The notes beneath the pieces are model-generated. The model was not told where the DNA came from and made no database searches. It saw only the letters and a list, made by a program, of their open reading frames with translations. Below, in pieces: positions 1 through 64,000 of a DNA stretch of 64,000 nt (its first letter is position 1; every line of letters begins with the position of its first letter). Source of the stretch: Bacillota bacterium (GTDB lineage Bacteria; Bacillota; UBA5301; Bu52). The stretch is taken from positions 1 to 64,000 of the forward strand of contig JADBKO010000006.1 in the NCBI GenBank assembly GCA_014896355.1, written 5' to 3'. Position numbers and translations under genes: made by a program.

Positions 1-179
1 TTGCCGAATTCCCCGAACACCGTCAGGTCCTTGCGCACCTGGGCCGGGGTCAGGCCCGTGCGCTCCCCCAGCTCCTGCGAGGAAATGTGGGTCCGGCCCT
101 TCTCATCCAGCTCGTCCAAAACGCGCAAATAAAGGGGCAGGCGGCGTACCACCACGTCCGGAATACGCGGCCGTCGCAT
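1..179 (-). CDS. rex: Redox-sensing transcriptional repressor Rex, N-terminal part (truncated by window edge)
   Basis: Reverse complement of 1-179 reads [59 protein letters not shown], matching the Rex winged-helix N-terminus (IPxxVVxRLPxYxRxLxEL...SSxELGExxGxTxAQxRKDLxxFGEFG). Not in the ORF track because it runs off the window. Confidence 0.93.
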
Positions 180-192
180 GGGCATTCCTCCT

Positions 193-1212
193 CTAGCGTC
201 CCCGCTCCAAGACATACCGGGCCACCTGGGCCAGATGCTCCCGGGCTGGGCTGGGCGGCAACTTCTCCAGCTGGGCCAGCGCCGCGTCCACGTAGCGGCC
301 GGCCAACTGCCGGCTGTAGTCCAGGGACCCTTCCTCCCGCACCCAGGAGATGATCGTCTGTAGATGCTCCGCCGACAGGTCCTGCTCCTGGATCCAGCGG
401 CGCAAAGACTCCCTTCGGTGCGGCTTGGCGCTGCGCAAGGCATGCAACACCGGCAAGGTCAGATTGCCCTCCCGTAGGTCTTCGGCCACAGGTTTGCCGA
501 TGGCATCGGGGTCGGCCACGTAATCGAAAAGGTCATCCACGATCTGAAACGCGATGCCCATCTGGAGCCCATAGGTGGACAGGGCCTCCATTTGTTCCTG
601 GCCCGCACCGCCTGCCAGAGCCCCCAGTTCGCAGCAGGTGGAAAAAAACAGCGCCGTCTTGCGTTCGATGCGGGCCAGATACTGCTTCTCCGTGACCTCC
701 ACATCAAACGCATGGGTCAGCTGCATGATCTCTCCTTCGCCCATGCCGCTGATCATCTGCAGGACCCGGCGCAGGTAACGGAAATCCTGCAGGCCCACCA
801 AAAGGTGAAAGGCCCGGGCGAAAATAAAATCCCCGGCCAGAACCGCCACCTTGTTTCCCCACAAGGCGTGCAGTGTGGGCTGGCCGCGCCGAAGGGGGGA
901 GCGGTCCACCACGTCGTCGTGAACCAGGGTGGCTGTGTGCACCAGCTCGGCGCAGACAGCCACCGTCAGCGCCGGCTCCAGGGCCGGGCTGAAGCACTGG
1001 CCTGACAAGAACACCAGCAGCGGGCGGATGCGTTTGCCCATAGACCGCCGCACCGGGTCGAACACCTGCTGCACCAAGGGATCCTGGGAGGAGATGATCT
1101 CCGCCATGCGGGCATCCAAGGCCGCAAACTCCCGGGACAGGCCGGACATAATCTTTTCCATGACTTCCCGTCCACCTACCTGGTGATTCCGGATCGGCCT
1201 GGCCTCCTGCAT
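193..1212 (-). CDS. Polyprenyl (heptaprenyl-type) diphosphate synthase; start may be the internal ATG at 1161
   Basis: [34 protein letters not shown] (first DDxxD-like motif), [35 protein letters not shown] (second DDxxD) - trans-isoprenyl diphosphate synthase signatures. Confidence 0.92.
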
Positions 1213-1254
1213 GCCGTAATCCTCCTCCGCACCTCCGGCCGGCGGTACACTGGC

Positions 1255-2127
1255 CTAGTATTCAGCGGGCAGTTGCGCCAGTTCCGCCGCCGTGAACACC
1301 GGGCCGTCCACACAAACGTATTTTCCGCCGATGTTGCAGCGGCCGCATTTCCCCACCCCACATTTCATCTTCATCTCCAGGGTGGTGATGACCCGCTCCG
1401 GCGGAAAGCCCAACTTGCTCAAGGCCTGCAGCACGAACTTGATCATGACGGGCGGACCGCAGGTGATGACCGTAGTGCCTTCGGGCGCCGGGGCCAATTC
1501 TTCGAGATAGGCCGGGACGAAGCCCACATGCCCCTCCCAGGAGGCGTCCCCCTTGTCCACCGTGAGGTGCAGGCTCACGTGCGGGAGCGCAGCCCAGGTG
1601 TGAAACAGCTCCTCTTTGAACACCAGGTCTTCCGGCGAGCGCGCCCCGTAGATGATCGAGACCGGGCCAAATCGGTCCTTCTCATCTATGACATAATTGA
1701 TGAGCGAACGCAAGGGGGCCAGTCCGATGCCGCCCCCCACAAACAGGAGTTTCCTCCCCTCCATGAGCGGCAAAGGGAAGTGGTTCCCGTAGGGCCCCCG
1801 CACGCCGATCTGATCCCCGGGCTCCAACTCGTGCAAAGCCGAGGTAAATATGCCGACCTTTTTGACGGCGAATTCCAAGAACCCCCTCCGCGTCGGCGAA
1901 GAGGTGATGGAGATCATGGCCTCGCCGCTGCCCGGCAGCGACAGCATACAACACTGGCCAGGAAGGTAGGCGAAGTCCTCTGTCACCCCGGGATCCTCGA
2001 ACACCACCTGGAATGTTTTGACGTCGGGCGTTTCTTCGGTCACCCGCCGGATGGTCGCCACCTGCGGCACCAGAACCGAAGGCTCCGCCACGGCTGCGGA
2101 GGCGCCCCCAGCCATCATTTCAGACAT
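1255..2127 (-). CDS. FAD/NAD(P)-binding oxidoreductase (FloxA / anaerobic sulfite reductase subunit B-like)
   Basis: PGQCCMLSLPGSGEAMISITSSP FAD-binding region, GGGIGLAPLRSLI NAD-binding, C-terminal MKCGVGKCGRCNIG 2Fe-2S-type cysteines; position in hdr cluster. Confidence 0.85.
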   Translation of the reverse strand: MSEMMAGGASAAVAEPSVLVPQVATIRRVTEETPDVKTFQVVFEDPGVTEDFAYLPGQCCMLSLPGSGEAMISITSSPTRRGFLEFAVKKVGIFTSALHELEPGDQIGVRGPYGNHFPLPLMEGRKLLFVGGGIGLAPLRSLINYVIDEKDRFGPVSIIYGARSPEDLVFKEELFHTWAALPHVSLHLTVDKGDASWEGHVGFVPAYLEELAPAPEGTTVITCGPPVMIKFVLQALSKLGFPPERVITTLEMKMKCGVGKCGRCNIGGKYVCVDGPVFTAAELAQLPAEY

Positions 2128-3223
2128 TCGCCCATTCCCCGCCTTTCACCCGCAGGATGACCTCGGTAATATCCAGATGCACCGGGCATTGCTCCACGCA
2201 ACGGCCACATCCCACACAGGCAACGGCGCCATAGCGATCCACAAAATACAGGAGTTTGTGCAGAAACCGCTGGCGTATCCGCTCCTTTTTGGTGGGACGG
2301 GGATTGTGGCCGCCGGCCATCAGTGTAAAATCCCTGAAGCTGCAGGAATCCCAGCACTTGAACCGCAGTCCCTCTTGGCCTCGCTGCCAATCTGCGATGT
2401 CAAAACAGTGGCAGGTGGGGCACACGAAGGTGCAAATCCCGCAGCCCAGGCAACGGGCGGAGAGCTCCTCCCACATGGAGTCGTCAAAACGTTGGCGAAG
2501 CCGGTCCGTGACTCCCTCCATATCCAACTCTAAAGGGTGGGCATTCGCCATCCCTGCCGCCGTCTCCTGCCAGGCCTCCACCTGACCCGCCTGGGCGCGT
2601 GCCAGGTAATCCATGCCAGATTCCAGCCAAGACTGCCCTCGTTGGGTCTGTGCCCATACCAGGTACTGCATTTCGGAGCCCGGCTCTCTTTGGTGCGGGG
2701 CCTGTTCGGAACCCTGTGCCGGGCGACTCTCGCGGGGCAGCGGCGCAAACATCACGTCCGCCTCTGGCGCCGTTGTGGGGTCCACCCCTACGCTCTGGCA
2801 AAAACAGGTGGGGCGGGGATGATCGCAGGCCCAGGCCACCAGGAGGGTTGCGGCCCGGCGGGCCTGGTACTGGCTGTCCGCGAACGGCCCGCCGAACACC
2901 TTGTCCAGCAGGGCCAGACTACGGGCATCACAAGGGCGTATCCCGAAAAGTACCCGCTCCCGGACAGCCTCCGCCACAGGTTCGATGTTCAGCTTGCCCT
3001 CCTCCCGCCGGAAGCGGAAGAGCGGGTCTGTCTGTGGGAAAAAGGCTCCTTTGGCGGGCAGCAGGGGATTGGCGCCGTCCCAGCCGATGGCCAGGCCCGC
3101 CTCCAGGGGCAGGAAAGCCCATACACCGGAGCGGGCTGCAGGAACCAACACTTCCTGCTTCTGCGTCAGACCCCGCAGCCAGGCTTCCGCCCGAGGCCTG
3201 TCTATGACCCAGTATTGCGTCAT
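2120..3223 (-). CDS. 4Fe-4S dicluster protein (FloxB / anaerobic sulfite reductase subunit A-like)
   Basis: Two cluster motifs CLGCGICTFVCPTCHC and CVGCGRCVEQCPVHLD; FGIRPCDARSLALLDKVF motif; position in hdr-flox cluster; 8-nt overlap with next gene. Confidence 0.85.
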   Translation of the reverse strand: MTQYWVIDRPRAEAWLRGLTQKQEVLVPAARSGVWAFLPLEAGLAIGWDGANPLLPAKGAFFPQTDPLFRFRREEGKLNIEPVAEAVRERVLFGIRPCDARSLALLDKVFGGPFADSQYQARRAATLLVAWACDHPRPTCFCQSVGVDPTTAPEADVMFAPLPRESRPAQGSEQAPHQREPGSEMQYLVWAQTQRGQSWLESGMDYLARAQAGQVEAWQETAAGMANAHPLELDMEGVTDRLRQRFDDSMWEELSARCLGCGICTFVCPTCHCFDIADWQRGQEGLRFKCWDSCSFRDFTLMAGGHNPRPTKKERIRQRFLHKLLYFVDRYGAVACVGCGRCVEQCPVHLDITEVILRVKGGEWANV

Positions 3224-3315
3224 GGCAACTTGCTCCTTCGCATTCGGCTTCCGGAAGCCGGGCTCCGCAGCGGTGCCGGCAGGCCGGCTGCTGCCTGGGC
3301 CCGATCGACCCGGGC

Positions 3316-4365
3316 CTAGTCAAACTCGTCGGGATCGTTGAGGCGGAAGCGGGTCAACGCCCATTCCGCTTTCTCCAGCCCGGCCGCAGCCCCTTCCGCG
3401 GCCCCGGCCGCAGCCTTGCCTTCCTGCGGTGCCGGCATCTCCACGGGGCCAAACAACTCTTCCAAATCATGGGACAGTTTGCGGTATAACACCGTCAAGG
3501 GTAACCCCACGGGGCACGCTTCCTCGCACTGGCCGCAGCCCACGCACCGCCCAGCCACGTGCATGGCCCGCGTCAGGTGGAAGAACTGATTTTCCGCCAG
3601 GTTCACAGCCTTCCCCAGCCAACGGGTCTGGGCGTCGTCCAGCACACACTCCCGGCAATCACACACCGGGCAGACGTTGCGGCAGGCAAAACAACGCAGG
3701 CAGCGGCTGAATGCCTCCTCCCAGAAGCGGCCGCGTTCCTCCACGCTCATGGCCTCCAAAGCCGCCACGTCGCCGTAGAGCTGATCGGGGCTGGGATGCC
3801 GTTCCGGTGCCGGTTCGCTGAGCCAGACATCGGGCTCCAGCGCCGCAGGAACGTTGGGCTGCCGGCAGCGGACACATTGCGGGCGCAGCCCCGCGGAGCG
3901 GGACACGGGCTTGCCGTTGAGCTCGAAGCCGTCCGCCCCGGGCTCCGCTGCCGCGGCCACCTGGGCCAAAGCCGCGTCCCAGGCGCCGTCCGGCAGGCCT
4001 GCCGCGTCGGCCACCCGGCCGGCGTCCAGCATGCCGGGGCAGCCAACGGCCAAGACCACCAGGCGTTGCCGGGGAAACTGCTGGTCCCCGATGATGCGCG
4101 CCAGCGCCGCCCCGTCGCAACCCTTGGCCACCACCGCGATTTTCCCGTCCCCAACCCGGTAATCTAACACGTACTTTGCCAGATTGGCACCGCAGAAGGC
4201 GTTCCATACCAACCGGTCCGCGTCTTCCGCTCTGCGGATGAAGGCCGGCCGCGGCTGGCCCGGAAAGCGGCCATCCTCAAAGCCGATGACCACTCCCACC
4301 TGGCCGGACTGCAGCAGGTCCCTGGCCGTCTGCCGCAGCTTTTCCGTGACTGCGTTGACTGTCAC
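3316..4365 (-). CDS. Iron-sulfur protein with F420-hydrogenase-beta (FrhB)-like N-terminus (FloxC-like)
   Basis: VVIGFEDGRF, NLAKYVLDY, VVAKGCDGAALARIIGD, CLRCFACRNVCPVCDCREC, CVGCGQCEEACPVGLPL; lies between mvhD-like and floxB-like genes. Confidence 0.75.
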   Translation of the reverse strand: MTVNAVTEKLRQTARDLLQSGQVGVVIGFEDGRFPGQPRPAFIRRAEDADRLVWNAFCGANLAKYVLDYRVGDGKIAVVAKGCDGAALARIIGDQQFPRQRLVVLAVGCPGMLDAGRVADAAGLPDGAWDAALAQVAAAAEPGADGFELNGKPVSRSAGLRPQCVRCRQPNVPAALEPDVWLSEPAPERHPSPDQLYGDVAALEAMSVEERGRFWEEAFSRCLRCFACRNVCPVCDCRECVLDDAQTRWLGKAVNLAENQFFHLTRAMHVAGRCVGCGQCEEACPVGLPLTVLYRKLSHDLEELFGPVEMPAPQEGKAAAGAAEGAAAGLEKAEWALTRFRLNDPDEFD

Positions 4366-4913
4366 TGCACATCCCTCGCATCCCGCAGCATACGGTTCGG
4401 ACCCAGCCGCCGCACTTCTTGCGTGATCTCCGTCATCACCTGGGCGAACTTGGGGCCTTCAGAGCCAGAGATCCAGCGGGCGTGGAAACGCCCCGGCTCC
4501 ACGCCGATGAACTCCAGCAGCCGGCGGAAAAGGAGAAAACGGCGCCGGGTGAAGTAGTTGCCGGTGGAGTAGTGGCAGTCCCCCGGGTGGCACCCGGCCA
4601 CCAACACGCCATCCGCGCCGCTCTGAAACGCCTTGACGATAAAAAGCGGATTCACACGGCCGGAACAGGGGACCCGGATCACCCGCACATTCGGGGGGTA
4701 CCCCAGCCGGCTGGTCCCTGCCAGATCTGCACCGGCATAACTGCACCAGTTGCAGCAAAAAGCCACGATCAGAGGCTCCCACGCCTGGGGCGCAGGGGCG
4801 CCTGCAGCCGCAGGCTGGCTCGCCTGGTGCGCCTGCCGGCGGGCCTCCGCGGGCCCCAGCACCTCTTCCGCTTCGGCCGTCTGGGATCCGGCCGCCGCAG
4901 CCCTTATAGACAC
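4362..4913 (-). CDS. Hydrogenase iron-sulfur subunit MvhD/FloxD-like
   Basis: VAFCCNWCSYAGADLAGTSRLGYPPNVRVIRVPCSGRVNPLFIVKAFQSGADGVLVAGCHPGDCHYSTGNYFTRRR is the canonical MvhD/FlpD signature. Start taken as GTG 4913 (10-nt overlap with hdrA end); the ORF-track start at 5012 overlaps hdrA in another frame. Confidence 0.88.
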   Translation of the reverse strand: MSIRAAAAGSQTAEAEEVLGPAEARRQAHQASQPAAAGAPAPQAWEPLIVAFCCNWCSYAGADLAGTSRLGYPPNVRVIRVPCSGRVNPLFIVKAFQSGADGVLVAGCHPGDCHYSTGNYFTRRRFLLFRRLLEFIGVEPGRFHARWISGSEGPKFAQVMTEITQEVRRLGPNRMLRDARDVQ

Positions 4914-6892
4914 AGCGCTTCCACCTCCGCCAAAATCTGTTGGTGGGTGTATCCCTTCAAATCGATGCAGCCTGTGCGGCAGGCCGCGGTGCAAGCGCCG
5001 CAGCCCTGGCACAAACCCTCGTTGACGCTGGCCACCTGCCGGGAGATGGCCTTGCCGCCCACCCTCTCTTGGATGGTTTCCGGCCGGATGGCATGATAGG
5101 GGCAGACCGGCTCACAGAGCATGCAGCCGGCGCAGCACGCCGGATCCACCTGGGCGGTCATGGGATTCGTGGCCATCTGATCCTTGGAGAACAGGGCCAC
5201 CACCTTGGCTGCAGCGGCGCTGGCTTGAGCCACCGTTTCCGGAATGTCCTTGGGCCCCTGGCATACCCCCGCCAGGAACACCCCCGCCGTGTTGGTCTCC
5301 ACCGGCGCCAGCTTGGGATGGGCCTCGGTGAAGAAATGATGGCCATCGTAGGAGAACCCCACGCTGCGGGCCACCTCCGCCGCGTCGTGGCGGGCCACCA
5401 CCGCATTGGCCAGCACCACCAGATCCGCCTCAATCTCCACCGGCTTGCCCAGCAGTGTATCCTCGCCCCGCACCACCAGCTTGTCGCCCCGCGGGTAGAC
5501 CTTGGAGACCCGGCCCCGGATGTAGGTGGCGCCGAATTCCTCCGTGGCCCGCTTGTAAAACTCCTCATAGCCCTTGCCGGCGGTGCGGACGTCCATGTAA
5601 AAAACGTAGGGGTGGGCGCCGGGCACATGCTCCGCCAGCAAAATGGCATGCTTGGCCGTATACATGCAGCAGATCTTGGAGCAGTAAGACACGCCCTTGG
5701 CCTCGTCCCGGGAGCCCACACATTGAATGAACACCACGTTCTTGGGCTCCTTGTGGTCGGAAGGGCGGACAATGTGGCCGCCCGTGGGCCCCGAGGAATT
5801 GACCAGCCGCTCGAAATGCAGGCCGGTGATCACGTCCGGATAGCGGCCATAACCATATTCGCTGTAAAGCGCCGGATCGAACAGGTCATACCCGGTGGCC
5901 ACCACAATGGCGCCCACGTGCAGGGTCACCCGCTGGTCCTGCTGCTCGTAATCGATGGCGCCCCGTGGGCAGAAATGGGCGCAGACCCCACATTTGCCTG
6001 TTTTGAATTTCAAGCAATGTTCCCGGTCAATAACCGGCTTGTTCGGCACCGCTTGGGGAAATGGGCGATAGATTGCGGTGCGCCTCCCTAAACTCATCTC
6101 GAACTCACTGGGGATTTTCTTGGCCGGGCACTTTTCCATGCAAAGCCCGCAGCCCGTACACTTGCTGTGATCCACATAGGCCGCTTTGCGCCGCACGGTC
6201 ACCGTAAAATTACCGATATACCCCTCCACCTTCTCCACTTCGGAGTACGTCAGGAGGGTCACCTTGTCGTGGCGGGACACGTCCACCATCTTGGGGGTCA
6301 AAATACAGGCCGAACAATCCAGGGTGGGGAAAGTCTTGTCCAGCTGGGCCATGCGGCCGCCGATGGACGGCTCCCGCTCCACCAGCACCGTTTCGTAACC
6401 GGATTCGGCGATGTCCAGCGCCGCCTGGATGCCGGCGATGCCTCCGCCGATGACCAGAGCCCGCTTCTCCACCGGGATGTGGCCCTGGTGCAGGGGATGG
6501 TTGCGGGCCACCTTGGCCACGGCAGCGCGTACCAAGTCGATGGCCTTCCGGGTGGTGGCCTCCTCCCGCGGATGCACCCAGGAGCAGTGTTCCCGCAGAT
6601 TGGCGACCTCCAGGAGGTAGGGATTGAGGCCCGCAGATTCCACGGTCTTGCGGAAGGTTTTCTCGTGCATGCGCGGGCTGCAGCTGCCGATGACCACCCC
6701 GGTCAGATGTTGCTCCCGGATGGCGTCCTTGATCATCTGCTGCCCGGGCTCGGAACAGGTGTATTTATAATCCGTGGCGTACACCACGCCGGGCATGGAC
6801 CGGGCCGCTTCCGCCACCTTCTCCACGTCCACGGTGCCGGCGATGTTGGAGCCGCACCAACAGATAAATACGCCGATTCGCTTCATTGCCAT
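4904..6892 (-). CDS. hdrA: CoB-CoM heterodisulfide reductase-like subunit A
   Basis: IGVFICWCGSNIAGTVDVEKV, VIGGGIAGIQAALDIAESGYETVLVEREPSIGGRMAQLDKTFPTLDCSACILTPKM, two CxxCxxCxxxCP ferredoxin motifs: classical HdrA. Confidence 0.95.
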   Translation of the reverse strand: MAMKRIGVFICWCGSNIAGTVDVEKVAEAARSMPGVVYATDYKYTCSEPGQQMIKDAIREQHLTGVVIGSCSPRMHEKTFRKTVESAGLNPYLLEVANLREHCSWVHPREEATTRKAIDLVRAAVAKVARNHPLHQGHIPVEKRALVIGGGIAGIQAALDIAESGYETVLVEREPSIGGRMAQLDKTFPTLDCSACILTPKMVDVSRHDKVTLLTYSEVEKVEGYIGNFTVTVRRKAAYVDHSKCTGCGLCMEKCPAKKIPSEFEMSLGRRTAIYRPFPQAVPNKPVIDREHCLKFKTGKCGVCAHFCPRGAIDYEQQDQRVTLHVGAIVVATGYDLFDPALYSEYGYGRYPDVITGLHFERLVNSSGPTGGHIVRPSDHKEPKNVVFIQCVGSRDEAKGVSYCSKICCMYTAKHAILLAEHVPGAHPYVFYMDVRTAGKGYEEFYKRATEEFGATYIRGRVSKVYPRGDKLVVRGEDTLLGKPVEIEADLVVLANAVVARHDAAEVARSVGFSYDGHHFFTEAHPKLAPVETNTAGVFLAGVCQGPKDIPETVAQASAAAAKVVALFSKDQMATNPMTAQVDPACCAGCMLCEPVCPYHAIRPETIQERVGGKAISRQVASVNEGLCQGCGACTAACRTGCIDLKGYTHQQILAEVEALCL

Positions 6893-7004
6893 CGCTCCCC
6901 CATTGCCCCGTCATCCCCGGCCCGTACACGGTTCCCTGGCACCGGGGGCACCGCCTGAACCCGCGCTCCGGCGGCCCACACCAGCCTGTCCCCTCCGCGC
7001 CTCC

Positions 7005-7871
7005 TTACACCGCCTGGGACCAGCCGTGCTGGGCCAAAAGCTGCGTTCCGTCGATGCTGTGCTTGCCGATGCCCAGTTCGGCGGCGCTGTGGCCAAAAGC
7101 AATGCCCAAAAGCTCCGTGAAATAGTACACCGGCAGCGGCGTCGCCCCGGGAGCCGTCTCCTGCCGCATATCCAGATTGCTGTGGCAGAGCGGACAGGCG
7201 GTAACAATGGCTTCCGCCCCGGCAGCCTGGGCCCCGTCCACCAACTGCGCCACCAGGCGGGTAACCACCTCTGTGTGATCCGTCAAGGCGAAGCTGGCGC
7301 CACAGCATTCCGTCTTGAACGGCCATTCTACCGGCTCGGCGCCGGCTGCGGCCAGAATGCGGTCCAACCCCTGTGGGTTCTCCGGATCGTCGGGCTGCAG
7401 AATACCCGCTGGGCGCACCAGGAGGCAGCCGTAATACGCCGCCACCTTGAGGCCCCGCAAAGGGCGCCGGGTGCGCTGGCGCACCGCTTCCTCGCCCACG
7501 GAAGCCACCAGGTCCACCAGGGAGCGTACCGCCGCCCTTCCGGTGTAAGGCCGGCCCAGCAGCTCCTCGACCTCCTGGCGCAGCTTCGGATCGTGGGCCA
7601 GCTCGTGGCGGGTCACCTGCAGGCGGTTGTAACAAGCGGCGCAGGGAGCCGTCACATCCAGGCCCAGGTCATCCGCCAGCGCTAAATTGCGGGCAGGCAA
7701 AGCCAAGGCCAACACATGGTCGGTGACGTGGGCGGAACTGGCACCGCAGCAGGTCCAGTCCGGCAACTCTTGCAGTTCGATGTCCAGGTCCTGACACACC
7801 CGCCGGCCAGACAAATCATACTCGATGCCGGTGCTATGCAACGAGCAACCTGGATAATAGGCGATTTTCAC
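7005..7871 (-). CDS. hdrB: Heterodisulfide reductase-like subunit B (CCG domains)
   Basis: YYPGCSLHSTGIEYDLS, DWTCCGASSAH, C-terminal CCGASFAL and CPLCHSNLDMRQ: two cysteine-rich CCG domains. Confidence 0.92.
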   Translation of the reverse strand: MKIAYYPGCSLHSTGIEYDLSGRRVCQDLDIELQELPDWTCCGASSAHVTDHVLALALPARNLALADDLGLDVTAPCAACYNRLQVTRHELAHDPKLRQEVEELLGRPYTGRAAVRSLVDLVASVGEEAVRQRTRRPLRGLKVAAYYGCLLVRPAGILQPDDPENPQGLDRILAAAGAEPVEWPFKTECCGASFALTDHTEVVTRLVAQLVDGAQAAGAEAIVTACPLCHSNLDMRQETAPGATPLPVYYFTELLGIAFGHSAAELGIGKHSIDGTQLLAQHGWSQAV

Positions 7872-8440
7872 GGCTTACGGGCCTCCCACCGGGCGAAGAT
7901 CTGTTGTACTTCGGCGGCGCCACTGGTTTTCTCCGGCAAAACCCTGATCTTGCCCTTGAGGAACAGAGCCGGGGCCTTGGCGGCATCCTTGAAGAGCTGG
8001 CCGCTGCGCAGGTTATAGCCCAGGACCAGCCGTAGCTCGTCCAAGCGGCCACCGCGGCGCACACCGGCCAGGAACAGGCGGTGGAAAAGATAAACCCGCC
8101 GTTCCTTCACCCGGCCGCGACGCACGGCAATCTGGCGCAACGCATCCATGATGCGGGGCAAATCCACTTCACGGGGGCAGCGGGCTACACAGGTCATGCA
8201 GGAGGCACAAAGCCAGATGGTGGAGTTGTTCAGGGCCTCCTCCTGCAAGCCCAACTGAAGGAAGCGTAAGATCTGCCGGGGTGCCACATCCATATCTGCG
8301 GCCATGGGACAGCCGGCCGTGCACTTGCCGCACTGGTAACAGCTGGCCACCTTCTGGCCACTCAGCCGCTCCACTTCTCGCACAAACCCGGCGCCGTTCG
8401 CCCAAGCGCGGGTCAGTTCCGTCGCGGCGCTCACACCCAT
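7868..8440 (-). CDS. hdrC: Heterodisulfide reductase-like subunit C
   Basis: CYQCGKCTAGCPMAADMDVAPRQILRFLQLGLQEEALNNSTIWLCASCMTCVARCPREVDLPRIMDALR: HdrC. Start chosen at ATG 8440 (or GTG 8434); the ORF-track start 8497 lies upstream of a putative Rex operator. Confidence 0.9.
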   Translation of the reverse strand: MGVSAATELTRAWANGAGFVREVERLSGQKVASCYQCGKCTAGCPMAADMDVAPRQILRFLQLGLQEEALNNSTIWLCASCMTCVARCPREVDLPRIMDALRQIAVRRGRVKERRVYLFHRLFLAGVRRGGRLDELRLVLGYNLRSGQLFKDAAKAPALFLKGKIRVLPEKTSGAAEVQQIFARWEARKP

Positions 8441-8469
8441 CCCCCACTTCGTCGGAACATTCGGCGCTA

Positions 8470-8487
8470 CTGTGCACAGTTTCACAA
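8470..8487. promoter_or_regulatory. Putative Rex operator upstream of hdrC
   Basis: CTGTGCA-cagt-TTCACAA versus consensus TTGTGAA-N4-TTCACAA: right half 7/7, left half 5/7, spacing exact. Confidence 0.7.
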
Positions 8488-8594
8488 ATTCAAGCAAAAA
8501 ATAAGAGGCCTTGCTGTTCCCTGCTATAGGTTACCACGAAAACAGAACCGGTGCAACCGCCGGAAGGCGGCCGGCTGGCAAAAGCACGGGACCC

Positions 8595-8617
8595 GGCCGG
8601 GGCACCGCGCCCCGGCC
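8595..8617 (-). terminator. GC-rich hairpin in the ROK-hdrC intergenic region
   Basis: Perfect 9-bp stem GGCCGGGGC-accgc-GCCCCGGCC; no immediate U-tract. Confidence 0.35.
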
Positions 8618-8677
8618 GCCAGTACGCGCTGGCCTGCCAGGCGGCGGCCATTCCGGGCCGGGGCCGGTGGCCGCCGC

Positions 8678-9679
8678 TCAGCGCGTTGCGACTGCCGCCG
8701 GCTCCCTGTCCTGCCCTAACGCCACCTGGACGGCACCGATCACCCCTGCGTCGCCGCCCAGAGCCGCAGGCACTACTTCCACTGCGCTGGCCACCGCAGC
8801 CAGCGCCCTCTGGCTCAACACCTGGCGCACGCGCGCGAAGAGCGGCTCCCCCATCTTGGCCACGCCGCCGCCGATGATGATCATCTCGGGGTCCAGCAGA
8901 TTGGCGACATTGGCCACGCCCAGCCCCAGGTAATAACCGGTCCGCTCCACCAGCTCGCGGCAACCTTCGTCCCCCTGCTGCGCCGCCTGGGCTACAGTTT
9001 CGGCGTTGACCTTCTCCGGGTCCTGCTCCACCAGCTGCGCCAAAATCGGCGTCCGGCCGGCGATCATCATGCTGCGCCCATCCCGGGCCATGGCGGTGCC
9101 GGAAGCCACGGCCTCCAGGCAGCCTCGGTTGCCACAGCCGCATACAGGCCCGCCGGGTTCAATGGTCATGTGGCCGATCTCTCCGGCAAAGTCGTGGGCG
9201 CCCCGGTAGATCCGGCCGTCGATGATGATGCCCCCGCCGATGCCGGTACTCACCGTGATGTACACCACATGGCGGCGGCCCTGGCCGGCTCCCAGCCGGG
9301 CCTCGCCCAGGCCGGCGGCATTGGCGTCATTTTCCAGGAAGACCGGGACGTGAAATTCCTGCTGCAGGATGTCCGTCACCGGCACATTGCGGAACGGGAG
9401 ATTGGGCGCGAACACCACCACGCCGCGGCGGGTGTCCAGGGGGCCGGGGGAGCCGACGCCGATGCCGATCAACTGGGCCGGGCTGGCGTCCACGTCCTCC
9501 AAGAGCTGGCGGATGCCCGCCTTGATGCGATCCATGACCGCCTCGGCGCCGTCCTCCCCGCCCGTTGGAAAGGTATGTTTGGACAGAATGTGGCCTTCCG
9601 CGTCGGCGATGGCGCTGGCCACCTTGGTCCCTCCCAGATCCACGCCGATGGCAAAGCGCTGTTTCGCGGGTGTGATCAT
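8678..9679 (-). CDS. glcK: ROK family glucokinase
   Basis: GVDLGGTKVASAIAD, GVGSPGPLDTRRG, ENDANAAGLGE, GTGIGGGIIIDG, EIGHM, CGCGNRGCLEAVASG ROK signature. Confidence 0.93.
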   Translation of the reverse strand: MITPAKQRFAIGVDLGGTKVASAIADAEGHILSKHTFPTGGEDGAEAVMDRIKAGIRQLLEDVDASPAQLIGIGVGSPGPLDTRRGVVVFAPNLPFRNVPVTDILQQEFHVPVFLENDANAAGLGEARLGAGQGRRHVVYITVSTGIGGGIIIDGRIYRGAHDFAGEIGHMTIEPGGPVCGCGNRGCLEAVASGTAMARDGRSMMIAGRTPILAQLVEQDPEKVNAETVAQAAQQGDEGCRELVERTGYYLGLGVANVANLLDPEMIIIGGGVAKMGEPLFARVRQVLSQRALAAVASAVEVVPAALGGDAGVIGAVQVALGQDREPAAVATR

Positions 9680-9705
9680 GGCTGCCGATCCTCCCCCCGG
9701 CGGAC

Positions 9706-10767
9706 TCAGACTGTGGCCAACTGGCTCTTCAGGAAATCGATGACCCGTACCGGGAAGGGATCGATTCCATACATGATGGCCAGATAATAGGTGGTGAAGT
9801 CACCCACGTAAACCAGGGACAGCAGCCGTGCCAAAGGCGAGGTGCCCACGGACCAGACCTCGTTGATCCCGGCCACATGCGGACGCATGATCTGAGCCGT
9901 CACGTCCATGCGTTTGCTGATTTTAACGGAATCTTCCCGGTCCCGCAGAAGCACGACCTGCACCTCTTGCGTCAGACGCTCCGGCGCCTCCCAGCCCACG
10001 GTCTCATTGTGGTTCAGCTCCGGGAAAGCGTTCCAGAAGCCCAGGGCTTTGGCGTTTTCATTCAGCTGGGTTTTCCAGCGCATGGCCGCCACGCCGCGCC
10101 ATTTCTCACCCCCGTACACCAGGGGGATCTTGCCGAAAAACAGCTCCGCCAGCTGCTTGGCCCGGTTCTGAGCCGTCGGCACCGCGGGCCCCAGTTCGTT
10201 GCGCTGGTCCTGCAGGACCTGGATGGCCTCGTCCACCCAGTTGCTGTGATCAGCCACCAGGCCCATGCGCCCCATCATCACAAAAAGTGGCACCATGGAA
10301 TAGCCCAAAGCTGCCCGGGGCGGCAACCCCGCCGGGATGAGGCACAGAGGAACGCCGTCCCGTTTGGCCCGCTCCGCCAGCTTTCCGCCGGTGGTGATGG
10401 CCACCACTTGCGCCCCCCGCTGGCGGGCTGCATCATATCCGGAGAGGGTTTCTTCCGTATTGCCGGAGTAGCTGGACGCCACCACCAGCGTATCCTGGTT
10501 CACCCAGGCAGGCAGGTCATAATCCCGGTTCACCTGCATGGGAACCTTCAGCTCACCCTCCAGCAGGGAGCGGACCAGATCCCCGCCGATGGCGGACCCA
10601 CCCATCCCCAGCACCACGGCGTTGCGGGGCTTGAACTGGGCAGGCCAAGCCACCTTCTCTGCAATCTCCCGCGCCTCCTGGCACTGCTCCGGCAGCCGGA
10701 AGATCAACTCTCCCATTCCCTGGGGATCTCCGGCCCGCAAAGTCTCCATATTATCCAACTTGCTCAA
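9706..10767 (-). CDS. Bifunctional phosphoglucose/phosphomannose isomerase (SIS domain)
   Basis: NAVVLGMGGSAIGGDL, VASSYSGNTEETLSGY, LNENAKALGFWNAFPELNHNETVGWE signature. Start inferred as TTG 10767 with AAAGGAAGG Shine-Dalgarno. Confidence 0.88.
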   Translation of the reverse strand: MSKLDNMETLRAGDPQGMGELIFRLPEQCQEAREIAEKVAWPAQFKPRNAVVLGMGGSAIGGDLVRSLLEGELKVPMQVNRDYDLPAWVNQDTLVVASSYSGNTEETLSGYDAARQRGAQVVAITTGGKLAERAKRDGVPLCLIPAGLPPRAALGYSMVPLFVMMGRMGLVADHSNWVDEAIQVLQDQRNELGPAVPTAQNRAKQLAELFFGKIPLVYGGEKWRGVAAMRWKTQLNENAKALGFWNAFPELNHNETVGWEAPERLTQEVQVVLLRDREDSVKISKRMDVTAQIMRPHVAGINEVWSVGTSPLARLLSLVYVGDFTTYYLAIMYGIDPFPVRVIDFLKSQLATV

Positions 10768-10857
10768 CGCCAGTTCCTTCCTTTCACTGGGATGCGCCAC
10801 CGCCTCCCGTAATTTCGCGGCACGTCCTAGTTTTCCTCCCTGGCTACAGGCACAAAA

Positions 10858-10886
10858 CAACGGCCGGGGAAAACCCCCAGCCGTTG
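10858..10886 (-). terminator. Rho-independent terminator downstream of the 10971-12230 gene
   Basis: Minus strand CAACGGCTGGGG-GTTTT-CCCCGGCCGTTG-TTTT: stable stem followed by T-run (AAAA at 10854-10857 on plus). Confidence 0.75.
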
Positions 10887-10914
10887 CTGCCCCTGGTTGA
10901 TCCGCAACCGGCTG

Positions 10915-10953
10915 CGCCGGCCGCCCGGGCTTTGTGGGCCCGGGCGGCCGGCG
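10915..10953. terminator. Perfect 16-bp GC hairpin between the OMP-like gene and the intrinsic terminator
   Basis: CGCCGGCCGCCCGGGC-tttgtgg-... GCCCGGGCGGCCGGCG, 16/16 pairing, no U-tract. Confidence 0.5.
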
Positions 10954-10970
10954 CTGGCCTTACCGGCGTC

Positions 10971-12230
10971 TCAGAACGTCATCTTCAGGCCGGCGCTGGC
11001 GCTGGCCGTCCCATTCGCATAGTTCAGGCCGAAGTCCATGCCGTTGGGGGCGGTGTAGTCCGCGCCGATGCTGTAGCTGGTGACGCGCTGAGTGTTGAAC
11101 TGCAGGTCGCCGCTGAACTTGATGTTGGGCAGCTGCGGGATCACGTTGAGGGTGGTGTCCGCAGACAGCTCGTTCGTCAGCGCCTGGTTCTCATAGGTGC
11201 CCGTGTACTTGCCGTTGATGGCCAGGCCCGCCACGTTCACCGTGGTGCCGAGAGAGCCCACGATCTTGTGGAGTTCCAGACTCTGATCATAGGAGGCCGT
11301 CACCGGCAAGCCCATGATCTGCGTCTCGGCGCCCAGGCTGAAGCCCAGGTCCGTGGCGGGGCGGGTGTCATCGGTGGCCGCGTAGTACGGTTTGAAGTCC
11401 TTCGAGCCCTGGCCCCGCACACCAGCGGTCAGCTTCACATTGGGAAGGGTGGTCACGGTAGCGTCCAGACGGGCGCCCCAGTGATCCGCCGGAGCTGCCT
11501 GGAAGTTCTCATCGCCGGCCACCAGGCCCTTGAGTTCCACACCCGGCAGCACGGTGGCGGTGGCGCCTGCATCCCAAGCATACTTCCCGGCATTGTTGAT
11601 AACAGTGCCGTTCAGGCCAATGCCTGCCACGTTGGCCTTGGCAGCCACGCCCATCACGCGGGCGGTGGTGGAAGGCCAGGTGTAGAACAGGTCAGCCGAT
11701 ACGGGGCCAACGGGGACGCCTTCCACCATGACCGCCTTCTGGGTGCCCAGAGCGGCCACCAGAGGATCCTTGCTGATCTCCACGTCGCCGATGCTGGTGG
11801 TCAGGACCGGCCCACCCATCCAGAAGGAGCCCACGGTCTGCAGATACGCCTGGTCAATACGGAGGCCACCCATGATCGGTTGGCCGTTCGCATCGTTTTT
11901 CTGACCGTTGTTGGGCTCCGTCACCGGGGTCAGGCCGGCGAAGTTCGTGCCGTCCGGCAAACCGTCGCCGTTGGCGTCGTCCATGCCGATGGTCCACGGA
12001 GAAAGCTTCAGGACCGCCTTGACCTGCTGGTTGGCAATCTCGGTGCCCAGGCCCAGGCTGAGCCAGCCCAGGCTGTTGTACTTGGCAGGCTGCTGGCCAG
12101 CGTTGAGCTGCTGGCTGACGCTGAACTGGGTGCCCATTTCGCCGCTGATGGTCACGTTGGACGCTGCCAAAGCAGCGCCGCTCAGTGCCAGGACGAGGGC
12201 CGCAGATAGCGCGATTGCCCACTTCTTCAT
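10971..12230 (-). CDS. Putative outer-membrane beta-barrel/porin-like protein
   Basis: Signal peptide MKKWAIALSAALVLALSGAALAAS; alternating Gly/aromatic strands; terminal ...GLKMTF with C-terminal Phe; SD AAGGGGGA before ATG. Confidence 0.65.
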   Translation of the reverse strand: MKKWAIALSAALVLALSGAALAASNVTISGEMGTQFSVSQQLNAGQQPAKYNSLGWLSLGLGTEIANQQVKAVLKLSPWTIGMDDANGDGLPDGTNFAGLTPVTEPNNGQKNDANGQPIMGGLRIDQAYLQTVGSFWMGGPVLTTSIGDVEISKDPLVAALGTQKAVMVEGVPVGPVSADLFYTWPSTTARVMGVAAKANVAGIGLNGTVINNAGKYAWDAGATATVLPGVELKGLVAGDENFQAAPADHWGARLDATVTTLPNVKLTAGVRGQGSKDFKPYYAATDDTRPATDLGFSLGAETQIMGLPVTASYDQSLELHKIVGSLGTTVNVAGLAINGKYTGTYENQALTNELSADTTLNVIPQLPNIKFSGDLQFNTQRVTSYSIGADYTAPNGMDFGLNYANGTASASAGLKMTF

Positions 12231-12891
12231 ACTGTGAATGTCCCCCTTAGTTGTTGCGATGCGTTGTGCATTGTTGAACCGTGTTTGCTATGAAGAGATG
12301 TTGCGAATAATCGCTTCGTGCAGTGCTGCCTCTGGGGAACCGGGTAGTTTCCAGGTTGCCTGCCCTTTTCCCCTGTTGCGTCTCTTGCTGCGATGTATTA
12401 CCACTCCCGCAGTCTCCGGGGTCTGCTGGGGGAGGCACCTCCTTCCGCACCCCGCTGCAGGATGTGATAACCGAGATGGGCCTGCTGCAACCGAGTGCTG
12501 CCAACGAGCTATTCCGCTGTCAAGGTACAGCCCGGCTGCGCCGGCTGGCAACGGCGGAAAAGGCGGCGTAGGGGCGGTCTCCAGATCTTTTCCTGGAAAT
12601 CAATGTCACGTAACTTGTAACATGACCGCTCCAACGTGGCCCTTGCCGCCGTTGTTCGCTGCTATATTTCTCGGCGCTTTGTGTCATTCCTGCCGGGGTT
12701 GTGTTACAACTTCTACCAAACCAGGAAATCAGGAGGGTATAGATTGGAACAGAAGGTTATCTGTAGCTTGAAATGGAAGGTTATGGGACCCGGACTAAAT
12801 TTCGTGGTCCGCCTCACCTCCGCCGCAGGCGGAATCGAGGCCCGCTCCCCCCGGTGGCGCCCAGCAGCTTCTCGACGCAGCCGCCGGGGCC

Positions 12892-13746
12892 TCAGCCCAG
12901 GATGTACTTTTCCACTGCCTCCGCCACCCCGTCGTGGTCATGATCCCCCGTGACCCGGCCTACGGCCTCCTGAACCGCCGCCGGCGCGTTCCCCATGGCC
13001 ACGCCGAGGCCGGCGTAGCGCAACATCTCCATATCGTTGTAGCTGTCGCCCAGGGCCATGACCTGTTCGGGCTGCAGCCCCAGGGTCCCTGCCAGCCACG
13101 CCAGGGCCTCCCCTTTGTCTACGCCCGCGCTCATCATTTCCACAAAACGGGACTTGGACCCCGTCACGTGGGCGGCGCCACCGGCGACCTCCTGGAAAAA
13201 GCGCCGCCAGAACGGCGCCTTCCCTTCCGGCACCACGCACAAGAGCTTATCCGGGTCCTGGCCCCGGGCCTTCAGGCAGGCAGCCACGTCCCCCACGACC
13301 TGGGCCTTGACGCCGGCCACCCGCTCATAGTAGCGGACCGCCTCGCCCTCCTCCGCCACCAGAAGATCGTCATGGATGTAGGCATGAATGTCGATGGAGC
13401 GCCGCTGAGCCTCACGCACCAGCTTCAGCGCCAAAGGCAGGGGCAGGGGCCGGCGCCGCAGAATCCTGCCGTCCCCCACCCCGCGTACCGTGGCCCCGTT
13501 ATAGCAGATCATGGGCCCGTCCAGACCCAGCAACCGGGCGAACGGCAGCGCGGAGATGAACATGCGGCCGGTGGCCAAAACCACCTGCACCCCCCGCTCC
13601 CGGGCCCGCCGTAAAGCCTGCTGGGACCGGGGGGAAATCCGCAGATCCGACGTCAGTAGTGTATCATCCAAATCTACAGCCAAAAGGCGGATGGGCTGTT
13701 CCCATCCGCCTGGAATGCGTTCCATCCCGGCCTGCCATGACTGCAC
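12892..13746 (-). CDS. Cof-type HAD-IIB family hydrolase
   Basis: LLAVDLDDTLLTSDLRISPRS, VLATGRMF, DKGEALAWLAGTLGLQPEQVMALGDSYNDMEMLRYAGLGVAMGNAP. Confidence 0.94.
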   Translation of the reverse strand: MQSWQAGMERIPGGWEQPIRLLAVDLDDTLLTSDLRISPRSQQALRRARERGVQVVLATGRMFISALPFARLLGLDGPMICYNGATVRGVGDGRILRRRPLPLPLALKLVREAQRRSIDIHAYIHDDLLVAEEGEAVRYYERVAGVKAQVVGDVAACLKARGQDPDKLLCVVPEGKAPFWRRFFQEVAGGAAHVTGSKSRFVEMMSAGVDKGEALAWLAGTLGLQPEQVMALGDSYNDMEMLRYAGLGVAMGNAPAAVQEAVGRVTGDHDHDGVAEAVEKYILG

Positions 13747-13852
13747 GTTACGTATTCCTCCATGCGGCGGTCCGTCCCCGCCCAGCAGATCCCGTCCCCC
13801 GCCAGCGGGCTGTACCCCGGTAGCCGCCGCGCTTTGTCAACGCCCTTGCCGG

Positions 13853-14206
13853 CTAGCGTTCCTGGTCCCGGACCAGGGACGTCAGCACCGCACTGATGAT
13901 GGACAACAAAATGGATCCCCAGAACGCGGCCCAAAACCCCAGCACCTCGAAGCCCGGGGTTACCGCATCCACCATCAGGAGGATCAAGGCATTGAGCACA
14001 AACGTGAACAGCCCCAGGGTTAGAACATTGAGGGGCAGCGTCAAAAGCCGTAGCACCGGCCGGATCAAGGCATTGACGATGCCTAGGATAGCCGCTGCCA
14101 CCAGTGCTGCTCCAAAGCCTTCAATGCGGATGCCGTGGACAATCTGCGCCACCAACAAAAGTCCAAGAGCATTCGTCACCCAGCGGAAAATCAGCCCAGG
14201 TACCAT
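13853..14206 (-). CDS. Phage holin 4_2 family (YvlD-like) membrane protein
   Basis: MVPGLIFRWVTNALGLLLVAQIVHGIRIEGFGAALVAAAILGIVNALIRPVLRLLTLPLNVLTLGLFTFVLNALILLMVDAVTPGFEV: typical DUF360/holin_4_2. Confidence 0.88.
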   Translation of the reverse strand: MVPGLIFRWVTNALGLLLVAQIVHGIRIEGFGAALVAAAILGIVNALIRPVLRLLTLPLNVLTLGLFTFVLNALILLMVDAVTPGFEVLGFWAAFWGSILLSIISAVLTSLVRDQER

Positions 14207-14297
14207 CCTTGCTCCCCCGCTTCCTCGGGCAGGCTCTGGCCGGCCGGACGATCTCTCCAGCCAAACCGTTGACGGCCCCGGGAAACACGGCGCCGGC

Positions 14298-14501
14298 TCA
14301 GGCCGGGCCGTCCCCTTCGGGCACCACCAACCACCAAAGGACATAAAGCAGAATACCGACTCCGAAATGAAAAGTCAAGATGCTGAGCCCCGCCCAGGCC
14401 AACCGGATCCAGGTGGGGTCCACGCCTACATATTCGCCCAACCCGCCACAAACCCCTGCCAGCATGCGGTTCCGCCGGCTCCGGTAGAGGCGCCCTCGCA
14501 T
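14298..14501 (-). CDS. PspC domain protein (YvlC-like)
   Basis: MRGRLYRSRRNRMLAGVCGGLGEYVGVDPTWIRLAWAGLSILTFHFGVGILLYVLWWLVVPE: PspC signature. Confidence 0.92.
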   Translation of the reverse strand: MRGRLYRSRRNRMLAGVCGGLGEYVGVDPTWIRLAWAGLSILTFHFGVGILLYVLWWLVVPEGDGPA

Positions 14502-14692
14502 GTGCCTCTCCCCCTTCTGCCCTACGGCCGGTTTCATTGTACGTGAAGGTCCCGCGGGGCGTCAAACGGGGCCGGCGCCACCCCTCCGCGCCACGACCCC
14601 GTGTTCTATCTTTGTGTGCTGAACGGCGCCCTCCCGGGCCTGGGCCCGGCAACCGGGGACTCCAGGGCCCCCCGGCCTGCCGTTCGCGCGGG

Positions 14693-15058
14693 TCACTCCA
14701 CATAGATTTCGACCTTGGCCCCTTCCGCATCCACGTCCACGATCTTGCCCTCAGCCCCCTCCTGGATGGCTTTCAGGATATCGTCCAAATCCAGATTCTG
14801 CTCTTCCAGATTCTTCATGACCCCCTTAGGGATGAACTTGAAGGCCATGCGGGCCAGGGAGAGCGGAATGTTGACATTCACGCGGCTGTTTTCTCCGTCG
14901 TCCACCCGGATGCGAAGAAAATGGGCACGGGCATTGCTCTGGGCCGCCGGACGCTCCGCCGCGGGGGGTTCCAGCGTATCCAAAAGCCGCGCAGCCTCTT
15001 CCACCGAAACCTTGCCGTCTTTCAGCATCTCCAGAATCTGGCGACGTTCTTCTTCCAT
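14693..15058 (-). CDS. SHOCT-like domain protein (LiaX/YvlB N-terminal-like)
   Basis: MEEERRQILEMLKDGKVSVEEAARLLDTLE motif, followed by a small alpha/beta domain; position in cluster. Confidence 0.75.
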   Translation of the reverse strand: MEEERRQILEMLKDGKVSVEEAARLLDTLEPPAAERPAAQSNARAHFLRIRVDDGENSRVNVNIPLSLARMAFKFIPKGVMKNLEEQNLDLDDILKAIQEGAEGKIVDVDAEGAKVEIYVE

Positions 15059-15148
15059 CGTGGGTCGCCTCCCTTGCGCTTTGTTCTCTCTCCTGAGGCC
15101 CTCGCATTGCGTTGGCCTCGGCCTCAGTGCTCCAGATTGTTCCCCGCC

Positions 15149-16384
15149 TCACTCCCCAACGCTCACAGAGAGATCCCCGCTGGTGGTGCGGGCCGTGATC
15201 GTCAGCCCGCCACCAGCGCCCACCTGGCCCCGCCGGCGGCGCGAAGTGGCCTCCTCCACCTGGCCGTCCTGCGGAACCCACAGATCCCCCGAGGCGGTAC
15301 TCAGGTCGTAGGTGAAGGATGCGCCTACAGGCACGTGGATCCGGATGTCACCGCTGGTGGTGCTGGCGCTGATCTGGCCGGATTCCGCCCGCTCCAGGCG
15401 CAGCGTGATATCGCCGCTGCTGTCGCTGGCGGAGAGTACCTGCTGGGCCGCGCCTTCAACCCGGATGTCCCCGCTGACGGATCGCAGGTGTGCCTCCCGG
15501 CACTGCACTTGCCGCAGCCCCAAATCCCCGCTGAGGGTATATACGTCCAACTTTTGCCCGCGCACGTTTTCCACCGTGACGTCACCGGACTTGCACTCCA
15601 GAAGCAGATCTGTTTCGAAAGGGACATATACTTCCCAGTCACAGTCGCCGCGGATATGGTCCGGAGGATCCCCGGACCGGCCTGGATAGAGGGCCAACTC
15701 CATGGTGGACTGGTTTCCGGGCTGCGGGACAGCGGCGATCTGCCACTCCTCCGGTGCCGGCCCCAGCCAGCTCACGAACATGCCGCCACTACGGGCCGTC
15801 ACCTCTGCGTACGGTTTGTCCCAGCCCTGCACCCGGATATCGCCGCCCAGGGTGGAAATCCGCAGAGTTTTGCCGGCCATGTCCGGCAAAGTCTTATGCC
15901 AGGCGCCGCGGCCCCGGACCACCGTCCAGCTCCAGGCGGCGCCGGCGGCAGGGGCCCCAGGCCCGCTCCCGGACACCCCGTCCTGTTGGTCCATGGCGGG
16001 TTCCCTGCCGGATTTCAAGCCCGCCAGCGTTTCCTGGACCGCTTGCTCCACGATCTCGCCTATGCGGACGCCGATATCCGGAGTGAGCCGTTCCAGGCGC
16101 GAAAGGTCCTTGAGGCGCCGCAGCCCCCGCAGACTGGCGCGTAGCCCTCGCAGGCTGGCGCGCAGCTCCGCTGCCCGATCCAAAGGCTCCCGCGGGGACG
16201 CTTGCGGCGAAGACGGCGCGGCCGGCGCGGCCTCCGGCGGCTCGGCCAATGCGGCCTCCGGCGCCTGTACCGGTGGCTCCTCCGGTGGCGAGCCTTCCAG
16301 TGCGGCCAGCAGCTGTTCGGCTTCCTCGGGCGTCAGCCGCCCTTCCGCCACCATCTTGAGAATCAGAAGCCGTTCCTCATTCAT
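15149..16384 (-). CDS. DUF4097 beta-helix protein with SHOCT-like N-terminus (YvlB/LiaX-like)
   Basis: MNEERLLILKMVAEGRLTPEEAEQLLAALEG N-terminus; repeated TxSGDIxI/xxTxSGDLxVxx strands (CKSGDVTVENVRG, TLSGDLGLRQVQ, SVSGDIRVEGA, TTSGDIRIHVPV, TASGDLWVPQ, TTSGDLSVSVGE). Confidence 0.9.
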   Translation of the reverse strand: MNEERLLILKMVAEGRLTPEEAEQLLAALEGSPPEEPPVQAPEAALAEPPEAAPAAPSSPQASPREPLDRAAELRASLRGLRASLRGLRRLKDLSRLERLTPDIGVRIGEIVEQAVQETLAGLKSGREPAMDQQDGVSGSGPGAPAAGAAWSWTVVRGRGAWHKTLPDMAGKTLRISTLGGDIRVQGWDKPYAEVTARSGGMFVSWLGPAPEEWQIAAVPQPGNQSTMELALYPGRSGDPPDHIRGDCDWEVYVPFETDLLLECKSGDVTVENVRGQKLDVYTLSGDLGLRQVQCREAHLRSVSGDIRVEGAAQQVLSASDSSGDITLRLERAESGQISASTTSGDIRIHVPVGASFTYDLSTASGDLWVPQDGQVEEATSRRRRGQVGAGGGLTITARTTSGDLSVSVGE

Positions 16385-16402
16385 CCTCCCCCAGCCTCCC
16401 TT

Positions 16403-16792
16403 CTAGTGTTTCAGCTGCTTGAGGGCCTGTTCCGTATCGATCTCTCCGCGGCTCAAAGCCTCCAAAATGGCTTTGCGCCGCGCAGCTTGTGCTTCAGCGT
16501 CCTTGGCCTCGCTCTCCCGCTCCACCCGGTAACCTAAAGCCTCGATCACCTGGTCCAGGCGGCTGCGCACAGTAGGATAAGACATTCCCAGGACCCGCTC
16601 CACCTCTTTGATGTTCCCGCGGGAGGTCAGAAACACTTCCACAAAGCGCTGCTGCTCCCGATTGAGCTGGCAGAACCGGCAAGGCCGAAACTGCCCTTCA
16701 ATGGCTGTCCCACACTGTGTGCATCGCAGGCGCGTCACTTCCAGCGGCCCGTCACAAACGGGGCAGCGCCCCGGCGCCCCATACCGCGCCAT
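16403..16792 (-). CDS. DUF2089 family protein (zinc ribbon plus HTH)
   Basis: CPVCDGPLEVTRLRCTQCGTAIEGQF...CRFCQL...FVEVFLTSRGNIKEVERVLGMSYPTVRSRLDQVIEALGY. Confidence 0.9.
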   Translation of the reverse strand: MARYGAPGRCPVCDGPLEVTRLRCTQCGTAIEGQFRPCRFCQLNREQQRFVEVFLTSRGNIKEVERVLGMSYPTVRSRLDQVIEALGYRVERESEAKDAEAQAARRKAILEALSRGEIDTEQALKQLKH

Positions 16793-16809
16793 GGTTCAAC
16801 CTCCTCTCA

Positions 16810-16837
16810 AAGGGGGCCTCCTCGAACGCCCCCTTTC
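16810..16837 (-). promoter_or_regulatory. Perfect 9-bp leader hairpin immediately 5' of the DUF2089 Shine-Dalgarno
   Basis: Minus strand AAAGGGGGC-gttcgaggag-GCCCCCTTT, then GAGAGGAGG SD. Confidence 0.5.
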
Positions 16838-17035
16838 TCTTGAAAGGCCCGGCCGGTCATGCTGCTCCTGGATTTCAGGCTGGGGCTCCCCTCCAAACCC
16901 CGTCCGCCCATGTTCCCTCCAGGTGGCCCCGCGGGCCGCCTGTCCGAGGCGGCAGCCCGCCGGCCCGGAGAGGGACAAGCCATGTCTACTTAACATTCAT
17001 GCGGCAGCAGTGAATACGTTTGCCCCTTCGCCTTG

Positions 17036-17065
17036 ATGATAGCTCAGGGGCATCAATAATGTCAA
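17036..17065 (-). promoter_or_regulatory. Sigma-A-type promoter of the DUF2089-DUF4097-PspC cluster
   Basis: Minus strand TTGACA-N18-TATCAT. Confidence 0.65.
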
Positions 17066-17156
17066 TATGGATGTTAATATTTTTAAGCCGAGGCCCAAAT
17101 CTGTTTCAGGTGCGGGACAAATCAGCGGCACAAACGGGCTGGCGAACCGGCACCTT

Positions 17157-19451
17157 CTAGCGGGTGCTGTCGGACGGCACCCCTGCGGCAGAAGCCTCTG
17201 CCGCCGTCGCCGCGTCCGGTGGCGGAGCACCAGCGGCCTCCGGCCCCGCGGCACCGGGGCGACGGGCTGAGGCTGCGCCGCCCTCCGCAGGGTATTCCTT
17301 CACACAGCGCTCCCAGAGGGCCTCCGCCAGTTTGCGGCTCATGCCCGGCACGGCCGCCAGCTCCTCAATGCTGGCCTGAGCCATGCGCCGCACGGAGCCG
17401 AAGCGCCTGAGGAGCTCTTTCTTGCGCTTGGGCCCGATGCCCGGCACGTCGTCCAGGAAGGACTTCACAGCCCGCTTCCCCCGCAGCCTGCGGTGATAGG
17501 TGATGGCGAAACGGTGGGCTTCGTCCCGCACCTGCTGGAGGAGATAAAGAGCCGGTGAATGGGGGGAAAGCCGCAGGGGCTGCGGCCGGTCCGGCAGGTA
17601 GATCTCCTCGAACTGTTTGGCCAGGCCCAGGACGGGCACGCGCACTCCTGCTTCCGCCATGCCGGCGAGGGCTGCGTTGAGCTGCCCGCGTCCGCCGTCG
17701 ATGAGGACCAGGTCCGGGAAGCGGGCGAAACGCGGGCGCCGCCGGGAAGCCCATGCTTCCGGCAGCTGCGGCGCAAGCCCCGGCTCAGGGCCGGACTCCG
17801 CTGCGCCCTCCCTCGGCCCCTGAGGCGCGGGGGTGTCGTCTGGCCCCGCCAGGCGGCCCTGTTCCTGCAGGAGGGCCCGTTCCTCCAGGCCATGCTGAAA
17901 CCGGCGGCGCACCACCTCTTGCATGGAGGCGAAGTCATTGGGACCCTCCACGGTCTTGATGCGGAAGCGCCGGTATTCCGCAGGCTGTGGATGCCCCCCT
18001 TCCAGCACCACCATGGAGGCTACGCTTTCCGCCCCCTGGGTATTGGAGATATCGAAGGCCTCGATGCGCACAGGCAGGCGCTCCAGCCCCAGTTCCCGCT
18101 GCAGCTCCGCCAGGCCTTCGCGGATACGCTGGGCCTCCAGGTCCCGCTGGGCAGCGATCTCCTTCAGGGTGAGGCGGGCGTTCTCCGCCACCATGGCCAT
18201 GAGATCTGCCTTTTCCCCCCGCTGGGGCACATGGAGATGCACGGCCCCGCCGCGGCGCCGGGCCAGCCATTCCTCCACCACCGCCGGAGATTCCACCGGA
18301 TACTGAAGCAGGATCTGGGGCGGCACGAACGTGGCGTCCCGGTAGTACTGTTGCACGAAGCCGCTCATGATCTCCTCAGGCGGCGTGCCATTGGCTTCCT
18401 CCACCAGGAAATGCTCGCGGCCCACGATCTTGCCGCCCCGCACAAAAAACACCTGCACGCAGGCCAGGTCCAGGCCCGTGTCCACCGCCAGCGCCACGGC
18501 ATCCCGGTCCGCCAGATCATGCGTGACGATCTTCTGCTTCTCCACCACCTGCTGCAGGGCCTGGATGCGGTCTCGCAACACCGCCGCCCGCTCGAACTGC
18601 AGATCGGCCGCTGCCTGCTCCATCTCCCGGCGCAACTCGGCGATGATCTGATCCTGGCGCCCCTCCAGGAACAGAACGACCTGGCGGATCATCTCCCCGT
18701 AGCTTTGGCGGTCGATGAGGCCGGCGCACGGCCCGGGACAGCGATGAATGTGGTACTCCAGGCACGGCCGCAGACGCGTGTTTTCGTCGATGGGCAGGCG
18801 GCAGGTGCGGACGGGAAAATACTTGCGCAGAAGGGTGATGGTCTCCCGCACGGCGCCAGCGTGGGGGAAGGGGCCAAAATAACGGGCTCCGTCCGGCTTG
18901 GCCCGCCGCACGATGGAAAGCCGCGGGAACGGCTCCTCCAGCGACACCCGCAGGTATGGGTAGTGTTTGTCATCCTTGAGCCGCACGTTGAAGCGGGGGG
19001 AGTACTCCTTGATCAGGTTGGACTCCAGGATCAAGGCTTCCACTTCGGAATCCGTGACGATGTAGTCGATACTGGCGATGTGGGCGACCATCCGCCGCGT
19101 GCGGGGTGGATGGGCGCGGCTGGACTGGAAATAGCTGCGGACCCGGTTGCGCAAAGACATGGCTTTGCCCACGTAGATGACCTCGCCGGCGGCGTTTTTC
19201 ATCAGATAAACGCCCGGCCGCGTGGGCAGGCGGGACAACTCCTCGCGCAAGGCCTGCAGCCGCCCGGGGTCCCGGGCCAGTTCCGGCACGAGCTCGGCGG
19301 GGAATTCCTCCGAGAACTCCTCGTCATCCACCGCCTGCTGCGGGGACAAGGCTTCCTCCTGCCCGCAGGGCGGCTGCTCCGCCCGTTCCCGCTGCTCCCG
19401 GGACTCCGGATCCCGCGGTACCCGCTTTCCCATCCCTCGTATCCCCCGCAA
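17157..19451 (-). CDS. uvrC: Excinuclease ABC subunit C
   Basis: LPTRPGVYLMKNAAGEVIYVGKAMSLRNRVRSYF GIY-YIG domain, AFDISNTQG, DLVLIDGGRGQL, helix-hairpin-helix DVPGIGPKRKKELLRRFGS. Confidence 0.97.
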   Translation of the reverse strand: MRGIRGMGKRVPRDPESREQRERAEQPPCGQEEALSPQQAVDDEEFSEEFPAELVPELARDPGRLQALREELSRLPTRPGVYLMKNAAGEVIYVGKAMSLRNRVRSYFQSSRAHPPRTRRMVAHIASIDYIVTDSEVEALILESNLIKEYSPRFNVRLKDDKHYPYLRVSLEEPFPRLSIVRRAKPDGARYFGPFPHAGAVRETITLLRKYFPVRTCRLPIDENTRLRPCLEYHIHRCPGPCAGLIDRQSYGEMIRQVVLFLEGRQDQIIAELRREMEQAAADLQFERAAVLRDRIQALQQVVEKQKIVTHDLADRDAVALAVDTGLDLACVQVFFVRGGKIVGREHFLVEEANGTPPEEIMSGFVQQYYRDATFVPPQILLQYPVESPAVVEEWLARRRGGAVHLHVPQRGEKADLMAMVAENARLTLKEIAAQRDLEAQRIREGLAELQRELGLERLPVRIEAFDISNTQGAESVASMVVLEGGHPQPAEYRRFRIKTVEGPNDFASMQEVVRRRFQHGLEERALLQEQGRLAGPDDTPAPQGPREGAAESGPEPGLAPQLPEAWASRRRPRFARFPDLVLIDGGRGQLNAALAGMAEAGVRVPVLGLAKQFEEIYLPDRPQPLRLSPHSPALYLLQQVRDEAHRFAITYHRRLRGKRAVKSFLDDVPGIGPKRKKELLRRFGSVRRMAQASIEELAAVPGMSRKLAEALWERCVKEYPAEGGAASARRPGAAGPEAAGAPPPDAATAAEASAAGVPSDSTR

Positions 19452-19469
19452 TTTCAGCCCCTGCTGGGT

Positions 19470-22382
19470 TCAAATGCGCCCCGCCGCAGCGCCCGCCTCC
19501 GCCCGGCCCGGCAAGGGCATCCCCAACAGGGGCGCCAGGTATTGGCCGGTATACGAAGCCGGGTAGGCGGCCACCTCCTCCGGGGTGCCGGTACAGACCA
19601 CGCGGCCCCCCTGCTCGCCCCCTTCGGGCCCCAGGTCGATGATGTAGTCCGCGGTCTTGATCACATCCAAATTGTGCTCGATGACCACCACCGTGTCTCC
19701 CGCGTCCACCAGGCGGTGCAACACTTCCAGCAGCTTCTGGATGTCCGCCAGGTGCAGGCCGGTGGTCGGCTCATCGAGAATGTACAAGGTACGGCCGTCG
19801 CTGCGCCGGGAAAGCTCCGCGGCCAGCTTCACCCGCTGTGCCTCTCCGCCTGAAAGCTCCGTGGCCGGCTGGCCCAGCTTCATGTAACCCAGCCCTACAT
19901 CATACAATGTCTGCAGCTTCCGTTCAATGCGCGGCAGGGCGGAAAAGAAATCCAGGGCTTCCTCGATGCGCATGTCCAGCACGTCCGCGATGCTCTTGCC
20001 CCGGTAGCGGATTTCCAGGGTCTCCCGGCTGTAGCGGCGGCCCTGGCACACTTCACAAGGCACATACACGTCGGGGAGGAAGTGCATCTCGATCTTGATG
20101 ATGCCATCGCCCTTGCAGGCCTCGCAGCGCCCTCCCTTTACATTGAAGCTGAAGCGTCCCGGCGTGTAGCCCCGGGCCCGGGCATCCGGGGTGAGGGCAA
20201 AAACCTCCCGGATGAGGTCGAACACCCCGGTGTACGTGGCGGGATTCGAGCGGGGCGTACGGCCGATGGGTGACTGGTCGATGGCGATGACCTTGCCCAG
20301 CTGGTCCATTCCCAGGATGGCCGTGTGGGCGCCGGGGCGGGTCGCGGCGTGGTTCAGGTCATGAGCCAGGCGCTTGTACAGGATGTCATTGATAAGGCTG
20401 CTTTTGCCGGAACCGGACACGCCCGTCACACACACGAACAGCCCCAACGGAATGCGGACGTCGATGTTTTTCAGATTGTGCTCGCGAGCGCCGCGAATCT
20501 CCAGCCAGCGGCCGTTGGGCTGACGGCGCCGGGCGGGGACCTCGATGCGGCGCTTGCCGCTGAGGAACTGGCCCGTGATGGATTCCGGGCAATTCATCAC
20601 GTCCTGCAGAGTCCCCGCCACCACCACCTGCCCGCCGTGGGCGCCGGCTCCCGGGCCGATATCCACGATGTAATCCGCAGAGCGGATGGTGTCTTCGTCG
20701 TGCTCCACCACGATGACGGTGTTGCCGAGGTCCCGCAGATGCTCCAGAGTGGCCAGCAGGCGGTGGTTATCCCGCTGGTGCAGGCCGATGCTGGGTTCAT
20801 CCAGGATGTAGAGGACCCCCACCAGGCCGGAGCCGATCTGCGTGGCCAGCCGGATGCGCTGCGCCTCCCCGCCGGAAAGGGAGCCGGCGGCGCGGTCCAG
20901 GGTCAGGTAGCCCAGGCCCACGTCCTCCAGGAAGCGCAGGCGGGCCCGGATTTCCTTCAGGATTTGGTGGGCAATCCACTGTTCCCGCTCGCTGAGGGTC
21001 AGGCCTGCGAAAAACCTGCCTGCCTCCGCCACCGACATGCGGGTCACGTCCACAATGGATTTCTCCCCCACGGTGACGGCCAGGCTTTCGGGCCGCAGCC
21101 GGGCGCCGTGGCAGGCCGGGCAGGGGTGGGAGCTCATGAACGCTTCGATCTCCTCCTGCACGAACTCCGACTGGGACTCGCTCATGCGCCGCTGCAAATA
21201 GGGGATCAGGCCTTCAAAGGGCACCTCAAAGGTGCGCCGCCGCCCTTCCCGGTTCTCATAGTCAAAGCTCACCGTCTCGGTGCCGGAGCCGTACAGCAGC
21301 ACCTGACGGGCTTCCGGGCTTAGCTCCCGCAGGGGCCGGTTGGGGTCCACGTGCCAGCGGCGCATAAACCCCTGCAACATGCCCTGGTACCATTGGCTTT
21401 GGCTACCCCGCCAGGGTACGATGCCCCCTTCGTTGATGGAAAGGCTGTCGTCCAGGATCAGCTCCGGGTCGAACTCCCGCTTCTCCCCCAGGCCCGTACA
21501 CTCCGGACAGGCACCGAAAGGACTGTTGAAGGAAAACATGCGGGGGCTCAGCTCCTCGAAGCTGATGCCGCACTCCGGGCAGGCCAGTTTCTCACTGAAC
21601 AGCATCTCATGGCCATCCTCTTTGTCGGCCGCGCCGCCTGCGGCAGGAGAAGCATCGGGCGATGGCAGCACCTGGACAATGACCAATCCCTGGCCGATCT
21701 TGAGGGCGGTCTCCAGGGAATCCGCCAGCCGGGTGGCGATACCCGGCCGCAGGATCAGCCTGTCCACCACCACTTCAAGGTCATGCTTGCGCTTTTTGTC
21801 CAAAAGGATCTCTTCCGACAGGTCGCGCACCTCCCCATCGACCCGCACCCGCACAAAGCCATCCCGGCGGATCTGCTCCAAGACCTTGCGGTATTCCCCC
21901 TTGCGGCCCCGCGCCACCGGTCCCAAAATCTGCAGGCGGGTCCGCTCCGGCAGCGCCAGCACTTGGTCCACAATCTGCTGCACAGTCTGGGAGGCGATGG
22001 GCCTGCCGCACTGGGGGCAATGGGGATGCCCTACGCGGGCATACAGCAGCCGCAAATAATCGTAGATCTCGGTGACCGTGCCCACGGTGGAGCGTGGATT
22101 GCGGTGGGTGGTCTTCTGATCGATGGAGATGGCCGGAGAAAGGCCGGAGATGAAGTCCACGTCCGGTTTGTCCATCTGGCCCAGGAACTGCCGGGCATAG
22201 GCCGACAGAGATTCCACGTAGCGGCGCTGCCCCTCAGCGTACAGGGTATCGAACGCCAGCGAGGACTTGCCCGAGCCGCTCAAGCCCGTGAAAACCACCA
22301 ACTTGTCACGGGGGATCTCCAGGGAGATGTTCTTCAGATTATGTTGCCTGGCCCCTTGAATGACGATTTTGTCCTTGCTCAA
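19470..22382 (-). CDS. uvrA: Excinuclease ABC subunit A
   Basis: [68 protein letters not shown]... Confidence 0.98.
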
Positions 22383-24531
22383 GCCGCACTGACTCCTTCC
22401 GTTCCGGAAGCTCCGCCCCTTCCTTGACGAGCAAAAGCTCCCTCCGCAAGGCCATGATCTCGTCGCGGACCTTGGCCGCCTCTTCGAACTGCAGGTCCCG
22501 GGCCAGGGCGTGCATGACCTTCTCCCGTTCCTTGATGTAGCGGGCCAATTCCAGCGGGCTCATGCGCTCCAGCCGCTGGCGCAGGCGGGCTGCCTCCTCC
22601 GGGCCTCCAAGCCCGGCCGGTACGCCGCCCATCCCATCCAGGCCGGGGCTGAGGGCAGAGACTGCGGCGCCGGCGCCCCCTGCTGCCACGCCTGCACCGG
22701 CGGCGCGGACATCGTACGCTCCCGCTCCTTCCGCCACGGCTTCCACGTGGATGCTGTCGCGGATGGCCTTCTGCACCGTCTCCGGCGTGATGCCGTGCTC
22801 CCGGTTGTACGCCATCTGGATGGCCCGGCGGCGATTGGTTTCCTCGATGGCCTGCCGCATGGAATCCGTGATGGTGTCCGCATACATGATCACGGTTCCG
22901 TGTACATTGCGGGCAGCCCTGCCGATGGTCTGGATCAGCGAGGTGGTGGAGCGCAGAAACCCCTCCTTGTCGGCATCGAGGATGGCCACCAGCGAGACCT
23001 CGGGCAGATCCAGCCCTTCCCGGAGCAGATTGATCCCCACCAGCACGTCGAATTCGCCCAGGCGCAGCCCGCGCAGGATGTCCACCCGCTCCAGGGCTTC
23101 GATCTCCGAATGCAGATAGCGCACGCGCACGCCGACTTCAGCCAGGTACTCCGTGAGATCCTCGGCCATCTTCTTGGTCAGAGTGGTCACCAGCACCCGC
23201 TCGTGCGCCTCCACCCGGCGCCGGATCTCATGCAGCAAATCGTCCACCTGGCCCTTGACCGGGCGCACCAGGACCTCAGGATCCACCAGCCCGGTGGGGC
23301 GGATGATCTGTTCCACCACCTGCTGGCTCTTGCGCATCTCATAGGGCCCGGGAGTGGCAGAGAAAAAGATGACCTGGTGCAGGTGCTGCTCAAACTCATC
23401 AAAGCGCAGCGGCCGGTTGTCCAGGGCTGAGGGCAGGCGGAAGCCATATTCCACCAGGACTTCCTTACGGGAACGGTCGCCTGCATACATTCCCCCCACC
23501 TGGGGGATGGTCTGGTGCGACTCGTCAATCAGCATGAGGAAATCCGGCGGGAAATAGTCCAGCAGGGTGGCGGGAGGCTCCCCCGGCTGGCGCCCGGAAA
23601 GATGCCGCGAGTAGTTCTCGATGCCCTGGCAATAGCCGATCTCCGCCAGCATCTCCAGGTCGTAGCGGGTCCGCTGTTCCAGGCGCTGGGCAGCCAACAG
23701 GTCGCCCTTGGCCCGCAGCTCCGCCAGGCGCTGCTCCAGCTCCTGCTCGATGGACTGCAACGCCGCCTTGCGCTTGTCCTCGGTGGTGACGTAGTGGCTG
23801 GCCGGATAGATCTTCACTTCCTCCGGCTGGCCCACGATCTCGCCGGTGACGGGGTCCAACTCCTGGATGCGCTCGATCTCATCGCCGAAAAACTCAATGC
23901 GCAACACATTCTCGCCGTAAGCCGGCACGATCTCCAGCACATCCCCCCGCACGCGGAAGGTGCCGCGGCTGAAGCCGTAGTCGTTGCGGACGTACTGGAT
24001 GCCCACCAGGCGCCTGAGAATACGGTCCCGGTCCCGGACATCGCCGGGCTTCAGGGACAGCGTGAGGCCCACATAGTCCTCGGGCGCCCCCAGGCCGTAG
24101 ATGCACGAGACACTGGCAACAATCAGCACGTCCCGGCGCTCGAACAGGGAGCTGGTGGCGGCGTGGCGCAGCCGGTCGATCTCGTCGTTGATGGAGGCGT
24201 CCTTCTCGATGTAGGTGTCTGTGGTGGGCACGTACGCCTCGGGCTGATAATAGTCGTAGTAACTGATAAAATAGTGCACCGCGTTATGCGGGAAAAACTC
24301 CTTGAATTCGCTGTACAGCTGGGCGGCCAGGGTTTTGTTGTGGGCCAGCACCAGGGTCGGCTTTTGCACCGCCTGGATGATATTGGCCATGGTGAAGGTC
24401 TTGCCTGTGCCCGTGGCGCCCAGGAGAGTCTGAAAACGCAGGCCCCGCCGCAGCCCGTCCACCAGCCGCGCGATGGCTTGCGGCTGGTCGCCGGTGGGCT
24501 CATACGGGGCCACCAGTTGAAACGAAGGCAT
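22339..24531 (-). CDS. uvrB: Excinuclease ABC subunit B
   Basis: [52 protein letters not shown]...; start ATG 24531. Confidence 0.98.
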
Positions 24532-24579
24532 AGCCGTACCTCTCCCTCGGCGCAACACGCCAGCGGTAAATCCGCATCT

Positions 24580-24608
24580 ATTATAGCATAGGCGCCGGGA
24601 AAAACATA
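24580..24608 (-). promoter_or_regulatory. uvrB promoter with extended -10
   Basis: Minus strand TATGTT-N17/18-TGCTATAAT (TATAAT at 24580-24585). Confidence 0.6.
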
Positions 24609-24614
24609 CGTTCG
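24601..24614. promoter_or_regulatory. Putative LexA/DinR SOS box upstream of uvrBAC
   Basis: Minus strand CGAACGTATGTTTT vs Gram-positive consensus CGAACRNRYGTTYC (13/14), overlapping the -35. Confidence 0.75.
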
Positions 24615-24616
24615 CT

Positions 24617-25729
24617 TTACTTTCCTGCGCGGGGCGCACGGCCCGGGAGCGGGGAAGCCGGATGGCGCAGAGTGTGCAGCCAGGCCCGGTAGCGCGTCCA
24701 GGCCGCCGCGTCTGCGGCCACCTGGGACACCGGGACCAGCCGGATGCCCTCCGCAACCAGCCTGGGAAGTGTGTTCTGCAGGGCCCGCAGGGTGTCCGGG
24801 CGCAGATGCCCGATCCCTACGGCGACACCCCAGCGGCGGGCGGACACCGCCAGCTCCTGCAGCCTGCGCTCTACAGCGGCCACGCCGGGCTGGCTGTCCA
24901 GGAAGCCTTGATTGATGACGCAGGGGACGCCGTAACGCCAGGCCGTGTCGGCAGCCACGGAAAACGGAGTGGTGCGGGAATCCAAGAAGAACAGGCCTCT
25001 GCCCGCAAAGACGGAGAAGAACCGCTCCATGACCGCCCGATTGGCAGTGGCCAGGGACCCCATGTGGTTGTTGGCTCCCACGGCCATGGGGATCTCCTTC
25101 TGCGCAGCGTCCAGAAGGGCGGCGATCTGTCGAACGCCGCTGGCCAGCGTCACCCCGGCCCCACCCATGGGCCGGCCGTCCGCAGGCTGCATGGGGATGT
25201 GTAGGATCACCTGCCAGCCGTGGGCCTGCCCCAGGCGAGCCTGGAGGGCGCTTTCCGGCAACCCGGGCAACACCGACATGGTGAGGGGATACGGGAGGTC
25301 TAAGAAACCGGCAGCCTCCGGACGGGGATAGCCCCAGTCATCAATGATGATGGCCAGGCGCGGCTGCCGGGCCGGCGGTGGCCCGGGGAATCCCGTGCCG
25401 GGAGCCGCCGGCTCCGGGGCGGAAGGCGGCTGCGGCGCAGCTGGAAGGCCTGTAGGCGCCGGCGGGCGCTGGCCCGGTTGCACGCCGGCCGCCGGGCTGG
25501 TCTGGACAGCGTCCACCCGGACCCGGTGCGACAAGGCCGGTTCCGCAGGCCCGGGGTTGGAGGTCCGGAGCCAGGCCGCGTCGCTCGACACCCGGCCGTC
25601 CTCCGCCAGACCCCGGGCATAAGCCCACAACGCAACCCCGGTCACGGAAACCCAAGCAACGAGCGCGATGCCGGCACAAACTGCCGTGGCGACCTCACGC
25701 CGCATGGTCCCCCCAGCCCGCCGCCACAT
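24617..25729 (-). CDS. Divergent polysaccharide deacetylase family protein
   Basis: [94 protein letters not shown]. Confidence 0.9.
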
Positions 25730-27182
25730 CCTTCTGACCGGCCCAGGACCCGATCCAGGCCACCTGCTTATGGGCCAGCTTCGCCTTCAGGATCTCCAGG
25801 GCCTTGTCGAGCTGGGGATCAGGCTGCTGCGTGCCCGCCCCGGGCTGCGCCGGAGCCGCCGGGGTCTGTCCCGGGGTGCCGGGCTGAGCCGGAGCCTGGC
25901 CTTGAGCCGGGGACTGCGCCGGAGGCTGCCCGGCCCCCTTCTGCTCCGTGCCCGTCCCGCCCTTGGGGCCTGCCGTCTGCCCGCCCTTGCCGGACGGTGC
26001 GCCCTGGCCTGCCTGGGCGGTGGAGCCGCTCTGCAGGCTTCGCAGCTCCTGCTCCATCTCCCGGTCGCCGGGGTTGTAGACGACCACATCGGGCTGGACG
26101 CCCACCTTGTGGATGGAGTGGCCCCCCGCCGTGAGGTAGCGTTGGGTGGTGACGGCCACGGCGCCGCCGTTCCCCAGCGTGAACACCGTCTGCACCAGGC
26201 CTTTGCCGAAGGTGCGGGTTCCCACCAGCGTGGCCCTGCCGGTGTCCTTCAAAGCGCCGGAGACGATCTCCGATGCGCTGGCGCTGCCCATGTTCACCAG
26301 GACCACCATGGGATAATCGGGATGGGTGCCGCTGCCGGAAGCGTAGATGGCCTGTTTCTTGCCATCCCGGCCTACGATGTACATGATGGGGCCCCGGCGG
26401 ATGAAATCATTGGCGATCTGAATGGCTGCCGGCAAATAGCCGCCGGGGTTGAACCGCAGATCGAGAATCAGCCCCTTCATGCCCTGGCTCTCCAGGTTCC
26501 GCAGGGCTTTCTCCATCTCCTCAGGGCTGGTTTCGCCGAAGAGGTCCAGCTTGATATAGCCGATGCGGCCGGCCATGAGCTTGCTTTCCACGCTGGGCGG
26601 CTGAATGATCTCCCGCACCATGCGCACACGGATGAGAGCCTTCACTCCCGGCCGCTCGAGCTCCAACTCCACCGCCTTGCCCGCCGGCCCTCGCATGAGG
26701 CTCACCGCTTCGTCCACGCTCATGTTCGCCGTGGAACGGCCGTCTACAGCCCGGATCTTGTCACCGGCCTTGACGCCGGCGCGGTCCGCCGGAGTGCCAC
26801 GGATGGGTGCCACCACCGTGATGGCATCCCCCTGCATGCCCACGTACAGGCCAATCCCCCCGTACGCCTTCCCGGTCTCGATCTGCATGTTCTCATAGGC
26901 CGCCGGGCTCATATAGCGGGTGTAAGGGTCATCCGGCAGGGTCTTGCGCAGCATGCCGTTAATGGTCCCGGCATGTACGTAATTGTTGGCCAGAACCAGC
27001 AGGCTCACGGGATCCACGTATTGCGATTTCACCAGCGTCATGACTTCCAGCGCGCTGGCCAGGCTCTCCCCCGTGCTGCTGTCGGCATGGCCGGGCCGTG
27101 AGGCCGCGGCCAGAAACCCCACAGCCACCACGGTGGCCAAGACCAGCACCACGGCCCAGATGCGCCGGTTCGAGCTCCTGTT
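25695..27182 (-). CDS. S41 family C-terminal processing peptidase (CtpA-like) with PDZ
   Basis: GGIGLYVGMQGDAITVVAPIRGTPADRAGVKAGDKIRAVDG (PDZ), GLILDLRFNPGGYLPAAIQIANDFI, VLVNMGSASASEIVSGALKDTGRATLVGTRTFGKGLVQ (catalytic Ser/Lys). Confidence 0.94.
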   Translation of the reverse strand, partial: NRSSNRRIWAVVLVLATVVAVGFLAAASRPGHADSSTGESLASALEVMTLVKSQYVDPVSLLVLANNYVHAGTINGMLRKTLPDDPYTRYMSPAAYENMQIETGKAYGGIGLYVGMQGDAITVVAPIRGTPADRAGVKAGDKIRAVDGRSTANMSVDEAVSLMRGPAGKAVELELERPGVKALIRVRMVREIIQPPSVESKLMAGRIGYIKLDLFGETSPEEMEKALRNLESQGMKGLILDLRFNPGGYLPAAIQIANDFIRRGPIMYIVGRDGKKQAIYASGSGTHPDYPMVVLVNMGSASASEIVSGALKDTGRATLVGTRTFGKGLVQTVFTLGNGGAVAVTTQRYLTAGGHSIHKVGVQPDVVVYNPGDREMEQELRSLQSGSTAQAGQGAPSGKGGQTAGPKGGTGTEQKGAGQPPAQSPAQGQAPAQPGTPGQTPAAPAQPGAGTQQPDPQLDKALEILKAKLAHKQVAWIGSWAGQKDVAAGWGDHAA

Positions 27183-27324
27183 CATCCAGGCATCAACCTT
27201 CCTTCCCCGCCCCACTGTTCAAACCTATGCCGGCAATGGTCCCGTATACCCGGGCTGCGCCTGCAGGTTTTCCGGGGGCTGCGGCACAGGCCCGCGGCGC
27301 AGGGGGGCGGCGGCATCGGTTGCC

Positions 27325-28626
27325 TCACGGCAGCCAAGGCAGCGGGTTTTCCGGCGCGCCGTTGCGCCGCACCTCGAAATGAACGTGCGGTCCGGTGGCC
27401 AAACCCGTGGCCCCTGCCCGGGCAATCACTTCCCCTTGCTGGACCTGTTCCCCTGCCTGGACCAGCAGAATGGAATTATGCCCGTACAGGGTGGAGATTC
27501 CGTTCCCGTGGTCGATGACGACCGTCTTCCCGTAGCCGTTGACCCAGCCGGCCATGACCACGTCTCCGGCGGCCACGGCCCGCACCGGGGTTCCGTAGGG
27601 GACCGCGATGTCGATCCCGGTGTGGAGGATGGCCCGGCCCAATATGGGATGGACGCGGTAGCCGTACGGTGAGGTGATGGGTCCCTGCACCGGCCAAATG
27701 AAAGGCTGCAGCCCGCCGGGCACAACCCGGCTCTTACGCTGCTGCAACATCCGCTGGATCTGCTCGGACGAGCGTTGCAGCGCAGCCAGATCCTCTTCTA
27801 TGGCGGCCCGTTCCGAGCGGACGCTGGCCAGAGCAGACCGCTGCGAGGCAATCTGGCGGTTCAGATCTGCGATGGCCTGGTTGGTCTGATCCTGCAGCTG
27901 CGCCAGCCTCTGGCGCTGGGAATCCAGGGCCGCCTGGCGGGCTTCCAGATCCTGCCGGGCCTGGGCCACCTGCTGCTGAGCCTGAGCCAACTGGCGTAGC
28001 AAAGACAGATCGTAACGCAGAATGTAACCCAGGTATTCCGCCCGGACCATCAGGTCATCGAGGCTGCGGGCATTGAACAGAAGCTGGAAATAGCTCACGC
28101 CGCTCAGCTGGTAGATGCTGCGCAACCGGGTGCCCATGACGTCCTGCCGCTGGATCAGCTGCTGCTGCAGGCGCTCCTCGCGTGCGCGGGCCTCGGCAAT
28201 GGCCTGCTCCGTCTGGCGTATCTGCGTCTTGACCGCGAAAAGCTGCGATTCCAGCTGATCCAGGCGGGCCTGGGTCCGCTGATAGGCCTGCTGCGTGCCT
28301 TGCAGAGTCTGGGCGATACGGCTTTCCTCGCGCTTCTTGCCCATCACCCGCTCCTTGAGGGCGCGGATCTGCTGCGTGATCTCCTGCAGCTGCTGGTAGG
28401 GGTCCTTGGATGCAGCCAGCACCGTATTGGACGTCAGAGGGACCCCGTCCCGCACCAGGCTGAGCCGGAATGCGCCGCTGGCCAGAACAAACGCTGCAGC
28501 CAGTAGGACAACCACCGCCAGCGCCGCACCACGGGCGGGGAAGGAGGCGCGGCTCCGCGTGGCCCGGCATCCGGGGCCCGGTCTATGGCTGGACAGCCGT
28601 TGTCGGGGAGTCTGTTCAGGATTCAA
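27325..28626 (-). CDS. EnvC-like murein hydrolase activator / M23 peptidase with coiled coil
   Basis: Long coiled coil then FIWPVQGPITSPYGYRVHPILGRAILHTGIDIAVPYGTPVRAVAAGDVVMAGWVNGYGKTVVIDHGNGISTLYGHNS. Confidence 0.93.
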   Translation of the reverse strand: MNPEQTPRQRLSSHRPGPGCRATRSRASFPARGAALAVVVLLAAAFVLASGAFRLSLVRDGVPLTSNTVLAASKDPYQQLQEITQQIRALKERVMGKKREESRIAQTLQGTQQAYQRTQARLDQLESQLFAVKTQIRQTEQAIAEARAREERLQQQLIQRQDVMGTRLRSIYQLSGVSYFQLLFNARSLDDLMVRAEYLGYILRYDLSLLRQLAQAQQQVAQARQDLEARQAALDSQRQRLAQLQDQTNQAIADLNRQIASQRSALASVRSERAAIEEDLAALQRSSEQIQRMLQQRKSRVVPGGLQPFIWPVQGPITSPYGYRVHPILGRAILHTGIDIAVPYGTPVRAVAAGDVVMAGWVNGYGKTVVIDHGNGISTLYGHNSILLVQAGEQVQQGEVIARAGATGLATGPHVHFEVRRNGAPENPLPWLP

Positions 28627-28638
28627 CCGGTGCTCCTC

Positions 28639-29523
28639 CTACGTCCGCAAGTACCGGCGGATCGCCACAAGCCCTGCCAGGACGCCGATGAACGCCCCGG
28701 CCGCCACCAGCGCCAACAGGGCGTTCCCCAGCATGGGACCGTTTCCCAGCAATGGCAGCACCGGCAGGGCCTTTTCCAGGCGGGTGGCCAGGGCCAGATA
28801 GGCCTGCCGTAGAGCCACAGCCGATAAGGCGGCTGCCGCCAGGGAGACGGCGAAACTCTCGAACACGAAAGGAAGGCGGATGTAGCCGCTGCTGGCGCCC
28901 ACCAATTGCATGATCTCGATCTCGCGGCGCCGCGCCAGGATCGTCAGCCGCACGGTGTTCACGATCAGAAAGAGAACCCCCACCGCCACCATGGCCAAAA
29001 CGGCCAGCGCCCCTACGCTCAGGGTCCGGGCCAGCTGCAGCAGCCGATCCAGCCAAGCTTTACCGTAGTCCACCTTGTCCACGCCGGCCAGACCTTCGAT
29101 GCGGTGTGCCAGCTTCTCCAGCTGCTCCGGGCGCTCCGCCCGCACCCGCAGAGCGTCCGGCAGGGGATTGCGGGGCAGCCCCGCAGCCAGGGCATCCCCC
29201 ACCCCGGTCAGGTTGGACATCATGGCCAGGGCTTGCTCCTTCGTCACCAGCTGCACGCTTTTGACTCCAGGCAACCCGCGCACCACGGCGGCCAGCTCCA
29301 GGGCCTGCTGGCGCGTGGCATCCGGCTGCAGATACACCCGGGCTTCCAGCTGGCCCAGGAAAACCTGGCTGGCATAAGAAAGGTTCATTACAAATAAGAC
29401 AGAAGCCCCTAGCATAAAAAATGTAATAAACGCGCTGGTGAACGTGATGAAGGTGGCGGTCCAATTCCGCGCCAGATTCACCAGACCTTGGCCACACAAG
29501 CGCCCGATGGTGCTAATCCGCAT
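28639..29523 (-). CDS. ftsX: Cell division protein FtsX
   Basis: Single N-terminal TM, extracellular ECD, VNTVRLTILARRREIEIMQLVGASSGYIRLPFVFESF; adjacent to ftsE. Confidence 0.95.
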   Translation of the reverse strand: MRISTIGRLCGQGLVNLARNWTATFITFTSAFITFFMLGASVLFVMNLSYASQVFLGQLEARVYLQPDATRQQALELAAVVRGLPGVKSVQLVTKEQALAMMSNLTGVGDALAAGLPRNPLPDALRVRAERPEQLEKLAHRIEGLAGVDKVDYGKAWLDRLLQLARTLSVGALAVLAMVAVGVLFLIVNTVRLTILARRREIEIMQLVGASSGYIRLPFVFESFAVSLAAAALSAVALRQAYLALATRLEKALPVLPLLGNGPMLGNALLALVAAGAFIGVLAGLVAIRRYLRT

Positions 29524-30199
29524 AGCTGTAGACGCCCCGCTGCTCGTCGCGCATAATACGGCCATCTTCCAGAGCCACCACCCGTTTCTTCATGCGGTTC
29601 ACGATCTCCCGATTGTGGGTCGCCATGAGAATCGTGGTCCCGCGGCGGTTGATTTCCAGAAGGAGATCCATGATCTCCCAGGAGGTGTCCGGATCCAGGT
29701 TCCCGGTAGGTTCGTCCGCCAGCAACACCAGCGGGCTACCCACCACGGCCCGGGCCAAAGAAACCCGCTGCTGCTGCCCGCCGGACAGCTCGTGCGGGAA
29801 CGCGTGGGCCCTGTCCGAGAGACCCACCAGCTCCAGGACCGAAGACACCCGGCGGTGGATTTCCCTGCGCGTCATATCCAGCACTTCCAAGGCAAAGGCC
29901 ACGTTCTCAAAGACCGTCCGGTCCGGCAAAAGCTTGAAATCCTGAAAAATGTATCCCACGCCGCGGCGTAGGGCAGGGAGATCCCTGGGCCGGAGGCGGG
30001 CGACGTTGTGGCCGTTCACATTCACCTGGCCCACCGTGGGCGTCTCACGGCGAACGATGAGGTTCAGAAGCGTCGATTTGCCGGCCCCACTGGGTCCCAC
30101 CAAAAAGACGAAATCGCCCTTCTCCACATAGAAACTGACGTCCTTCAGTGCCTTCACTCCATTGGCGTAGATCTTGGTGACATGAAGGAACTGAATCAT
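29513..30199 (-). CDS. ftsE: Cell division ATP-binding protein FtsE
   Basis: MIQFLHVTKIYANGVKALKDVSFYVEKGDFVFLVGPSGAGKSTLLNLI...LSGGQQQRVSLARAVVGSPLVLLADEPTGNLDP. Confidence 0.96.
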   Translation of the reverse strand: MIQFLHVTKIYANGVKALKDVSFYVEKGDFVFLVGPSGAGKSTLLNLIVRRETPTVGQVNVNGHNVARLRPRDLPALRRGVGYIFQDFKLLPDRTVFENVAFALEVLDMTRREIHRRVSSVLELVGLSDRAHAFPHELSGGQQQRVSLARAVVGSPLVLLADEPTGNLDPDTSWEIMDLLLEINRRGTTILMATHNREIVNRMKKRVVALEDGRIMRDEQRGVYSYAD

Positions 30200-30266
30200 C
30201 CCGCTGACCTCCCTGAAACCTGGCTTGGCAAGGCAATATTTCCCTGTGCCATAGTGGCTCGTCCAC

Positions 30267-30296
30267 ATTATAGACCGGCCTTGCACGGCCCCGCAA
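30267..30296 (-). promoter_or_regulatory. ftsEX promoter
   Basis: Minus strand TTGCGG-N18-TATAAT. Confidence 0.55.
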
Positions 30297-30470
30297 CCCG
30301 CCGGGCTCCTGTCCTCTGCTTTTGGCGCTGCCGGTTTCTGCCAGACCCTCCAGACGCGGTTGCGGCACGCGCAAACTGCGGGCGCCAACCCGCACGGGCC
30401 GCGGATGTCAGCCTGCGCAGGCCGCTGCCCGGTCTGCGCAGGCTGCAGGGCCCGGCGCCCGGCGCGTCCC

Positions 30471-31493
30471 TCAGCGGCCTTTGCGGGCCACGACCTGGCG
30501 GGCGGCGGCTTCCACGTCGGCGGCGGTCAAACCGTATTCTTCCAGCAATTCCAAGGGCTTGCCGGATTGGCCGAAACGGTCCTGCACGCCCACCAGGGCC
30601 ATGGGCACCGGCCTGCGCTGCACGACCACCTCGGCCACGGCGCTGCCCAGGCCGCCCAAGACGTTATGCTCTTCCGCGGTCACCAAGGCGCCGCATTCCC
30701 GGGCGGCGGCCTCGATCTCCTCTGCATCGATGGGCTTCACGGTGCTCATGTTGATGACCCGGGCCTCGATCCCGTCCCGGGCCAGGCGGTCAGCAGCCTC
30801 CAGCGCCGCCGCCACCATGACGCCGTTGGCGATGAGGGCCACATCCCGGCCTTCGCGCAACCGCACGGCCTTGCCGATCCGGAAGGGATACCCCTCGTCG
30901 AACAGCACGGGGACGTCCAGGCGCCCCAGGCGCAAATAGACGGGGCCCTCCCACGCCGCTGCCGCCTTCACAGCCAGCCGGGTTTCCGTGGCATCGGCGG
31001 GTACCACCACCGTCATGTTGGGAATCGACCGCATGAGCGCCACATCCTCAATGGCTTCATGCGAGCCCCCGTCCTCGCCCACGGTGATGCCGGCGTGGGT
31101 GGCGGCGATTTTTACATTCAACGCCGGATAACAGATGGTGTTCCGCACCTGATCGAACGCCCGGCCCGTGGCAAAGATGGCGAAACTGCTGGCGAACACC
31201 GTCTTGCCGCAGAAAGCCAGGCCGGCGGCGGTTCCCATCATATCCTGTTCGGCGATGCCCATGTCGAAGAAACGTTCCGGGAACTCTTTGGCAAAAGCCC
31301 CCGTGTGGGTGGACTTGGACAGGTCCGCGTCCAGAACCACCACTTGCGGATTCTCCCGGCCCAGCTCCAGCAGGGCCTTTCCGTATGCCACGCGGGTGGC
31401 CTCTTTCTGGCTGCGGTCCCGCCGCAAAAAGGCGGGGCCGCCCTCCGCCTGTCCGCGCCGATCCTGCGCCTCGTCGATCTGCTCCAGATTCAC
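30471..31493 (-). CDS. Transketolase C-terminal subunit
   Basis: ATRVAYGKALLELGRENPQVVVLDADLSKSTHTGAFAKEFPERFFDMGIAEQDMMGTAAGLAFCGKTVFASSFAIFATGRAFDQVRNTICYPALNVKIAATHAGITVGEDGGSHEAIEDVALMRSIPNM; GTG start at 31493 overlaps upstream stop by 4 nt. Confidence 0.95.
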   Translation of the reverse strand: MNLEQIDEAQDRRGQAEGGPAFLRRDRSQKEATRVAYGKALLELGRENPQVVVLDADLSKSTHTGAFAKEFPERFFDMGIAEQDMMGTAAGLAFCGKTVFASSFAIFATGRAFDQVRNTICYPALNVKIAATHAGITVGEDGGSHEAIEDVALMRSIPNMTVVVPADATETRLAVKAAAAWEGPVYLRLGRLDVPVLFDEGYPFRIGKAVRLREGRDVALIANGVMVAAALEAADRLARDGIEARVINMSTVKPIDAEEIEAAARECGALVTAEEHNVLGGLGSAVAEVVVQRRPVPMALVGVQDRFGQSGKPLELLEEYGLTAADVEAAARQVVARKGR

Positions 31494-32401
31494 GCTTGGG
31501 CAGCCTCCTTCCCACCGGCACCCAACTGCGCCAACGCCTCTTTGGCCTGATCCGGTTTGGGCGCCGTGCCGTGCCATTCGACCTGGTCTTCCATGAAGGG
31601 CACACCCTTGCCCTTGATGGTGTGGGCCACAATGAGGGTGGGCCGGCCCTTGGTGCGCTGGGCATCCTGCACAGCCGCATGGATGGCGTCCAGGTCATGC
31701 CCGTCGATCTCCAAGACGTGCCAGCCGAAGGCGGCAAAGCGCCTGCCCACGTGGGTGAGGGATTTGATATCCGTGACACGGCCGTCGATTTGCAGCTGGT
31801 TATAATCCACAAAGGCCGTCAAATTGTCCAGGTGCCGGTGCACGGAGGTCATGGCTGCTTCCCAGACCATGCCTTCCTGGATCTCTCCGTCCCCCATGAG
31901 GACGTAAACCCGGTAGTCCCTGCCATCCAGCTTACCTGCCAGCGCCATGCCATTGCCGATGGAGAGGCCCTGGCCCAGGGAGCCGGTGGACGCCTCCACG
32001 CCGGGAAGCTTGCGCATGTCCGGATGCCCCTGCAGGGGGGAATGCAGCCTGCGCAGAGTTTGCAACTGTTCGCGGGGAAAGTAGCCGGCCTCGGCCAGCG
32101 CCGCGTACAGGACAGGCGCCGCGTGCCCTTTGGAAAGCACGAACCGGTCCCGGTCCGGCCAGTGCGGGTCCTGGGGCCGGTGCCGCAGGATGGAAAAATA
32201 CAGGCAGGTCACGATGTCTGCCGCGGACAACGACCCCCCCGGATGGCCGGACTGGGCCGCCGCCGTCATTTCAATGATGTCCCGCCGCAGAGTCAGGGCG
32301 ATGCCCTGCAGCCGGTTGCGCTCCTCCGCGCTCAACACCGGCTGCGCCGGGCGAAACGCATATTCCGGATCCAGCAATTGGGTGCTCAACTGAGTGCTCA
32401 A
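31490..32401 (-). CDS. Transketolase N-terminal subunit
   Basis: AAQSGHPGGSLSAADIVTCLYF, KGHAAPVLYAALAEAGYFP, GSLGQGLSIGNGMALAGKLDG, MGDGEIQEGMVWEAAM. Confidence 0.95.
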   Translation of the reverse strand: MSTQLSTQLLDPEYAFRPAQPVLSAEERNRLQGIALTLRRDIIEMTAAAQSGHPGGSLSAADIVTCLYFSILRHRPQDPHWPDRDRFVLSKGHAAPVLYAALAEAGYFPREQLQTLRRLHSPLQGHPDMRKLPGVEASTGSLGQGLSIGNGMALAGKLDGRDYRVYVLMGDGEIQEGMVWEAAMTSVHRHLDNLTAFVDYNQLQIDGRVTDIKSLTHVGRRFAAFGWHVLEIDGHDLDAIHAAVQDAQRTKGRPTLIVAHTIKGKGVPFMEDQVEWHGTAPKPDQAKEALAQLGAGGKEAAQA

Positions 32402-32462
32402 CGGGATTCCTTGGCTCCTTTCCCGGGTCCTTCTCTATCTTTATCTTTCTACCCCGACGGAG

Positions 32463-33362
32463 CTATTTGACACCTGTTCTCCGCATTCCTCTGAATCCTT
32501 CCCCCAAGACCTCGTGGGTATCGCTGATCACCATGAAGGCATCGGGATCCAGCTCGCTGACGATTCTCTTCAGCTCCGCGATCTCCGCCCGGGCCACGAT
32601 AATAAAGAGAACCGGCCGTTCCTGCTGGGTGTACATCCCGACGCCATGAAAGGCCGTGACTCCTCGTTCCAACTGAGTCATGACCGCCTGGGCGATGGCC
32701 TCCGCGCGGTCAGTGATCACATAAGCGGCCTTGGCATAAGGCAGGCCCTCCTGGACCACGTCCACCGCCCGGGAGCTGATGAACAGCGAAAGCAGCGCCC
32801 ACAGAGCCAACTCCGGGCTGAACACCACCCCGGACAGGGTGATGATGCCGAAATCCACGATGAGCAGGGACCAGCCCACGCTGCTTTTTCGGTAATAAGT
32901 CCACAGCAGGGCAGCCAAATCCGTTCCACCCGTGGAGCCGCCCCACTTAAACGTGATCCCCAGGCCGATGCCGGAGAGGACGCCGCCGTAAAGAGCGGCC
33001 AATAAAGGATCGTGGGTCAGAGCCCGGGTATACGGCGCCAGCAGATCGGTGAAAAGCGACAGCGCGACCGTGCCGATAATGCTTTTTATGCCGAATTCGT
33101 GCCCCAGCACGCGCACAGCCGCCAGAAAAAGCGGCACATTCAGCGCCAGCATGACCAGGCCCACGGGAAGGCCCCAAAGATAGTAGGTGATGGTGGCCAA
33201 GCCACTGATGCCCCCGGCAGCGATGCGATTGGGCACCGTAAACCAATCCAGGGACAGCGCCGTGATCAGGGCGCCTACCACCACGGCGCCGTAGCCTTCC
33301 AGCACATACAGAACCCGGCGCACCCTGCTGCTGGAAAAAATGCGGAAACGCAGCGGCCTCAC
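32463..33362 (-). CDS. YitT family membrane protein (DUF161/DUF2179)
   Basis: TVPNRIAAGGISGLATITYYLWGLPVGLVMLALNVPLFL, C-terminal DUF2179 GVTAFHGVGMYTQQERPVLFIIVARAEIAELKRIVSELDPDAFMVISDTHEVLGEGF. Confidence 0.92.
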   Translation of the reverse strand: MRPLRFRIFSSSRVRRVLYVLEGYGAVVVGALITALSLDWFTVPNRIAAGGISGLATITYYLWGLPVGLVMLALNVPLFLAAVRVLGHEFGIKSIIGTVALSLFTDLLAPYTRALTHDPLLAALYGGVLSGIGLGITFKWGGSTGGTDLAALLWTYYRKSSVGWSLLIVDFGIITLSGVVFSPELALWALLSLFISSRAVDVVQEGLPYAKAAYVITDRAEAIAQAVMTQLERGVTAFHGVGMYTQQERPVLFIIVARAEIAELKRIVSELDPDAFMVISDTHEVLGEGFRGMRRTGVK

Positions 33363-33392
33363 CCTCCAAATTCGTCTTGCAAGAAAAGATTC

Positions 33393-35429
33393 TTAGCCCC
33401 GCCGGCGGCGTTTTTCCCGCCACACGGTCCAGACGAAGCGGGGCAAAGCCAACCCCCGGCGCCAGCGGCGCGGGTCCCGCGCCAACCGGTAGAGCCACTC
33501 CAAATGCCAGCGTCGGAAAAGCTCCGGAGCCCGGGGAACCTTCCCGGCCAGCACATCCAGGGATCCCCCGACGCCGATCCCCACGGGCACCCGCAGCTCC
33601 CCCAAATGTGCATCGAGCCAAAGCTCCTGCCGGGGCGCTCCCAGGGCCGCCACCAAAATGTCGGGACGGGCCTCGCGAATGGATGCCAGCAGCGCCGGCT
33701 CGTCCCGGGAGCTGAAATATCCGTGATGGTGGCCACAGACCTGCAGCCCGGGATAACGCGCCGCCAGATGCAGCGCCGCACCTTCCGCCACTCCCGGCTC
33801 GGAGCCCAGGAAGTAAAACCTCCAGCCGGCGCCGGCCCCTGCGGCACACAGGGCGGTCAGCAGATCGATGCCTGCCACCCGCTCCGGTACTCCGCTGGCC
33901 AGCTGGCGGGCGGCCCAGACCAAACCGACCCCGTCGGCGGTGACCAGAGCGGCCTTGCGGATGGCCCGCGCCACCTCAGGCCGGCGGTGGGCCTGCAGGA
34001 CGATCTCCGGGTTGGCCGTCACGATCAGGTGGGGCTCGACGGGGCCGGCACCTGGCCGCCGGGCTTCCCGGATCCAGGCTGCCACCCGGTTCACGGCCTC
34101 GTCCTGCGTGACGCGGTCCACGGGGATGCCCAGGACTTCCACGCGATCCTCGGCAGCCGGAGGGGCTTCGCCCGGCAGCGGGCCCGCCGCGCTCCGGCGT
34201 ACTGTGGTCTTTTGCCGGGCCTGGGCCAGATGCAAGACCCGCTCCGCCAGATCCGCCGCCGCCTGCTGCCAATCTGGCGCCTGCTCCCGCAAGTGTTGGG
34301 ATAGGCTGGCACGTCCGTTCCAGGCTTGCTGCAACGCTTGCCGAAGGCCGTCTGCCTGGAGCTCCGCCACCGGTCCAGCACTGGGCAGGCCCACTTGACG
34401 CGCGAAACTCCGCACCTTGGGGTCATACTCGATGGCCAGGGCCGGCACCGCCGCCCTGGCTGCCAGGATGAGGCTGTGCAGCCGCATCCCCAGCAGCAGA
34501 TCCAGGTTCGCCACGGCGGCGGCGGCTTCCCGGAGACGTAGGGGACCCTCCTTCTCCAGCCAGCGGGCATCAATCTGGCTTTTCGGCAGACCCTCTGCCA
34601 CCAGCGCAGATCGGAGTTCCCGCGCCAAAGGAGCGTCCACTGGGGCATGGAATGGCAGCAGGACCACCTGCCATCCGCCTTCCCGGGCCAGCGGTGCCAC
34701 CGCTTCCGAGACTGCGCTGACCAGGTTGCCGGCCTCCGCCCAAGGCCGCAAAGCCAGCCCTATCCGGGCCGGTCCTGCCCCGGCCCGCTCTCCGGTCCGG
34801 CCCGCATTCCCACCCCCGGCGGCGGAATACCCTTGCCCGGGGCCCGGTGCAGCGGCGGCCGCGTCCGCAGTGGGCAGCCTCCGCTCCTCCTGCCAGGCCA
34901 GAACCGGATCCACCGCCAACTCCACCTGGGCCAGGGCCCTGCCGCTCAGTTCCGCCAAAAGGCGGGCGGACTCCGCATCCCGGGCGCTGAGCAACGCGGC
35001 CCTGCCGGCAGCTATGGCCGTCAGCCGGCGCGATATACGCCGCTGCAACGGGCCCACGCCTTGGGCGTAAAACACCACGGGGCATCCGGCCCAGGCGGCC
35101 AGCAAGGCCAACGCCGCATAGTAGGCCACGCTGCGGACGCTGGTGGCATCCTGAAAAAGGCTCCCGCCTCCCAAAAGGAAGGCATCGGCCCGGCGGATCT
35201 CTTTCCGGAAGGCCCTCCAGTCCATGCGGCCAATAGATTCAATGCCCAGATTGCGGGAAGTCTCGCCGGGCTGCCCGGACAAAGCCACCAGGGAGAGACC
35301 TTCGTCGCCTGCAGGCGCGAGGCCGCCGCCGCTGGACGCAGCCGCCTGCAGCTGCTGGACCATGGCCTCCAGGATGGCGTCATCTCCCAGGTTTCCCATG
35401 CCGAAATATCCGGCCAGCAACAGACGCAT
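33393..35429 (-). CDS. csaB: Fusion: polysaccharide pyruvyl transferase (CsaB) + WecG/TagA/CpsF glycosyltransferase
   Basis: N-terminal MRLLLAGYFGMGNLGDDAILEAMV...GGGSLFQDATSVRS (CsaB); C-terminal VEVLGIPVDRVTQDEAVNRVAAWI...TANPEIVLQAHRRPEVARAIRKAALVTADGVGLVWAAR...GAPRQELWLDAHLGELRVPVGIGVGGSLDVLAGKVPRAPELFRRWHLEWLYRL (WecG/TagA). Confidence 0.93.
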   Translation of the reverse strand: MRLLLAGYFGMGNLGDDAILEAMVQQLQAAASSGGGLAPAGDEGLSLVALSGQPGETSRNLGIESIGRMDWRAFRKEIRRADAFLLGGGSLFQDATSVRSVAYYAALALLAAWAGCPVVFYAQGVGPLQRRISRRLTAIAAGRAALLSARDAESARLLAELSGRALAQVELAVDPVLAWQEERRLPTADAAAAAPGPGQGYSAAGGGNAGRTGERAGAGPARIGLALRPWAEAGNLVSAVSEAVAPLAREGGWQVVLLPFHAPVDAPLARELRSALVAEGLPKSQIDARWLEKEGPLRLREAAAAVANLDLLLGMRLHSLILAARAAVPALAIEYDPKVRSFARQVGLPSAGPVAELQADGLRQALQQAWNGRASLSQHLREQAPDWQQAAADLAERVLHLAQARQKTTVRRSAAGPLPGEAPPAAEDRVEVLGIPVDRVTQDEAVNRVAAWIREARRPGAGPVEPHLIVTANPEIVLQAHRRPEVARAIRKAALVTADGVGLVWAARQLASGVPERVAGIDLLTALCAAGAGAGWRFYFLGSEPGVAEGAALHLAARYPGLQVCGHHHGYFSSRDEPALLASIREARPDILVAALGAPRQELWLDAHLGELRVPVGIGVGGSLDVLAGKVPRAPELFRRWHLEWLYRLARDPRRWRRGLALPRFVWTVWREKRRRRG

Positions 35430-35439
35430 CCTGCCCGCC

Positions 35440-37800
35440 CTACCTTTGCGGCGCCTGGGGATGCGGGTGCCAGACTCTCAGCACCAGCCCCAGCAACGCC
35501 ACGACCAAACTGGCTATGACAGTCCCCAGCCAAAGCCCGTTGAACGTACGCCACAAGGAGATTTCCAGCGGTGTGTGAATGTGGCTGAACGTGTTGTTCA
35601 GGGAGACCAGCGGGATCAGGGCGCCGGACGCCGCAGCCAGCCAGAGCAGGCGCAGGGCCGTCTGGCACCACGGAGGGGCCTCGGCTGCCCACCCCCGCAC
35701 CCGCGGGCTGGCCAGCGCATACGCGGCCAGCAGAAACGCCGGATAGCCGATGAGAAACTCCTTGGTCCGGGGCCGGATGGCCAGCAGATTGGTGAGGCCG
35801 CTGCGCATGGCCTGTTCCAGGCCCGTTACGGGCACCGGCGCATCATTGCCGGTGCGCGTCAGATAGACATACACCACCACGAAGGCCACCAATCCCACGG
35901 CCAGATGCCAATACTTCAACGAACTCTTTCCCCAACGCCGGACCGTAGCGCCCAGGCTGCGAAGGGACCAGGGGGGAACCGGCAGCGGGCGGCTGATGCG
36001 CCATCCTGCCAGCAGCACCGCCAGCAGCAGGGGTAGCAGATGCGCCACCTTGACGCCGGCAAAGGGATAGATCTGGACCATGAAGCGCGTTTCGCCCAAC
36101 AAGCCCACGATGAACAGGCATCCCACCAGCGCCAGCGCCGCCGCCAGCCACATGCGGCCTACGGCCCAGAGCCAGGCCTTCCACTCGCCGGCCGCAGGGG
36201 GAACCGGCTCTGCCGCAGGGCCGGCCTGCTGCCGGCCGGCTTGGTCCGCCGGTGTTTCAGACGGTGCGCTGAGCCAGGCAACCCCGCCGGAGAGCCGCAT
36301 GAAGGCATACCACCAGGCTGAGGCAGGAAAAACCAGTGCAGCGCCCAGAGCCCAGAGCTGGCGGTCCAGCACTGTGTAGCCCTTGAGGTAAAGCGCCAGG
36401 GCCCCCAGTTCACCCAGAACCCACAACAGGGCCCACCCACCCGGTGCGCTGTAGCCGAACATCCGGGTCAGCAGCCAGATGGCCGCCGCCATCACGGCGC
36501 CCGCCATGAGCATAATGCTGGCCGGGGCCCATCGCGGCGTTACCAGAGCAGGCAAAGGCTGCGCGATGCCCGTGGTAAACCCTTCCCGGGCCAACGATTC
36601 CCGTAGCCGGCCAAGAAAGTGGAGGTTGTCCTCCCACAGCTGCCTACCGGTCTCCGGTGCCGAACCCTGGCCCTGGGGCGCCGCCGGCATCTCATCCATG
36701 CCGGCCACGGCTGTTCCGGTCTGGTCCGGGAGCGATCCTTCGGTACTGGTCCCGACCATCCCGCCGGGTGCGGAGGACGGCAAGCCCGGCGGCGCGGCAG
36801 AGCCCGGCAGTATTCCCGCCATGGCCACGGGGCGCAAATAGAGCAGGCGGATCCCCCGCTCCCGGACAGCCAGGAGATAGCGGTCCAGCAACGCAGGTGG
36901 GCTCATCTCCGCCTGTTGGGCGGGCGGAACACTATGCGCCCGAACCACCTGGTAACCCAGGCGCTTGGCGAGCCCGTTCATCCCCTTCTGCGCCGAGAAC
37001 TCCACAGTAACCAGGGGCCAGCCCCGTTCCCGCAGAGCCTTGGCCATCGGCTCCAACAAATTGGGATACCCCAAGGCCTCCCCGCCGGCAAAGATCACCC
37101 GGTCGCGACGGGACTGCGCTCCTGTGGGCCAGGTGGCGAGCCACTGGCGCAACAGCTCGGGCGTCAGTCCTGGGACGTTGGCGGTGCGCAATACTACAGC
37201 CAAGCCGGCCGAGCGGGCCAACGCCAGCTGCCGCTGGTTGACTCCCAACCCCAGAGCCAACACTGTGTCCAGATTCAGCGGGATGGCCAGCACCCTCCCG
37301 GTGTCCCGGCCCGGGCCCAACGTCTGGGCGCCGAGGATCTGTGTCCGCAGGCGCAAAGCCTCCCAGGCCTGGTTGGCTGCACCCTGGGGGGCGCCTGGGG
37401 CAACGCGGACGTAGGTGTAATCAGGATAGATATGGTTCCATCGCAATTCCTGCCAGGCCGGAGGAAGCCTGCCGCTCAACGCCTGCCATCCGGCCAGGTC
37501 CTGGCCGCTGACGGCCTGCAACACCCCGTCCGCCACATAATCGGCCACAGTCTGCTCACCGATGGCCAACGCGTTCACCCCGGCGGAGGCTACGGCCCGC
37601 ACCGCCTGCGCCACGGGCACCCCTGAAACCAGGCTCAGCTCATAGAGGGACGGGTAGTCCATCACCAGCTCGACGGTACGAGAGCGGGCCTCGCTCCGCC
37701 AGCGGTCCACCGCAACGGCCAGGGCCACGAGGGAACCTGCCAGAAAGACCAGCAACAAAAAAACCGAAAATACGCGCCATCCCCACTGCTGCTTCTCCAT
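35440..37800 (-). CDS. DUF5693 family multi-TM protein
   Basis: N-terminal TM, FAGGEALGYPNLLEPMAKALRERGWPLVTVEFSAQKGMNGLAKRLGYQVVRAHSVPP, RDRYLLAVRERGIRLLYLRP-like motif, C-terminal TM array; adjacency to csaB is typical for DUF5693. Confidence 0.82.
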   Translation of the reverse strand: MEKQQWGWRVFSVFLLLVFLAGSLVALAVAVDRWRSEARSRTVELVMDYPSLYELSLVSGVPVAQAVRAVASAGVNALAIGEQTVADYVADGVLQAVSGQDLAGWQALSGRLPPAWQELRWNHIYPDYTYVRVAPGAPQGAANQAWEALRLRTQILGAQTLGPGRDTGRVLAIPLNLDTVLALGLGVNQRQLALARSAGLAVVLRTANVPGLTPELLRQWLATWPTGAQSRRDRVIFAGGEALGYPNLLEPMAKALRERGWPLVTVEFSAQKGMNGLAKRLGYQVVRAHSVPPAQQAEMSPPALLDRYLLAVRERGIRLLYLRPVAMAGILPGSAAPPGLPSSAPGGMVGTSTEGSLPDQTGTAVAGMDEMPAAPQGQGSAPETGRQLWEDNLHFLGRLRESLAREGFTTGIAQPLPALVTPRWAPASIMLMAGAVMAAAIWLLTRMFGYSAPGGWALLWVLGELGALALYLKGYTVLDRQLWALGAALVFPASAWWYAFMRLSGGVAWLSAPSETPADQAGRQQAGPAAEPVPPAAGEWKAWLWAVGRMWLAAALALVGCLFIVGLLGETRFMVQIYPFAGVKVAHLLPLLLAVLLAGWRISRPLPVPPWSLRSLGATVRRWGKSSLKYWHLAVGLVAFVVVYVYLTRTGNDAPVPVTGLEQAMRSGLTNLLAIRPRTKEFLIGYPAFLLAAYALASPRVRGWAAEAPPWCQTALRLLWLAAASGALIPLVSLNNTFSHIHTPLEISLWRTFNGLWLGTVIASLVVALLGLVLRVWHPHPQAPQR

Positions 37801-37974
37801 GCCGCCTGCCCTGCCCCTCTCGAAGAAAGGCTGTTCTTCGGGGCCTTGAGCCCGCCGGCTCTTCCAGCCTCGTCAACCGCCTGTATTCTTCCACACGGTC
37901 CCAGCGATTCCTGCCCCTGGCCAGCCCACCGGCGCCCCGGCCCCTGCGTTCCGGCGCCTTTGGTGGCCCGGATT

Positions 37975-38835
37975 TCACTGCGGCGGTGCCGGCTCTGCGT
38001 GGCTGCTGACCTGTAAAACCAGCCGGCCCTCCTCCGTCTCCACAGACCGGATATAAAGAGGGATCGGCCCCTGCCACACTTGTACAGGCAGGCTCAACAG
38101 ATCCGGAAACAGTTGGTCCAAAAACGAAGCCGGCCAGGATCTCCCTGCCACCTGCAACTGGTCCACCGTGAAGTGCAAACGGTCTCCAGACACCGGCAGG
38201 AAATGCCCCTCCAGCACCAGCGGCACCGCTTTCGCCCCCGGCAGGGGCCAGCTTCCCTCCAGGCGGACCCGCCCCGGCTTCAGGCGCCAGTGAACATGCC
38301 GGCCCGGGTCCATCTGGGACCAAAAATAGTCGTTGAGCCCGGCTTCGTCCACAGTGAGTGTCCCCTGAACGCTTTGGGCGGACCGCAGAGCCTGAGTGAA
38401 CGGCGCGTGGCGCCGCAAAGCGTCTAAATCGACCACCAAGCCCGTAGCTGTCACGCGGGCCTGCGCCACCTGCAACTGCCCGTACCAGCCGTCGCGTAAC
38501 CAAATGTCCACCTGGTCCAGCCGGCCCTGCAAAAGTCTGCTGGCCGGCATGGCCTGCACCTGCACCCGGGCGTCCTGCGCCCGAGTGGCCTCCTGCAGCG
38601 CGGTACTCAGCCGGCCGGACACCCACGCCGGCAAAGCCCATTGCCCTACGGCCAGAAGCACGGCCAGCGCGCCGATGGCCACCATTCCGGCCACGGCAGC
38701 GCTTCCTGAATGTTCCCCCCGGCCCGCCCGCCGCCTTGGGCAGGCATCCCGATCCATCCACATCTTTTTCGTCCGGGTGGCCTCCGGTTCGGCAGCCTGC
38801 CGTTGACCTGCAGACTCCCCCGCGCCCATGTGCAT
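37975..38835 (-). CDS. DUF2993 / LmeA-like domain protein
   Basis: LPAWVSGRLSTALQEATRAQDARVQVQAMPASRLLQGRLDQVDIWLRDGWYGQLQVAQARVTATGLVVDLDALR, single TM at N-terminus. Confidence 0.7.
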   Translation of the reverse strand: MHMGAGESAGQRQAAEPEATRTKKMWMDRDACPRRRAGRGEHSGSAAVAGMVAIGALAVLLAVGQWALPAWVSGRLSTALQEATRAQDARVQVQAMPASRLLQGRLDQVDIWLRDGWYGQLQVAQARVTATGLVVDLDALRRHAPFTQALRSAQSVQGTLTVDEAGLNDYFWSQMDPGRHVHWRLKPGRVRLEGSWPLPGAKAVPLVLEGHFLPVSGDRLHFTVDQLQVAGRSWPASFLDQLFPDLLSLPVQVWQGPIPLYIRSVETEEGRLVLQVSSHAEPAPPQ

Positions 38836-38935
38836 CCCTCCACTTCGCGGCCGGTCCCTCCACGGCCTGGGCCTCCGTTTTGAGAAATTCCGGCCGGGCA
38901 GGGATTCCCTGGCTCCCGTGGAATATCCCTTTGCG

Positions 38936-38949
38936 TACAAACGATTTCA
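38936..38949. promoter_or_regulatory. Putative CcpA cre site upstream of amylase
   Basis: TACAAACGATTTCA vs TGWAANCGNTNWCA: 2 mismatches, located 18 nt before the ATG. Confidence 0.4.
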
Positions 38950-38966
38950 CCCTGGGAGGCTTTTTT

Positions 38967-41399
38967 ATGGGAAACAATCGCCGTCGCCCGGCCTCACTCA
39001 TGCGGCAACGTTGGCACCGTCGGTTCCCAGCCTTGGTGGCAGCATTCATGTTTTTGGCCGCCTTCAGCGCGCTGGTTCTGGCGGCCTCCCGCGCCACCGC
39101 CGCCGATGTCACGTTCCGCTACGTCCCGCCAGCCGGAGAGCAGGTCACGTCGGTCTCGCTGCGCGGGAGCTTCAACAGCTGGGGCGAGACCCCTATGGCC
39201 AAAAGCCCGGATGGGAGCTGGAGCGTCACGATCCAGCTGGCACCCGGCGAATACCAGTACAAGTTCTTCATCAACGGCCAGTGGCCCCGGGACATGGCCA
39301 AAGGCCCGGATGGCAGACCCATTGATCCTGCAGCCGACGGCTATGTGGACGACGGCTACGGCGGCCAAAATGCCGTGCGCTATGTGGGCGGGGGGTCGGC
39401 TCAAAACCAAACCGTGGCCCTGGGCGATGGGAAAATCGCCAGCGGCTTTCTCCACCACGCGCCGCAGGATCTGAGCTACTCCAGCCTCTCGCCCGACGGG
39501 CAATGGGTGGTCCGGGCCAACAGCGCCGCCGGCGACGTGCAGCGGGCGGAACTGGTCTATTTCCCGGCCGGCGGCCCGGAAGCGAGCTCCGCTGCCCAGA
39601 CAGCGCCCATGCACGTGGTGGCCACTGCAGGCAAAATTGCCACCTGGGAGGCACGCCTGCCCCTGCCCGCCCTGCCTGTGAAATACTATTTCCAATTCCA
39701 GGACGGCCAAGCCACAGCTACACTGGGCCAGAAGGAACCCGCCCAGGAACACCCGTTCGAGGCCGGCGCCACGCAGCTCAACACGCAGCGCTTCCCCTTG
39801 GTCAGATGGACCCAGGGAGCCGTCTTCTACCAGGTGTTCCCGGATCGTTTCGCCGACGGGGACCCCCGCAACGACCCGGCCAACGTCACACCGTGGAACG
39901 GGCCCGTGCGCCGCGACACCTCCGGCCAATACTTCGGCGGCGACTTGAAAGGCCTGACGGACCGGCTGCCGTACCTGGCGCAGCTGGGAGTCACCGCCCT
40001 TTATCTAAACCCCATTTTTGCTGCGCAGAGTTCCCACCGCTACGACACCGTGGATTACATGAAGATCGACCCCATGCTGGGCACGCTGGACGATTTCCAC
40101 GCCTTCCTGAACGCCGCCCATGCCCTGGGCATGCGGGTCATCCTGGACGGCGTCTTCAACCACACGGGAACCGGGTTCTGGGCCTTCCAGGACGTGCTGA
40201 AAAACGGCGCCAGGTCCCCGTATGCCAAGTGGTACTACTTCAAAGGCTTCCCCGTCACCATGTCCCCGCCCAACTACGAAGGATGGGCGGGCTTGGCGTC
40301 GCTTCCCAAATTGAACCTGGAAAACCCTGAGGTGCGGGATTACATCCTGAACGTCGTGCGCTATTGGACCGCGCAAGGCATCGACGGCTGGCGGCTGGAT
40401 GTGCCCAACGAAATCCGCGCCCCCGGCTTCTGGGAAGAATTCCGGCAAACGGTGAAAGCCATCCACCCCAACGCCTACATCGTGGGCGAAATCTGGCAGG
40501 TGGCGCCGGAGTGGCTGCAGGGGACCCGCTTCGACGCGCTGATGAACTATCCCATCGGCTACTATGCCCTGCGCCCCACCTTCGCCGGCCAAGCGGGCTG
40601 GAGCCTCCGCCGCATGGACGGGGAGATCCACCGCGTGCTGGCCAGCTATGCCGATGTGGCGGATGAGATGAACTTCAATCTGGTGGACTCCCACGATACG
40701 GAGCGCATCCTGACGGCTCTGGGCGGCGGCAACCTCGGAGATACCCCGGCTCCCGCGGCCATCACCCGCCTGAAGCTGCTCACAGCCATTCAGTTCACTC
40801 TGCCGGGGGTGCCGGTGATCTGGAACGGCGACGAGCGCGGCATGCTGGGGGAAAAAGGCGATAATTGGGATGCCCAGAGGGCCCCGATCCAGTGGGATCA
40901 AAAAGACGAAGGCGTCTTCGCCTATTACCAGCGGCTGATCGCCCTGCGCAAAGCGACCCCCGCTTTGTGGGGCGCCGACTTTACCACCCTCTGGCTGGAT
41001 GACCAAGGCCAGACTTACGCGTACCAACGCGGCCTGGGGAAGGATGGCGTCATCGTGGCCCTCAACAACGGCGCCGAGACGGCACGCATTGCCGTGACGC
41101 CGGTGGGAGCCTTGGCCCAAGCCCTCCGTGCAGCGGTGGCCTCGACGCAGGTTCCGCCGACGGCGGATGCCGCTTCCGCCCCAGCGGCCCCGGCTGCGGC
41201 GGGCCCTGCAGGACTGGTGATGCGCGACCTTCTCACAGACCAGCTGGTGCCGGCCACAGCCGGAGTCGACGCCGGCGCCGGCCCGCCGGAGCCCACCGCA
41301 GCGGAAGGATCCCGGCAGGGTGCCGGAGCCAGCGCTCCTCTGGCCAGCTTGTCCTTCCTGATTCCGCCGGGAGAGGCGTTCATCCTGCAGCTGCCTTAG
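38967..41399 (+). CDS. Secreted GH13 alpha-amylase/neopullulanase-type glycosidase with N-terminal CBM48/AMPK-like domain
   Basis: Signal peptide; VTFRYVPPAGEQVTSVSLRGSFNSWGETPMAKSPDGSWSVTIQLAPGEYQYKFFINGQW; GVTALYLNPIFAAQSSHRYDTVDYMKIDPMLGTLDDF, GMRVILDGVFNHTG, DGWRLDVPNE, YIVGEIW, FNLVDSHDTERIL. SD GGGAGG before ATG 38967. Only plus-strand gene in the window. Confidence 0.93.
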   Translation: MGNNRRRPASLMRQRWHRRFPALVAAFMFLAAFSALVLAASRATAADVTFRYVPPAGEQVTSVSLRGSFNSWGETPMAKSPDGSWSVTIQLAPGEYQYKFFINGQWPRDMAKGPDGRPIDPAADGYVDDGYGGQNAVRYVGGGSAQNQTVALGDGKIASGFLHHAPQDLSYSSLSPDGQWVVRANSAAGDVQRAELVYFPAGGPEASSAAQTAPMHVVATAGKIATWEARLPLPALPVKYYFQFQDGQATATLGQKEPAQEHPFEAGATQLNTQRFPLVRWTQGAVFYQVFPDRFADGDPRNDPANVTPWNGPVRRDTSGQYFGGDLKGLTDRLPYLAQLGVTALYLNPIFAAQSSHRYDTVDYMKIDPMLGTLDDFHAFLNAAHALGMRVILDGVFNHTGTGFWAFQDVLKNGARSPYAKWYYFKGFPVTMSPPNYEGWAGLASLPKLNLENPEVRDYILNVVRYWTAQGIDGWRLDVPNEIRAPGFWEEFRQTVKAIHPNAYIVGEIWQVAPEWLQGTRFDALMNYPIGYYALRPTFAGQAGWSLRRMDGEIHRVLASYADVADEMNFNLVDSHDTERILTALGGGNLGDTPAPAAITRLKLLTAIQFTLPGVPVIWNGDERGMLGEKGDNWDAQRAPIQWDQKDEGVFAYYQRLIALRKATPALWGADFTTLWLDDQGQTYAYQRGLGKDGVIVALNNGAETARIAVTPVGALAQALRAAVASTQVPPTADAASAPAAPAAAGPAGLVMRDLLTDQLVPATAGVDAGAGPPEPTAAEGSRQGAGASAPLASLSFLIPPGEAFILQLP

Positions 41400-41472
41400 T
41401 GCCAGCGGCCAGCGCTCGCCCCGCACAGGCCGTGAGCGCCCAGCAGGGGGGCGCCTCGGCGGGGCAAAAAAA

Positions 41473-41509
41473 CCGGCTGGCCCGGGTTTCAACGCCTGGA
41501 GCCAGCCGG
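41473..41509 (-). terminator. Rho-independent terminator downstream of zinc-ribbon gene
   Basis: Minus strand CCGGCTGGC...GCCAGCCGG followed by TTTTTTT (polyA at 41466-41472 on plus). Confidence 0.8.
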
Positions 41510-41578
41510 AAAATCACCACAATGCCGCGGCTTGTGGTGCGTGATTTACTGCGAAAGGTCTGCGAAGCAGAGGGCTGA

Positions 41579-41755
41579 TCAGACTACCGTACGCAGATAC
41601 ACGCGCTTGGTCAGGGAATCGAGGGTCTTGCGCAGGCCCGACTTCTTCGGAACCGCTCGCCCACTGTTCTTGCCAGTGAGCTCAGCGCCGCACTTGGTGC
41701 AGTAGCTCTGCCAACTGCCGTTCTCCTGGCCGCAATCAGGGCACCGCTTACTCAT
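41579..41755 (-). CDS. Zinc-ribbon microprotein (58 aa)
   Basis: MSKRCPDCGQENGSWQSYCTKCGAELTGKNSGRAVPKKSGLRKTLDSLTKRVYLRTVV; CxxC...CxxC; followed by strong terminator. Confidence 0.7.
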   Translation of the reverse strand: MSKRCPDCGQENGSWQSYCTKCGAELTGKNSGRAVPKKSGLRKTLDSLTKRVYLRTVV

Positions 41756-41856
41756 GGTTTCGTCGTCTCCTTTGGTTTTTCCAACCTTTTTTCTTTGTAC
41801 GGCTTCATCATAGGTCTGCCATGTTGCGGCCACTTTGACAAAAAGTTAACAATGTG

Positions 41857-41916
41857 TTAAATCTGTCCCCCGGCCACCGCCTGGGGGAGGACCTCATTCA
41901 GCGTGGCGAGCGGCAT
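41857..41916 (-). pseudogene. Truncated N-terminus of a class II (fructose/tagatose-bisphosphate type) aldolase
   Basis: [11 protein letters not shown] then ATG: MPLATLNEVLPQAVAGGQI-stop, resembling class II aldolase N-termini of the type MPLVxxxEVLxxAxxGxYAVGAFN, then terminates; located right after the SIS gene. Confidence 0.5.
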
Positions 41917-41939
41917 GGTTTCGTTCTCCTTTCCTCGCC

Positions 41940-43016
41940 TCAAGCCGGCGGGTCGAGCCGGGTGACAGCCGACAGGTGGACCGGCCGGTCGGGGTCGAGG
42001 CCCTTGGCTTGGGCCAGGAAAAACCCGAGCCACTGCAGGAACGGCAAGTAAAGCGCACCGCAGGCGGGCTGGGCCAACCCCGATTCCAGCACGAGCTGGG
42101 CCTGGGGCGGTAGACCCGGCAACGGGCGCTCGGTGACCGCCAGGACCCGCGCTCCCAAACCGGCCAATTCGAGTGCCACCGGGAGTTCGAGATCCCGGCC
42201 TTCTTCCGTGGCGAGATAGACGACCAGGCTGTCCGGGGAGATCAGCGCTTTCGGACCATGTCGGAACTCCAACGGATGGTAAGCCTCTGAGTTCTGGATG
42301 GCCATCTCCTTCACTTTCAGCATCCCCTCGCAGGCCAGGCCGTAGCACGGCCCGCCGCCGAGAAAGAACACCGTGTCCGGACGGCCGGCGGCCACCGTGG
42401 TTTCAGCCAACGCCCGCCCCTGCTCTACGGCCGCGCGGCCCGTGCCGGGCAAACGCTCCAGGTCCGCCAGGACTTCCGTCCGCCCCGCCGCCGTGGCCGC
42501 TGCATACTGCGCGTAAAGCAGCATGCTGGTGAAGGACTGGGTCATGACCACACTGTCCTCGGTCACTCCCCGGAGCACGAACGCCTCAGCGCACGCCCCG
42601 GGCAATGGGGTGCCGGGAGAGCAGGTGATGGCGACGGTGCGGACGTCGCCGCGTGCCCCCAGGGCCTCGGCGGCTCGCACGGCTTCGGTCGTCTCCCCCG
42701 AGCGGGAGAAGAGCACGGCCAGATAAGGGCGGGATGATTCGAGGGCGGCCTGGGGGTACAGGAGGATCTCCGAGGCTGGGAGAGCCCGGGCCGCCCGGCC
42801 CGTGAGGAGGCGGAACCCGGACGCTGCCGCAAGGGCGAGGTAATAGGAAGTGCCACAGCCGATGAACAGCGTCTCTTCGCCGTCCCCGGCGGCGAAGACC
42901 CGCCGCAGGCGCCCGGCGTCGAGCGCCGCTCCTTCCAGCACCTGCCGCCACACCTCCGGCTGTGCGCTGATCTCCCGGCGGGTCTTGGCCCCGGGCATTC
43001 GCTCGTTCTGATTCAT
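41940..43016 (-). CDS. SIS-domain sugar isomerase/deglycase (GlmS-C/AgaS/FrlB-like)
   Basis: ETLFIGCGTSYYLALAAASGFRLLTG, VLFSRSGETTEAVRAAEAL, EDSVVMTQSFTSMLL, FFLGGGPCYGLACEGMLKVKEMAIQNSEAYHPLEFRHGPKALI. Confidence 0.9.
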   Translation of the reverse strand: MNQNERMPGAKTRREISAQPEVWRQVLEGAALDAGRLRRVFAAGDGEETLFIGCGTSYYLALAAASGFRLLTGRAARALPASEILLYPQAALESSRPYLAVLFSRSGETTEAVRAAEALGARGDVRTVAITCSPGTPLPGACAEAFVLRGVTEDSVVMTQSFTSMLLYAQYAAATAAGRTEVLADLERLPGTGRAAVEQGRALAETTVAAGRPDTVFFLGGGPCYGLACEGMLKVKEMAIQNSEAYHPLEFRHGPKALISPDSLVVYLATEEGRDLELPVALELAGLGARVLAVTERPLPGLPPQAQLVLESGLAQPACGALYLPFLQWLGFFLAQAKGLDPDRPVHLSAVTRLDPPA

Positions 43017-43018
43017 GT

Positions 43019-44230
43019 CTATCGTTCCTCCCCCGTCGGCCTTTTCGGCACCAGGGACAGGGCTTCACCGGCCAGGCGGGTCGCCTCCAGCGCCGCCGTG
43101 GCGACCGCCAGCTTCCGGGTCGGATGGGGGACAAAAGCCCGGCCGTCGCTGTTCTCAGCCAGCATGAGCTGGCGGCGGCCTTCCCGGAGGACCGCCTTCG
43201 CTTCGCCGGTGGCCAAGCCGAGCCGCTCCGCCAAGCGCAGGGCGTACTCCGCCGCGGTGAGCGACTGTCGGGCGGCGTCGGTCAAGACGTTCAGCCGCTC
43301 GCGGCCCTCCCCCCTGAGCCACGCATCCATCCCGGCATGCCCGGAGATATTCTCGGCGTAGACCGTCTCGGCCGGCGGATGTCCCGCCAGAAAGCTCCCG
43401 ATGGTGGTGAACTCCACTTCGGGCAACGTCTCCAGGTAAGACCAGAGTTCGTCGAGGCGGTCGGCCGCCTCCACCTCGGGCAGTGGATCGCCCCACCGGA
43501 GGCGGCCCTTCTCCCGGTAGTACTCGATCGAGGTGAAGTACAACACTTCGGCGTCCTGTTTGACCAGAAGGAGCTGGTCCCTGCCCGGCCGCCCGGCCTG
43601 CCGCAGCTCTTCGATCAGCTTGGCGAGGCGGGGCAGCCCCAGCTCGCCCCGGAGAAAGGCCTGAATCTGTTTGCCGAGGACCCGGTGGCCCAAGACCGCC
43701 GGTACAGTCGCGCCACCGGCCCCCTGGACCAAGACCGACCCAGGGAAGTCCGGCGCCTCGGCGTACTTCGGGACGATTTCCTTATAGATCGCCACCCACT
43801 TGAGTCCGGCAAGTTCCATGGCGCGGGGCAAAGCGACGTCCCAGGCGACTTCCGGCAGGAGGAAGCCGGCCGGCCGGATGCCCCAGGTGGCCTCGTCCGC
43901 CTCGAGGCCCAGGAGGATCTGCTCCACCACGTCGGCGAAGGGGATGAGCGACAACACGGGGTGGGCGTAAGTATAGGTTCCCAATCCGAACTGGCCACGG
44001 CCCAGCCCGGCCTTTACCCGCGCGATGACGTCCGAGGCGTGGTCGCGCAGGTACTCATCGGTCACGCCGGTGAAGAAGAGATCGGCCTTGAGGCGCGGGT
44101 GGCGCTCCAGCAGGTCGAGAAGCGGGCGGTGCCCCTGTTCGACCAGAAGCCGGGTCTGGTCGACCGGCATCTCGGCGAACTGCAGGTTGAAGTTGAACAT
44201 GTGGCCGATGAAAAGCTTGGGGAGACTCAT
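43019..44230 (-). CDS. GH57-like / polysaccharide-deacetylase-fold glycosidase
   Basis: FIGHMFNFNLQFAEMPVDQTRLLVEQGHRPLLDLLERHPRLKADLFFTG, GQFGLGTYTYAHPVL, GFLLPEVAWDVALPRAMELAGLKW resemble GH57 barrel motifs. Confidence 0.55.
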   Translation of the reverse strand: MSLPKLFIGHMFNFNLQFAEMPVDQTRLLVEQGHRPLLDLLERHPRLKADLFFTGVTDEYLRDHASDVIARVKAGLGRGQFGLGTYTYAHPVLSLIPFADVVEQILLGLEADEATWGIRPAGFLLPEVAWDVALPRAMELAGLKWVAIYKEIVPKYAEAPDFPGSVLVQGAGGATVPAVLGHRVLGKQIQAFLRGELGLPRLAKLIEELRQAGRPGRDQLLLVKQDAEVLYFTSIEYYREKGRLRWGDPLPEVEAADRLDELWSYLETLPEVEFTTIGSFLAGHPPAETVYAENISGHAGMDAWLRGEGRERLNVLTDAARQSLTAAEYALRLAERLGLATGEAKAVLREGRRQLMLAENSDGRAFVPHPTRKLAVATAALEATRLAGEALSLVPKRPTGEER

Positions 44231-44253
44231 CAGGGTTCCACTTCCATTCACAC

Positions 44254-45201
44254 TCAGATTGGACGAGGTCTGGCCTCGGTCAGGAACTGCTCGACTTGGC
44301 GCAAACCGGCAAACCCCTCCGCACCGCCGACGGCCTGGACGGCCAGGGCCCCACAAGCGGCCCCCAGGCGCAACGATTCCTCCAGGCCGCGGCCGGTGAG
44401 CCAACCGTAGAGGAAACCGGCGTCGAAGGAGTCGCCTGCCCCAGTCGGGTCCACGACCTCCACCTCAAAGGCAGGGATCTGCGCCCTGTAGCCCCGTCCA
44501 ACGGCCACCGCGCCCCGCCCCCCGCACTTCACCACGGAGAGGGGCCCGGCTTGGCTCAGCCGGTCCAGGGCTTCGTCGAGAGTGGTCGAGCGGGTCAGGG
44601 CCAGCGCCTCCGCCTCGCTCGGCAGGAAAAGGTCGAGGTGGGGCAGCAGCGGATCCAGCGGCGGTGCGAACCGTTCTTCGGGGTCCCAGCCGGGGTCCAG
44701 CGAGGTGGTGAGGCCGAGGGCCTTCGCCCGGGCGAAGAGCGCGGCATAATCCTCCCGGAGGTTCCGGTGGAGGAAGTACGACGAGAGGTGCAGGTGCCGG
44801 GCTCTGAGCAGTAGATCGTCGGGGAGGTCGCCGGCGGTCAGGTCGCCCATGACCCCCGGGAATGTGAGGAGAGCCCGGTCCCCGGCGTAGGCGAGGGAGA
44901 CCGTGAAACCGGTGGGCTGGTCGGGGTGCAGCTTGACCCGGGACACGTCGACCCCGCAGCGGGTCAGGTAGTCGAGGCAGAACCGCCCGGCGACGTCCTC
45001 GCCCACATGGGCGACCAGCGCCACCGGCAGGCCGAGCTTGGCGACCCCGGCTGCACAGATGGCGGTGGAACTGCCCAAAGTCAGACGGGCGCCCCGGACG
45101 AAGACCTCCCGCCCGGGAACCGGCGGCTGTCCAAGCCCCGTGACGATCAGGTCGGGGTTCAGCTCGCCCACGGCCAAAAGAGCAAACTCCTTTTTCATCA
45201 T
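44254..45201 (-). CDS. PfkB-family carbohydrate kinase
   Basis: LGSSTAICAAGVAKLGLPVALVAHVGEDVAGRFCLDYLTRCGVDVSRV, VVDPTGAGDSFDAGFLYGWLTG PfkB signature 2. Confidence 0.95.
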   Translation of the reverse strand: MMKKEFALLAVGELNPDLIVTGLGQPPVPGREVFVRGARLTLGSSTAICAAGVAKLGLPVALVAHVGEDVAGRFCLDYLTRCGVDVSRVKLHPDQPTGFTVSLAYAGDRALLTFPGVMGDLTAGDLPDDLLLRARHLHLSSYFLHRNLREDYAALFARAKALGLTTSLDPGWDPEERFAPPLDPLLPHLDLFLPSEAEALALTRSTTLDEALDRLSQAGPLSVVKCGGRGAVAVGRGYRAQIPAFEVEVVDPTGAGDSFDAGFLYGWLTGRGLEESLRLGAACGALAVQAVGGAEGFAGLRQVEQFLTEARPRPI

Positions 45202-45264
45202 CCGGCCTCCGCTATCCCTTGAGCCCGGTCAGGCTCATGCCTTCCCACGTAGATGGCAGCGATG

Positions 45265-45999
45265 TCACTCCTCGGGCAGTTCGACGGAGAAGCGGCACTT
45301 GTCGCCCCGGACGATGCTGGTGCAAAACTCGACGCACCGCCCGTTGGCGGCGAAGGCGACCCGCTCGACCAGCAACGCCGGCGAGCCAGGTTTGGCTTGC
45401 AGGATCTTGGCCTGGTGGTCACGCAGCAAGACGGGCTCGAAGGACTCTCTGGCTTTGACCGGGCGGATCCCGTACTTCTCGGCCATTAGCGTGTAGAGCG
45501 GGACGTGGGCATGGTCATCGGTGAGCATCTCCGGAAACAGATCCGCCGGCAGGAAAGAAGTTTCGAGCATGACCGGCTCCTCGTCGGCCAGGCGCAGACG
45601 GGTCAGGCTGAGCACGGGCGTCTCCGGCGCCAGACGCAACTGAGTGGCGACCCTGGCGGAAGCGGGGACTTTCACCAACTTCAGGACCTGCGAGCGAGGA
45701 GTGCGGCCGAGCCGCCGCATGTTCTCGGTAAAGCTGTAGAACCTGGAGAGGCCTTGTTCCAACTTGGGCGGAGCGACAAAACTGCCCTTGCCCTGGCGGC
45801 TTACCACCAAGCCCTCGCTGGCGAGTTCGGCGATCGCCTGGCGGACCGTGGCCCGGCTGACGCCGTAGGTCTCGAGCAACTCCCGCTCCGAGGGGAGTTT
45901 CTCGTGCGGCCGCAGCCGGCCGGAGAGGATCTCCTCTTTGAGCAGCTCTTTCAACTGATGGTAGAGAGGGACCGCACCGGTGGGGTCCAGCAAGGTCAT
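45265..45999 (-). CDS. GntR/HutC-family transcriptional regulator with UTRA domain
   Basis: GAVPLYHQLKELLKEEILSGRLRPHEKLPSERELLETYGVSRATVRQAIAELASEGLVVSRQGKGSFVA + UTRA C-terminus. Confidence 0.95.
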   Translation of the reverse strand: MTLLDPTGAVPLYHQLKELLKEEILSGRLRPHEKLPSERELLETYGVSRATVRQAIAELASEGLVVSRQGKGSFVAPPKLEQGLSRFYSFTENMRRLGRTPRSQVLKLVKVPASARVATQLRLAPETPVLSLTRLRLADEEPVMLETSFLPADLFPEMLTDDHAHVPLYTLMAEKYGIRPVKARESFEPVLLRDHQAKILQAKPGSPALLVERVAFAANGRCVEFCTSIVRGDKCRFSVELPEE

Positions 46000-46043
46000 G
46001 TCGCACATCCCCTGTCACAGGCTGGTTCGCTTAACCGGTCATC

Positions 46044-46068
46044 AGCTTATCCGTACCACCTAGCTTAT
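46044..46068. repeat. Direct repeat AGCTTAT x2 (18-nt phase) in gntR upstream region
   Basis: AGCTTAT at 46044-46050 and 46062-46068. Confidence 0.5.
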
Positions 46069-46122
46069 AATTTCCACGCCAACCCGCAAAGTCCTGCCGA
46101 CCTGCGAACTGCCTGCAGCGTA

Positions 46123-46158
46123 CGACCAGACGTCGGGTTGCGACCAGACGCCGGGGAA
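46123..46158. repeat. Tandem 18-bp imperfect repeat
   Basis: CGACCAGACGTCGGGTTG / CGACCAGACGCCGGGGAA back to back. Confidence 0.6.
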
Positions 46159-46209
46159 TGTTTCCGACAGCGGGATGCCTCGGTTCCAGGCCGACAGAAT
46201 GAGGGGAGC

Positions 46210-49200
46210 CTAAAAACCGGCCTGGATCATGGCCTCCGCCACATACGTCCTGTATGGCGCCTGCGGCGGCTTGCGGCCGAATACCACGCTGGTCGCGGCT
46301 GTGGCGCTCCAGACCGGGGAGAATTGGTGGGCAAGGCCGCCTCCCAGCTTCAGCTTCTGGCTGCTGTCCGGCCGGCCTCCGCTCATGCCTGCGGTCTGCG
46401 CCAACTCTCCGTCCAGCTGCAGGGACCAGGACGGGCCCAGGGCAAAGGCCACCTGCGTCTGCAGGCCATAGGTGGAGACCGCCGTTTGATCGGCCGGATT
46501 CTCCTGGCGCTGCCAAGTCAGGAGGCCCGTGGTCTGCACGGCAGGGGACAAGAGCCAGGTCAAGCGCAGACCGGAATAGGCCTCGGAACTGCCCTGCACG
46601 CCGTACTCCGGATGGGCCACCTGGCGCAGGTGGTAGCTCAGATCCAGCCCCGGCGTCAAGGCCGGCGTCAAGAGCACGCTCAGGTTGGCACTGAGGCGCC
46701 CCTCGGTCTCCAGCTTGGCATCGGCCGGCCAATGCGTGCGGGTCCAGGTCAGGGCCACGGACGGCAGGATGGTTTGGCTGCCGCCCTGCAGCGAGGCCTG
46801 GGCCCACCAGGTGCTGCGGGGATGACCGTTGGCCAGGTCCATCTCCAGCCAGCGGCCGTTCAGCGCCGGAGTCAGTCGTAGATTGCCGAGGCTCAGCCCG
46901 GGCGCAGCCAGCCCCAGGTTGGCTTCCTGGACGAGTTGGCGCCGGGAGGGCTGCGCAGGCGTCGCCCCCAGGAGCACGTTCGTCCGCTGCCGGTAAGACG
47001 CCTGGGTCCGCACCGGGCCGAGCCCCTTGCCGTTCTGGCCGCTGCCCGCGCTGTTCCAGGCCAGCCCCCAGTCCAAGGATTCATTGCCCTGCCAGGCAGC
47101 GTCCCATCCTACGTCCGCGGGCTGCGACTCGGCGGCCTGGGCCTGAACCCAACGGATCTGGAAAGGGCGGCGGTAATGGGCATCGGCCGTGAGGCCCGGG
47201 AGCAGAGCGGCGCTGATACGGGCATCCCAGGTCTGCCCCTGCCAGGTCCATGGGCCCTGCCAGCCCAGGCCCAGCTGGCCAGCGTCGTAGCCCAGGCTCC
47301 AGCGCAGCCGGTTCTCCCACCAGGAGGCGGACACGCTGGTTCCCACCGTGCTCCCCACCTCGTCGAAATCCGGGGAGCCGGTGCGGTCCAGCCGGTTGAG
47401 GGAGGCGCGGGCCCCCAGCCGGATGCCGGTGGCGCCCACCTGCCAGTCGGCGTTTACTCCGTCCGTGACGGTGCGCACGGGGCGCTCTTCCCAGGCCCCG
47501 CTCCAATCCCGCCTGCGCACGGCCTTATCGCCATGTTCCAGCGACACCTGCGCCTTCCCGTCCGCCAGTTCCAGCCGGCCGCCGGCAGACCACTGGCGCT
47601 GATCCAGGCGTTCCGTGCGGCCAATGGCCGTAAATCCGGGTTGCAGGGACTCGGCCTGCAGCCATAGGCCCAGTGGGCCCAACTTCTGTTCCAGATAAAG
47701 GCGCGCCGCCGCTCCCCGGGCGGTATGTGTGCCGGGGTCCAGATCTGCGTAAGCGCCGCTGTCTTCCAACGGCACACCGGTCTGGCTGCTGGCAAAGCGG
47801 ACAATACCCGCAGCGCCGCTGCCAGGGCCGGGGCCGGACCCGGACCCGGCGCCGTTTCCCGGCTCATAGAGCCAAAGCGGGAGATCCCCCTGGCCGTCCG
47901 GCCCGGGGCCCGCTTGGCTGCCGGCCCAAACCTGATCCGCCGGAACGTAGGGAAAGGCCGCCGTGGCCAGGGCAGTCATGGGTTGGTCACTGGGCACGCA
48001 AAGCCACCAGTCCCCGGGCCCTGCCGGCAGACCCGCCACAGTGGCATACAAGCCGGCCGTGGTGGCCGCATAGAGGCTTGTTCCGCCGCCGGAATCCAGC
48101 CAGGCCAAAGCCAGCACCGGGGCCGGCGGCGGGCTGAGGCGGCGCGTCTGGTATTCAGCCGGGCCGCCGGCGGCCGGCCGGATCTCCTCCACGCTCCACA
48201 GCTCGCCGCTGGCCAGCACCGTCGCCACGATCTCCCCGCTGCCGCCAGGCTCCGCTGGCACAGCCGGCGCCGCTCCCGGTCCCGGTACGGCCAGGGATTG
48301 CACCGCCCGCCCCGGCAGCAGGATGGACGCAGGCCCGGAACCCCCATCCTGCCAAACGGCCAAACCTTGGGGCGTTCCTGCCCATACCCGACCCCGCAGC
48401 GGATCCGCAACCAAAACAGAAACCTCTTGGGAGGGCAAGCCTGCCTGCAACCGGTGCCAGGTGCCCAGGCTGGATTCTGCCGCCCATGCCAGACCCAGTG
48501 GCGTCCCGACCCAGATCCGGCCCGTGGCCGAATCTGCCGCCACGGCGGTCACTTGGCTGGAGGGCAGGCCGTCCGCGGCATAATAGCGATTCCAGTTGAC
48601 GGCCTGGTCGAAAGGGCTGGCCCCGGGCAGGCTGGAGGCTTTGGCCACCCGGGTCAGCCCGCCGTTGGTGGCGATATACCACGCTGTCTCCGTCTGGGCC
48701 AGGGCCCGCACGTCGTTGCCGGCCAGGCCCGCAGCCAGGGTGTAAAGGCGCCACTGCCCGCCCCCGGCGCCGGCAGCCGCCTCCTGCTCCGCCGGCCCGG
48801 CGTACACCGTCAGGCCGCTGCGGTGCCCGAACAGCACGTACGGCCGCCCGTCCGGCGCCGTCCCGGCACTCACCGCCTGCACGACGTTCGGCAGATGCTC
48901 CCGTTGGTTGTCGTCAAAGGGGAAGACGTTCTGGCTGAAGGCTGCATCCACCTGGGCTGAGAGGCCCCCGGCTTGCCAACGGCCGCTGGCGCCCACCACT
49001 GTGTGGGCCCCCGGCATGACCGGCACCTTGGCGGCTTCCGCCGGCGGCAAGGGCCGCTCCGCCGCGCGCACCACATCCAGCTGCAGGCGGTGCCCGGCGT
49101 CCGGGCTCCAGCCCAGGGAACACCCGAGCACGTCTTCCTGATAATATCCCGCCACCCCCAGGGCGCCGCGAAAGTATTCATAGTCGATGCGCAGAACGTC

Positions 49201-50856
49201 CTGGGGCCCTGCATCGCGCAGGAGTACCAGGATGCCGGCCTCATAATCCAGAGTATAGTCCGTGTCCCGCTTCAGAAGGACTCCGTTCAGATACACCCGT
49301 TCCGAACCGTGCGCCACCGCCACTCCCAGGGGATAGACGTTGTCCGTCACCCGATAGCGGTACTGCACCCGCACCCGGTCCGCCGCCGGATCCCACTGGC
49401 CTGGCGGCGGAAACTGGATCCGCATCATCCCGGCGTCGTAATAGATCTGCCAGGAAAAGCCGGCGATCTGCGCCGCAGGCCGCCACAGGCCCTGGATCTG
49501 CACTTCTACCTGCTCCGAGCCCGGCTCGATCCCTTGGTTGCCGAGGTCATAGAAGCCCCAGCCCTGGCGCAGCCGCGGGTCCGGCGGCGGCTGCGGCTGG
49601 AACAACCCGGGGTCGCCGGGCGCCGGATACAGCACGCCGGCTTCGGGCCCGTCCCCTTCCGGCTGGCGGGCCACCCGCAGAAAGCTATAATCGGACAGCA
49701 GGGTGCCCAAAAATTGCGCTTCCAGCTGGGAGCCCTCCACGAACGGATAGGTCTTGGCCTCTGCCCCCCGCAGGCTATGCAAACGATTGTATTCATTGAG
49801 AATCGCCTGGATCAGCGTGCGCAAAACCGCCTCCGGCGGGCGCCGTAGAACGAGATAGCCTTGTCCCTGGTATTCCAGCGCCGCATAGGTGCCCGGGGAA
49901 ATGCGGCGCAGGGTGCCTTCCACCAGTGTCCCTTCGGTCTCGCCGCTGCTGCCGGCGCCCAGAAAGCCCAAACCATACGCCTCCAAAAACTCCTGCAATG
50001 GCCGCGACGCCGTGGGCGTGCGTCCAAAGCGCACCCAGACCCGGTGAAAGTCCGAGTCGAAGCGCGGGGCGGCCAAAGCATACCAGAATGCCCCCCGGAT
50101 GGACGCGGTGAGGGAACCGTTCTCCCGGACCGGCGCGTAGGGCCCGTCCAATCCGGAATAGACCACCTGGTCGCTGCTGGCACCCCCGGTAAAGGTTTTG
50201 CTGGCCGGGATTCCCTGGCCTTGCGCCACAAACGCCCGGCCAAACCAGGGACCCTGGTGGGCCTGCAGCTCCACCCCCCGCAAGCTGGGGCTGTAGCCCA
50301 GGTACGGGTTGGGGCTCTGCCAAAGAAAATCCCCGAAACGGGCTTGCCAGGGACCGTGGGCCAGAGTGAACGAAGCCAGCTGCAGATTGTCGGATTTGGC
50401 GTTATCCACGTGGGCATCCAAGGCCAGGACGTCGCCTACATTGCCGCCGACGTCCACGGCGATGCGCTGCTTGAGGGTCAGCTGGCCGGGGACCAGGTCT
50501 TTCCGGCCTTCCAGGCCTGCCGGGTCCCCCCAGGCGTAGCCTCCCAGCCATTCCAGATGGCCGTTGAGCTGCCAGCCCGACGCCGCCCCGGCCGCCAGTG
50601 GGGGCTCGCCCGGCGCAGATTGCGCGTCCGCTGTCCCCCCCGGTGCGGACTGCGCGGGTGCCGCATCCGAAGCGGTCTGTCCCGTGGCAGCGTGGCCGCC
50701 CAGGTCTCCGGCAGGCTCCTGAGCAAGGGCCAGGGCGGAAAAACTGAGCCCCACCCCCGCCCCGAGCAGGATCCAGAAAAACGCTGCCATGGCTAGGGCG
50801 GCCCGGAACCCCCGCCCACCGTTCCGGATCTGCTGCCATGCCCGCCGCCGGCCCAT
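46210..50856 (-). CDS. Giant outer-membrane beta-barrel protein, SprA/Sov-like, with inserted beta-propeller
   Basis: N-terminal signal/TM; FGDFLWQSPNPYLGYSPSLRGVELQAHQG; GSERVYLNGVLLKRDTDYTLDYEAGILVLL resembling SprA-family GSExVxLxGxLLxRGxxxDYxIDYxxGEI; central Reg_prop-like repeats (GLPSSQVTAVAADSATGRIWVGTPLGLAW); many amphipathic strands; ends ...AEAMIQAGF. ATG 50856 preceded by GGAGG. Confidence 0.6.
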   Translation of the reverse strand: MGRRRAWQQIRNGGRGFRAALAMAAFFWILLGAGVGLSFSALALAQEPAGDLGGHAATGQTASDAAPAQSAPGGTADAQSAPGEPPLAAGAASGWQLNGHLEWLGGYAWGDPAGLEGRKDLVPGQLTLKQRIAVDVGGNVGDVLALDAHVDNAKSDNLQLASFTLAHGPWQARFGDFLWQSPNPYLGYSPSLRGVELQAHQGPWFGRAFVAQGQGIPASKTFTGGASSDQVVYSGLDGPYAPVRENGSLTASIRGAFWYALAAPRFDSDFHRVWVRFGRTPTASRPLQEFLEAYGLGFLGAGSSGETEGTLVEGTLRRISPGTYAALEYQGQGYLVLRRPPEAVLRTLIQAILNEYNRLHSLRGAEAKTYPFVEGSQLEAQFLGTLLSDYSFLRVARQPEGDGPEAGVLYPAPGDPGLFQPQPPPDPRLRQGWGFYDLGNQGIEPGSEQVEVQIQGLWRPAAQIAGFSWQIYYDAGMMRIQFPPPGQWDPAADRVRVQYRYRVTDNVYPLGVAVAHGSERVYLNGVLLKRDTDYTLDYEAGILVLLRDAGPQDVLRIDYEYFRGALGVAGYYQEDVLGCSLGWSPDAGHRLQLDVVRAAERPLPPAEAAKVPVMPGAHTVVGASGRWQAGGLSAQVDAAFSQNVFPFDDNQREHLPNVVQAVSAGTAPDGRPYVLFGHRSGLTVYAGPAEQEAAAGAGGGQWRLYTLAAGLAGNDVRALAQTETAWYIATNGGLTRVAKASSLPGASPFDQAVNWNRYYAADGLPSSQVTAVAADSATGRIWVGTPLGLAWAAESSLGTWHRLQAGLPSQEVSVLVADPLRGRVWAGTPQGLAVWQDGGSGPASILLPGRAVQSLAVPGPGAAPAVPAEPGGSGEIVATVLASGELWSVEEIRPAAGGPAEYQTRRLSPPPAPVLALAWLDSGGGTSLYAATTAGLYATVAGLPAGPGDWWLCVPSDQPMTALATAAFPYVPADQVWAGSQAGPGPDGQGDLPLWLYEPGNGAGSGSGPGPGSGAAGIVRFASSQTGVPLEDSGAYADLDPGTHTARGAAARLYLEQKLGPLGLWLQAESLQPGFTAIGRTERLDQRQWSAGGRLELADGKAQVSLEHGDKAVRRRDWSGAWEERPVRTVTDGVNADWQVGATGIRLGARASLNRLDRTGSPDFDEVGSTVGTSVSASWWENRLRWSLGYDAGQLGLGWQGPWTWQGQTWDARISAALLPGLTADAHYRRPFQIRWVQAQAAESQPADVGWDAAWQGNESLDWGLAWNSAGSGQNGKGLGPVRTQASYRQRTNVLLGATPAQPSRRQLVQEANLGLAAPGLSLGNLRLTPALNGRWLEMDLANGHPRSTWWAQASLQGGSQTILPSVALTWTRTHWPADAKLETEGRLSANLSVLLTPALTPGLDLSYHLRQVAHPEYGVQGSSEAYSGLRLTWLLSPAVQTTGLLTWQRQENPADQTAVSTYGLQTQVAFALGPSWSLQLDGELAQTAGMSGGRPDSSQKLKLGGGLAHQFSPVWSATAATSVVFGRKPPQAPYRTYVAEAMIQAGF

Positions 50857-50963
50857 GGAGTCCACCTCCTACCGCTGCCACTGTCCCGCCGGCGCAGGCC
50901 GGGCGAGGCGCCCTTTTCCCGTGTACGCCAGCGTCTCGCCGGCCTGCATCCCAGCCTGGGGGC

Positions 50964-51881
50964 TCAGAACCGCAGTACCGCGCCCAACCGATGGGCGGCC
51001 TTGCTGACAGGATGGGCCTCAAAGGCATAATCCACCTGGATCGCCTGCCAGCGCAGGCCGAGGCCCAGGGTCAGGGCCCAGCCCGAACCGGGGTTCCAAG
51101 CTCCACAACGCAGCTCTGCGGGCCCGAAATCATAAGCAGCGCCAGTATGAACCACGGTGCCCACGGACGGCTGCGACTCCACATCTGCGGCCAGCAGCAG
51201 GTTCCCCATCTGGTAGCCGGCGCCCAGCACCCAGGTGCGCTCGAACGGATCCAGCACACCGCTGGGCTCGTACCGGACACCGCCCAACGCATTGCGGGCC
51301 ACAAGGCCCAGGCGCAGATTCTCCAGCTCATAAGCGGCGCCCACATCGGCGGTGAAACCGTGGCCTCTCGTATTTGGCAGCGTTTGGCTGAAATACTTCC
51401 CCGTGACGCCCACGGCGAAGCTGGGGGAGAAGGCCCAGCCCGCGCCGGCCAGGGAAGCCAGCTCTTCCACCCGGTACGACGGACCCGGATTGCCGAATTC
51501 GTCGGCTCCCTCGCCGCCGGCGGCCATGCGCAGGATCCCCACCCCCAGGTTGGGCCGGGCATAAGCCAGGTTCAGATAACCGAGAGCGCCCCAATTGGAC
51601 GCATAGCTGGAAACCACGCTGTTGCCGTATAGCAGGGCCAACAGGGCCGGATTGTAATAGACCGCGCTGGCGTCCGTGGCGATGGCCGCGGCAGCGCCGC
51701 CCATCCCCATGGCCCGGGCGCCCAGGCCCTGGTTGAGCAGGGCCGCGGTGTGGCTGTAGTCCTGGGCTGGCGTTTCTTCCGCCTGCACGGGCAGCAGGGC
51801 GCCCACAGCCAGCAGAATGCCGAGGGCCAGGACCACGCATCCGGCTACGGCCGGTAACGAGCGGCAAACCCTCTTTATCAT
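50964..51881 (-). CDS. PorV/PorQ (UPF0164)-like outer-membrane barrel protein
   Basis: Signal peptide; LNQGLGARAMGMGGAAAAIATDASAVYYNPALLALLYGNSVV is the PorV/PorQ N-terminal signature; ends ...HRLGAVLRF. Confidence 0.75.
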   Translation of the reverse strand: MIKRVCRSLPAVAGCVVLALGILLAVGALLPVQAEETPAQDYSHTAALLNQGLGARAMGMGGAAAAIATDASAVYYNPALLALLYGNSVVSSYASNWGALGYLNLAYARPNLGVGILRMAAGGEGADEFGNPGPSYRVEELASLAGAGWAFSPSFAVGVTGKYFSQTLPNTRGHGFTADVGAAYELENLRLGLVARNALGGVRYEPSGVLDPFERTWVLGAGYQMGNLLLAADVESQPSVGTVVHTGAAYDFGPAELRCGAWNPGSGWALTLGLGLRWQAIQVDYAFEAHPVSKAAHRLGAVLRF

Positions 51882-51946
51882 CGGAGCCTCCCTCCAAACG
51901 CGCCTGCCGGGGCAGGCAAGATGGCACTGGGCCGGTCTTTCGGCAA

Positions 51947-51985
51947 ACGGCGGGGACCAGGGCCAGGATGCGCCCGGTCCCCGTC
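51947..51985. other. Stable hairpin in the S8-PorV intergenic region
   Basis: GCGGGGACCagGGCcaggatGCgCCCGGTCCCCGTC strong inverted repeat without U-tract. Confidence 0.4.
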
Positions 51986-52026
51986 GGAAACCAACTTTCC
52001 ATTTCGACGCAGGCGGGGCGGCTTCT

Positions 52027-52038
52027 GCAAACGTTTGC
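52027..52038. promoter_or_regulatory. Perfect 12-bp palindrome GCAAACGTTTGC (LacI-family-operator-like)
   Basis: Exact palindrome lying between the S8 stop and the porV-like start, nested in GGGGCGG...CCGCCCC arms (52015-52057). Confidence 0.4.
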
Positions 52039-52067
52039 TGGCCTGCGAAACCGCCCCAACCCTGGGG

Positions 52068-55000
52068 TTAGCGCTCGACCACCAGCTTCAGCACCGGCGA
52101 CGACCGCCCGCTGTTGGTGACCAGGACGTAGAGGTACAGCCCCGGAGCCAGCGGCGTGCCGTGGCTGTCCGTCAGATCCCAGAGGTAGTGGGTCTCGCCC
52201 TCCGCCACCTCGTGCCGGTAGGCCAGGCGTCCGGCGCTGTCGTAGACGTAGAGCGTGCCGCTCACACCTTGGGCGAAGTAGAAGGTCACGGTGCGATCGG
52301 CCGGGTTCGGGCCGGCAGCCACCAGGCCGGAGAGCTTCACGATGGTGAAGACCGGGCTGACGGCGCTGGCCTTGGCTCCCTGCGTATCCGTGACCGTCAC
52401 CTGCACTTGGTAGAGCCCGCCCTTGGGCACCACGGCTGTATCCCAGAGGTAGGTGCCATCGTTGGCCTCGCCGGCTGCGATCTCCGTCCAATGGGTGCCA
52501 TCGGCGGAGAAGGCCAGGCGGATCTGGAGGCTTTCCGCCGGATCATCGGGATCCGTGGCCGTCCACCGGATGGCCTCCTTGCCGGTCCAGACCGCACCGG
52601 CAGCCGGGGCGGTGATGCTCACCTGCGGCGGCAGATTCACGACCTCCACCTTCTGGCGGGCAGGCTCGACGCTGGGGGCGCCGGTGCTGTCCCAGACGGT
52701 GAGCGCCACCCAGTGGCTGCCTTTGGTGGTGTAGCGGTGCTGCGGGTTCTGCTCCGTACTGGTGGTGCCATCGCCGAAGTCCCAATGCCACGCCACAACC
52801 TCGCTGTCGCCCGGCTGCGACGCATCCCGGAATTGCACCGTATCCTGGATGGTCGGTTGAGCCGGGGTGAAGCTGAAGCCCGCCGTGGGCGCCACATGCG
52901 ACACCCCGGCTGCGAGGATGGCGCCGCGAAGCTGGTTCAGGCTGGGCGACGTGTCTGGGCCGATCTCCATGCGGATGAAGCCACCGTACAGGCCGCCCTC
53001 GCTGGAGTCCCGGTAAGGTACAGCGGACTGCTGGCTGACCGGCGCCCACTGCCCGGTGGCAGCGTCGAACCAGTAGAGAGCCAACCCTTGCGGATCCATC
53101 CCCTGCGGCCAGTACCAGTTGAGAACGATCCTTCCGATGCCGCTGACGCCGTCCGGGCCGGCCACAGCCTCCGTCGGTTGCAGAGCGAAGTAGGCATTGC
53201 GGCTGTTGAACAGGGCGGCGTGCGATGCCACCGGGTTGCCGCCGAAGCAGGTCAAAACGATCTCCGGCAGGTTCCCGTCGCCCGGGACCTCCGTGGGCTG
53301 CTGGGCCCGCTCATACCACAGGCGCAGGTCTTTCAGCGGATAGCCGTCAGTGACTGGCTCCATGATGAAGAGCGTACCCGTCACCGGTGCCGCCGGGCTG
53401 CCCACCACCAGGGTCTGCCAGGCCGTGCTGCTGCGGGCGCCCAGGTTATCCGTGACCCACAGCTGCACCGTGTAAATGCCACCCTGGGCGTAACGGTGCT
53501 GCGGGTTTTGGTCCAGGCTGGCGGCCCCGTCGCCGAAGTCCCAGTGCCAGGCGGCTACGCTGCCGTCCGGGTCGTGGGAACCATCGCTGAATCGCACGGG
53601 TTCTTCTGTACCCCGGCTCTCCAGGCCCGGGTGGTTGTAGGTGAAGGCCGCCACCGGCGCCTGGGTCACCGTGAATTGCGGGCTCACGACCACCGTGGAA
53701 CCGCGGTCCTTGTCGGTGACGGTGATGCGCACCTGCACCCGATCACTGGGCCCTACGCCCGCGAGATTCCAGGTGTAGCTGCCGCTATTGGGCAGGTTTT
53801 GTTTGATGCGGCTCCAGGTCTCGCCGCCATCCTTGCTGTATTCCAGGGCGACGGCGAGTTCAGTGCCGTCCTCAGGATCGCTGGCGTTCCACCGGATCTC
53901 CAGGCTGGGTGTGGTCACGATCTCTCCGCCCGCGGGTACAGTCAGTTCCACCTGCGGCGAACGATGGAGGGTGAAGTTGCCGCTCTGGGCTGTGGCGTGT
54001 TGCCCGTACGGATCCTTGACCGTCACCTGCACCTGGTAGAGATCGCCTACGGGCAGGCCGTTGGTATCCCAGTCATAGCGGCCGCTGTTCTCGGCATCCT
54101 GCACCAGCACCGTCCAGGTCTGGCCGCCGTCGCCGGAATAGGCGAGATCCACGGTCAGCGCCTGGTCATCGCGGGCCGTCCACTGGATGGGTGTCACGCC
54201 CTCGACCACCGAGCCGGCAGCGGGTTTCTGGATGCTCACCCGGGGGATGCCATTGATGGTCAGGTCCACCGGTACCACCGCCACCGGGCGATAGGGATCA
54301 TCCGCCATGACTCGGATGCCCGTGTGGTACACGCCCGGCGCCGCCGTGGGCGAGCCGAACGTCACGACGACATCCTGGCTCTTGCCCGGCAGCACCTGCC
54401 CGGAATCGGGATTCACACCCACCAGGCTGCCGATGGGCGTGAAGCCCACGGCCAAGCCGTCTTTCACGTACTGCGCGTTGTAGACCACTTCCAGGCCCAC
54501 GCTGCCACGGGCGTTCTCGATGCCCACCGTGGCGCTAGTGAGGTCTCCGCGCATGGACTGGTACTGGTAGAGAATGGTCCCGTCCGGCTTGAGAATGATC
54601 TGGAACGTATAGCCCACCTGGGCACCCCACTGCGGCACGTCTTTGAATTCCACGATGAAGCGCCGGTGAGCCTCATCGTAGTAGTAGTAGACATGGCCCG
54701 CAGCGCCGGGATCCAGATCGTCCCAAAACGCCGCCAGGATGTCATTGGGCTCGGCACTGTTGGGGATCGGCGCGTTCTCGAAAAAGCCCCGGATGCTCTT
54801 GCCGAAGGTCAGGTAGCCGTTGGAGCAGATGGCCACCTGGCTCTTGCTCTCCCCATAGAATGGGAAGGGGAACGGCAGAGGCACCGTGACTCCGGACTCG
54901 TCGTCCAGCGTCACCGGGGTCCCGATTTCGCTGATCTCCAGCCAGTCGTACGCCGGGCCGCCCTCTTGGTCACTGTCCATCCAGACGTAGCCGTAGGCGT

Positions 55001-58000
55001 CCGGGCCGCCGGCGCCATAGGTCACCGGCCAGCCGTGCAGCTCCTTGGCGAAGTCGCCTTTCCGGTAGGAGCGCTCTGCTGCAAAGCGCTGGTACTCCGC
55101 CGTCTCGCCGAAGCTGGGCGCCAGGGCCAGATGGAAGTTGAGAGGCGCCTTGCCGTCGTTGCGGATGGTCAGCGGGCGCTGATCCTGCTGCCCTTCGGTG
55201 AGGAACACGTCGAAGGCATCCGGCGTGACGCCCAGGACCGGCAGCCAACGGACTTCCACCTGTACCTTCTGGGACACTTCCACGCCGTTGGCATCCTTGG
55301 CGTGGATGCTGGCTTCGTACGTTCCCAGGTTCGGGTAGACGTGGCTCGCTGTAGGTTGATGCACGGCAGCACTGCCGTCGCCAAAATCCCACCACACGTC
55401 GACCACAGGCGCAGCACCGGCCTGCACCGTGGCGCTGAAGCGCACCTCGAGGGGCGGCTCGCCCACGGCCGGTTCGGCCTTCACATCGCTCAGCACCGGC
55501 GCAGGCAGGATGTGCACGTTGACGTCCACACCCAGCAGGGGCCGGAACGGATCATTGGTGGTGATCTCCAGGTAGTTGGTGTAGTCCTTGCCGGGCTGGC
55601 CCAGTTCACTGGCTTTCACCGTGACGGCGAGATCCTGGGTCTGCCCCGCCGGGATCGTTCCCGAGCTGGGCTCCACCTGAATCCCGCGGGAGATGGGCAT
55701 ATCCGTGTCCACCAGGTAGGCGCGGTTGTTCATGGCGACGACCCACAGATTGCCGTCCTCGTTCAGCTCCAGGCCGGCACCCTGGTACTCGCCGCCGGAC
55801 GGGGCCTGGAACTGGTACACCACAGCCCCGTGCTCCAGATCCAACCCGAAGATCATGTCCGGCGAGCCGTTATTGGACACCCAGAGGATGCCCCCCGGAT
55901 GCCAGGCCAGGCCGGCGATGCCCACCGGGAAGGACCAGGCTTCGATGACTTCGCCCGGATGGCTGTGGCTGAGACCCCGGATGTGGTAGATGATGTCCTG
56001 GTTCCAGCCGCCGATGTAGAAGGTGTCGGTGGCTGCGTCATAGGCCAGGCCGCGCTGGGAGATCCCGGTCCAGGGGCCGGAGGTGATCTTCTGCCGGACC
56101 TCGCCGGTGGCGGGGTCCAGGCCGTAGATGCCGTTGTCGCCGCCGACATTGACCTGCCAGATCAGATTGTGGTTCGGATCGTAGGCCATGTCACCCGGCC
56201 AGGATCCGGCCCACGGCGTCGCGAAGGTCTTGCCGGTGTAGACGCCCTGCGGCGTCACCAGCGAGTCCTTCTTGACCTGTGGGTCGCTGATCCAGACATT
56301 CGTCTGATCGAAGCCGGCGCCCCAGGCCAGGGTGATCGGCGACGGCACCGGCCAGGACAAGAGCACCTGGCCCACTCCGTCGGGCCGTACGTTGCCCTGC
56401 AGGCGGTGCACCTGCTCCGGTGTGAGCGGCTGGAAGAGCCCGCGGGCCGTAAGGGCGTCAGGGTCGGCGATCTTGCCGCCAGCGATGCGCTGCGGCAGCA
56501 CGATGGCCGGCGAGGCGCCGGGCCGCACCCGCACCTTGAACTGCAGCGGAGCCTTGCCCTGGGCATTGCCCACGGTCACCGTATGGACCTGGAAGCCATT
56601 GCCCGGCAGGGTGAACTCCAGCTGCGTGGGATCCACCGTGGCCCGCGGCAGATTGCGCACGTCGACGAGAATCTGCGTGCTGGCTGTGCCGCCCAGCTGG
56701 TCCACTGCGGTGAAGGTGGCCAGGAACTGGCCCTCTGCCGTGTAGACGTGGGAGGCATCCAGCGTGGGCTCGCTGCCCACGACCGGGGCGCTGCCGTCGC
56801 CGAAGTCCCACTTCACGCTGGCCAGCGGGGTTTCTGGCGCCTGCACCACCGCATGGAACTGTACCGTCAGAGGCGGCTCGCCGAGGGTCGGAGTGGCCGT
56901 GGCCTCCTGGATCACCGGTGCGGCCGCCACATGCAACTGCACCGGGACCACAATTTGCGGGTTCTCTGGGTCATTGGTGGCCAAAGAGACCGCGCCACTA
57001 TGGTCGCCGGGCCGCAGATTGCGGGCATCCACCGTCACCGTCAGCTGCTGAGAAGCCCCCGCAGTCACGGTGCCGCTGGCTGGAGCGACCTGCAGCCACC
57101 GGCCGATGGGGCCTAGGTTGGTAGCCACCAGGTACATGGTGTTGTTGCCCTGGGAAGCGACCCACAGATTCCCATTGGCGTCGAACTCCAAGCCCGCGCC
57201 GTTGTAGTCGCCGCCCGCCGGATGGGCAAACTGCGCCACAATGGCGTGGCTCTCGGCATTGACGAAGTAGAGGGCATCCGGCGCCGCATTACTGGCCACC
57301 ACCAGGATCTTCGCCCCCGGATGGTAGGCCAGTCCGGAGATGCTCACCGGCATGGACCACTGTTCCAGAACCTCGCCGGGATGATCCCAGCTCAGGCCCT
57401 TGAAGTGGTAAATGATGTCCTCGTTCCAGCCGCCGATGTAGAAGGTGTCGTCATCGGGGTTGTAAGCCAGGCCCCGCTGCGAGACTCCTGTCCACGGGCC
57501 GCTGGTGATGGAGGCCACCACCGCGCCGGTTTGCGGGTTCAGCTGGTAGATGCCGTTGTCGCCGCCGACATTGACCTGCCAGATGAACTGGCCGTCAAAG
57601 GCCATGTCCCCTGGCCACGATCCGGCCCACGGGGTGCTCCAGGAGGTGCCGGTATAGGCGCCGGCCGGAGTCACCAGGGCGTCCATCTTCTGCTGGGGGT
57701 CCGAGATGGCCAGATTGCCGCTGTTGCGGTCCACGGCCACGCCCCAGGCCAAGGTGATGGGCGAGGGCGCGGTCCAGTGGGCCAGAATCTGTCCAGCGTC
57801 CAACGGTTGGATGGCCCGGCGCTCCTGGTCCGCCAGCGGGGCGTAGAGGCCGCGGGCCGTGCGCGCCAGCGGGTCCACACCGCCAGCGCCGGCATTCGCC
57901 GCACCCACCGTGCCGCCAGCTCCTGCCGTACCCGGCCGGCCCACGGGCCCGGCCAGCCGTTTGGGCAGCTGAATGCTCTGGGACGCCGCCTCGGCGCCGA

Positions 58001-61000
58001 AGCGAAGAGCCCCCGGCCCAGCGTTGCTCAGGGTCAGCGAAGCACTCCCCGTCCGTCCCTGGGCGACGCGCAGGAAGATCTGATGCGGATCCCAGCTGGC
58101 TGCCGGCGGCTGGCCCACCTCCACCTGCACCCGGGCGGTGGCCTCATACCCGTCGTTGTCCACGGCATGGAACGTGGCGGTATAAGGACCCTCGTGCCCA
58201 TAGGTGTGGGTGGTGGTGAACTCGTGCACCGGCTGGCTGCCGTCGCCGAAGTCCCAGTACTGGTCGGCGATGCGGCCATCCGGATCCTGGGCCGCAGCCA
58301 CGAACTGGAACTGCGTCTCCACCGGGCCCCGGGCCGGATTGACCCCGGCGGCCGTGATGACCGGCGGCTGGTTCGGCAGCACATCCACGTGCACAGGCGC
58401 TGCAATTTCCGGATGCAGCAGATCATTGCTGTCCAGAACCAGGCGGCCGTCCAGGCTGCCGCTGGCGATGGGCCGCAGGTCGAAGAGCACCTGCACATCC
58501 TGGCTTGCTCCCGGCGCCACGCTGCCCTGGCTGACATTGGTCGACAGCCAGGCGAAGGGGTAGAAGAGCACCGCCAGGCCATTGTGCACGTAGGGGGCGT
58601 TGAAGACCACCTCCAGGCCATCGCTGCCGTCGGCGTTCTCGATACCCACCGTGGCACTGTTGGCTTTGCCGCCGAAATTCAGCGGCGCTTCGGGCGGCCC
58701 GTACTGGTAGAGAATGCGGCCGTCCGGGTAAAGGATGGCTTCAAAGGTCAGAGCTCCGGTATTGGGATAAAGAGGCACCTGGTACCATTCCACGACGAAG
58801 CGTTCATGGGCCGCATCGTGGTAGGTATAGACGCTGCCAGCCCGGTTGGGACTCAGGTCGTCCCAATAGACGGCCAACAGGTTGTTGGGGGTATTGTCGT
58901 CCGGAATGGGGTCGTTGCTGTAATCCCCCGTCGTGCTCCCGAAGGTCAGATACCCGTTGGAGCACACGCTCAGCGACGTATACGTCCCACCGTAGAACGG
59001 GAACGGCCACGGCAGATCCACGGACACGCCGCTGTCATCGCCCAGGTTCACCCGGTTGCCGGTGGTGGTGATATCCACCCACTCGAAGGTGGGTCCGCCC
59101 GGCTGGTCGCTGTCCAGCCAGATCATGCCGAAGCGGTCTGGCCCACCCCTCCCCAGCCGGCCTGGGCGCGGATCGGGCTGATCCTTCGCGCCGTTCCAGT
59201 CCGGCGCATCCGGGGCCACCCTGGGCACCACCTGCGCCGGAGTGCCGGCGGTCTCCGCCCGGAGCGTGAATTCCAGGGGCACATCGCCGCTGTTGCGGAT
59301 GGTCAGAGTCTCCGTACGCGTGCGGTGGGCCCGGATCGCAGCCGTAAACGAGGGCGGCGTCAGCGATGCCGAGGGCTGTGGCCGCGCCACGATGTGGATC
59401 GTGCGGGTGGCCCGCAGGCCCTCGTCGTCGATTACCGTCAACGTGGCGTCATACTCGCCCTCCGTTTCGTAGGTGTGGCTGGTGCGCAGCTGGCCATCGG
59501 AAGGCGCGCCGCCGTCCACCGGGGCGCTGCCGTCCCCGAAGTTCCACTGCGAGGCCACCACCCGGCCGTCCGTGTCCCCGACCTCGGCCGCGAACTGCAC
59601 CGTCAGCGGCGTCTTGCCGGCGAAGGGCTGCGCCGTGAAGCTGCGGATCACCGGCGGGATGAGGGCATTCACATGCAGGAAGGCCTCCACGTTGATGGCC
59701 GGGGTATCCGGGTCATCGCTCTGAACCACCAGCGTGGCCGGATAATCCCCTTCCGGCCGTTGGCCGGCCTTGAAGGTGACTGCCACATCGGCACTGGCCC
59801 CCGGGGCCACCGTACCCTGGCTCGGCTCCACCGCCAGCCAGAACGGGTAAAACTCCACCGCCAGATTGTCATGCAGATAGGCCTGGTTGAAGGCCACCTG
59901 CAGGCCATCGTTGCCGGCGGCATTTTCGATACCCACTGTGGCTTGGTTCAGGGTTCCCCGCATGGTGAGATACTGGAATTTCACCGTACCGTCCTTCCGC
60001 AGGATGACCTCGAAGGTGTTGGGCGTGCTGCTGCCCCAGCGCGGCACGTTCTTGTATTCCACCACGAAGATTCCGGCAGCGGCGTCCCCGTAGTAGAGGA
60101 TCCGGCTGCCGCTTCCCGGGTTCAGATCGTCCCAGAAGGGCGCGATCAGGTCATTGGGCTGGCTCGGGTTGGGGATCGGGTCGTTGCTGTAATCGTCCCC
60201 GTTGGTCCCGAAGGTGAGATAGCCGTTGGAGCCGATACGCACCTGGGTTTTCTGCTGCCCGTAGAACGGGAAGGCAAAGGGCAGGTCCACCAACGCGCTG
60301 GCGTCATCCCCCAGGTTCACGGGAGTCCCGGTGGAGGTCAGATCCAGCCATTCAAACGCGGGCCCGGTCGGTGCGTCGCTGTCCGCCCATTGGTAGCCGG
60401 AGTGGTCCGGGCCACCGGCGCCCTCCGCCACCGGCGGGCCTTGACGCGGATCCACCTGCCCCTTGGCCACCTGCAGATCGGGGATAGCGGGAGCAGCACC
60501 CGCCGGAGCGCTGCCCGGGATGGCCAGCCCGCAGCTGTAGTGCAAATCCCCCTGGCCGCTGTTGGTGATGGTCAGGTGCTGGGTCTCTTCCTGACCCCAG
60601 TCCAGGGAAGCCTGCAGAGACGTGGGGTTCACGCCGATATGCGGCGGGAAGAACACGTGGATCCGGACCGTGGCCACAGATTCCAGGCCAGCGTTGTCCA
60701 CGGCGTGGAACTTGGCCTCGAACCATCCCTGCGCCGTGTAGGTGTGCTGCGCGTTCGCGGCATGGAGCGGCGCGCTGCCATCGCCGAAATCCCACCACAT
60801 ATCGGCGATGGAGCCGTCCACGTCGTGGGCCGCGGCCTCAAAGGTCACGGCCAAGGGCGGTTCGCCCTGGGTCGGCGTGGCCGTGGCCCGCTCGATGACC
60901 GGCGGCAGCGAGGCCGCCAGGGCGTTGGCGGCATTCAGGCGCCCGCCCGTGACGCACTTCCCCGCCAGGGCCGGTTTGCGATCTACCGTATCCAGAATCA

Positions 61001-62510
61001 GGCTTTTCACCGACGGGCTGCCCTCGGTCCACCCCGGGGCTCCGGGATAGAGAGGCAGAGTGGGGTACTGGCTCATGACCAGGGCTGCCACGCCCGAAAC
61101 ATGGGGCGTGGCCATGGACGTGCCGTAGAAGAAGGCGTAGGCTTCTTCCGGCGGCTGGCCGGGCCCCGGCGGCGGATCCGGCGGCACGGTGGAAAGAATG
61201 TAGCCGCCGGGAGCGAACAGATCCACCGAAGTGGCGCCATAGCAGGTGCTCCACCAACCCGGATAGCTCGCGGGCTCGTCGTTTTGCATGGTGGCCGCCA
61301 CGGCAATGATGTTTGGTGAATCGTAGCTGGAGGGATAATGCGGCGTGGCGTCATTGTTGGTGCCGCTGTTGCCAGCGGCAGCCACGAAGAGCATGCCCGT
61401 GCCTTCAATGGCGTCCTTCAGGGCTTGGCTGTAAGCGCCGCCGCCCCAGCTGTTGTTGGTGAGCTTGGCGCCGGCCTGGGCCGCATACTGCAGGGCCAGG
61501 ATGGCGTCCGAGGTGAAGCCGCCTTCCGGCCCGAGGAACTTGAGGATGATGATCTTGATGTCCCAGCTGATGCCGGCCACGCCCATGGCGTTATCGCTCA
61601 GGGCGCCGATGGTGCCGGCCGTGTGGGTCCCGTGTTCATCCGCGAGATAACCGTATTGGTCCCGCTGATCCGGGTCCCACACGGTGTTGTCGCCGTCGTA
61701 GAAATCCCAGCCGTGGATGTCGTCGACGTAGCCGTTGCCGTCATCGTCGATGCCGTTGTCCGGGATCTCCCCCGGGTTGGTCCAGATGTGGGCCGCCAGG
61801 TCCGGGTGATCGACGTAGGCCCCCGTATCGATGAGGCCCACGATCACCTCCGGCGAGTCGGTGCGGATGGACCAGCCCTCCGGCATGTCGATATCCGCGT
61901 CGGCCACGGCCGGGGCGCTGAGCTCCGGGTCATCGGCCTGAGGCGGCATCTGGCTGGCGCCGGGGTTATGCAGCCCCCACATCAGGTTGAAATACGGATC
62001 ACTGGGAAAAACGGGAGCGCCGTCCCGATATACTTTATAATCGGGTTCGGCATAAAGGATCTCCGGCCGCCGGGACAACTCCGCCGCTTCTCTGCGGACG
62101 TCTGTCCCCTTGGGCACCTTCACGATGTGGATGTCCAGACCCCGCGGGAAACGCTTGCTGGGCCCGAAATGAGCAGTCTTTTCCAGCTGCAGCCCCAGGG
62201 CCTGGAAACGTTCTGCTGCGGCTTGTACCGTATTGACGGAACTGCTGTCCTTGAACCGCACGAGAATGCGCTCCGGGTTGACCTCTACGGGCCCCGCCTG
62301 CCACCCGCCGTGGAATTTGCCAGGCGGCGGCGCCGCTGCCGCGTTGCCAGCCATCCAGACCAACCCACCCACGACCAGGAAGACCACGAGGGCTGCCAAC
62401 AACACGGCCGCCCGCCGAGCTGGTCCTGCACAGCCAGCGCCGTCTGCGGGCCACCGCGCTGCCGTCGCACCCCGTGCGGGCCGTTCCGCCCTCCCATGGT
62501 ACCTTCTCAT
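52068..62510 (-). CDS. Giant secreted S8 subtilisin-like protease with multiple PKD and anchor-like domains and a C-terminal FlgD-Ig/Por-secretion-tail-like domain (3480 aa)
   Basis: Catalytic triad GLIDTGAYVDHPDL / EHGTHTAGTIGA / YGTSMATPHVSGVAALV; I9-like prodomain; many WDFGDGSAP PKD motifs; C-terminus AAGPNPADRTVTFYFAQGVSGTLYVYDSAGRLAYRHEVAEGETHYLWDLTDSHGTPLAPGLYLYVLVTNSGRSSPVLKLVVER. Start ATG 62510 with GGAGGG SD; the ORF-track N-terminal 149 aa are probably untranslated leader. Confidence 0.93.
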   Translation of the reverse strand: MRRYHGRAERPARGATAARWPADGAGCAGPARRAAVLLAALVVFLVVGGLVWMAGNAAAAPPPGKFHGGWQAGPVEVNPERILVRFKDSSSVNTVQAAAERFQALGLQLEKTAHFGPSKRFPRGLDIHIVKVPKGTDVRREAAELSRRPEILYAEPDYKVYRDGAPVFPSDPYFNLMWGLHNPGASQMPPQADDPELSAPAVADADIDMPEGWSIRTDSPEVIVGLIDTGAYVDHPDLAAHIWTNPGEIPDNGIDDDGNGYVDDIHGWDFYDGDNTVWDPDQRDQYGYLADEHGTHTAGTIGALSDNAMGVAGISWDIKIIILKFLGPEGGFTSDAILALQYAAQAGAKLTNNSWGGGAYSQALKDAIEGTGMLFVAAAGNSGTNNDATPHYPSSYDSPNIIAVAATMQNDEPASYPGWWSTCYGATSVDLFAPGGYILSTVPPDPPPGPGQPPEEAYAFFYGTSMATPHVSGVAALVMSQYPTLPLYPGAPGWTEGSPSVKSLILDTVDRKPALAGKCVTGGRLNAANALAASLPPVIERATATPTQGEPPLAVTFEAAAHDVDGSIADMWWDFGDGSAPLHAANAQHTYTAQGWFEAKFHAVDNAGLESVATVRIHVFFPPHIGVNPTSLQASLDWGQEETQHLTITNSGQGDLHYSCGLAIPGSAPAGAAPAIPDLQVAKGQVDPRQGPPVAEGAGGPDHSGYQWADSDAPTGPAFEWLDLTSTGTPVNLGDDASALVDLPFAFPFYGQQKTQVRIGSNGYLTFGTNGDDYSNDPIPNPSQPNDLIAPFWDDLNPGSGSRILYYGDAAAGIFVVEYKNVPRWGSSTPNTFEVILRKDGTVKFQYLTMRGTLNQATVGIENAAGNDGLQVAFNQAYLHDNLAVEFYPFWLAVEPSQGTVAPGASADVAVTFKAGQRPEGDYPATLVVQSDDPDTPAINVEAFLHVNALIPPVIRSFTAQPFAGKTPLTVQFAAEVGDTDGRVVASQWNFGDGSAPVDGGAPSDGQLRTSHTYETEGEYDATLTVIDDEGLRATRTIHIVARPQPSASLTPPSFTAAIRAHRTRTETLTIRNSGDVPLEFTLRAETAGTPAQVVPRVAPDAPDWNGAKDQPDPRPGRLGRGGPDRFGMIWLDSDQPGGPTFEWVDITTTGNRVNLGDDSGVSVDLPWPFPFYGGTYTSLSVCSNGYLTFGSTTGDYSNDPIPDDNTPNNLLAVYWDDLSPNRAGSVYTYHDAAHERFVVEWYQVPLYPNTGALTFEAILYPDGRILYQYGPPEAPLNFGGKANSATVGIENADGSDGLEVVFNAPYVHNGLAVLFYPFAWLSTNVSQGSVAPGASQDVQVLFDLRPIASGSLDGRLVLDSNDLLHPEIAAPVHVDVLPNQPPVITAAGVNPARGPVETQFQFVAAAQDPDGRIADQYWDFGDGSQPVHEFTTTHTYGHEGPYTATFHAVDNDGYEATARVQVEVGQPPAASWDPHQIFLRVAQGRTGSASLTLSNAGPGALRFGAEAASQSIQLPKRLAGPVGRPGTAGAGGTVGAANAGAGGVDPLARTARGLYAPLADQERRAIQPLDAGQILAHWTAPSPITLAWGVAVDRNSGNLAISDPQQKMDALVTPAGAYTGTSWSTPWAGSWPGDMAFDGQFIWQVNVGGDNGIYQLNPQTGAVVASITSGPWTGVSQRGLAYNPDDDTFYIGGWNEDIIYHFKGLSWDHPGEVLEQWSMPVSISGLAYHPGAKILVVASNAAPDALYFVNAESHAIVAQFAHPAGGDYNGAGLEFDANGNLWVASQGNNTMYLVATNLGPIGRWLQVAPASGTVTAGASQQLTVTVDARNLRPGDHSGAVSLATNDPENPQIVVPVQLHVAAAPVIQEATATPTLGEPPLTVQFHAVVQAPETPLASVKWDFGDGSAPVVGSEPTLDASHVYTAEGQFLATFTAVDQLGGTASTQILVDVRNLPRATVDPTQLEFTLPGNGFQVHTVTVGNAQGKAPLQFKVRVRPGASPAIVLPQRIAGGKIADPDALTARGLFQPLTPEQVHRLQGNVRPDGVGQVLLSWPVPSPITLAWGAGFDQTNVWISDPQVKKDSLVTPQGVYTGKTFATPWAGSWPGDMAYDPNHNLIWQVNVGGDNGIYGLDPATGEVRQKITSGPWTGISQRGLAYDAATDTFYIGGWNQDIIYHIRGLSHSHPGEVIEAWSFPVGIAGLAWHPGGILWVSNNGSPDMIFGLDLEHGAVVYQFQAPSGGEYQGAGLELNEDGNLWVVAMNNRAYLVDTDMPISRGIQVEPSSGTIPAGQTQDLAVTVKASELGQPGKDYTNYLEITTNDPFRPLLGVDVNVHILPAPVLSDVKAEPAVGEPPLEVRFSATVQAGAAPVVDVWWDFGDGSAAVHQPTASHVYPNLGTYEASIHAKDANGVEVSQKVQVEVRWLPVLGVTPDAFDVFLTEGQQDQRPLTIRNDGKAPLNFHLALAPSFGETAEYQRFAAERSYRKGDFAKELHGWPVTYGAGGPDAYGYVWMDSDQEGGPAYDWLEISEIGTPVTLDDESGVTVPLPFPFPFYGESKSQVAICSNGYLTFGKSIRGFFENAPIPNSAEPNDILAAFWDDLDPGAAGHVYYYYDEAHRRFIVEFKDVPQWGAQVGYTFQIILKPDGTILYQYQSMRGDLTSATVGIENARGSVGLEVVYNAQYVKDGLAVGFTPIGSLVGVNPDSGQVLPGKSQDVVVTFGSPTAAPGVYHTGIRVMADDPYRPVAVVPVDLTINGIPRVSIQKPAAGSVVEGVTPIQWTARDDQALTVDLAYSGDGGQTWTVLVQDAENSGRYDWDTNGLPVGDLYQVQVTVKDPYGQHATAQSGNFTLHRSPQVELTVPAGGEIVTTPSLEIRWNASDPEDGTELAVALEYSKDGGETWSRIKQNLPNSGSYTWNLAGVGPSDRVQVRITVTDKDRGSTVVVSPQFTVTQAPVAAFTYNHPGLESRGTEEPVRFSDGSHDPDGSVAAWHWDFGDGAASLDQNPQHRYAQGGIYTVQLWVTDNLGARSSTAWQTLVVGSPAAPVTGTLFIMEPVTDGYPLKDLRLWYERAQQPTEVPGDGNLPEIVLTCFGGNPVASHAALFNSRNAYFALQPTEAVAGPDGVSGIGRIVLNWYWPQGMDPQGLALYWFDAATGQWAPVSQQSAVPYRDSSEGGLYGGFIRMEIGPDTSPSLNQLRGAILAAGVSHVAPTAGFSFTPAQPTIQDTVQFRDASQPGDSEVVAWHWDFGDGTTSTEQNPQHRYTTKGSHWVALTVWDSTGAPSVEPARQKVEVVNLPPQVSITAPAAGAVWTGKEAIRWTATDPDDPAESLQIRLAFSADGTHWTEIAAGEANDGTYLWDTAVVPKGGLYQVQVTVTDTQGAKASAVSPVFTIVKLSGLVAAGPNPADRTVTFYFAQGVSGTLYVYDSAGRLAYRHEVAEGETHYLWDLTDSHGTPLAPGLYLYVLVTNSGRSSPVLKLVVER
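54430..60420 (-). repeat. Intragenic triplicated ~190-aa module (59830-60420, 58550-59150, 54430-55014) within the S8 gene
   Basis: Each copy: GGPDxxGYxWxDSD...FPFYGxxxxxVxICSNGYLTFG...PNDxLAxFWDDL-P-...FxVEfkxVPxWG...FxxILxxDGTIxYQY...ATVGIENAxGxxGLeVxFNxxYVxDGLAVxF. Confidence 0.85.
55665..57793 (-). repeat. Intragenic duplicated ~235-aa NHL/propeller-like module (57095-57793 and 55665-56375)
   Basis: Both copies read SPITLAWG...TPWAGSWPGDMA..IWQVNVGGDNGIY.L.P.TG.V...ITSGPWTG.SQRGLAY....DTFYIGGWN.DIIYH..GLS..HPGEV.E.WS.PV.I.GLA.HPG. Confidence 0.9.
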
Positions 62511-63021
62511 CCGGCGTCCCTCCCTCGGAATACCTGCCGGGTCTTTCCAAGAACTGCCGAAGTCTCCGAAGCCTTGCTGAAGGCTGAAGTCTCGCAGCCC
62601 TGCACCATTCAGGCCGGTGTCGTCCCGGTTTCCTCCGGGCTCCCCTGCTGCCCGCAGGCCTTTGCGCTCCCCTCCTTTCTGCGTGGCTCTGCCTTGCGGC
62701 CTTCGGCCTTCCCAGATGAAGGCGCGGGGCTGCCGGGCCGCCTTCACGTCCGACCCAGTTGGTTCCATCTTTGCCGAGACCTGACTCCGGCAAGACATAT
62801 CTAGCAAATCTTGCGGGAAAATTATGTCGAAACTTCTCGAAAGCGGCCATAATGAATATGTAGCTATCAGGAATAATCCCAGGACGAGTCCTTGATCTTG
62901 CAGCATTTCTATGAAGAGGAGAGACAAATATGTCTCCAGGTGCCGGCGTGTTGCCACGTTTGTCCGAGGGCCTGGATTGACCGGGGTTTAGGCAGGAAGC
63001 CGGAGGCAGAGAAAACGAAAA

Positions 63022-63074
63022 GGCAGGCCCCTGCAGCCGGCGGGGAGTTTCCCTACCGGCCGCAGGCACCTGCC
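63022..63074 (-). terminator. Rho-independent terminator of prfB
   Basis: Minus strand GGCAGGTGCCTGCGGCCGGTAGGGAAACTCCCCGCCGGCTGCAGGGGCCTGCC followed by TTTTCGTTTTC. Confidence 0.85.
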
Positions 63075-63187
63075 CAGTAGCCACACCGCGACAGAGCCTC
63101 GCCCGGCGCGGCGCGGTACACCGCATGCTCCGTGCGGAGGAACCGAAAGGAGCTCAAAGGCCAAGAAAGGCTGGGAGGCCGGACGGC

Positions 63188-64000
63188 TTACGCCACGCCT
63201 GCCGCCTTGCGCTGGCGCAGAAAAGCCTCGATGAACGGATCGAGTTCCCCGTCCATGACGGCCGTGACGTTGCCCGTCTCTTCCTCCGTGCGGTGGTCCT
63301 TCACCATCTGGTAGGGCGCGAAAACATAGGAACGGATCTGGTTCCCCCAGGCGATCTCGCCCTGCTCGCCCTGCAGCTCGCTGAGTTTTTCCTTCTGCTC
63401 CTGGATCTTCAGCTGCATCAGACGGGCCCGCAAGAGCTTCATGGCCGCCTCCCGGTTGGAGTGCTGCGACCGCTCCGTCTGGCAAGAGACCACGATCCCC
63501 GTGGGGATGTGCGTGATCCGGATGGCGGACTCCGTCTTGTTCACATACTGGCCACCGGCGCCGCTGGAACGATAGGTGTCAATCTTCAAATCCTCCGGCC
63601 GGATCTCCACTTCGGCGTCGTCTTCCACCTCGGGCAACACATCCACCGAAGCGAACGACGTGTGGCGGCGCGCATTGGCATCAAAGGGCGAAATCCTGAC
63701 CAGCCGGTGCACCCCCCGCTCGGCCTGCAGATATCCGTAGGCATACGGCCCCTTGATGAGCAGTGTGACGCTCTTGACCCCCGCTTCTTCGCCGGGGAGC
63801 AGATCCATGGTTTCGACCTGGTAACCGCGGCGCTCCGCCCAGCGCATGTACATACGCATGAGCATCTGCGCCCAGTCCTGGGCCTCGGTGCCCCCGGCGC
63901 CGGGGTGGATGGAGAGGATCGCGTTGCGCGCATCGTATTCCCCCGAGAGCATCATGGACAGCTCAAAGCGGTCGAGATCCGCGCGCAGGCTGGACAATCC
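63188..64000 (-). CDS. prfB: Peptide chain release factor 2, C-terminal part (N-terminus beyond window)
   Basis: [78 protein letters not shown] (GGQ motif). Confidence 0.96.

Follow-up and report, generated by a model that had tools for sequence, protein, structure and literature searches.

What is a β-propeller doing in the middle of a giant outer-membrane barrel protein of a Bacillota bacterium? The question is raised by a 1551-aa ORF in a contiguous stretch of 64,000 nucleotides (contig JADBKO010000006.1, positions 1 to 64,000; the window). An initial annotation, made from the letters of the window and its ORFs, proposed that Reg_prop-like blades lie within this protein, that they are flanked by barrel-like strands of a SprA-like translocon, and that they may have a connection to PorZ. 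All three peptides quoted in support of these proposals are located in the ORF, which begins with an N-terminal signal peptide (~aa 1–48). The features of the locus are collected in Table 1.

Table 1. Features of the barrel gene and its neighbours, with positions in the window
Feature	Position	Strand	Details and basis
Predicted SprA-type outer-membrane translocon gene with putative propeller cap	46210–50865	-	1551 aa, GTG start; ORF, TIGR04189, hhalign and fold of homologue L033
Barrel strands 1–7, aa ~97–245	50131–50577	-	Count from L033 model mapped by alignment; predicted for the window protein
Insert 1, aa ~246–574, between strands 7 and 8 as in SprA	49144–50130	-	
SprA motif GSERVYLNG..DTDYTLDYEAG within insert 1	49228–49308	-	
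Barrel strands 8–11, aa 575–647	48925–49143	-	AlphaFold2 of window protein: four strands, 13–15 residues each
Seven-bladed β-propeller, aa ~656–1040, at SprA strand 11–12 cap-insert position	47746–48900	-	
Barrel strands 12–36, aa ~1048–1551	46213–47724	-	AlphaFold2 of aa 440–1190 and L033 model
PorV/PorQ-family carrier, 305 aa	50964–51881	-	NF033709 E 2.7e-22, 79.8 bits (cut-off 90)
Cargo subtilisin (S8); carries Ig-like domains, PKD among them, and a C-terminal sorting domain	52068–62510	-	
Type IX-like C-terminal sorting domain (Por_Secre_tail) of cargo	52101–52310	-	TIGR04183 32.2 bits, cut-off 23

A seven-bladed propeller at the cap-insert site of a SprA-type barrel

Called from the window sequence alone, the propeller is borderline. 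A Pfam scan of the protein did find a Reg_prop (PF07494) repeat, although only one, and at 20.3 bits it falls just below the cut-off of 20.4. Scanning the window's own genome with PF07494 gave no match at E ≤ 1e-3, a null result that misleads because single blades score below threshold. A profile of 21 homologues matched two-component propellers, with E values of 6.9e-24 (4a2l), 5.4e-20 and 6e-17. We modelled aa 440–1190 of the window protein with AlphaFold2, using a 20-sequence alignment (pLDDT 82.2, pTM 0.70). In this model, aa ~656–1040 form about 28 short strands arranged in four-strand sheets, making seven blades, and these blocks mostly have pLDDT values of about 75–96. Long barrel strands of 10–15 residues border the propeller on both sides, as the initial annotation had supposed. 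Foldseek searches against the PDB matched the model to seven-bladed RACK1-type propellers (TMt about 0.65) and also to PorZ (E 2e-8). The family profile, AlphaFold2 and Foldseek agree, and they confirm one complete seven-bladed propeller inside the 1551-aa protein, with the repeats closing into a propeller rather than forming barrel strands or linkers in the part modelled. The span first given for it, 47930–48890, had the right location but missed the last blade, the propeller reaching ~47746 in the model.

The surrounding barrel is of the SprA type. The NCBIfam model TIGR04189 (SprA) matched the window protein over aa 499–552 with 21.8 bits (E 2.2e-5) against an equivalog cut-off of 200, and hence we do not file the protein as an orthologous SprA. 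When the family was compared by hhalign with seven SprA-type proteins (from Bacteroidota, Gemmatimonadota, Zixibacteria, WOR-3, TA06 and Glassbacteria), the two aligned with a probability of 99% (E 4.9e-18) across 483 columns of the N-terminal half, and the local match stops at the start of the propeller. The 21-homologue profile matched SprA 6h3i with an E value of 1.1e-9.

A near-full model was obtained for a Bipolaricaulota homologue, L033 (residues 58–1257; pLDDT 84.1, pTM 0.61). Counting its DSSP string by hand gives the order strands 2–7, insert, strands 8–11, propeller, strands 12–36. Thirty-five strands are visible, and strand 1 is placed in the 31 mature residues outside the modelled span. 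The predicted total for L033 is thus 36 strands, the number in SprA; the window protein is known through this homologue and its own partial model. The four best PDB matches of the L033 model are all SprA (8gl8, E 2.4e-20; 8gl6; 6h3i; 6h3j), and both insert positions of SprA, between strands 7–8 and 11–12, are found in the family too. The hhalign result and the SprA top folds, along with the adjoining PorV and sorting-tail cargo genes, bear out the proposal of a propeller within a SprA-like translocon and support assignment of the 1551-aa protein as a SprA-type translocon with a propeller inside.

According to a review that cites the SprA structures (PMC9127263), the two folded inserts of SprA, at strands 7–8 and 11–12, form a cap that seals the extracellular end. 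A profile of the second SprA insert strongly matched ten proteins of the SprA set and found the SprA-type fold of the 11–12 insert in no member of the family; it also weakly matched a 38-residue stretch of L043. The propeller profile matched 24 family ORFs and none of the SprA-set proteins. Since the cap and propeller profiles never share a protein, the propeller and the SprA insert are alternatives at one site. The propeller looks to occupy and replace SprA's own strand 11–12 cap insert, a cap swap rather than a random insertion.

A tree built from the N-terminal halves places the barrel family in one group and the SprA set in another (100/100). Sporadic insertion of the propeller was considered and rejected, because all family members examined but one bear it. 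The exception, L036/L010 (UBA5435), is nested among the bearers, which also contradicts sporadic insertion, although that row is long-branched. It groups beside the bearers with values of 96/89, on a long branch that makes its placement not certain; the position fits a putative loss of the propeller. This protein of 1035 aa has a short loop at the propeller site and constitutes a natural lidless version. Having neither the propeller nor the SprA cap, it indicates that a cap is not strictly essential.

Carrier, cargo and accessory components

The PorV-family gene and the CTD-tailed subtilisin gene lie directly upstream of the barrel gene on the same strand. The D/H/S motifs of the subtilisin are intact, and its ORF is open to 62957, with 62510, ahead of the signal peptide, the likelier start. 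The window's genome contains a second cassette in the same order, on contig C105, comprising an M6 peptidase with a CTD, a PorV (NF033709 95.6 bits, over the cut-off of 90) and a barrel. The TIGR04183 matches of the CTDs score 32.2 and 29.3 bits (cut-off 23). The barrel of the C105 cassette (1–4519) is a SprA-type paralogue interrupted by the contig end.

Cargo, carrier and barrel genes are found together, in varying order, at seven loci of Bacillota and three of Bipolaricaulota, and at two further loci (L028, L040) the cargo is together with the barrel. Cargos across loci are mostly S8 or M6 peptidases. In 17 genomes, a PorV-family gene lies directly downstream of 24 of the 28 above-cut-off CTD genes, on the same strand and after a short gap. 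These pairs are often far from barrel genes, and most of the 17 genomes carry one barrel; judging from gene content and position, one pore may serve several cargo–carrier pairs. At L009/L035, a propeller-bearing barrel gene (~9833–13895) immediately precedes V-type ATPase genes and has no PorV next to it, and the cargo–PorV pair of that genome is located elsewhere (C31:132140). A more distant SprA-like barrel from the window's class, at L011, extends over two overlapping frames (7124–8878 and 8607–10190); it has no match to the propeller profile and adjoins a PorV gene and an M6 peptidase gene with a FlgD/CHU_C-type tail.

In the system of Type B CTD cargo with its cognate PorP/SprF shuttle (PMC12618676, PMC9143113), too, each cargo gene is immediately followed by its carrier gene, and this arrangement suggests cognate pairs and a carrier that remains as anchor. 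The paired carriers here belong to the PorV/PorQ family, unlike the SprF of the Type B system in Flavobacterium (PMC12618676), and the CTD, unlike that of Type B cargo, matches the Por_Secre_tail model (TIGR04183). In Bacteroidota, Type A cargo shares a shuttle from the PorV/PorQ family, whereas here members of this family are cargo-paired.

Transport through SprA in Bacteroidota requires the motor. The motor protein GldM and the ring protein GldN were detected in 0 of the 17 barrel-family genomes, most of which are incomplete MAGs, and were present in the control genome (G092, Sphingobacteriaceae). When the 17 genomes were searched for PorU, matches were confined to the CTD end of the model, and the control genome gave none either. 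As the TIGR04189 cut-off is missed and neither GldM nor GldN was found, we use the names SprA-type or type IX-like rather than standard T9SS. The protein and its neighbours are a variant of the SprA translocon, not a new kind of system. They share with SprA the 36-strand barrel plan, folded inserts at 7–8 and 11–12, the insert 1 motif, a PorV-family partner and CTD cargo. They differ from it in that the second cap insert is a propeller, the proteins are shorter (1.0–1.7 kaa versus 1.8–2.4 kaa), and the family occurs in Bacillota and Bipolaricaulota, with GldM and GldN not found in the genomes searched.

Possible roles of the propeller

Our best reading of the locus, to which we assign a probability of roughly 70%, is that it encodes a SprA/Sov-type 36-strand translocon in which a seven-bladed propeller stands in place of the second cap insert, and that the whole would act as a type IX-like outer-membrane exporter with the propeller as putative pore lid. 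The propeller probably lies outside the cell, because the barrel has its ends in the periplasm and the propeller comes after an odd-numbered strand. Like the SprA cap, it would shut or constrict the pore at its outer end. The folded protease would go in from the periplasm; within the pore, its CTD would bind loops of PorV and probably the propeller as well. In PMC10994853, the CTD within the pore binds SprA and the loops of PorV, and the PorV–cargo pair would likewise exit by a side opening, as described there. Because the search detected no catalytic domain of PorU (the control failed too), and because most cargo genes are followed directly by a PorV gene of their own, each PorV would probably stay on as a permanent anchor for its cargo. 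One caveat here is that the AlphaFold models draw on alignments of about 20 sequences (pTM 0.70 and 0.61), and hence the placement of the propeller with respect to the pore is not reliable.

Alternatively, the propeller could be a fused PorZ-like docking or attachment platform that receives exported cargo or envelope glycan at the cell surface, and not a closure of the pore. We consider this unlikely. The propeller fold matches PorZ, the 21-homologue profile has a weak sequence match to PorZ 5m11 (E 0.0095), one family member matches the PorZ_N propeller family, and PorZ is a surface component required for cargo processing (PMC5121618). However, the PorZ model gives the window protein only 10.6 of 260 bits, the reaction that PorZ serves appears to be absent, given the PorU result above, and the propeller occupies exactly the cap site of SprA. 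While each system has a β-propeller of related type alongside PorV-family proteins, PorZ is exported as a protein in its own right and has two propellers plus a CTD (PMC5121618), whereas here a single propeller lies within the barrel and has no CTD of its own. Descent of the propeller from PorZ was not adopted, since sensor propellers score far better than PorZ 5m11 with the 21-homologue profile and the PorZ model stays far under its cut-off. What stands of the PorZ connection drawn in the initial annotation is therefore a likeness in fold and a weak one in sequence.

The sensor propellers themselves point to another conceivable role, which we hold to be improbable: the domain could sense a ligand, in the manner of the propellers that hybrid two-component systems have in the periplasm, and gate the channel on binding an outside molecule. 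The propellers of those systems (4a2l, 3v9f, 3ott) are the closest sequence relatives of the blades, but they are sensor domains of kinases and have no barrel. Propellers of this type serve many jobs, and this one is kept in at least two phyla alongside cargos of diverse kinds, which does not point to one ligand.

Greater doubt still attaches to the idea that the barrel is some other large outer-membrane channel, not a protein translocon, with PorV and CTD-protease genes as its neighbours by chance. The TIGR04189 score is indeed far under the equivalog cut-off, and export through the barrel is a prediction from sequence and models; yet independent genomes repeat the trio, the genome of the window has it in two cassettes, and the SprA fold match is well ahead of every other barrel. 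That the repeats are barrel strands or linkers, or the fusion an assembly artefact, is scarcely credible despite the lone Reg_prop repeat near the Pfam cut-off, as the propeller is modelled at high confidence and the architecture is shared by more than 20 assemblies, single-contig genomes among them.

Distribution and meaning of the architecture

The barrel is present (E ≤ 1e-20) in 23 of 398 sampled genomes of the window's phylum, including three single-contig genomes, and the barrel copies of these three carry the propeller. Named relatives come from Bacillota MAGs, a Limnochordaceae MAG, Bipolaricaulota/Acetothermia and one Thermotogae MAG. Limnochordia are a diderm Firmicutes lineage (PMC10628300). 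Elsewhere in the window, a possible porin (10971–12230, - strand; Porin_4, just below cut-off) is consistent with an outer membrane. A gene at 33393–37800 (- strand) encodes a fusion of polysaccharide pyruvyl transferase and WecG/TagA glycosyltransferase; it adjoins a gene for a DUF5693 protein and recalls the CsaB pathway, which prepares cell-wall polymers for SLH-type tethers. The genes uvrC, uvrA and uvrB are consecutive at 17157–24756 (- strand).

In published surveys and reviews, type IX secretion is said to be confined to Bacteroidetes (PMC4793230, PMC7463736). In the open-licence literature we found no description of a propeller-capped SprA, or of type IX secretion in Bipolaricaulota or Limnochordia, which is no proof of novelty. 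We tentatively propose, at somewhat short of even odds, that diderm Bacillota, Bipolaricaulota and possibly Thermotogota have a separate type IX-like branch, with no GldM or GldN, perhaps no sortase, a propeller lid, and proteases each anchored by its own PorV. This branch may represent early or reduced type IX secretion.

Outside Bacteroidetes, a SprA-type translocon that comes with a carrier and tailed cargo, and without GldM and GldN, would offer a simpler version of type IX secretion, one that would let the contributions of motor, sortase and cap be asked separately. The architecture aids annotation of large uncharacterised barrels encoded by diderm Bacillota and by Bipolaricaulota. Under the pore-lid reading, a different fold capping the same loop hints at the physical task of the cap and makes that task testable.
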